A stretch of 29,531 nucleotides of DNA from a virus. Of the stretch, positions 1 to 29,531 are shown piece by piece. The notes under the pieces are model-generated. The model did not search any database. It had not been told where the DNA came from and saw only the letters and a program-made list of their open reading frames with translations. The position numbers were made by a program, and so were the translations under genes. Positions within the stretch are counted from its first letter, which is position 1. Each line of letters begins with the position of its first letter. The DNA is taken from positions 1 to 29,531 of IMG/VR virus record IMGVR_UViG_3300025626_000095; one strand, given 5' to 3'.

Positions 1-2821
1 AGAAGTTGTTTAATGAACCAGTTGTTAAACCATATTCGTTACTAATAGCAACATTTAATATAGATGATGATTCAAATCTATTTTGAGGATATTCAAAATC
101 AAACCTAACTAACATATCTTCCGATGAAGCAGTGTAGTTATTGCCAGCAATTGAATCTGGTTGTTTTGTATGATTAGTAATTATATTATCATCTAGTGCA
201 TCTGTCCAAAGTCTAAATTCATCCAATGATAACATAGATGCACTTCCTATTACTAGGTTAGAACCACCACTACCACCCCATTGTAATGTTTGATTTACAT
301 TAGAAGATATTTTTTCGTTTATTATTAACCTATCATCTAATGATTCTTTTAAATAAAGATTTAGATTTGATGTACTACCAGTAAGTTCACGAGTAATAGC
401 TATTGTTTTATATTTACCATTGAATATTTTCTTTTCAGGTGTCTCTAATGAATATACAGCAGCACTAGATGAAACCGAAAATTTTATTTTACCAAATGAA
501 CCAGTAGTTTGAATTGCTTCTAGTTCAAAATAAGTATCTAAACCATCTGTTTGTTTTACTAGGTTATGATTCTGAGACTCATTGAATTTAAGATTCATCT
601 CAATCGTTGACAATGAACCCGATAATTGGGTTTCCTTCCAAGGGAGTGTAATATCTTGTGAACCTTCAAATTTTAAAGCAGATGTTCTATCTTCAAAAGT
701 AAATGGCTGTGTACCACCATCAGTTGGGTCAGTTGGTCCTCCAAACTCCATAATTGTAAGGAGTGATTGTGGAACACCATAACAAGCCATTACTGCTTTT
801 AAAGAACGAGCCGTTCCTTTATGTTTTAATAAGTAAGGTAAGTTATTTAGAATTCTTCTCCAAATTTCCTCATTTGCATCTTTTAGACTTCTACTATATT
901 TTTGTGTACCATCTTTATATTGACCCAATGCATATTCCCATAGGTTTTGAGAATCGTAAGCTTTCTTACCTTCCCAACCTAATGATTCTAATAAACTATA
1001 AACCAAATCATTTGAAAATCCTAAATCAGATTTATGTTCTGGTTTTCTTATATTATTTAATCCGTTTATGTACACCCAAATAACATCAAAGTGATGCCCT
1101 AACATATCCATAAACAACATAAAGTCTTGATTCTGATAATCTTCTCTAATAAATTCTGGAAGATTGTTGTTTAGATAATCTACATTGTTTCTATCGAATA
1201 ATGAAGCATCAGTCACTGCAGAATTATACCAAGCTAGTGATAATGAATCTGTTGATGCTCTAATACTTGCTCCGTTTTTAGGATATCCTATATCGGAAGT
1301 TGATGTGTATAGGTAATTTTCAAATCCATCAAACGAACCAATTAAGTTATTTATATTATTTAATTGTTTAGTAGATTCAACTGCTGTTTGTGCACTTGTA
1401 AGTATACCATCTAATTGTAAATTATCAGAAGCCTCTGTTATGATAACGTAATTGTCTTGGCCTGTTCCTTCTGCTGCAACAAATCCTAATTCTACCTTAG
1501 TATCTGTTAGTTCAATAAATTTAGATTGGTATGATTCTAATAATTCTATTTTATACCAAAAGTTTTTAATTCGTTCTTCAGCAGAACCGAAGTGTACAAA
1601 GTTATCAAAATCAAAATTAGAACCAGTTGCATATTGTATGTTCAACTTTTCAGTATCAATACCAGTATTAGTAATATACTTTTGAATTAACGATGTATTT
1701 GTTGCCGAGCCACTAGCTAATAAGTCATCATATATCTGATATCCAATTCCATTATCAACTTCTAATGAAAAGTTAGGGCCTTTTAATGGTGGACAATATC
1801 CATCACCATCACCAACTAAATTTATAGTATCAATTATGGGTTTAGATTGAATTTTTGTAATCCAAACTTTTTGGTTTGTTGTAATATTAGCCGATAATGG
1901 TTCGTATAATTTTAAAATTAAACTATTTTCGCTACCCAACCAAGTTGTAATTACTTGATTATTACCATCCCCTAAATGTAATAGGTTTGTTAAGTAATTT
2001 GATTCATCAAATTCACAATTCGAAAATTGTGATATAAACCCTTCAGACAATCTATTAATTGCCAATTGTCTTGGTATATTAATATCACCTTTATCAAATA
2101 TAATTGGAATCGTTTCTACTTCACCCTCAACTACTTCCCTACCACTTTCATTTACAGGAATTAATCTTATTGGTATTTTTACCTTATCACCCTCATCAAA
2201 CAATTCAACATTATATCGTTGAATTAAATCTTTTACATTTAATTTTACTACCGATTTACCACGAGGTCTTTTTACCCGATTTGGAGAAGACCTATCGAAT
2301 GCATCTCTAGGTGATTCTCTACTATCATTGGGAGATACTTTGATAAAATCAGTTGAATTTCCAATAAATAATTTTACATATGTAGCATGTAATGAACTAA
2401 AGCTTATTTGGAAATCTACATCATATCCTACAAAGTCAGCACCCTTAACTAATTTAGGGTATCTGATACTTCTAATGTCAGGTACTTTTACTGAATACTC
2501 ATCAACAACATTAATTGTTAAATCTATTACCCTATCGAAAATATTAGAAGTTTCATCATCGGAAACATTATTATCTAATTTACTTACAATGTCTAATCTA
2601 TCTTCAAGTCTACTAATAAACCTCTCTTCGGGTCTATCATAATCTCTAGTCGGTTTGTTAACTTTTAATCCTAATTCGTTTTTTGGTTGAGTTGGGTAGT
2701 TTTTTTTATTAACAGGCTTAGTAATTGGCTTATTTGATTTTGCGCTTGGCGAAGGAGGTCTCTGATTTTGTTTTTGACCCAATTGTTTAAATGCCTTTGA
2801 TATGTTTCTTCTTTTAGCCAT
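1..2821 (-). CDS. Large tail/baseplate-associated protein with LamG-like domain (3' end outside window)
   Basis: An open frame runs without a stop from the ATG at 2821 to the window edge (about 940 residues, C-terminus missing). The N-terminus is basic and proline-rich (MAKRRNISKAFKQLGQ). Residues about 550-685 resemble the tail-protein region found near baseplate genes in contractile phages (NLPYLLKHKGTARSLKAVM followed by a GVPQ motif). Residues about 700-930 look like a concanavalin/LamG beta-sandwich, with the typical stretch SLDEFRLWTDAL. It follows two other virion genes and its ATG overlaps the preceding stop (TAATG), so translation is probably coupled. I infer a role in the distal tail or baseplate periphery, possibly binding surface glycans. 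The tail location is fairly secure from context; the ligand is unknown. Confidence 0.75.
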   Translation of the reverse strand, partial: MAKRRNISKAFKQLGQKQNQRPPSPSAKSNKPITKPVNKKNYPTQPKNELGLKVNKPTRDYDRPEERFISRLEDRLDIVSKLDNNVSDDETSNIFDRVIDLTINVVDEYSVKVPDIRSIRYPKLVKGADFVGYDVDFQISFSSLHATYVKLFIGNSTDFIKVSPNDSRESPRDAFDRSSPNRVKRPRGKSVVKLNVKDLIQRYNVELFDEGDKVKIPIRLIPVNESGREVVEGEVETIPIIFDKGDINIPRQLAINRLSEGFISQFSNCEFDESNYLTNLLHLGDGNNQVITTWLGSENSLILKLYEPLSANITTNQKVWITKIQSKPIIDTINLVGDGDGYCPPLKGPNFSLEVDNGIGYQIYDDLLASGSATNTSLIQKYITNTGIDTEKLNIQYATGSNFDFDNFVHFGSAEERIKNFWYKIELLESYQSKFIELTDTKVELGFVAAEGTGQDNYVIITEASDNLQLDGILTSAQTAVESTKQLNNINNLIGSFDGFENYLYTSTSDIGYPKNGASIRASTDSLSLAWYNSAVTDASLFDRNNVDYLNNNLPEFIREDYQNQDFMLFMDMLGHHFDVIWVYINGLNNIRKPEHKSDLGFSNDLVYSLLESLGWEGKKAYDSQNLWEYALGQYKDGTQKYSRSLKDANEEIWRRILNNLPYLLKHKGTARSLKAVMACYGVPQSLLTIMEFGGPTDPTDGGTQPFTFEDRTSALKFEGSQDITLPWKETQLSGSLSTIEMNLKFNESQNHNLVKQTDGLDTYFELEAIQTTGSFGKIKFSVSSSAAVYSLETPEKKIFNGKYKTIAITRELTGSTSNLNLYLKESLDDRLIINEKISSNVNQTLQWGGSGGSNLVIGSASMLSLDEFRLWTDALDDNIITNHTKQPDSIAGNNYTASSEDMLVRFDFEYPQNRFESSSILNVAISNEYGLTTGSLNNF

Positions 2822-2918
2822 TACTTTCTATCAGGGTTAACGTTCTTATTATAAGATGAATTTGGGTCATTAATATCAGATTGCATTATTTGAGTAGTAG
2901 ATGAACCACCAAAATTAG
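2821..2918 (-). repeat. Direct repeat copy 1 encoding C-terminal tag
   Basis: This 98-base stretch at the 3' end of the 465-aa gene matches 4218-4315 at the same place in the adjacent gene; I count about 10 mismatches by eye, most of them in the parts encoding variable residues. It encodes the tag NFGGSST...SDINDPNSSYN...PDR plus the stop codon. Confidence 0.85.
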
Positions 2919-4218
2919 CAATCGGTTCGCTAACCGGTGTACCAACCGTACTATATGCATTAAATAAATCTTCAGGTCTCTCTTCTGGAATTACTACTTT
3001 CTCTTCTGTGAGTACTTTTTTCTTTTTCTTTTCTGCTGGTATTACAGTAACCTCTTCTTCCTCAACTACTACTTCTGCTTCTTCTTTTTTATTTTGTTCT
3101 CTAATTGAGTTTTCATAATCTTCAAATGAGAATGGAAATAATTTTATTTTATATTGCCCTATCTTACCAAATACTTTAGATGGTATTGTTAAACCAATTA
3201 TACTAGCATCATCTAACTCATCAAACTCCAAAATATCATCACCAACGATAAGTGTTATCGCTTGTACATCCTTGTTCTTTTTTATAAGTAATGGAACTCC
3301 AGTCTTTTCATTTATATTATATTTACGTGGGTCATCATTCACTAAAGAAATTCTAGGATTTAATGCAGGTGGATTATTTTTAACTTCCTGTGTAGTAATA
3401 GACACCTCGACATTATCTTTTAGAATTAGATTTACTTCTAAACTTTCATCATTTTCTGCTTTAAATTCTTCAGGAGAACCACCAGCAGGTGTTACTACAA
3501 TTTCTGTTATTATAGCCTTGTCTACATCAGATGCAGTTATTTTGTATTTAGTTCCCTCTAAGTCTTTATATTCAGATACACCAGCACTTGGGAAAAACTC
3601 TGCATTCTTTTTTGAATTTTTAAGAACACTTATGGGTTTACCTTTACCACTAATGCTAAGACCTATTGAATAAATCTTTTTTGCAGGGTCAACATCCTTT
3701 GGGGTTTTGTTTAATGTAAAAATTAAATCTTTTGTTGACGATACAATAAATTGAGGTGTACCAAATTCCTTATCTCCAACAAACTTTTGTATTTGAATTT
3801 GTTTTTGTGCTAATCCCAATGGAGTATTTCCAATTCCTCCGATGATTGGAGTATCATCATCGAACATGCTTATTTTATAACACTCATCCCCATTTGTAAA
3901 ACCCTTTCGCTTTACTTCAATTTTTTTTGTTTTGTTTATTAAACTTTCTTTTGTAATTCTTACAACACTTGGGGTTGGTTGTTGAACACCATCTACAAGT
4001 GTTAAAAATTTCTTTTCATTACATTTAATACTAAATACATAAGTGGTAACATTTACAGCAGCATCTTTAGGGCCGTCTCCACTACCACCGGTATTGCCTC
4101 CACCAGAATAACCATCATCAATTTTATCTAGTCCACCACCAGAACCACCGTTGCCATATTCATCGTATTGCATTAGTTGGTTATCCTGAGCTCTATTTCG
4201 TTTATCGTTAATAGCCAT
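2821..4218 (-). CDS. Virion protein of unknown function with conserved C-terminal tag
   Basis: 465 residues with no recognised family. Residues about 20-50 form a Gly/Asp/Ser-rich linker. The middle (about 55-370) has alternating hydrophobic residues as in beta-sandwich domains. Residues about 375-420 are a highly charged, probably disordered stretch with E-rich and KKKKK runs. The last 30 residues (from NFGGSST to the final PDRK) are nearly the same as the end of the next gene upstream. Both its start and its stop share a base with the neighbouring genes (TAATG at each junction), which ties it to the baseplate/tail operon. A structural role is inferred from position only. Several Gly-rich and charged linkers suggest an extended, multi-domain protein. 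Confidence 0.7.
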   Translation of the reverse strand: MAINDKRNRAQDNQLMQYDEYGNGGSGGGLDKIDDGYSGGGNTGGSGDGPKDAAVNVTTYVFSIKCNEKKFLTLVDGVQQPTPSVVRITKESLINKTKKIEVKRKGFTNGDECYKISMFDDDTPIIGGIGNTPLGLAQKQIQIQKFVGDKEFGTPQFIVSSTKDLIFTLNKTPKDVDPAKKIYSIGLSISGKGKPISVLKNSKKNAEFFPSAGVSEYKDLEGTKYKITASDVDKAIITEIVVTPAGGSPEEFKAENDESLEVNLILKDNVEVSITTQEVKNNPPALNPRISLVNDDPRKYNINEKTGVPLLIKKNKDVQAITLIVGDDILEFDELDDASIIGLTIPSKVFGKIGQYKIKLFPFSFEDYENSIREQNKKEEAEVVVEEEEVTVIPAEKKKKKVLTEEKVVIPEERPEDLFNAYSTVGTPVSEPIANFGGSSTTQIMQSDINDPNSSYNKNVNPDRK

Positions 4219-4315
4219 TAGTTTCTATCAGGTTTATTGTTCCTATTATAAGATGAATTTGGGTCATTAATATCAGATGACATTAATTGATTAGTGGATG
4301 AACCACCAAAATTAG
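4218..4315 (-). repeat. Direct repeat copy 2 encoding C-terminal tag
   Basis: Second copy of the 98-base repeat seen at 2821-2918, at the 3' end of the 425-aa gene and in the same reading frame. The longest uninterrupted identical block is in the centre and encodes DINDPNSSYN. Confidence 0.85.
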
Positions 4316-5495
4316 ATAAAGCTGTATTAATACCCTCTAATCTATTAGCATTCTCTATTGCTAGTTTAAACTCATCTTTCTTTTTACTCTTTTTTGGATT
4401 TGGTTTTTTAAAATCAGGAATAGGAAGTTCTTTTGGTACTTCTTTTTTTATTAACTTATCCAATTTTATTTCCTCATCTAAAGTATCATCATCAATATCA
4501 TCAGTATCTTTTTCTTTCAATACTTCCATTTCGGGAATTTTAGCTTGTATAATAATATCACTTTCCCTTGATTTAATGACTGTATCTATTTTATCTATAC
4601 TTGCATCAAAGACATTATCAACTTCAGTAGATGCTTGTATTGCCCTTGTTGGTAAAAACTTATCAACACACTCAATAAGTATTCTTTGTGATACTTTATA
4701 AACATCTTCCTTAGAAAATCTTAAAGATGGTTTAGTTGGTTTTTTCTTACCATAGTTTAAATCACCAATAGATGATACTCTATTTGAAAATTCATTATAA
4801 ACTGCTTTTCTAAATGTATCATATATTTTGGTAACTGTGGTTTCAAGACCATTTATACCAAATTCTGATGTAAAATTATTATACCATTTTTCACCATATG
4901 TTTTTCTTATAAATCCACCAACTTCCATTGGATTAATCATATCTACGAAATTACCAACATATGGAAGTATATCATCTCTAAAATTTGAACCATCTACCAT
5001 TACATTATATCTAGCTAACAAATCAGTTTGCTTAGATACGTCATTCATAAGAGGTAATAATCGTATTTCAGTTCTTGATGGTGAGATTTCTTTAATCCAT
5101 AACTTCTCGTTCATGTTATCGAATCCAACTCTTTTATTAAGAAGAGTAATTTCAGTTTTGAATATACCATTATTATATCCAGCTTCTTTAACTAATCGTT
5201 CTGCATCAATAAAATATTCATTTGGAAATTGAAAAGCTTGAAGCTTAGTACCATCTGCAATTAAAAAGTAATCTTTAATATTTTCTGAACTAAGTGGTAT
5301 GTATCTAACCAACTTACCATCTGTACCCTGTGGTAATTGATTTTCGTTGGCATCATAAACAATAAATTCAATCATATCGGAATCGGAGAATCCAAAAAAT
5401 GATTGCAGGGTTCCTTCTTCGAATATTTCTCTATCTTTAGTAGAGATTCGATAACCCTTATTATCTATTATTTCTTTAAATGTCTTAATTGCCAT
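4218..5495 (-). CDS. Virion protein of unknown function, same C-terminal tag as its neighbour
   Basis: 425 residues with no recognised family. The N-terminal part (1-270) looks globular, opening with MAIKTFKEIIDNKGYRI. Residues about 320-390 are charged and low in complexity, with acidic runs (DTDDIDDDTLDEE) and basic runs (KKSKKKDE). The C-terminal 30 residues repeat the tag of the downstream gene, including the identical block SDINDPNSSYN. It lies in the tail operon between a coiled-coil protein and the 465-aa protein; its stop overlaps the next start (TAATG). The shared tag suggests that both proteins dock on the same partner or arose by partial duplication; the rest of the two sequences shows no obvious similarity. 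The structural role is inferred from context. Confidence 0.7.
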   Translation of the reverse strand: MAIKTFKEIIDNKGYRISTKDREIFEEGTLQSFFGFSDSDMIEFIVYDANENQLPQGTDGKLVRYIPLSSENIKDYFLIADGTKLQAFQFPNEYFIDAERLVKEAGYNNGIFKTEITLLNKRVGFDNMNEKLWIKEISPSRTEIRLLPLMNDVSKQTDLLARYNVMVDGSNFRDDILPYVGNFVDMINPMEVGGFIRKTYGEKWYNNFTSEFGINGLETTVTKIYDTFRKAVYNEFSNRVSSIGDLNYGKKKPTKPSLRFSKEDVYKVSQRILIECVDKFLPTRAIQASTEVDNVFDASIDKIDTVIKSRESDIIIQAKIPEMEVLKEKDTDDIDDDTLDEEIKLDKLIKKEVPKELPIPDFKKPNPKKSKKKDEFKLAIENANRLEGINTALSNFGGSSTNQLMSSDINDPNSSYNRNNKPDRN

Positions 5496-5496
5496 T

Positions 5497-6570
5497 TTAA
5501 CCTTTTTTGTTTTTTCTTAAATTAGTACTAAGACTTACAGTATCAGTTGAACCATCTGCGAATGTAACATTAACTTTTAATGATAATCCAGTATAATTCT
5601 GTCCTTTACCTTTCCATCCAATGCTTCTTCGTCTTGGTGATATCCCGCCTCGCTTTCCTGCAGGTGTTCCACTTCCTCCAATAACCGATTGGTCATATTC
5701 ACACTCATATGTTTCAGAAGTTTCAGGTTCAATTGAACTTGCTCCTGATTTAACTTTGAACCATTTTGGGTCACCATCAAATACAAATGCTATATTAGTT
5801 ATTTTATTATCAGTAGTAACATTACTTACTTCTATTGTATTTGTCATCGTTCTACCACCACCAGCATTGTGACTTGTTTTAGCCCACAAATTAGCTGATA
5901 ATTGGCTGTCATCACCATCTCCATTATTTACTTTAACAGTAAATCCATTATCACCTCCACTAATAGCACCTTCTGCAGTTTGAGCAGATAACCCAAATAG
6001 TTGTTCTCTTAGTGATTCATTTTCTTGTAGTAATGCTTCAACTCTAGCAGTTAAAGATACTCTTGCTATTGCTTCATTAATAGAATTTTGAATTGCATTT
6101 GACAAATCAATAGTTGTCTCACCAATTTGTTCATTTGCAATTGTACTTTGTTCTGATGCTATATTAGCCTTTAGTATTTCACCCTCCAAGTTAATTAGGC
6201 TTTGTTCAAGTTCACTTTCTAATTCCTTTATTCTTGAATCACGTTCACCTAGCAATAGTTTTAAGTCTTCTATTTCCTGAGACAGTTTATCAATTTGTTC
6301 TAATGCACTATCATATAATGATTTAGGCACCATTGCTTCTCGTTCTTGAGCTGAGTTTGGTAATAATTCAGATATGGAAGTGTTAATTGATTTTTTTAAC
6401 TCACTAGTATTGTACTTAGGTCTTATTAATTTGCCACTTATAATACCATCTGTTAAATCGGATTCTCTAAACAAGCGAATACCAGAATCATTTGTTTGTG
6501 GTAAAGCATCTGAACCACTTACAAATATCTTAGCAACTTGTGCCTCATTTTTTAAACCGCTATTCTTCAT
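5497..6570 (-). CDS. Coiled-coil virion protein with beta-rich C-terminal domain
   Basis: 357 residues. Residues about 85-200 have heptad-like patterning rich in Glu, Leu, Ile and Gln (for example LSQEIEDLKLLLGERDSRI), typical of a long trimeric or dimeric coiled coil. The C-terminal third (about 205-357) is Gly, Ser and Thr rich and beta-patterned, and includes the basic stretch KRGGISPRRRSIGWKGKG. This build fits a fibre, whisker or connector subunit of the baseplate region. It lies one base from the 425-aa gene and six bases from the DNRLRE-like gene, in one operon with gp6 and gp25 homologues. No family is recognised and the fibre role is inferred from architecture and position. Confidence 0.7.
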   Translation of the reverse strand: MKNSGLKNEAQVAKIFVSGSDALPQTNDSGIRLFRESDLTDGIISGKLIRPKYNTSELKKSINTSISELLPNSAQEREAMVPKSLYDSALEQIDKLSQEIEDLKLLLGERDSRIKELESELEQSLINLEGEILKANIASEQSTIANEQIGETTIDLSNAIQNSINEAIARVSLTARVEALLQENESLREQLFGLSAQTAEGAISGGDNGFTVKVNNGDGDDSQLSANLWAKTSHNAGGGRTMTNTIEVSNVTTDNKITNIAFVFDGDPKWFKVKSGASSIEPETSETYECEYDQSVIGGSGTPAGKRGGISPRRRSIGWKGKGQNYTGLSLKVNVTFADGSTDTVSLSTNLRKNKKG

Positions 6571-6576
6571 TCGTTA

Positions 6577-7659
6577 TTATGAAATTAAACTAAATGTGTA
6601 ATCGTTATCAAAGAAATAATCAACTCCACCAATTGTAATTTTAAATTCTATGTTATATACTCTATCAACTTCCCAGTTAGATAAGTTCAGTTTAAAGAAG
6701 TTACCCTCAGCATCACAACTTAATTTTGTGTAATTACTAAATGGAGCCATTACTTCACCTGAATGATAATCACATACTTGATAATATGATGTTGTTGGTA
6801 AGAATTTACTTATACCATATTGTGCCGTAGATGTGAATGATTTCAATGGATATAAATCTCTACCAACTACTCTCAATTTAGGTGTTGTATTTACTTTATA
6901 TTGTTTTTTGAAATTTCTTATTCCAACTTTTATTTCTTCTGATATAAGTTCGGTTAATGAACCTGTTGCGAATGATACATCATTCCAGCCTATTCTGACC
7001 TTTGGTTGATGTATTGTATTTGTTTCTTTACTAAAGAACTTTAAGATTCCATAATCATTGGTATCTTCTTCAGATGAATTTTCATGTTTTATTATTAATC
7101 CCTCATTATCAATAGAACCACTTAACCAACTTTGGAAAATAGTAGTTACATCGGCATTTATATCTTCTGTTTTATATGCAAATGTTTGTGAACTATTTAA
7201 GTTAGAATACCAAACACCACCTTTTCCCGCAAAAGAGCCAGTTGAGTTTGCAGCAAAGACTGGAAGACCTCCTACTATATTGTTAACCCATCTAAGAGAT
7301 GAATCACCTTCTCTATAATTCCAAGTTACTCCAGCGGTTTCTATATTATCAAATCTAGTACCTTTACCCATTTCCCAACTTTGAGATACTGGATAAATGT
7401 TAATATTGAATTCCAAAGGAACTTCCTCGGATTCAGTTTCTTTTAATATAAGTTTAGCCTCTTCGAACCCAACACTACCAGCTGATAGTGATGATGAGAA
7501 TCCATTAGTATCGAATTTAAGAAGTGCTCTTGATACATCTTTAACACCACCATAGTAAACCTTACTTACCTCTAATACCTCATCTAAACCAGCGTTTTGG
7601 TCAGGTTGTTGTAGGTAAACCGATGCATCTTTTGATGCTGTTAGAAAATAGTATGCCAT
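6577..7659 (-). CDS. DNRLRE-like beta-sandwich virion protein
   Basis: 360 residues. The N-terminal two thirds resemble the DNRLRE/CBM96-type beta-sandwich fold found in secreted carbohydrate-associated proteins: an opening TASKDASVYLQQPDQNAG, then SRALLKFD, and later a tryptophan-rich stretch with TWNYREGDSSLRW and a DVTTIFQSWLSG helix. The C-terminal part (about 235-360) is a separate beta-rich region. Its start overlaps the stop of the gp6-like gene (shared base 7659), so it is co-translated with baseplate components. A plausible role is a baseplate-attached adhesin or fibre-anchoring protein. The fold assignment is by motif recognition only, moderately sure; the virion role is inferred. 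Confidence 0.65.
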   Translation of the reverse strand: MAYYFLTASKDASVYLQQPDQNAGLDEVLEVSKVYYGGVKDVSRALLKFDTNGFSSSLSAGSVGFEEAKLILKETESEEVPLEFNINIYPVSQSWEMGKGTRFDNIETAGVTWNYREGDSSLRWVNNIVGGLPVFAANSTGSFAGKGGVWYSNLNSSQTFAYKTEDINADVTTIFQSWLSGSIDNEGLIIKHENSSEEDTNDYGILKFFSKETNTIHQPKVRIGWNDVSFATGSLTELISEEIKVGIRNFKKQYKVNTTPKLRVVGRDLYPLKSFTSTAQYGISKFLPTTSYYQVCDYHSGEVMAPFSNYTKLSCDAEGNFFKLNLSNWEVDRVYNIEFKITIGGVDYFFDNDYTFSLIS

Positions 7660-9692
7660 TATTTTGCTCTTCCTTTTATATCCGAATCTGGAAATTTAAT
7701 TTCGAAAACCGATGGGTCTAAAGATGGATATAAAACCTTATCTTTGATTGCCGCTTCTATGTTATAATTGTTTGGTGCATATTGACCACCACACTTATTT
7801 ACGATTTTTAATTTTGGAACTGAACTAACCCCATCAATGTTTGCTACAATCAATTCCAATTCAGAAATGTTAATCGTATTATTAAATGTGAAACTATCTA
7901 TGTTGAAATATTCTTTTAATTCAGATATACAATCAGATAGAACTTCACTTTTATTATAATTCTTTAATGTTACTATTTCAAACTCAATACCTATATTAAT
8001 TATAAATCCATCACTAATGTTTATACCATCAGTTAGAATTTTATATTCGTATAAATATGTTTTTAAATTTTCTTTTACTGCTCTATTAAGAACTGATAAT
8101 TTTTTGTCTACATCATATCCCAATAAATAAAGATTGATTGCAAATGGATTATTTTTTTCATTATTATTTGAAGTCTTACCAACTAAGAATTTTTTAATCT
8201 CATCTTGGATAGATTTTCTGTTAGGTTCTTCCTCCTCTGGCTTCTGTACAAACCCCTCAACCAAATCAGTAAACTCTTTAAGAGCATCTGGTGAAGCTAA
8301 AATAGAAGATGGTGAGTTATTATCCAATGTACCATCTGCCGTAGCATATGCTTTTGCAATAGCACCAAACTTAGTTGGCATCGATAGAGCTCTTATTTGA
8401 TAATCTTTAGCAGTAACAGCTCTATTTTGTGAACCATAGTTTGCTAATGCATTTTGTCTAATTTCCTCAATCGTATCACCACCCTTACCACCAGTTGCAG
8501 GAACTTCGTTATCAATTGCAATTGATTGTTTAGCTGCATTATATACTCCTAATTGGGTCGATGTAAATAATTGTATGTCTTCTTCGTATTCAACTCCATT
8601 AATCTGTGTAATTGAACCTTTGGAAACATTTGACTCCACACCACCGCCAACTAAATACTTTATAGTCATGGTTGTATTGGATGGAGATGTTCCATATGTT
8701 TTTGTTTTAAGAAAGTTAGTTGGGTCAAACGATTCTTCTAATTTAGAAATAGAATTAGGTAATCCCAATCCTACATTTTTAAAAGAAGGAATAATTGTCT
8801 CCTCACTAACCGTGGGGTCTCCACTTCCAAACTGAATTGTCGTTGTACTGTCCGGGTTTACTTGTTTTACAAATCTACGAGATGTTTTAAGTGTGTTTAA
8901 AATATAAGGAGCAGTTTCTTTAAATTGAAATAAATCTGGGTCGTTGTTTTCGGTATTCGGATAATCATTAAATACCAATTCTTGTGCTAAATAAGGAACT
9001 TCATAATATTTGTTTCCATCTCCATCTCGTACATCATAGATATCTATAATATCGGTATCTGATAAATCAATACTTTGGAATTCTTTATATGACCCAAATG
9101 TCACTTCTTCTGTTTTTATTGTTGCAGATATTGCTTGAACTTGTTTTTTAACTAAATAGAATGTAGGTTCACCACTCACCTCATCTCTTTGATATATTGT
9201 AATTTCTCTATCTCTATCATCAGAAAAATCTACAACATCTTGAGTAATAAATTCTATTCCATTAGTAGACTCACTTCGCATACCTTCTTTAATTCTTAAA
9301 AAGTAAGTTGTATCAAACGTATTATCTGAACCAGCTCCTATTGACGGTAGTAGTTGGTAAACGGAAAGGGTTGTTACTGCTGGTGCAGATACTCTTGGTT
9401 TGTATCCTAAGTATTGTGAAAGAGCTATTACATTCTCAATATCATCAGCATGAGTCATTAATGATTCTTTTAAAGTATCATCTACATAATACGATAATGA
9501 ATCTCCTACATACGATGCCATTTCTATGAACATCATACCAGGCGATGACTCATTGAAATCAGAATATGTTTGAGGGAAGTAAGTTTTAGCAAACTCTATT
9601 AGATTACCCCGAAAGGCACTAAAATCTTTGTTAAGATATTTTATGTCTTTACCTTTGTTCTTAAAGTTCTTTGATGTTTTTGTTATTGCCAT
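7659..9692 (-). CDS. gp6: Baseplate wedge protein, gp6-like (baseplate J family)
   Basis: 677 residues, close to the length of T4 gp6. The N-terminus carries the usual signature of marine T4-like gp6 proteins: KDIKYLNKDFSAFRGNLIEF, then SDFNESSPGMMFIEMASYVG and DSLSYYVDDTLKESL. The middle has the baseplate-J-like stretch NALANYGSQNRAVTAKDYQ. Gp6 forms the dimeric core of each wedge in the baseplate inner ring and binds gp25 and gp53 in T4. Here it directly follows a gp25-like gene (six-base gap), the standard order, which supports both calls. It belongs to the operon led by the late box at 10713-10725. Confidence 0.93.
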   Translation of the reverse strand: MAITKTSKNFKNKGKDIKYLNKDFSAFRGNLIEFAKTYFPQTYSDFNESSPGMMFIEMASYVGDSLSYYVDDTLKESLMTHADDIENVIALSQYLGYKPRVSAPAVTTLSVYQLLPSIGAGSDNTFDTTYFLRIKEGMRSESTNGIEFITQDVVDFSDDRDREITIYQRDEVSGEPTFYLVKKQVQAISATIKTEEVTFGSYKEFQSIDLSDTDIIDIYDVRDGDGNKYYEVPYLAQELVFNDYPNTENNDPDLFQFKETAPYILNTLKTSRRFVKQVNPDSTTTIQFGSGDPTVSEETIIPSFKNVGLGLPNSISKLEESFDPTNFLKTKTYGTSPSNTTMTIKYLVGGGVESNVSKGSITQINGVEYEEDIQLFTSTQLGVYNAAKQSIAIDNEVPATGGKGGDTIEEIRQNALANYGSQNRAVTAKDYQIRALSMPTKFGAIAKAYATADGTLDNNSPSSILASPDALKEFTDLVEGFVQKPEEEEPNRKSIQDEIKKFLVGKTSNNNEKNNPFAINLYLLGYDVDKKLSVLNRAVKENLKTYLYEYKILTDGINISDGFIINIGIEFEIVTLKNYNKSEVLSDCISELKEYFNIDSFTFNNTINISELELIVANIDGVSSVPKLKIVNKCGGQYAPNNYNIEAAIKDKVLYPSLDPSVFEIKFPDSDIKGRAK

Positions 9693-9698
9693 ATCGTA

Positions 9699-10127
9699 TT
9701 ATCCCTGCACCGTGAATGTTAGAGTTTCTAAATTAATATCTTCTCCTATTTTAAATTTAATTGAAACATTTATTTTGTTGTTATCTCTCAATTCATCAGT
9801 TGATTCAATATCAATTTCTTCTGCCGTAATATAAGGTAACCATTGTTCTAGACTTTCGTTTATAGTATCTTCAATTCTACCTTCCAAGTCATCTACGTTT
9901 GGTTCAAACAATAATGATTGTAAGCCACTACCAAATTCGGGCTGTAAAATACGTTCACCTCTTTTAGTAAGTAGAAGATTTTTAATATTTGATTTAGCTT
10001 GGTCTTTAGTTTGAAAAGATTGCTCAAAAGTACTATCACCAAATTGTAATGGTAACGTAACACCAATTGCATAACTCTTAAATGCAACGGTATCTTTAAC
10101 TATTCTTCTTCCTAACTCAACTGCCAT
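9699..10127 (-). CDS. gp25: Baseplate wedge protein, gp25-like (GPW/gp25 family)
   Basis: 142 residues, the usual size for the family. The diagnostic motif is LTKRGERILQPEFGSGLQSL followed by LFEP, which matches the conserved RP(E)FG(S/C)GL...LFEP core of gp25/GPW proteins; gp25 sits at the inner edge of the wedge and helps trigger sheath assembly and contraction. The preceding residues (DQAKSNIKNLLL) supply the conserved helix. The gene lies between an 185-aa virion protein and gp6. The start MAVELGRRIVKDTV gives a normal N-terminus. Confidence 0.93.
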   Translation of the reverse strand: MAVELGRRIVKDTVAFKSYAIGVTLPLQFGDSTFEQSFQTKDQAKSNIKNLLLTKRGERILQPEFGSGLQSLLFEPNVDDLEGRIEDTINESLEQWLPYITAEEIDIESTDELRDNNKINVSIKFKIGEDINLETLTFTVQG

Positions 10128-10135
10128 AATCTATA

Positions 10136-10693
10136 TTACATTCCAGGTCTCCAAGGACCTTTTGATTTATCCCAAGCTTTTATTAACTGAGAATTATCTC
10201 TATTTAAAACTCTATCCAACCCAGCTAGTCCAGTTGATACTCCCAATCCAGATTTAACTCCAGTTGGTTTCATATCACCATAACCCATTTTATCAGCTAT
10301 ACTTTGTGCTCCCAATGTATGAGTGGAGTTTGAATCAAACTCCATTGTTCTTTCAGAAACTTCAGTTGGTGCACCAGCATAAGCAGGTGGTTGTCTATCT
10401 AATACACTTCTAGATGTATTTTCACTTATACTAAGTGGTTGTGTTTGTTGTAATACCTTGTTTAACATTGGGTTTTTACTTAAAACTCGTTCTGTTTGGA
10501 TTGGTCTTTCCTCAACATTATTATCCATAAATGTTGGTTGCTTTGGTGTTATGGCTTTTTTAAGTTGTTTGTTTTCTCTTAACAACTTTGCCATTTCTTT
10601 CTTTACACCTTCTTTGACTAGTTTAGGAAGAACCACTTTGATTTCTTCTGCTACTATGATTTGTATTGCTTTAACTAATTTTTCAGTATTCAT
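10136..10693 (-). CDS. Conserved phage protein in the baseplate operon
   Basis: 185 residues, no recognised family. Residues 1-50 form a charged amphipathic helix (KLVKAIQIIVAEEIKVVLPK). The middle is polar and probably disordered, with Gln, Ser and Thr. The C-terminus ends in a compact aromatic block, LIKAWDKSKGPWRPGM, which looks like a conserved docking tail. It is the first gene after the late box at 10713-10725 and lies eight bases before the gp25-like gene. A role in baseplate assembly or as a minor virion protein is inferred from position. Confidence 0.7.
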   Translation of the reverse strand: MNTEKLVKAIQIIVAEEIKVVLPKLVKEGVKKEMAKLLRENKQLKKAITPKQPTFMDNNVEERPIQTERVLSKNPMLNKVLQQTQPLSISENTSRSVLDRQPPAYAGAPTEVSERTMEFDSNSTHTLGAQSIADKMGYGDMKPTGVKSGLGVSTGLAGLDRVLNRDNSQLIKAWDKSKGPWRPGM

Positions 10694-10712
10694 TGTTGTA
10701 ATGGTTTCCTTT

Positions 10713-10725
10713 CTATATAAATATT
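10713..10725 (-). promoter_or_regulatory. Putative late promoter box
   Basis: The coding strand reads AATATTTATATAG followed by AAAGG, 19 bases before the ATG at 10693. Eighteen bases including this box (10708-10725) are identical to 23241-23258 in front of another probable virion gene. There is no TTTG element about 20 bases further upstream, unlike the host-type promoters in this window. Confidence 0.6.
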
Positions 10726-10746
10726 TGTTTTATTGTTTTTTGATTT

Positions 10747-11559
10747 TTATTTGCATTTAGTTCCACCCATTTCCAATTGTTTTATGAAATCAGGTAAAAT
10801 ATTTTCTAATTCTTCGTCAATTACATCATCTGGTATTGTTTCATCTATGACATCTTGTAATAACGTACCATCACTATTAGTTGATGTGTTCTCATTTAAT
10901 TCATTAACTATATCGGAATCAGATTCTTCTATACTGGTAGCCTCACTCTCATCTTCTGATGGGAAGTTAGGATTTGGCCTAGGAATGACAGGTGGGACTA
11001 AATAACCAGTCCAAGGTATAACACCAGGTGCAGGTACGGGTGTCAAAGGCCCTGGGTATAATGATGTTGTTTGTATAATCCCACCCACGCTGAATAAATG
11101 TATAACGGCAGCTAGAATAAACATATTTATCATTATTTCTTGTTTTTTAGCCGGTTTTAATGGTGGGTATATTGGCCATGTTCCAGGATTAATTGCTATA
11201 TTTGAATTTACTACTATATTTTGAATTGAACCAGGTGCAGGTATTAGTGGTATTGGAAATGGAGACATTTGTGCACCAATCCAATAAGCTTTTACACCAT
11301 TACCAAATTCATTTACTAACGAAAAATTTTTACCAGGTGGAGTTGCCAATCCTTTTAACAAAGCAATTAGAAAAAGACTTTTCATTAACTCTTTGTTTCC
11401 CGTTTGAATTGATTCTAAGTTTATAAAATCCTTTCCTCTTTTTATTGCAGCATCATATTCATCTGACCAAATAGTTGCAACTTGGTTAATGCTTAGTGAT
11501 GAATTTCCAGTTGGACTGGTTTTCCTTAATACATTTAGTTTAAATAATGACCAAGACAT
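10747..11559 (-). CDS. Proline-rich virion protein of unknown function
   Basis: 270 residues. The N-terminal domain (1-95) appears helical and globular. Two similar proline-rich segments follow: MSPFPIPLIPAPGSIQNI and YPGPLTPVPAPGVIPW, separated by a hydrophobic helix (MINMFILAAVIHLFSV) that could be buried or membrane-associated. Residues about 200-265 are very acidic (runs such as SEDESEATSIEESDSD). The gene sits between the gp5-like spike gene (one base) and the late box at 10713-10725, inside the baseplate block. No family is recognised. A baseplate or tail-tube-end component is the most likely role, from position alone. Confidence 0.65.
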   Translation of the reverse strand: MSWSLFKLNVLRKTSPTGNSSLSINQVATIWSDEYDAAIKRGKDFINLESIQTGNKELMKSLFLIALLKGLATPPGKNFSLVNEFGNGVKAYWIGAQMSPFPIPLIPAPGSIQNIVVNSNIAINPGTWPIYPPLKPAKKQEIMINMFILAAVIHLFSVGGIIQTTSLYPGPLTPVPAPGVIPWTGYLVPPVIPRPNPNFPSEDESEATSIEESDSDIVNELNENTSTNSDGTLLQDVIDETIPDDVIDEELENILPDFIKQLEMGGTKCK

Positions 11560-11560
11560 T

Positions 11561-12775
11561 TTATTTTAATTGCACATTAGAACTTAACATAGACTTTAAT
11601 TTATTTTTTAACGTTGAAAACAAAGCTACATTAGTTGGGCCCAATGATGTTGGGCCTGCCGGAGTTACATATATTTGTTTGGATATTAAATCTATTAGTT
11701 CCCCTAGCAGTTTTACTAAAGTTTCACCTTTAGGTGCTTTTTCTAAAGTACCATCAGTTCCTAACTTAATAATAGCATTACCTATATTAAGATTAAAATT
11801 AAAATCCTTTGTATTGATATCAATTTCATCATCAACCGTTATATCTATACCTCTACTTGCATCAATTGAAAACTGATTATCAGTTATGAATCCCATATCT
11901 AATTTACTTGCAAATATCATTTCTTGAGATTTTGCTGAAAGAATTATCCTATCAGAATTTAATAAGATTTGATTTCCTTTAAGTTCGCTTGGGTATTTTG
12001 AAAATGATTCCTTTTTATTTTCAATTGGAAGTGTGTATTCTAGTATTTTTTCACCACTACCTAAAAATATAATATTACCATCTTCGTTTACGTTTTCTTC
12101 TACCAATGATTCTTCAGGTAACTTTCTATTTTCCGGAGATTCACCACTCCTTAGAATTAATGTGGGAGAAAATACATTTTCACTATTGTTATATCCACTA
12201 AGTCGTATAGATTGGCCAAATCTGCTTTGGAACAATACATCACCCTCATATAATTTTAATTTGTGTATACCTTCTTCTGCGGTAAAGTAATCACCATAAC
12301 CATCAAGGTCATTTATTGAATTGGAGTCCTTACGAGTGATACCAGTGTTACTCACATTAGAATATTTCTTTCCTGTGTTGCTAGATTTTACTTTCTGTTT
12401 ACCTGGAAATAAAGTTGAAATTGCATTTGTGGGTGATGATGTGTTTGGGGATGACCCTTTAGCAATTTGTGTGTAAACATAATTACTTCCAAACTTTTGT
12501 ACGAATACGGTTTGGTTTCTAATTGGTAATATTGTTACAGTAGAATCAAGTGGTTTGGCTATTATAAGTTCATTGTTTTGAATACTACTCATTAACCTAC
12601 ATTGTATAGAACCTATGTCAGCTAAAGTACTTCTACCACTTTTTATTTCAGGATGAGATTCATCTAATATTACAGAATATACAATTGCTACCTCATTTTC
12701 ATCAAAATTCTCTATAAATGACGAGGCTGCTTGACTGGCTACATTCCATAATAAATTTCCACCAAAAAAACTCAT
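11561..12775 (-). CDS. gp5: Baseplate central spike protein, gp5-like (OB fold, no lysozyme domain)
   Basis: 404 residues. Residues about 25-100 look like the OB-fold domain of gp5/gpV spikes: AIVYSVILDESHPEI, IGSIQCRLM, and LDSTVTILPIRNQTVFVQKF. A second conserved block is EGDVLFQSRFGQSIRLSG (about 180-200), characteristic of spike proteins of T4-like marine phages. The C-terminal half has short repeated beta strands (ILLNSDRIILSAKSQEMIFA, GIDITVDDEIDINTKDFNF), as in a triple-stranded beta-helix. The muramidase domain of T4 gp5 is absent, so peptidoglycan digestion must be carried out elsewhere or not be needed. It forms a tight cluster with flanking genes (one-base gaps). The spike call is strong, the helix extent approximate. 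Confidence 0.82.
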   Translation of the reverse strand: MSFFGGNLLWNVASQAASSFIENFDENEVAIVYSVILDESHPEIKSGRSTLADIGSIQCRLMSSIQNNELIIAKPLDSTVTILPIRNQTVFVQKFGSNYVYTQIAKGSSPNTSSPTNAISTLFPGKQKVKSSNTGKKYSNVSNTGITRKDSNSINDLDGYGDYFTAEEGIHKLKLYEGDVLFQSRFGQSIRLSGYNNSENVFSPTLILRSGESPENRKLPEESLVEENVNEDGNIIFLGSGEKILEYTLPIENKKESFSKYPSELKGNQILLNSDRIILSAKSQEMIFASKLDMGFITDNQFSIDASRGIDITVDDEIDINTKDFNFNLNIGNAIIKLGTDGTLEKAPKGETLVKLLGELIDLISKQIYVTPAGPTSLGPTNVALFSTLKNKLKSMLSSNVQLK

Positions 12776-12776
12776 A

Positions 12777-13172
12777 TTAACTTTGTATTTTTTGTTTAAC
12801 TTCTTCTATATCGTTTTGAATATCATCGATTTTTGCAACTTCGTCTTGGATTTGTTCAACCTCCGAAAGAAGTTGTTCTCTTTCCTTATCAGTAAGGAAA
12901 CCAGTATCACCTTCATTTTTTTGACTTGATGCTACAATTCTTTGTGCAATAGTTGCCAACTTAACCAATTGGTCATCGTTACGAACTGATGTATCTACTA
13001 GGTCTTTTATAACAGGTGCTAGTACTGCCATATCACCAGCATGTCTAATTGTTTTTTTAATTTCTGCAATTAGTTCTGAGATATGTTTTTTCTTATTTGT
13101 TTGATTGTTGTATATATCCTCAAATAACCCACTAAGGTTTTTACCTGGGAATAATTCGAAATCTGTTGACAT
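12777..13172 (-). CDS. Small helical phage protein preceding the spike gene
   Basis: 131 residues, first gene after the late box at 13193-13206. The N-terminus FELFPGKNLSGLFEDIYNNQ resembles small conserved proteins found next to spike and baseplate genes in other marine myoviruses. The centre is helical (IKDLVDTSVRNDDQLVKLA) and the C-terminus (about 95-131) is a Glu/Gln/Asp coiled coil (LLSEVEQIQDEVAKIDDIQN). One base separates it from the gp5-like gene. The function is unknown; a spike chaperone or minor baseplate component is a guess based on position and size. Confidence 0.7.
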   Translation of the reverse strand: MSTDFELFPGKNLSGLFEDIYNNQTNKKKHISELIAEIKKTIRHAGDMAVLAPVIKDLVDTSVRNDDQLVKLATIAQRIVASSQKNEGDTGFLTDKEREQLLSEVEQIQDEVAKIDDIQNDIEEVKQKIQS

Positions 13173-13192
13173 ATTTTTTATAGATTATTATT

Positions 13193-13206
13193 CTATATAT
13201 AAATAT
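13193..13206 (-). promoter_or_regulatory. Putative late promoter box
   Basis: The coding strand reads ATATTTATATATAG, 20 bases before the ATG at 13172 that opens the spike/baseplate operon. It shares the ATATTTATATA core with the boxes at 10713-10725, 18491-18504 and 23246-23258. No TTTG element is present at the host-type spacing. Confidence 0.6.
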
Positions 13207-13235
13207 CAATAAAGAAAAAAGTGGGTTTTATGTGT

Positions 13236-13256
13236 ACTTAGAGTGAGTCTCTAAGT
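13236..13256 (-). terminator. Hairpin after the sigma-factor gene (possible terminator)
   Basis: A perfect 8-bp inverted repeat (ACTTAGAG/CTCTAAGT) with a 5-base loop lies 15 bases past the stop of the gp55-like gene and before the late box at 13193. A T run follows on the minus strand, but only after about 15 bases, so intrinsic termination would be weak. It could instead be an RNA-processing or mRNA-stabilising hairpin. Confidence 0.45.
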
Positions 13257-13271
13257 GGTTAGATGGTAATG

Positions 13272-13994
13272 TTAATAAGAAAAGAACTCATCATCATTGT
13301 TATCAGATATTTCACCATGGTCTAGATATTCATTTAACATCTTCGTTTGATGAGTTTTCATAACATTAACTACTTTTGTAATGTAATGTGTTTTACAATC
13401 TGTCATTTCTCTTATAAGAAGATATAAATGTTTTTTATTAAAATTTTCTATAAATTGACTTCTTCTGAATAATTCTAATATAGCATCTGCTATCTGCACA
13501 TCTCTTTTTTTAGTAAATACCTTTGTAAGATTTTTATCCCAATACTCTAGCATCAATTCTTTAAATTCTGCAAACTCGTTTCCTTTTTGTTCGTGATAAA
13601 AATCATTCTCAGGATTCCAAGTTTCGGGCATCTGAGAAAGTAGTGCCGTTTTTTTATAACGTTTATAATTCCCATTATTACTAAGAATTAAATGGTTTTT
13701 TGCAACAATAGAAAAATAAGAAAATGCTCTACCCTTATCAGGTTTAAACATATGTATCTTTTGAATCAATATAGATACTACTTCCTTTTTAACATCTTCT
13801 TTAGATACATCAAAGTATGAGAACTTAAATGTATTTAGAATATTTTCTGCTAGTTTTTCAAACGGAAATTGGATTCTATCTTTATATATTTGATTTCTCT
13901 CCTTTGGGTCAGTACTAGCATTATATTCAATGATAGCATCTTGAGCAGGTGTACCGAAATATATTTTTGATTTCTTTTTTCTAGGTCTAGGCAT
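13272..13994 (-). CDS. gp55: Late-transcription sigma factor, gp55-like
   Basis: 240 residues. The basic N-terminus MPRPRKKKSKIYFG is followed by sigma region-2-like sequence, with the hallmark HMFKPDKGRAFSYFSIVAKN (about 81-100): the FSYF.IVAKN helix corresponds to the core-binding and -10 recognition part of gp55-type sigma factors. It lacks a sigma region 4, as expected for gp55. In T4, gp55 directs host RNA polymerase to late promoters and binds the sliding clamp through its C-terminus. Here the C-terminus ends in an acidic-aromatic DDEFFSY, which could serve the same purpose. It is downstream of a small membrane protein gene (three-base gap), in the operon started by the host-type promoter at 14284-14315, so it should be made before late genes. 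Confidence 0.85.
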   Translation of the reverse strand: MPRPRKKKSKIYFGTPAQDAIIEYNASTDPKERNQIYKDRIQFPFEKLAENILNTFKFSYFDVSKEDVKKEVVSILIQKIHMFKPDKGRAFSYFSIVAKNHLILSNNGNYKRYKKTALLSQMPETWNPENDFYHEQKGNEFAEFKELMLEYWDKNLTKVFTKKRDVQIADAILELFRRSQFIENFNKKHLYLLIREMTDCKTHYITKVVNVMKTHQTKMLNEYLDHGEISDNNDDEFFSY

Positions 13995-13997
13995 ATT

Positions 13998-14267
13998 TTA
14001 TAAATTTGTTTTGTACTTTTCAATAGTATCTTTCAACTCTTTGAAAACTACCCCAACTTCATCATCCGATTCAAATGAACCTCTGATGTCTATTTCTTTC
14101 ATATCACTATACATTTTTTCTAAAGTACTGATAGATAATTCATTTAGATTATCCATATCATTAGCTATTGTTTCTATTTGTCTAACTAATTGCGTACCCC
14201 TTACAACAAAAAATATATTGGATATTACTAAAACTCCAATTACTATGTATAAATAAATTTCTTCCAT
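13998..14267 (-). CDS. Small single-pass membrane protein
   Basis: 89 residues from the preferred ATG at 14267. The N-terminus MEEIYLYIVIGVLVISNIFF is a membrane span, followed by a helical, charged cytoplasmic or periplasmic tail that may coil (IETIANDMDNLNELSISTLE). A longer reading starts at 14306 and would add 13 residues, but that ATG falls in the spacer of the host-type promoter at 14284-14315, so the transcript would not include it. It is co-transcribed with the gp55-like gene. The function is unknown. Confidence 0.65.
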   Translation of the reverse strand: MEEIYLYIVIGVLVISNIFFVVRGTQLVRQIETIANDMDNLNELSISTLEKMYSDMKEIDIRGSFESDDEVGVVFKELKDTIEKYKTNL

Positions 14268-14283
14268 TTTGATATTATATTTA

Positions 14284-14315
14284 CTAATATACGAAAAAAA
14301 ATTCAACTTTCCAAA
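14284..14315 (-). promoter_or_regulatory. Host-type (Bacteroidetes) promoter
   Basis: On the coding strand TTTG (14315-14312) is followed by exactly 20 bases and TATATTAG (14291-14284). This matches the Bacteroidetes housekeeping layout TTTG-N19-21-TAnnTTTG with one change in the -7 box. It drives the small membrane protein and gp55-like genes; the -7 box ends 16 bases before the ATG at 14267. Confidence 0.7.
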
Positions 14316-14543
14316 TTAAGCCTCGCCTTTTTTTCCAAAGAAAGGAAATAGTAGTGATTCTGGCTCTTCTTGTTCTTCTATTTCTTTCCTTTGATGTTTT
14401 TCTAATTTTTTTATTCTTTCAATAATCTTATTATCGAATCCATTCTCATCAATTAAGCCTTCATCCATTAATTCTTCAACCAAAGTTTCTAATATAATTT
14501 CTAAAGTTTTAATTTTTTGTTCCAATATGTAAAGTCTTTTCAT
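14316..14543 (-). CDS. Small coiled-coil phage protein
   Basis: 75 residues. Residues 1-60 are helical and charged, with heptad spacing (LEQKIKTLEIILETLVEELM, then KKLEKHQRKEIEEQEE). The end is a hydrophobic block, SLLFPFFGKKGEA, which could bind a partner. It is the last gene of the operon running from UvsE; its stop abuts the next promoter. Its size, charge and place beside the late sigma gene would allow a gp33-like co-activator, but I see no specific signature and leave it unassigned. Confidence 0.6.
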   Translation of the reverse strand: MKRLYILEQKIKTLEIILETLVEELMDEGLIDENGFDNKIIERIKKLEKHQRKEIEEQEEPESLLFPFFGKKGEA

Positions 14544-14548
14544 ATGGG

Positions 14549-14800
14549 CTATATAGTTAAAGAACCAGTTGTAACATTTAGTGAATGTAAGAATTCTTTA
14601 AAATCTATATCCGATGGAGTTTCGTAATCCAACTCTCCAAATGCTTTAGTGATTGAATTATTATGATACCCCATTGATGATGCCATTCGAACACACATAA
14701 TTTTAAATTCATGTATATTCATATCGTCTGGTACATCAAACGTTATGTTTATTGCCTCTCTATTTTTAGGCTCTTCGGATTTATATGATAATACTCCCAT
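14549..14800 (-). CDS. Conserved small phage protein
   Basis: 83 residues. The central pattern MNIHEFKIMCVRMASSMGYH followed by NSITKAFG resembles small hypothetical proteins seen in many tailed phages, with a helix-turn arrangement. The C-terminus (DIDFKEFLHSLNVTTGSLTI) is also helical. The ATG overlaps the stop of the deformylase-like gene (TAATG), and the next gene is six bases away. The function is unknown. Confidence 0.65.
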   Translation of the reverse strand: MGVLSYKSEEPKNREAINITFDVPDDMNIHEFKIMCVRMASSMGYHNNSITKAFGELDYETPSDIDFKEFLHSLNVTTGSLTI

Positions 14801-15387
14801 TATACTAATTGATATCCTTTATCTAAAAGAGGTTGAGCTTTTTTGTATTTAACAAATTCCATTTCTCCTTCAGGTGATTGTAACATTACTCTTTCATTTC
14901 TACCAGGTTTCTTTTCTGCTTTAATTTGTCCACTATATCTTCTAATAGATGAATTAATACTAATACCATCAATAGAATCAATTAAACGCTGTGCAGTAAT
15001 GCATTCAAATAAACCTAAGTCATTCATATATTCCTCTTGGTCTTTCCATTCTTTCTTATCTGATGAGAATTCTACTACACCTAAGTTATCGGTATCCACT
15101 TTAAACCATTGATGTCTAGCAGTTTTTCTAATCTTTTGTTTACCATATGGTTTACCATCCATTTCTTTTTCAAAATAAACAACCATCTCTTTAGAGGTTT
15201 CGATAACTTTTGGATTTACCAATGTTAACTCATCATAATCACCACCAAATTTAATAGTAACAATACGTTTATCTATTCCAACATCAGATGCATTAACTGC
15301 ATACTCTATACCTTTAGATATTTTTTCTTTATATTTTGCTAACTCTTCGTTTGAGACTGGAGTTTTTTCAATTCTTTTTACTATCAT
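14800..15387 (-). CDS. Peptide-deformylase homologue lacking catalytic residues
   Basis: 195 residues. The sequence follows the deformylase fold in order: ASDVGIDKRIVTIKF (where the family has GLAAPQIG..KRIVVI), LVNPKVIETSKEMVVYFE (family: L.NP.I...S......EGCLS), a strand pair with RHQWFKVDTDNLGVVEF, and FECITAQRLIDSIDGISI (family: E...AQHE.DHL.GI). The metal ligands are gone: the QHExDH motif reads Q-R-L-I-D-S (residues 133-138) and the Cys of EGCLS is missing. The C-terminus has GRNERVM...FVKYKKAQPLLDKGY, an extension I associate with phage deformylases. Removal of N-formyl groups is therefore unlikely; a binding or regulatory role is possible. The fold call is by motif comparison only. Confidence 0.65.
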   Translation of the reverse strand: MIVKRIEKTPVSNEELAKYKEKISKGIEYAVNASDVGIDKRIVTIKFGGDYDELTLVNPKVIETSKEMVVYFEKEMDGKPYGKQKIRKTARHQWFKVDTDNLGVVEFSSDKKEWKDQEEYMNDLGLFECITAQRLIDSIDGISINSSIRRYSGQIKAEKKPGRNERVMLQSPEGEMEFVKYKKAQPLLDKGYQLV

Positions 15388-15544
15388 AATATTTTTCTAT
15401 TTCTTCAGTTAAGTATTCTACTGCTTCTGAACTACCCATTACTGCTCCATACTTTGCATAAAAAGGAATCCATTTATCTTTATCAGATTTAATTCGTTTG
15501 TCTAATTCATATTTTTCAGGCAATATAACCTTTATATAACTCAT
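15368..15544 (-). CDS. Small phage protein, 58 aa
   Basis: 58 residues, from MSYIKVILPEKYELDKRIKS to the end DSKKN and a TGA stop. Its ATG overlaps the cupin stop (ATGA, 15544-15541), and its 3' end overlaps the deformylase-like start by 20 bases, so all are translated as one string. The composition (Lys, Glu, Tyr) and a WIPFYAKYGAV stretch suggest a folded helical protein. No family is recognised. Confidence 0.6.
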   Translation of the reverse strand: MSYIKVILPEKYELDKRIKSDKDKWIPFYAKYGAVMGSSEAVEYLTEEIEKYYDSKKN

Positions 15545-15927
15545 AATAAATCTTCAGGTGTTTCTCTATAAACTCTATAACTATCTTCATCAAAGTGTTC
15601 AGTGGAAACCTCAAATACAATTGAGTTATCTTCTAATGCAATTAGTTGATGAGGTTGACCTCTTTCAATTGTAACCGATTGTCCTTTCTCTAAAGTACTA
15701 CCTTCTAATTTACCATCTTCTACATTTAGCCAATTGAATTGGAATCTACCTTCTTCTACATCTCAACTTTCTTTTTTCTGAAGGTGGTAATGCATTGAGA
15801 ATCTATTTCTATCCTTTGTGAATACCAATAACTTACCACAGTACTCATTATCATTATGAATCCACAATTCATATCCCCATTTCTTTTCAACTCGCTTAGG
15901 AGTTGTTATATTAGTTTCTATAATCAT
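15541..15927 (-). pseudogene. Cupin-domain protein interrupted by an in-frame TGA
   Basis: A 128-codon frame encodes a cupin of the mannose-6-phosphate isomerase/sugar-epimerase-like type: KWGYELWIHNDNEYCGKLLV, then the metal-binding HYHLQKKES, then GRFQFNWLNVEDGKLEGSTL and the second motif GQPHQLIALED. Codon 55 (15765-15763) is TGA exactly where relatives have a Trp (KKE.W.V), so a single G-to-A change would explain it. The frame is open on both sides and junctions are intact (ATGA with UvsE and with the 58-aa gene), so decay is recent, or the stop is read through, or it is an assembly error. Relatives act in nucleotide-sugar or glycan metabolism. Confidence 0.75.
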
Positions 15928-16877
15928 ATTGCGTAACTTTGTGTGTTTAATAATCCACTATATTCACATGCATTATATTTTCCCATGTGTGGTATAATTG
16001 CAAGTTCTTTTGCTTTAGCCTCTACCATTACATCAACATCCATTCCATATAGTTTAGGAAGTTTGTTAATGTAATCTGAATGTGCTTGTTCTTTTATTTT
16101 TGTATTTTCTTCATGCAATCGTTTTGATTCAGAATAATGAACAATTGGTTTTATACCAATGGGCCAAGTAGTTGCTGCCAACTTCAATGCATCTTCTTCA
16201 GTTAATCCACCTGTACAAAATTGGTGGTGATGATAATCAAATACAATAGGAATACCAATTTGTTCATGTAAGTACATTAAATCTTTTACGGAATACATAG
16301 ATTCTTTATCATCGTTCTCAACTGTTAATCTACTTCGTACTGATTTTGATAATCTTTTGAAGTTTTCACAAAATCGTTTCATAGCCGAATCTTTATCTCC
16401 ATAAACTCCATTACAATGAATATTGATTTTATTATAATGTGATTGTTCTAATCCCATTAAATCAAATATCTTAGCATGTAACTCCAAATCTTTAATTGTA
16501 TTTTCCACAACATGAGGTCTTGGTGAAACTAATACATTGAAAGGGCCAGGATGAGATGTGATTCTAATACCATTCTTTTTGGCATAATTGCCACAAGCCA
16601 TTAGTATAGTTTTAATTCTAAGATAGTGTGGTGATTTTTCTATTTCATACTCTGAACCCCAAGGAAACATCTCAGAAGATAATCTGAATAGTTTAATATT
16701 ATTCTCGTTATTCCATTCTAAAATTCTATACAAGTCTCTAGCATTTTGTAATGCTAGTTCAGTTGCATATTCAACTCCCCTTTCTATAAATGTTCGTTTA
16801 ATCATTGAACGATTGGTAGTTACTTTTGGCTTTTGACTCGATAGAGTCATATTAATACAAGCGTATCCTAAATTCAT
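15924..16877 (-). CDS. uvsE: UV damage endonuclease (UvsE/UVDE)
   Basis: 317 residues, a TIM-barrel apurinic/UV endonuclease that nicks 5' of pyrimidine dimers and other lesions. The start MNLGYACINMTL is the standard family N-terminus. Metal-binding and active-site blocks are in order: FRLSSEMFPWGS, ITSHPGPFNVL, INIHCNGVYGDK, LTVENDD, IPIVFDYHHHQFC and IVHYSES. A reading from a TTG at 16907 would add ten residues, but that TTG is the end of the -7 box of the promoter at 16905-16936, so the ATG at 16877 is preferred. It is the first gene of the operon that includes the broken cupin and the deformylase-like gene. It is a sensible repair function for a phage of sunlit water. Confidence 0.92.
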   Translation of the reverse strand: MNLGYACINMTLSSQKPKVTTNRSMIKRTFIERGVEYATELALQNARDLYRILEWNNENNIKLFRLSSEMFPWGSEYEIEKSPHYLRIKTILMACGNYAKKNGIRITSHPGPFNVLVSPRPHVVENTIKDLELHAKIFDLMGLEQSHYNKINIHCNGVYGDKDSAMKRFCENFKRLSKSVRSRLTVENDDKESMYSVKDLMYLHEQIGIPIVFDYHHHQFCTGGLTEEDALKLAATTWPIGIKPIVHYSESKRLHEENTKIKEQAHSDYINKLPKLYGMDVDVMVEAKAKELAIIPHMGKYNACEYSGLLNTQSYAI

Positions 16878-16904
16878 TTCGTTAGATTTATCATTTGTTA
16901 TAAA

Positions 16905-16936
16905 CAAATATACGAAAAAATTATTTAAAAACCAAA
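16905..16936 (-). promoter_or_regulatory. Host-type (Bacteroidetes) promoter
   Basis: On the coding strand TTTG (16936-16933) is followed by 20 bases and a consensus TATATTTG (16912-16905). It is the best match in the window and stands 27 bases before the UvsE ATG at 16877. Confidence 0.8.
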
Positions 16937-16942
16937 TTTATT

Positions 16943-18289
16943 TCAATAAGTTTTTGAATCGAAGTTGTCAGGATAGTTTGTATCTTTTTCGTTTTTGATA
17001 TAAGTTAACCAATAGTTAACTGCATTTTGATTATTAATCCACTTACTTCTATCGCCCCAATTAAAATTAGGTCTTGCATAAAATGGAACTTCATTCAGTA
17101 CATATTGGGCTCTACGAGATGATGCAGGAACTACCTCATCAATTAACCCGTCACCGGTATTATCATATCCATCAACCGTACCATCACCATCTATATCTAT
17201 ACCTCTACGAGATACATCTTTTTTTAATAAATCAAACTCAGAAACTATTTCCTTTAATGCTTCATTTGGTTCTGATGAATTTTCTCTTTCTTCTAATATT
17301 TTAGAAATTTCCTTAGATGTAAGTTCTGTATCATCTGACTCATTAGCTAAAGTTTCTTCTAAACTTTCTATTTTAGAATCCTCATCGGGTTCAATACCCC
17401 ACTCCTCTTCTTCATTATATAACTCATCACTATCATCATCTTCGGGCTCCTCACCATATAACTCTCTCTTAGTAACTATCTTTTCTTTATCATCAATTCC
17501 CCTATCTACTTTTAAAGCATTGTTAAAAGAGATTACAAGCGCTACTGCTAACGGGTCAAATACAAAGATAATGATTAGTATAAACCAATTGATAATAACA
17601 TCCATAGGTTTATCTAATAACCCACTAAGGTATTGTAGAGGGCCCAATTCCGATGATACCCCTTCATCGGATTCTACATCTAATATTCTTAATTGAATTG
17701 TTTGCAATGAATCTGCTACTACTTCTCGTTTTGATTGAACACCTTTACGATTCTCTTCTTCGACTGATATTCTTTTTTGTGATAATCTTAATTCGGTTGT
17801 GGAAATAGTATTTCTAAATCCAGTTGTAGATGCCGTATCTCTGACTTGGATGCCAGTTGATTTAGCATTAGATAGAGTTGATATGTTTTCGGATATTCTA
17901 TTTAACTCAATATCATATCGTGCAACATCATCTGCCCAAAACTTTTCTTTTTGTTGTAAGAATGCTAATTGCTTTTCCTTTACACTAAATTGATTGAATG
18001 TATCTTGGAATGCCGATGTTAGGAATCCATAGATACCTAATGATGTTATTAGAATTAAAATAAGAACTGCTCCACTTAGGTATATCCTAAATGATTTGTT
18101 TATTTTATCCCAATAATTGTATAGGTACCCAGCCGTTATAAGTTTAGCTAGTTCTAATGAACTTGCCATTATTATTACGGATACAGCTGCTCCAGCAAAT
18201 AGTTTAGATAAACCACTTACCGAAAAGAATGCAGCATTGAATGCAACAAACAATGCAGTTAACCCTAATAATAACGTTCTGAATTTCAT
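16943..18289 (-). CDS. Four-helix membrane protein with coiled coil and calcium-loop motif
   Basis: 448 residues. Three membrane spans lie near residues 5-25, 30-57 and 70-93, and a fourth near 230-258 (INWFILIIIFVFDPLAVALV). Between the third and fourth is a long coiled coil (about 100-215: KEKQLAFLQQKEKFWADDVA). After the fourth span the chain is very acidic (EEPEDDDSDELYNEEEEWG). Residues about 365-385 contain DIDGDGTVDGYDNTGDGLID, which fits a pair of calcium-binding DxDxDG loops. The C-terminus is aromatic. Overall layout resembles DUF4407-type proteins, but I am not certain. It follows a 57-aa gene behind a late-type box, so it may be a late membrane protein affecting the infected cell's envelope. 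Confidence 0.7.
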   Translation of the reverse strand: MKFRTLLLGLTALFVAFNAAFFSVSGLSKLFAGAAVSVIIMASSLELAKLITAGYLYNYWDKINKSFRIYLSGAVLILILITSLGIYGFLTSAFQDTFNQFSVKEKQLAFLQQKEKFWADDVARYDIELNRISENISTLSNAKSTGIQVRDTASTTGFRNTISTTELRLSQKRISVEEENRKGVQSKREVVADSLQTIQLRILDVESDEGVSSELGPLQYLSGLLDKPMDVIINWFILIIIFVFDPLAVALVISFNNALKVDRGIDDKEKIVTKRELYGEEPEDDDSDELYNEEEEWGIEPDEDSKIESLEETLANESDDTELTSKEISKILEERENSSEPNEALKEIVSEFDLLKKDVSRRGIDIDGDGTVDGYDNTGDGLIDEVVPASSRRAQYVLNEVPFYARPNFNWGDRSKWINNQNAVNYWLTYIKNEKDTNYPDNFDSKTY

Positions 18290-18298
18290 TTGTGGATT

Positions 18299-18472
18299 TT
18301 AACGAATTAAATTTCCAGTTAGTTCTAATAACCTTTCAATTTTTTTCGTTAACTTTATGGCGTCTGATTGGTTAGATGGTCTCTTTCCTTCTAACATTTC
18401 AGCAATTACTTTATTGGAATTTAAGATTCCTTCTAGGTATCCTTCTATCTTTTCTTTGTATTCTGGTTTCAT
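18299..18472 (-). CDS. Small helical phage protein, 57 aa
   Basis: 57 residues, beginning MKPEYKEKIEGYLEGILNSN and ending ERLLELTGNLIR with TAA. It is rich in Lys, Glu, Leu and Ile, consistent with one or two amphipathic helices. It starts 18 bases after the late-type box at 18491-18504 and ends nine bases before the four-helix membrane protein gene, so the two form a short operon. No family is recognised. Confidence 0.65.
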   Translation of the reverse strand: MKPEYKEKIEGYLEGILNSNKVIAEMLEGKRPSNQSDAIKLTKKIERLLELTGNLIR

Positions 18473-18490
18473 AATAACAGTCTTTATTAG

Positions 18491-18504
18491 TATATATAAA
18501 TATT
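18491..18504 (-). promoter_or_regulatory. Putative late promoter box
   Basis: The coding strand reads AATATTTATATATA, 18 bases before the ATG at 18472. It lies just past the terminator hairpin at 18513-18540, so it can start a fresh transcript for the 57-aa and membrane protein genes. Confidence 0.6.
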
Positions 18505-18512
18505 AAATAATC

Positions 18513-18540
18513 AAAAAAGGGAGATTTTCACAACCTCCCT
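18513..18540 (-). terminator. Rho-independent terminator after HSP20
   Basis: On the minus strand AGGGAG and CTCCCT form a 6-bp stem around an 11-base loop, followed directly by six T residues. It lies 24 bases past the HSP20 stop and just before the next promoter box. Confidence 0.75.
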
Positions 18541-18563
18541 CCATTTGATTGATACCACTAAAA

Positions 18564-18935
18564 CTAGAATCTAACCTTTATTTTTTTAGATTTTCGTTCT
18601 TCTTTTTTGTCCATAACAATTGTTAGAACACCATTTTCAATTGATGCCTCTGATGTTGTTCCATCAAAATCTTTTCCAACTTTGAATCTTAAATTTATAT
18701 TACGAACTACTGCATTTACCTTTTTGGCTTTTGCTTTAATTGTAATATTACCTTCGGTAACATCAACATCCACATCCTTTGGATTGTGTCCTACTACATT
18801 TACAATAAGTTCTTGTCTACCATCTTCTAGCATAGTGATAGAATAGTTTCCTTGATTGTATTCAATTGGGTTATCCCAATTTGATTTACCTAGTGGAGAT
18901 AAATCATTAAATAAATTTTCGATTGTATAAATCAT
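18564..18935 (-). CDS. Small heat-shock protein (HSP20/alpha-crystallin)
   Basis: 123 residues. The alpha-crystallin domain spans about 28-115, with the family's strands GRQELIVNVVGHNPKDVDVD, EGNITIKAK and the ENGVLTIVM motif near the end; the basic C-terminus KKIKVRF is usual. Such proteins hold unfolding proteins in solution, and marine T4-like phages often carry one, possibly to help virion assembly. It is a single-gene unit: a compound inverted repeat lies upstream (19000-19023) and a terminator downstream. I see no host-type promoter at the proper spacing in front. Confidence 0.9.
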   Translation of the reverse strand: MIYTIENLFNDLSPLGKSNWDNPIEYNQGNYSITMLEDGRQELIVNVVGHNPKDVDVDVTEGNITIKAKAKKVNAVVRNINLRFKVGKDFDGTTSEASIENGVLTIVMDKKEERKSKKIKVRF

Positions 18936-18999
18936 ATTTTTATTTTTAAGTTAAACATTTGATTTATATATTACCAAATTTGTACCAATTTATAATAAA

Positions 19000-19023
19000 T
19001 GACATAATGTCAGTTTTACTGAC
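19000..19023. promoter_or_regulatory. Compound inverted repeat between HSP20 and upstream gene
   Basis: Two overlapping palindromes: TGACAT-A-ATGTCA (19000-19012) and GTCAGT-TTT-ACTGAC (19009-19023). Together they give three alternating TGTCA/TGACA half-sites. They begin two bases after the stop of the 124-aa gene and lie 65-88 bases before HSP20. There is no T run, so an intrinsic terminator is less likely than an operator or an RNA hairpin. Confidence 0.5.
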
Positions 19024-19025
19024 AA

Positions 19026-19400
19026 TTAGTCTTCTATGTATTTTGATGTTAATGCCCTATATAGAACTTCTAACTCCTCTTCACTTGTACAAAATCCCAA
19101 TCCATCAAAATCTAATATTTCAACAAAATATTGATTTGGGCTTAATCCCATGTTTTTTAATTCCAATTCATCATCAGATGAATTTGTTACAAACCTAGGA
19201 GCATATCTATCAGTTCGTTCCTTTGGAATTGCAATTGTCCAAAAGTATGCTTTGTCTAACTCATCACCCTCTTCAACATCTTCTCTATTTTCCATAAAAT
19301 CACCAGTACCTTTGTAATCATTCGAGATATGTTTTGACCAACCTTGTCTTTTAAAAGTTTCATCAGTTAATGGCGTAACTTGTAATTTTACTTTTCTCAT
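19026..19400 (-). CDS. Conserved hypothetical phage protein, 124 aa
   Basis: 124 residues, acidic, no recognised family. The N-terminus MRKVKLQVTPLTDETFKRQG and a YFWTIAIPKERTDRYAPRFV stretch suggest beta-rich folding; the end is helical (SEEELEVLYRALTSKYIED). Its ATG overlaps the stop of the lipoprotein gene (ATGA). It is the last gene of the operon from the promoter at 20499-20530. Confidence 0.65.
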   Translation of the reverse strand: MRKVKLQVTPLTDETFKRQGWSKHISNDYKGTGDFMENREDVEEGDELDKAYFWTIAIPKERTDRYAPRFVTNSSDDELELKNMGLSPNQYFVEILDFDGLGFCTSEEELEVLYRALTSKYIED

Positions 19401-19972
19401 TGTAATACAATTCTGATGGTTTCTTGTATGTCTTCAAATCTTGCTTTTACAATAAGTGTATCACCTACCATTTCATCTATTGGTGCTATAACTGTATTTA
19501 TTTCTCCACCATCACCACTATATGAAAACTCATTAATGGTTGGTACAATACTTCCAGCAAATCCAGTTACATAAGTTGTATCTACATCAACCCAATCACC
19601 CAATACATTTATAGTTCTTCTAATGAAGACATACGCAGTATCATTTAAAGTCCATTGATGTGATGATTCCCATTCAACTAATTGTGGATATGGTTCTTCG
19701 CCGTTATTTAAAAGTTTACCACTTATTCTGTGAATAGTCTGAATAGAGTTTTGTGTAGAGTTTAGTTCTAATTTATATAACCCATCATCGGTTGTATCTA
19801 ATCTACTATCTAGTTCGAGTGTATAGTTATCTGGTAATTCATCCATGATAGTATCCTCACAACTTGTTAGTAGTGTAAGTAATATCAATACTGATATGAA
19901 TAGCAAAATAAACTTTAACAATTTAGTTGTTATTTTTTCAGTTTGTTGTTTCCTATACTCTTTATCGTTCAT
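19397..19972 (-). CDS. Predicted lipoprotein
   Basis: 191 residues. A basic N-region is followed by a hydrophobic core (LLKFILLFISVLILLTLL) and a lipobox LLTSC with Cys at 38, so the mature protein should be lipid-anchored in the envelope. The acidic CED after the lipid Cys is noted because Bacteroidetes surface lipoproteins often carry acidic residues there. The mature part is beta-patterned and has no recognised family. It is coupled on both sides (TAATG with the nucleotidase, ATGA with the 124-aa gene). A phage lipoprotein could alter the cell surface or block superinfection, but nothing in the sequence settles this. Confidence 0.75.
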   Translation of the reverse strand: MNDKEYRKQQTEKITTKLLKFILLFISVLILLTLLTSCEDTIMDELPDNYTLELDSRLDTTDDGLYKLELNSTQNSIQTIHRISGKLLNNGEEPYPQLVEWESSHQWTLNDTAYVFIRRTINVLGDWVDVDTTYVTGFAGSIVPTINEFSYSGDGGEINTVIAPIDEMVGDTLIVKARFEDIQETIRIVLQ

Positions 19973-20490
19973 TATAATAATTTAGTTAATATACTATCCC
20001 ATGTTGGATACTCATTTGGTTTGTTGTTATTTTCCCAATCCAATCCGAATCTTAATAACTCACCCTTAAACTCACCAGCACCATTCTTAATTCTATCATC
20101 AATAAGGTAATCACCCATTAATAAATCTTTTCTGTGAGTGATAAACATTTTCTTGTGAAATAAATCTCCAAAGTAATCTTCAATCCAAAATCTTTTATCT
20201 GCATTACTCTGAGGGTTACCCCATGGAGCAGAAGTAGCAATCATTAATTCATACTTACCACTTTCGTGTAATTTCTTTACAGCCTCAATAGCACCTTTCA
20301 TTGGTGGTGCAATTCTGAATAATCCTTGAATATGGTCAGGAAATGTTTTATATCTTTCTTTTAAATGTGGATGATTAGTAAACCAATCTTCTATTGCCTT
20401 ACCGAAATCAACCAAAACCCCATCCATATCAATGTAAACTATTTTTTTCTTCAATACTTTTTTGTTTTTTATGTTATTATTATCACTCAT
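19972..20490 (-). CDS. 5'(3')-deoxyribonucleotidase-like HAD phosphatase
   Basis: 172 residues. HAD motif I is VYIDMDGVLVDFG, motif II is MIATSAPWGNP, the motif III lysine falls in THRKDLL and motif IV is DYLIDDR. The order and the short cap between motifs fit the NT5C family, which dephosphorylates deoxynucleoside monophosphates. It probably adjusts the nucleotide pool, in keeping with the dCMP deaminase and DUF1599 genes nearby. It begins a three-gene operon behind the promoter at 20499-20530. Confidence 0.87.
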   Translation of the reverse strand: MSDNNNIKNKKVLKKKIVYIDMDGVLVDFGKAIEDWFTNHPHLKERYKTFPDHIQGLFRIAPPMKGAIEAVKKLHESGKYELMIATSAPWGNPQSNADKRFWIEDYFGDLFHKKMFITHRKDLLMGDYLIDDRIKNGAGEFKGELLRFGLDWENNNKPNEYPTWDSILTKLL

Positions 20491-20498
20491 TTACTATG

Positions 20499-20530
20499 TA
20501 AATATACAAAATTTATTTGACATTACCAAA
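20499..20530 (-). promoter_or_regulatory. Host-type (Bacteroidetes) promoter
   Basis: TTTG (20530-20527), 20 bases, then TATATTTA (20506-20499) on the coding strand: consensus except for the last base. It stands just before the ATG at 20490, so the transcript leader must be very short. Confidence 0.65.
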
Positions 20531-20541
20531 TTTTTCATCAA

Positions 20542-20853
20542 TTATTTTAAGTATTCTGGTCCATAATAAGACCAATTATCAGTACCATCAAAGATGTTAC
20601 CTCTACTATGTTTAGCAGGTGTTCTCCAACTAGCAGGTTTCAGTAGGTCTCCTTTTTTAATTGGTGATTGTTTTAATTCACCATCTATCATAGATACGAA
20701 TGCCCAAACAGTATCACCATCCATAATTTTAAGGTATTTACTACCTTTACTGATTTCTAATGATTCGTATGGTTTGTATGAGAAATTATTATTCCAATAT
20801 GTTTCTCTTTCGTTGTTTACTTTTTCAAGCCAAAATTCAAATTTAGTTTTCAT
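20542..20853 (-). CDS. Conserved hypothetical phage protein, 103 aa
   Basis: 103 residues rich in aromatic residues: MKTKFEFWLEKVNNERETYW, then a SKYLKIMDGDTVWAFVSMID strand pair and GDLLKPASWRTPAKHSRGNI. The spacing of Trp and Gly suggests a small beta domain. It is alone behind the promoter at 20911-20942, with about 50 bases of leader that includes a GGGGGTGATTCTCCC stretch able to fold back on itself. The function is unknown. Confidence 0.65.
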   Translation of the reverse strand: MKTKFEFWLEKVNNERETYWNNNFSYKPYESLEISKGSKYLKIMDGDTVWAFVSMIDGELKQSPIKKGDLLKPASWRTPAKHSRGNIFDGTDNWSYYGPEYLK

Positions 20854-20910
20854 GTTTTAGTGTTTTAAGGTTTAACGTTTTGGGAGAATCACCCCCACTC
20901 AATTACAAGA

Positions 20911-20942
20911 CTAATATACAAAAAAAAGTTGAGACTACCAAA
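20911..20942 (-). promoter_or_regulatory. Host-type (Bacteroidetes) promoter
   Basis: TTTG (20942-20939), 20 bases, then TATATTAG (20918-20911) on the coding strand. It lies inside the inverted repeat at 20921-20961: the TTTG element is in the loop and the spacer includes one arm. Confidence 0.7.
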
Positions 20943-20961
20943 TGTTTTCCCAACTTTTTTT
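20921..20961 (-). terminator. Terminator hairpin after PhoH, overlapping a promoter
   Basis: An 11-bp perfect inverted repeat (AAAAAAAGTTG/CAACTTTTTTT) surrounds a 19-base loop, beginning 18 bases after the PhoH stop. On the minus strand the second arm ends in a run of T, as in an intrinsic terminator, though the stem is mostly A-T. Confidence 0.6.
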
Positions 20962-20979
20962 AATAAATTTTAATAAATT

Positions 20980-21642
20980 TTATTGATACGCACTCAATAA
21001 TCTAAGTACATCATCCAATGCTGCATGTCTATGGTTATCCAATAGGTTAACTGAATATACGTGATTAGAAGGCTTTACTTTAGGAACTTCATGTATTGCT
21101 GAATCATTTGGAAACTTTAAATCTATTTGTTGAGGGTCTCCAGTTAAAATCATCGTTGACCCTTTACCCAATCTACCCAATACCATACCAAGTTGTTGCT
21201 TGGTTAAGTTTTGATACTCATCAACTATTACTATTGAGTTTTCAAATGTCCTTCCTCTAAAGTGAGTCAATGACACTAATTCAATATGCTCATCCTTCTC
21301 CATCTTTTCTAAAATGGCAGGTTTGTTATAAACTTTTCTCATATTGGAACGAATTGGCACTAACCAAGGCTCCATCTTTTCATCTAATGAACCAGGTAAA
21401 AATCCATTATCTTCATTTGATATGGTTGGTCTTGTTATAACTATCTTATTGCACTGTCTTGTAAAAAACATATCTAATGCAATTTGTACTGCTAATAAAG
21501 TTTTACCAGAACCTGCTTTTCCTTGAATAAAATTGTAAGGGTGATACATTATTGCGGTTTTTGCTAACTTTTGTTCATCCGATAAAGATAAGTTAAATTT
21601 AATCTTACCTTTAGGTGGAACTTTTGTGATGTTCTCTGCCAT
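20980..21642 (-). CDS. phoH: PhoH-like ATPase
   Basis: 220 residues. Walker A is GKAGSGKT (41-48), Walker B is SIVIVDEYQNL (about 136-146), and the following motif TGDPQQIDL (167-175) is typical of PhoH proteins; RPTISNEDNGFLPGSLDEKM is also diagnostic. The family are P-loop ATPases related to superfamily-1 helicases, very common in marine phages; the exact role in infection is unsettled. Four bases separate it from the upstream 119-aa gene, and a terminator hairpin follows. Confidence 0.93.
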   Translation of the reverse strand: MAENITKVPPKGKIKFNLSLSDEQKLAKTAIMYHPYNFIQGKAGSGKTLLAVQIALDMFFTRQCNKIVITRPTISNEDNGFLPGSLDEKMEPWLVPIRSNMRKVYNKPAILEKMEKDEHIELVSLTHFRGRTFENSIVIVDEYQNLTKQQLGMVLGRLGKGSTMILTGDPQQIDLKFPNDSAIHEVPKVKPSNHVYSVNLLDNHRHAALDDVLRLLSAYQ

Positions 21643-21645
21643 TTT

Positions 21646-22005
21646 CTAATTAATAATTGTTATCTTATGCGATTTTTTAGTTGGATTTTTTCGTTTGGGT
21701 TTGATTGTTTTTTCATACTTTACAATCTCAGCACAAATTTCGTATTTTTCCATTCGTTCACACAAATTTAGTAATCTATGTAAAGCCAACATATAATCCG
21801 TCTTCTCTACAACTGATACAATATCAATGTTAGAAAATTCAACAAGTATAATAGAAGGTAAGCTTCTACTATGTGCGTCAATTAAAAGGAATAAGGATTG
21901 GGTAAGAAACTCATCTCCGTAGTTATACAAATACTCATTCAATGTGGTATTATTGAGAGAGAAATATTTTCTCCAGTCAACATTTGCTAATGGTTTATTC
22001 TTCAT
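21646..22005 (-). CDS. Hypothetical protein upstream of phoH
   Basis: 119 residues, no recognised family. The first 95 residues appear mainly helical (DEFLTQSLFLLIDAHSRSL, ALHRLLNLCERMEKYEICAE); the last 20 are strongly basic (KPKRKNPTKKSHK), which could bind nucleic acid. It shares a transcript with phoH. Confidence 0.6.
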   Translation of the reverse strand: MKNKPLANVDWRKYFSLNNTTLNEYLYNYGDEFLTQSLFLLIDAHSRSLPSIILVEFSNIDIVSVVEKTDYMLALHRLLNLCERMEKYEICAEIVKYEKTIKPKRKNPTKKSHKITIIN

Positions 22006-22031
22006 AACCTGTAAATGTTAGATTGTTACAA

Positions 22032-22066
22032 TTATAAATATAAAATTTGAAAAGTTTTTTGGTAAA
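22032..22066 (-). promoter_or_regulatory. Promoter candidate of uncertain class
   Basis: The coding strand contains TATATTTATAA about 26 bases before the ATG at 22005, close to the late box. It can also be read as a weak host-type promoter: TTTA (22066-22063), 20 bases, TATATTTA (22042-22035). The gene content (phoH operon) favours the second reading. Confidence 0.4.
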
Positions 22067-22083
22067 AGTTAGAATATTTAGTA

Positions 22084-23232
22084 TTATAGCTTGGGTTTTG
22101 GTCTCTTACCAGAGTTTCCAATTGCACCCTTGTCTTCTATCCAACTTTCAAATTCACCATCCCACTCCCAGTATTTACCATCTTTGAATACGGTTTCATT
22201 TGCCGTAGTACCCTTTCTTCCAATTGGTGGATAAAGAGATATCGGTGATGATACGGGTTCATTGTTTTCGTTGGTACTCGTATTAGTTTGTTCGGATGGA
22301 GAATCTTCTGGAATATCTTCTTCTTTTGAATATCCATCAAAATCACCCAACTCATTAGTTGGTATTAATCTATCATCATAGTTTGAAGATGGTTTGGATA
22401 CAACCCAGCTTAAATATTTAAGTAGCTCTTCAATCTCATAAGTAGGTATTGCTTCTAATGAACCATCGGCACCAACTTTATAATTTGAATTAACAAATAA
22501 ATTTTTTCTAACTTCAACTTGGCCTTTTATTTCGTTTCTATTTAAGTTGATACTTAATTCTTTTTTACGTAATGCCTCAACTTTTTCTTTTAATGGTTTT
22601 ATGTCAACAACTACAATATTCTTTTTTTCAATAATATCATTTACTCCAAATGGTCTACCTTTTGTATATTCGGCCTCTAATACTTTGAGGAATTTTTTAG
22701 TTGCCCATAACTGAGGTATTCCATCAAGACCATCTTTTAGGGAAACCACGAAATCAAAATTTATATCTGGATTATCTGTTGTTTTTATTTTAGATAAATC
22801 ATATTTAACAACGTTTACTTTTACTTGTGGATACTTAGCTTTAGTTGGGTCGTTTGTTAGTCCAATTGAAATGGGTGTTTCTGGTTCTTTCGAATCTACA
22901 TATAATGGTATACTACTATTAACATCAAAATCACCAATAACTTGATAGTCAATTTCCTCAGAAATTGGATTAAAATTTTCTCTAATACTTCGAAATCTTC
23001 TCTTTCTATTTTTTCGTTTAGAACCTATGAGTTTCTGTATAATACTACTTTTACTTGATTTCTGCGAGGTTTGTGGAGATGCTGCTGCAGATGTTGGTGG
23101 TGGGGTTGGGATTGGTGATGGGGGATTATTCGTGCTAGTATTACTGGTGTTACTATTGGTATTACCACTATTACCACTATTACTTGGACCTGTTTGAATT
23201 TGATTTGAATTCGGACTTCGTCTTTCTGCCAT
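22084..23232 (-). CDS. Probable virion protein with disordered N-terminus
   Basis: 382 residues. Residues 1-75 are almost wholly Ser, Asn, Thr, Pro, Gln and Gly (disordered), ending in a basic block SKRKNRKRRFRSI. Residues about 90-290 are a globular domain of alternating strands and helices (KYPQVKVNVVKYDLSKIKTT, GIPQLWATKKFLKVLEAEYT). A second linker follows, and the C-terminus has a small aromatic unit, VFKDGKYWEWDGEFESWIED. The linkers and basic patch recall tail-region proteins such as those at 2821-5495. It is preceded by a late box identical over 18 bases to the one before the baseplate operon, which supports a structural role. No family is recognised. Confidence 0.65.
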   Translation of the reverse strand: MAERRSPNSNQIQTGPSNSGNSGNTNSNTSNTSTNNPPSPIPTPPPTSAAASPQTSQKSSKSSIIQKLIGSKRKNRKRRFRSIRENFNPISEEIDYQVIGDFDVNSSIPLYVDSKEPETPISIGLTNDPTKAKYPQVKVNVVKYDLSKIKTTDNPDINFDFVVSLKDGLDGIPQLWATKKFLKVLEAEYTKGRPFGVNDIIEKKNIVVVDIKPLKEKVEALRKKELSINLNRNEIKGQVEVRKNLFVNSNYKVGADGSLEAIPTYEIEELLKYLSWVVSKPSSNYDDRLIPTNELGDFDGYSKEEDIPEDSPSEQTNTSTNENNEPVSSPISLYPPIGRKGTTANETVFKDGKYWEWDGEFESWIEDKGAIGNSGKRPKPKL

Positions 23233-23240
23233 TGTTATTC

Positions 23241-23273
23241 CCTTTCTATATAAATATTAAGTTTTAAGAAAGG
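23241..23273 (-). promoter_or_regulatory. Putative late promoter box within an inverted repeat
   Basis: AATATTTATATAG (23258-23246 on the coding strand), followed by AAAGGG seven bases before the ATG at 23232, a good ribosome-binding spacing. The box is flanked by a 7-bp inverted repeat (CCTTTCT 23241-23247, AGAAAGG 23267-23273), which may form a hairpin after the dCMP deaminase stop. Confidence 0.6.
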
Positions 23274-23732
23274 TTACACACTCAAGAAATCATCATCATA
23301 AAATTTAACCTCTACACCCGCCTCATCAAACATTGTCCAACTTCTTTCAGCTGATTCTGCCCACTTAGGTCCGTTGGCACCACCACCTCTTTCACAGAAT
23401 ATTCTAACGATACCAGCATTGATAATTCCTCTAGCACAATCGGAACAAGGAACTCCACAACTTAAATACATAGTACACCCTTTGGTAGATACACCTATTC
23501 TTGCTGCATTATAGATAGCGTTACGTTCACCATGTTCAAACCAAAAGTATTTCTCTGGTCTTTCTTGTCTGTCTTTTCTGAAATCATCTATTCCCCTTGG
23601 AAAGGAATTATAGCCAGTAGATACTATTTCTTTATCTTTACCAACTATGATAGCACCTATTTGAGTTCTATCATCTTTGGATTTTAGTTTAACTTGATGC
23701 GCTAAGTTTCTAAAGTATTCTACCCACTTCAT
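23274..23732 (-). CDS. dCMP deaminase-like zinc enzyme
   Basis: 152 residues. The zinc and catalytic motifs are H67-G-E69 (FEHGERNAIYNAARIG) and P-C96-S-D-C99 (GVPCSDCARGII), which define the cytidine/dCMP deaminase family; HGE replaces the commoner HAE. The N-terminus (AHQVKLKSKDDRTQIGAIIV) and SFPRGIDD match dCMP deaminases, which make dUMP for thymidylate synthesis. It overlaps the DUF1599-like gene by one base. Confidence 0.9.
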   Translation of the reverse strand: MKWVEYFRNLAHQVKLKSKDDRTQIGAIIVGKDKEIVSTGYNSFPRGIDDFRKDRQERPEKYFWFEHGERNAIYNAARIGVSTKGCTMYLSCGVPCSDCARGIINAGIVRIFCERGGGANGPKWAESAERSWTMFDEAGVEVKFYDDDFLSV

Positions 23733-24079
23733 TACTTAGCCCATTTACCCCTTTGAACCAATTGTGAGATTATACCATATACTGATAAATCTTCATAAGT
23801 ATCTTGAATTGCCTCTCCAACTTCATCAGGTTGTCCTAATACTACTAATTGTTTGATTCGTTGAATTTTGTCATTCTTTCTGAAGAATAATCCTGTAAGG
23901 GCTAACTTAACATCTTCCTCAGTCTGAAGTGATGTACCTACTGAAATATTACCTGGGCCGTAGTTTCTTTGTTTTTTACAAAAAGTAACGTACATCTCAT
24001 CTAATATATTTTTGAACTCTTCACAAGTTTCTGGATATGTTCTTTCACAAAATTCTTGTGCTGTTTCTTGTTTTGACAT
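23732..24079 (-). CDS. DUF1599-like nucleotide-modification-associated protein
   Basis: 115 residues. Typical features are CKKQRNYGPGNIS (family: KK..DYG...), RKNDKIQRIKQLV and the C-terminal DTYEDLSVYGIISQLVQRGKW (family: D...DL..Y........G.W), as in the DUF1599/nucleotide-modification-associated domain, thought to bind or process nucleotides. It heads the operon with dCMP deaminase behind the promoter at 24103-24134. Confidence 0.8.
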   Translation of the reverse strand: MSKQETAQEFCERTYPETCEEFKNILDEMYVTFCKKQRNYGPGNISVGTSLQTEEDVKLALTGLFFRKNDKIQRIKQLVVLGQPDEVGEAIQDTYEDLSVYGIISQLVQRGKWAK

Positions 24080-24102
24080 ATTTTATATTTTATGTTTATA
24101 AA

Positions 24103-24134
24103 CAAAGATACGAAATATATTTTTAATATCCAAA
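24103..24134 (-). promoter_or_regulatory. Host-type (Bacteroidetes) promoter
   Basis: TTTG (24134-24131), 20 bases, TATCTTTG (24110-24103) on the coding strand, a full match to TTTG-N20-TAnnTTTG. It starts the DUF1599/dCMP deaminase operon 23 bases before the ATG at 24079. Confidence 0.8.
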
Positions 24135-24320
24135 CATTTTCAACTAAATTTAAAAAAGAAGAAAAAAGTTCAAGTTTTTTTACGTTTTGAGAATTTGGTA
24201 TATATGTATATACACTACAAGACAATACTCCGAGGTGATGCTATGAGTTTAAATGCATCTAAACTTCAATAATAAACGATTGTTGGTTCAGGTCAATTTT
24301 CTTTTTTAAAAATTTCAAAA

Positions 24321-24358
24321 CAACAGTAACAGTGTAACAGGTGTAACAGTTATAACAG
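24321..24358. repeat. TAACAG short repeats (iteron-like)
   Basis: TAACAG occurs at 24327, 24335, 24344 and 24353, with a variant CAACAG at 24321; spacing is 6, 8, 9 and 9 bases. AT-rich sequence follows on the right (24359-24400). Such clustering recalls binding-site arrays. Confidence 0.7.
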
Positions 24359-24399
24359 TTAAATAATAAAAAATTAAAATAAAAATTTAAAAGTAATAA

Positions 24400-24633
24400 C
24401 TAAACAACTTCATAGGTGAATTGGTCTATTCTCCTTACTACTCTATATACTCTACTTGTAGGGTCATTCGAATCTAGCTCATCTCTTTTGGATTCTGCGT
24501 CTGATTGAGAGTCAAACTCATCCATGGTATCTTCTGAATTTAATTTATAAACCCAAATCTGTCTTTTTGCCCAATTAGGGTCAGTTCCATTATCAACAGG
24601 AACTAATTGTTTTTGTACTGCGTATTCTTTCAT
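24400..24633 (-). CDS. Small acidic phage protein, 77 aa
   Basis: 77 residues (MKEYAVQKQLVPVDNGTDPN, then WVYKLNSEDTMDEFDSQSD). Aspartate and serine are frequent in the middle and the end is basic and aromatic (YRVVRRIDQFTYEVV). The layout suggests a small domain in which a helix (SDAESKRDELDS) is framed by strands. Its start overlaps the upstream stop (ATGA). The function is unknown. Confidence 0.6.
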   Translation of the reverse strand: MKEYAVQKQLVPVDNGTDPNWAKRQIWVYKLNSEDTMDEFDSQSDAESKRDELDSNDPTSRVYRVVRRIDQFTYEVV

Positions 24634-24830
24634 AATTCAACTCCTCTTTTTTGAAGTTCATTTTTAATCACTCCCTTTTTTCTTTTATAAGAAGGAGATT
24701 CATATAACTTTTTTAATTCCTCCGTAGTAGCTCCACTTACAGTATAATGTTGCATGAACCATTTGTTGGTCATTTTTCCATTTCTATCTTTTATGTATTG
24801 TTTACTACTTGGTTTTAATTTCGCAGGCAT
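24630..24830 (-). CDS. Conserved small phage protein, 66 aa
   Basis: 66 residues. The pattern MPAKLKPSSKQYIKDRNGKM followed by TNKWFMQHYT and a C-terminal ELKKLYES helix closely resembles small proteins I associate with other marine T4-like phages. It is basic, so nucleic-acid binding is possible. It lies five bases from the PAP2 gene. Confidence 0.7.
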   Translation of the reverse strand: MPAKLKPSSKQYIKDRNGKMTNKWFMQHYTVSGATTEELKKLYESPSYKRKKGVIKNELQKRGVEL

Positions 24831-24835
24831 TGTTT

Positions 24836-25492
24836 TTATATAAGTTTGTTCTTATTTAAATATATGAATATATCATTTCCAATAATTTCTCCGAATCTAA
24901 CATCAGATGGATAATGAACTTTTGCTACTACCCTACTCTTTCCTATATCCTTACCTAATTTTAAAAACTCCATTTTATGGGATGGGTTTAATTTAGCTAA
25001 ATAGTTTCCTACTAACATACCTTGAGCAGCATGACCCGATGGGTATGATGGAGAATCTTTTGTTGTATTTTTAATTTTATTTGTATCTAAAGGAATTTCA
25101 AACTCTTTAGCTAACATATATGGTCTTGGTCTATTGTAGTGATATTTTAAATCTAATACAATAGAACCAGCTACATTACCAAGTTCTATCACCTTATCTT
25201 TTGGAAAGTCAACATCTAATTGTTCACACAAATCTTTGAATGATTTAGTAACCTCATCCATTCTTAATGTAAACTCATCATCACTTGGAATCTGAGATAT
25301 ATTAATTAGCTCATATATAGTCCTCATTGATTCATTCTTATGTGGTGGATTTGATTTGTATTTTTCGTAATCAAAATCTTTAACAATAGAATCAGGAATC
25401 TCAGCAATACGTTCAGCATGTTTTGGCTCAACGGATTCACTGTTTTTAAGATTCTTAATCTTAGCTACGTTTTTGAAATCATATACTAACAT
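24836..25492 (-). CDS. PAP2-family phosphatase
   Basis: 218 residues. All three parts of the phosphatidic-acid phosphatase/acid phosphatase signature are present: KYHYNRPRP (K-X6-RP), YPSGHA (PSGH) and SRVVAKVHYPSD (SR-X5-H-X3-D). There is no membrane span or signal peptide, so it resembles a soluble class-A-type acid phosphatase kept in the cytoplasm rather than a membrane lipid phosphatase. The substrate could be a nucleotide, polyprenyl or sugar phosphate. It lies next to envelope-directed genes. An unusual gene for a phage; the catalytic set is intact. Confidence 0.88.
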   Translation of the reverse strand: MLVYDFKNVAKIKNLKNSESVEPKHAERIAEIPDSIVKDFDYEKYKSNPPHKNESMRTIYELINISQIPSDDEFTLRMDEVTKSFKDLCEQLDVDFPKDKVIELGNVAGSIVLDLKYHYNRPRPYMLAKEFEIPLDTNKIKNTTKDSPSYPSGHAAQGMLVGNYLAKLNPSHKMEFLKLGKDIGKSRVVAKVHYPSDVRFGEIIGNDIFIYLNKNKLI

Positions 25493-25505
25493 ATCTATAA
25501 ATATG

Positions 25506-25844
25506 TTATTCTATAATAATAGTTGTTTTTTCTAACTCAACACCATTACTATTAAGAGTAAAATATAATTCTTCGTTAGGAAGTGATTTGGTGTAAATGT
25601 TTTTTGTATTGATACCAATTGTAGGAATTATAGATTCTTTACTAATCACAGAACCATTCAGTTCGGTTATTACTAATATATGTTCTTCAGTAGTTAACAC
25701 CTCAAATGAGTACTCTTGTCCATTTATAACTTGAGATATGGTTTCCTCAAATATCATTTCGTATTGTGGTAGGGGTTGCACTTCCATCAACTCTTCTGGT
25801 TGACATGCTACTAATATTAAGAATATGATTATATACTTCCTCAT
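25506..25844 (-). CDS. Small predicted lipoprotein
   Basis: 112 residues. MRKYIIIFLILVAC is a short signal peptide with a lipobox LVAC (Cys 14), followed by QPEE. The mature part is beta-patterned (EYSFEVLTTEEHILVITELN), compatible with a small immunoglobulin-like domain. Its ATG overlaps the stop of the 695-aa gene (ATGA), so the two are co-translated, and it may help anchor that protein. Confidence 0.75.
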   Translation of the reverse strand: MRKYIIIFLILVACQPEELMEVQPLPQYEMIFEETISQVINGQEYSFEVLTTEEHILVITELNGSVISKESIIPTIGINTKNIYTKSLPNEELYFTLNSNGVELEKTTIIIE

Positions 25845-27928
25845 TTTATTATAAGATTTATTTTATTACCATCAGTATCAACTAATTCAAAAAACTTTAA
25901 TCCTAACAATCCTAATGTAGAACCAGTATCCGAAGTTATATTAAAGTTAAGTGTGTATGTTATTCCACCATTTAATGTATTGGAACCATCAGAACTAAAA
26001 GAGCCAATTGTTATATATCTACTTCTACTCGTTGTAAAACTATCGATTGATGAATCGGATACTTCTGAATCTAAGTAAACTAATTTTTCATTATCGAAAT
26101 AAACCTTAAACTGAGAGCCTGTTATATTGTGGGTATTATTCGGTATATCTATTGTCAACTTTAATTCATCACCTTCTTTAACAATATCCAAAACAACACT
26201 TTGTTCAGTTGAACTATTTTTAGTAGATGAAATCTTACTACTCATTGAATTTGTAGCTGTTGTAAGATTACTTGGTTCGTGTGAATGTGAAAAGTTTACA
26301 TCACCCATAAAGGCAACTTGGTATGTTTTAGATTGTTCTAATGTAGTAGAGTTTGGTGTATAAGAATCTGAAGTAGTATTTGGTATCCCACTACTCCAAT
26401 TTGTTGTACTCCAATCATCATATCCACTATTGAATATCTTAACTACATCAGAAAATGTTTTATCAGCGAATGGGTCTGTATCACCATAGATATGTTGTAA
26501 CATTAATTGAGTATCTACGAAATTAAAAGAACCATCTTCATTAACATCACCAAGTACATATTCAATACCTGTTGAGAATACACTACCACCACTATTACCA
26601 GGACCACTTCCACCAGATGTAAGTTGATTAAATGCTATTACTAAATCTTGTACTGTTATTACATTATCATATTCATCATTATAGTAAGTTCCATCTACTG
26701 ATAAATTTAATGTATGTTCAGCAAAAGAATTTCCCAATACAAAGTCAATTGATTGTACAGCTACCCCACCATAACCTGGCCATGAACCATTTTGAAACCT
26801 ATTAGTACTTGAAGATGCTTGCACCATATCTGATGTAATTCGAGTGTTAAGCCAATACTCAGCCCAATACGTTCCATTACTTTTATACTCTACATCTTCA
26901 TCTATGACATCATAAAATTTAAGGTGTGTTACACTTTGGAAAAGAGAAGTTGGTGCTCCACTTGCAAATCCACTATACCCAAACGTATTAAACATTCTTT
27001 TATCTAAACCAACTCTATGTCTTTCATTAGTACTATCCCAATTATACACATAGATATATTGTATTCCACCATCAACAGTCTCTGCAGAGTAAGTCCCAGT
27101 ACTAACTTGGTCTGTATTTATAGCAGTTTCATCAAAGGATACAGTACCATTATTCCCTAATGTACTAGTGGTAGGACAAATTCCACCTGCGTTATCAGTA
27201 CACTCATAATAAATTAGAGTACTAAATTTGGTTGCATCTAAATCAGTATGTAATTCATAAGTTAAAGATAGTTCGTGTGTTTCTTCTGTTGTTCCACCAC
27301 TTGGGTCTATATTTGTCCAAGTTCCAAATTGATGATTAGAACTAATTTGATTGTAAATAGGAGATGAAGAATTTGCAGGTAGTGAATATGCAAAATAATA
27401 ATATGCACCACCACTATATTCTTGATATCTAAATTCAAATTCATACCACTTAGTTTTATCTAAAGTGGCAGTTCCATATACATAAGAACAACAACCCCAT
27501 TGATATGTCATTGTTTGCCAAGTAGTAGTTCCTACTTCTCTATATCGAGTTTCGGATGAATCATCAGCATAAGTTCTGAAATTATAAGTTCCACTTTTAT
27601 TTGGTTTGAACCAACCAGAATAAACTATCGCAAAATAATCATTTGCCCAACGAGATGGTAACCCACCTGCCAAACCAGTTGAACCATAAGGTGATACTTC
27701 TCCACTATGAGTTAGTGTTGTACCTGGTTGGTTTGTATCAACCATTGCATCAAACTCAGCAGTTGAATTAGCTCCTCCACTATATGTTACACCACTTAAA
27801 GTAGAACTTGCACCAGTACCATAGTGAGTTTTGTAGGATTTATAATTTATATATCCCTCACCAGTTTGGGAATATCCTACTTTACAAACTAATAGTGTAC
27901 TTATTAAAATAAAAATAAACTTTTTCAT
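25841..27928 (-). CDS. Secreted PA14/dockerin/cohesin-like multidomain protein
   Basis: 695 residues. A signal peptide (MKKFIFILISTLLVCKVGYS, likely cleaved before QTG) exports it. Residues about 95-190 look like a PA14 domain (YSGWFKPNKSGTYNFRTYAD). About 400-440 hold NLSVDGTYYNDEYDNVITVQ, a calcium-loop-like unit. About 458-482 is a dockerin-type calcium repeat, LGDVNEDGSFNFVDTQLML, with a degenerate partner GDVNFSH near 550. About 575-695 resembles a cohesin-like beta domain (LTIDIPNNTHNITGSQFKVY). PA14 domains bind glycans; cohesin-dockerin pairs dock extracellular proteins. No catalytic domain or type-9 secretion signal was seen. One base separates it from the 176-aa gene. The domain calls rest on motifs read by eye; the phage role is unknown. 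Confidence 0.7.
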   Translation of the reverse strand: MKKFIFILISTLLVCKVGYSQTGEGYINYKSYKTHYGTGASSTLSGVTYSGGANSTAEFDAMVDTNQPGTTLTHSGEVSPYGSTGLAGGLPSRWANDYFAIVYSGWFKPNKSGTYNFRTYADDSSETRYREVGTTTWQTMTYQWGCCSYVYGTATLDKTKWYEFEFRYQEYSGGAYYYFAYSLPANSSSPIYNQISSNHQFGTWTNIDPSGGTTEETHELSLTYELHTDLDATKFSTLIYYECTDNAGGICPTTSTLGNNGTVSFDETAINTDQVSTGTYSAETVDGGIQYIYVYNWDSTNERHRVGLDKRMFNTFGYSGFASGAPTSLFQSVTHLKFYDVIDEDVEYKSNGTYWAEYWLNTRITSDMVQASSSTNRFQNGSWPGYGGVAVQSIDFVLGNSFAEHTLNLSVDGTYYNDEYDNVITVQDLVIAFNQLTSGGSGPGNSGGSVFSTGIEYVLGDVNEDGSFNFVDTQLMLQHIYGDTDPFADKTFSDVVKIFNSGYDDWSTTNWSSGIPNTTSDSYTPNSTTLEQSKTYQVAFMGDVNFSHSHEPSNLTTATNSMSSKISSTKNSSTEQSVVLDIVKEGDELKLTIDIPNNTHNITGSQFKVYFDNEKLVYLDSEVSDSSIDSFTTSRSRYITIGSFSSDGSNTLNGGITYTLNFNITSDTGSTLGLLGLKFFELVDTDGNKINLIIK

Positions 27929-28459
27929 CTATTTTTTATCTGGATTATCTATTCTAAAATATATTGATGCACCAACATAAGGTCTTAATTCACCTACATT
28001 ACTTTGTACATCCAATAAATCATTTCTAAAACCTAAATCTAAACTAAACATTTTATCTTTAGGTGTTTTGTGTAGTAATTTGATACTAGCACCACTAAAG
28101 TAATTACCAACATCATACTGATAACCAAACCCTATAAATAATTTCTTATGATTTACAGGAACCTCTACTATCTTTTCAACCTTTCTTTCTCTATAAATTT
28201 TCTTTATTTTAGTTACAGGTTTTTCAACTATTATCTCTTTGACAACTTCAACAGTATCAACTTTAGTAATGTACTTTGGATAGTATATTTTCTTTTCAAT
28301 AATATTATCAACATAAACACTATCTATTATTGTTTTTACAACTTCTACTTCTACTTCTTTTATTAACTCTACCTCTTTGATAGTTGGATTAAAATATTGA
28401 AATAATGATAATCCTATTAACCCTATTATAATCCCTAATTTGTAATCTATTTTTTTCAT
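27929..28459 (-). CDS. Membrane-anchored protein with Val/Glu/Lys repeats and beta C-terminus
   Basis: 176 residues. One membrane span near residues 7-22 (LGIIIGLIGLSLFQYF), then a long stretch of repeated Lys/Glu/Val sequence (KEVELIKEVEVEVVKTI, VDTVEVVKEIIVEKPVTKIK), then a C-terminal part (about 115-176) of alternating strands (GFGYQYDVGNYFSGASIKLL and ELRPYVGASIYFRI) as in outer-membrane barrels. This could bridge inner and outer membranes, as spanin-type lysis proteins do, but the fit is only architectural. Neighbours on both sides encode exported proteins (gaps of zero and two bases). Confidence 0.65.
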   Translation of the reverse strand: MKKIDYKLGIIIGLIGLSLFQYFNPTIKEVELIKEVEVEVVKTIIDSVYVDNIIEKKIYYPKYITKVDTVEVVKEIIVEKPVTKIKKIYRERKVEKIVEVPVNHKKLFIGFGYQYDVGNYFSGASIKLLHKTPKDKMFSLDLGFRNDLLDVQSNVGELRPYVGASIYFRIDNPDKK

Positions 28460-28461
28460 AA

Positions 28462-29531
28462 TTAAAATGGTATTTTAGAACCCACCATAAATGAGTTCAT
28501 TATCGGTACAAATTCATTTGATGAACGAATGATAGTCCAAGAAAAGTTAACCGAAAATTTGTTTGTTATTTGTGCGTTGAATGAATTAGCTAATATCATT
28601 ATGGTATCTTTACTAATACTTGAAAACGGAGAATCAACAACCCCTGGTAATTTTTGTGTATATGATATTGGACTTGCTGCAACTATAAAAGCAGGAGTAT
28701 AAACAATTCTTTTATTAATCATAAACATATTTGTATATAACCCATTCCAGCCACCACTAGCCATATTAGGCATCTTCTGACCCAATGCATCTTTACCAAA
28801 CATATAAGAATAGTTAACACCAACACCAACAGTTCCCCACTTACCCATAGGTTTCATTCTACTTAAAGAAACTGATGTTGCATTCATAGCGTAGTTTCTC
28901 ATATAAGAAACATTAACACCATCTACCCAACTAACTTGGTACTTATCATTTAGAGTTACCTTTGATTTACCTAATGATAATCCTACCTGTTTTAAGTTAT
29001 CATAAATTTGTAATGTAGATGTATATGTTACATCACCATATATAGAACTCATTGATGCACCAACATTAAGAACTGTATTGTAATCCAATGTTAATGCTTG
29101 TTGAGCCAACATATCTGCCTTTAATTGTATAGGCATAAATTTCTTTTTCTTTTCTTCTTCTTCTTCTTCCTCCTCATCTTTCTTTTCTTCTTCATCTTCT
29201 TCATCATCTTCATCATCTTCTTCCTTTTCCTCTTCTTCCTCCTCCTCATCAGATTCTTCCTCCTCCTCTTCCTTATCTTCCTCTTCCTTTTCCTCTTCTT
29301 CTTTATCTTCTTTATCTTCTTCTTTATCTTCTTCAGTTTCTTCTTTATCTTCTTCGCTATCAGAATCCTCTTCGCTATCGCTATCATCATCAGAATCAGA
29401 ATCATCATCACTATCCCCATCACCATCTCCATCTCCATCTCCATCGGAATCCCCATCTCCACCATCACCATCACCATCTCCATCTCCATCACTATCTCCA
29501 TCGGAATCTCCTCCACCATCACCATCTCCTC
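28462..29531 (-). CDS. Acidic-repeat protein with outer-membrane beta-barrel C-terminus (5' end outside window)
   Basis: The frame is open from the right edge (29531) to TAA at 28462, about 356 residues. The visible N-part (29529-29137) is extreme low complexity: alternating Gly-Asp, then Ser-Asp, then Glu/Asp/Lys runs ending in KKKKF. The Met at 29136 is internal and not the start, since the frame continues upstream. The remaining 224 residues look like a small outer-membrane barrel: amphipathic strands (GTVGVGVNYSYMFG, IVYTPAFIVAASPI, KFSVNFSWTIIRSS) and a C-terminal Phe (GSKIPF), the usual barrel-insertion signal. The acidic part may be a calcium-binding linker to another domain beyond the window. 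Confidence 0.65.
   Translation of the reverse strand, partial: GDGDGGGDSDGDSDGDGDGDGDGGDGDSDGDGDGDGDGDSDDDSDSDDDSDSEEDSDSEEDKEETEEDKEEDKEDKEEEEKEEEDKEEEEEESDEEEEEEEKEEDDEDDEEDEEEKKDEEEEEEEEKKKKFMPIQLKADMLAQQALTLDYNTVLNVGASMSSIYGDVTYTSTLQIYDNLKQVGLSLGKSKVTLNDKYQVSWVDGVNVSYMRNYAMNATSVSLSRMKPMGKWGTVGVGVNYSYMFGKDALGQKMPNMASGGWNGLYTNMFMINKRIVYTPAFIVAASPISYTQKLPGVVDSPFSSISKDTIMILANSFNAQITNKFSVNFSWTIIRSSNEFVPIMNSFMVGSKIPF

Follow-up and report, generated by a model that had tools for sequence, protein, structure and literature searches.

Genes and boxes in the viral window

The window, which is the whole stretch of DNA analysed here, is an IMG/VR fragment of 29,531 nt (IMGVR_UViG_3300025626_000095) in which all called genes lie on the minus strand. 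The genes and hairpins that surround four short upstream boxes are as follows.

7659-9692, minus strand: gp6-like baseplate wedge protein, box-1 operon
9699-10127, minus strand: gp25-like baseplate wedge protein, box-1 operon; 31% to gp113 of Flavobacterium phage immuto, E 1e-17
10136-10693, minus strand: first gene of the box-1 late operon, 185 aa, no assigned function
12777-13172, minus strand: first gene of the box-2 late operon, orthologue of immuto gp117 (31%, E 3e-20)
13236-13256, minus strand: hairpin between the sigma gene and box 2, z -3.9, with a T run about 13 nt later
13272-13994, minus strand: putative gp55-related late sigma factor, 240 aa, unannotated; no box of its own; the only candidate reader of the boxes
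18299-18472, minus strand: gene behind box 3, 57 aa, no assigned function
18516-18542, minus strand: intrinsic-terminator-like hairpin and T run directly before box 3, -20 kcal/mol, z -3.9
22084-23232, minus strand: gene behind box 4, 382 aa, no assigned function

Behind box 1 the operon runs in the order 10136, gp25-like gene, gp6-like gene and tail genes. The original prediction had described the genes behind all four boxes as late-type; this is certain for the operons of 12777 and 10136 only, 18299 and 22084 being without an assigned function. A compact terminator is present at the junction of the sigma gene and box 2 in several relatives, and the box is directly preceded by a hairpin of terminator type and its T run in several relatives and, in the window, at 18299. 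A scan for sigma-70-type promoters gave fewer matches than shuffles and was uninformative.

Three other features of the window were recorded. The adjacent tail-region proteins encoded at 2821-4218 and 4218-5495 (minus strand) share a near-identical C-terminus ~30 residues long (FGGSST-Q-M-SDINDPNSSYN), suggestive of a docking tag or a recent duplication. A cupin-like frame (mannose-6-phosphate-isomerase type by eye) at 15600-15927 (minus strand) has one in-frame stop after 54 codons and is then open, with a plausible reading, to ...TPEDLL; and the contig edge (29137-29531) is a highly repetitive acidic (GD/DE/EK) low-complexity coding stretch with three frames open.

The boxes and the host-like sequences with which they contrast are listed below; copies of the octamer TATTTATA form the cores of the boxes, and three further copies on the minus strand (8050, 14248 and 28133) have no start nearby.

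10716-10723 (11-mer 10714-10724), minus strand: candidate late box 1, TATTTATA core, 22 nt before ORF 10136; kept in 29/30 distinct orthologous upstream regions
13198-13205 (11-mer 13196-13206), minus strand: candidate late box 2, TATTTATA core, 25 nt before ORF 12777; TATTTATA in 47/57 orthologous upstream regions and TATTTATT in 8 more
18495-18502 (11-mer 18493-18503), minus strand: candidate late box 3, core, 22 nt before ORF 18299; 8/9 orthologous upstream regions
23249-23256 (11-mer 23247-23257), minus strand: candidate late box 4, core, 16 nt before ORF 22084; 3/3 orthologous upstream regions
22033-22040, minus strand: probable weaker late box TATTTATAATT with the 8-mer TATTTATA, 27 nt before ORF 21646; kept by the nearest relatives and absent from more distant ones
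25496-25503, minus strand: possible box, 8-mer TATTTATA, 3 nt before ORF 24836; atypical spacing, may be chance, a single orthologous upstream region compared
20499-20506, minus strand: contrasting host-like box TATATTTA with TTTGG upstream, before ORF 19972
24103-24110, minus strand: contrasting host-like -7 box TATCTTTG, before ORF 23732

As predicted, the four strong boxes share a sequence on the coding strand: exact ATATTTATATA occurs at all four and nowhere on the plus strand. When the coding strand was modelled as a first-order Markov chain, 0.15 copies were expected on average and at most 2 appeared in 300 runs. The 18 bases AATATTTATATAGAAAGG are common to boxes 1 and 4, and the TTTG element is absent from all four, both as originally described. 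The spacing of 13–20 bases before the start codon was slightly off, as the 3' end of the 11-mer lies 20, 23, 20 and 14 nt from the ATG for boxes 1–4 respectively. Allowing one mismatch in the 11-mer, the window alone contained 12 sites against 7.2 expected, which is not above chance; the window by itself was thus thin evidence and relatives were brought in. It is position, orientation and conservation in these relatives that form the strong evidence, and they confirm that the boxes are real and not the product of chance.

Enrichment of the box in related phages

Using the gp55-like ORF 13272-13994, 80 related viral contigs were found, together with three cultured or complete records that contain a relative of the sigma gene: Flavobacterium phage immuto (160 kb), Microcystis phage Mel-JY01 (190 kb) and LR756508. 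Contig genes were simple longest-ORF calls, and the sites were de-duplicated, the contigs being related and not independent. Among distinct copies of ATATTTATATA in the 80 contigs, 50/73 lay at most 40 nt upstream of a start on the same strand, compared with 0/74 in the reversed orientation; likewise TATTTATA was upstream of starts in 105/278 cases and TATAAATA, the T4 late octamer, in 11/278.

For an unbiased ranking, every 8-mer upstream of called genes was scored against coding sequence, with T4 as the control. The top-ranked 8-mer of T4 was TATAAATA (12 versus 0.24 expected); that of immuto was TATTTATA (20 versus 0.20), as was that of the window relatives (60 versus 0.92). TATTTATA was also enriched upstream in long contigs of 52–207 kb (9–19 versus 0.16–0.55 expected) and in Mel-JY01 (12 versus 0.70), whose leaders also carry GGAG. 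Upstream enrichment of TATAAATA was small, at 6 versus 0.38 in immuto and 6 versus 1.0 in the window relatives. In the sampled 50 kb of LR756508 TATTTATA was not enriched, although the sigma is present, and in 100 of the 235 kb of Tenacibaculum phage pT24 we found the host-type TATATTTG, no enrichment of TATTTATA and no relative of the sigma.

Reverse-complementing TATAAATA gives exactly TATTTATA, and where T4 has TATTTATA upstream of a gene it is a divergent late promoter seen from behind, so that the box could be the T4 element seen from the opposite strand, either truly inverted or belonging to antisense or divergent promoters. We consider this highly improbable. Nearly all genes of the long relatives point one way and divergent genes are almost absent from the window clade, so that there are no divergent partners; moreover the flanks are asymmetric (A before; AT then purines after) and, with the positions at operon starts, fit transcription of the downstream gene. 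The original prediction had left the sequence as inverted or diverged. Of the two, divergence is the better reading, because the two octamers can be read in one palindromic frame (TAT-AA-ATA / TAT-TT-ATA) in which only the two central bases differ and the adenines that occupy deep pockets in T4 are kept.

Core and flanks of the element

In 120 aligned sites the base at -1 of the octamer was A in 116; immuto has A or C at this position, with C in 11/21 sites. The same alignment showed no information peak in the -35 region and a purine at index 12, about 5 nt past the box, in 103/120 sites. If the box occupies -13 to -6, its place in T4, a transcription start at that purine would fit. The core of the element is ATATTTATA, without a -35 element. 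The box matches a T4-type late promoter in lacking a -35 and in preceding virion operons on the coding strand, but not in its consensus octamer; in promoters of this type transcription begins about one helical turn beyond the box and is switched on late in infection.

Operon starts, gene class and orthologous upstream regions

In immuto, a gene counted as an operon start when the gap before it was 20 nt or longer, the box was scored as TATTTAT[AT] and the virion block was set by us from annotation and position. The box was present at 28/96 operon starts compared with 2/137 genes without a gap (p 2e-10). Operon starts of the virion block carried it in 16/28 cases, and others in 12/68 (p 4e-4), these 12 non-virion starts counting against the late-promoter reading. 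Boxed genes include those for terminase, portal, tail sheath, tube, hub and tape measure; some virion genes, such as that for the major capsid protein in immuto and Mel-JY01, have no recognisable box, which also counts against that reading. The genome-wide enrichment that had been proposed is thus borne out in the complete immuto genome and the long contigs, with T4 as control, both upstream of starts and, at operon starts, in virion genes.

A host-like box, TAnnTTTA[GT], had the opposite distribution in immuto, being found at 0/28 virion-block and 24/68 other operon starts (p 7e-5). At immuto positions 17660-24130 several small early genes stand in a row, and the near-identical leader (TTG ... 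TATATTTAGGTATCAATAATTAAAACA) that every one of them has forms a repeated host-like promoter cassette.

These data bear on whether the boxes are degenerate promoters of the host sigma-A, used by the host holoenzyme. The Bacteroidota sigma-A promoter has a -7 box TAnnTTTG (PMC9723704); like the late box it is a T/A-rich -10-type element, NATATTTA partly fits it, and both kinds of box occur at similar distances from starts. It differs from the late box in register and flanks, and serves a separate gene set in the same phages: the host-like class of immuto (TTG...TAnnTTTA[GT]) and the late box are mutually exclusive. The late box does not have the combination of TAnnTTTG with a -33 TTG, the -33 TTG itself being absent, and it runs on into a fixed ATA that a host box does not need; the C that precedes TATTTATA at about half of the immuto sites departs from the A of TAnn; and the same box occurs, together with GGAG leaders, in Mel-JY01, whose host is recorded as cyanobacterial. 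A host sigma-A origin is consequently improbable.

Orthologues of 10136 keep TATTTATA at protein identities down to ~32%. By comparison, TATTTATA is present in 0/48 and 0/14 orthologous upstream regions of 7659 and 11561, which are operon-internal, and in 1/60 of those of the sigma gene 13272. This argues against the box acting in the mRNA, as a translation enhancer or processing site, and not as a promoter. Such a role would suit a box placed 10–30 nt before start codons in phages without a Shine-Dalgarno sequence, yet operon-internal genes lack it both here and in immuto, at several loci it comes straight after terminator-like hairpins, and in Mel-JY01 it co-exists with GGAG; we give an mRNA-level signal very little weight.

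A gp55-related sigma factor

The original prediction had also placed a gp55-like sigma factor in the window, and this was upheld. An alignment of 31 relatives of ORF 13272-13994 matched the gp55 family, represented by four gp55 proteins taken from database records, at E 2.8e-6 over 92 collinear columns (hhalign); the C-terminal domain alone gave E 0.56 as a control. The matches of its predicted fold (pLDDT 76) in PDB and BFVD were overwhelmingly sigma factors, although individually weak in Foldseek (PDB E above 0.001). Sequence searches of Pfam, PHROGs and PDB with the window protein gave nothing usable, and profile–profile and fold comparison alone worked. Homology to region 2 identifies the ORF as a gp55-related sigma factor.

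The sigma is single-copy in the six genomes searched (immuto, where it is gp118, Mel-JY01, Rhodothermus phage RM378 and three long contigs), and its profile found no copy in T4. Pfam Sigma70_r2 found a further sigma only in RM378; as this model also misses the window-type sigma, other diverged sigmas may be present. Members of the gp55 family have no region 4, its part being taken by gp33. The window protein has a conserved C-terminal helical domain (pLDDT 88) with no clear structural match, and its assignment as sigma region 4 was not established. Another trait of the family is a hydrophobic C-terminal tail that binds the clamp; in near relatives the sigma ends in acidic-aromatic tails, e.g. 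DEFFSY, which are not conserved in immuto.

T4 late promoters are read by gp55 with gp33 and gp45 (PMC2988020, PMC7892883). The T4 sliding clamp family (PF02916) was not detected in immuto, Mel-JY01, RM378, G003, G005 or G006, and immuto and RM378 have family-A-type DNA polymerases. These phages may have no clamp-coupled late transcription, or a diverged form of it, and the T4 activation scheme may thus not carry over.

Pocket residues and the divergence of the octamer

In the cryo-EM structure of T4 gp55 (PMC7892883), Y97 is the stacking partner of A(-12), T99 bonds with A(-8) inside a deep pocket, and N13 and H95 form the shallow pocket that holds A(-9). When placed by alignment, and not from a structure, the corresponding columns in the 31 relatives are Y for Y97 (31/31), S/T for T99 (31/31), F for H95 (31/31) and mostly T/S/K for N13; LR756508 and Mel-JY01 have similar pocket residues. 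TATTTATA and TATAAATA are the same at 6/8 positions, with A(-12) and A(-8) kept and -10/-9 changed from AA to TT. The kept bases would therefore face kept residues, and the changed -9 position would face changed residues.

The proposed system resembles that of T4 in having a single AT-rich octamer at -10 without a -35, placed before virion operons, and a region-2-type phage sigma. It differs in that R57 is Thr as well as in the replacements at H95 and N13, and in the greater length of the sigma, with its C-terminal helical domain.

Late boxes of T4, KVP40, 44RR and cyanophages have ATAAATA cores (PMC2988020, PMC2984593), with a late consensus NATAAATA in S-PM2 and other cyanophages (PMC2984593) and a/gC at -13/-12 in Aeh1 (PMC2988020). 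These variants are likewise cases of clade-specific drift of one late box, but they vary at -13/-12 and keep the central AA, whereas central TT is the rule in the window clade. We found no report of a central TT in a T4-family late box in the open-access literature, and no open-access paper that links TATTTATA with a late promoter and phage, an absence that is weak evidence; a paper on Baltic Flavobacterium phages (PMC7077304) does not mention a promoter or sigma factor.

A further parallel is RM378. Its Rm378p020, which carries no annotation, is distantly homologous to the window sigma (E 1e-10), and TTATTTAA, with the same TATTTA core, is found upstream of starts (28 versus 0.24 expected), including before the portal gene. 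The tube, sheath and terminase operons of RM378 have the TATTTA core as well. Unlike in the window clade, the box ends in AA and not TA, and RM378 also has an annotated ECF-type sigma.

Discussion

Taken as a whole, the box and the phage gp55-related sigma are very likely to be the late-promoter system of a large clade of T4-related myoviruses. These distant T4 relatives mark the starts of virion operons with TATTTATA, and the one diverged T4-type late sigma encoded by each phage probably reads it. We propose that [A/C]TATTTATA is the sole, -10-type element of these promoters; that host RNA polymerase carrying the phage sigma (ORF 13272-13994) would recognise it on the non-template strand, using no -35 element, as in T4; and that the AT-rich DNA would then be melted and transcription begin at the purine ~5 nt beyond the box, with a leader ~10–20 nt long. 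Relative to T4, the sigma would differ at the -9 pocket, those for A(-12) and A(-8) being retained, and -10/-9 of the box would have gone from AA to TT. A fuller version is put forward tentatively and with rather less than even confidence: that a single two-domain gp55-related sigma reads TATTTATA, its own C-terminal domain replacing gp33 and perhaps without a T4-type clamp; that the -9 pocket is where promoter and sigma diverged together; and that the clade spans phages of Bacteroidota and, from the host record of Mel-JY01, of cyanobacteria.

With the box as a signal, late genes could be recognised across a large group of aquatic phages, whose late sigma lacks an annotation even where members have been cultured; sequence could then serve to predict which genes are early and which late. 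The changed bases and residues at one pocket also offer a natural experiment on the joint change of a sigma factor and its promoter, and the cultured pair of immuto and Flavobacterium sp. LMO8 makes the model directly testable.
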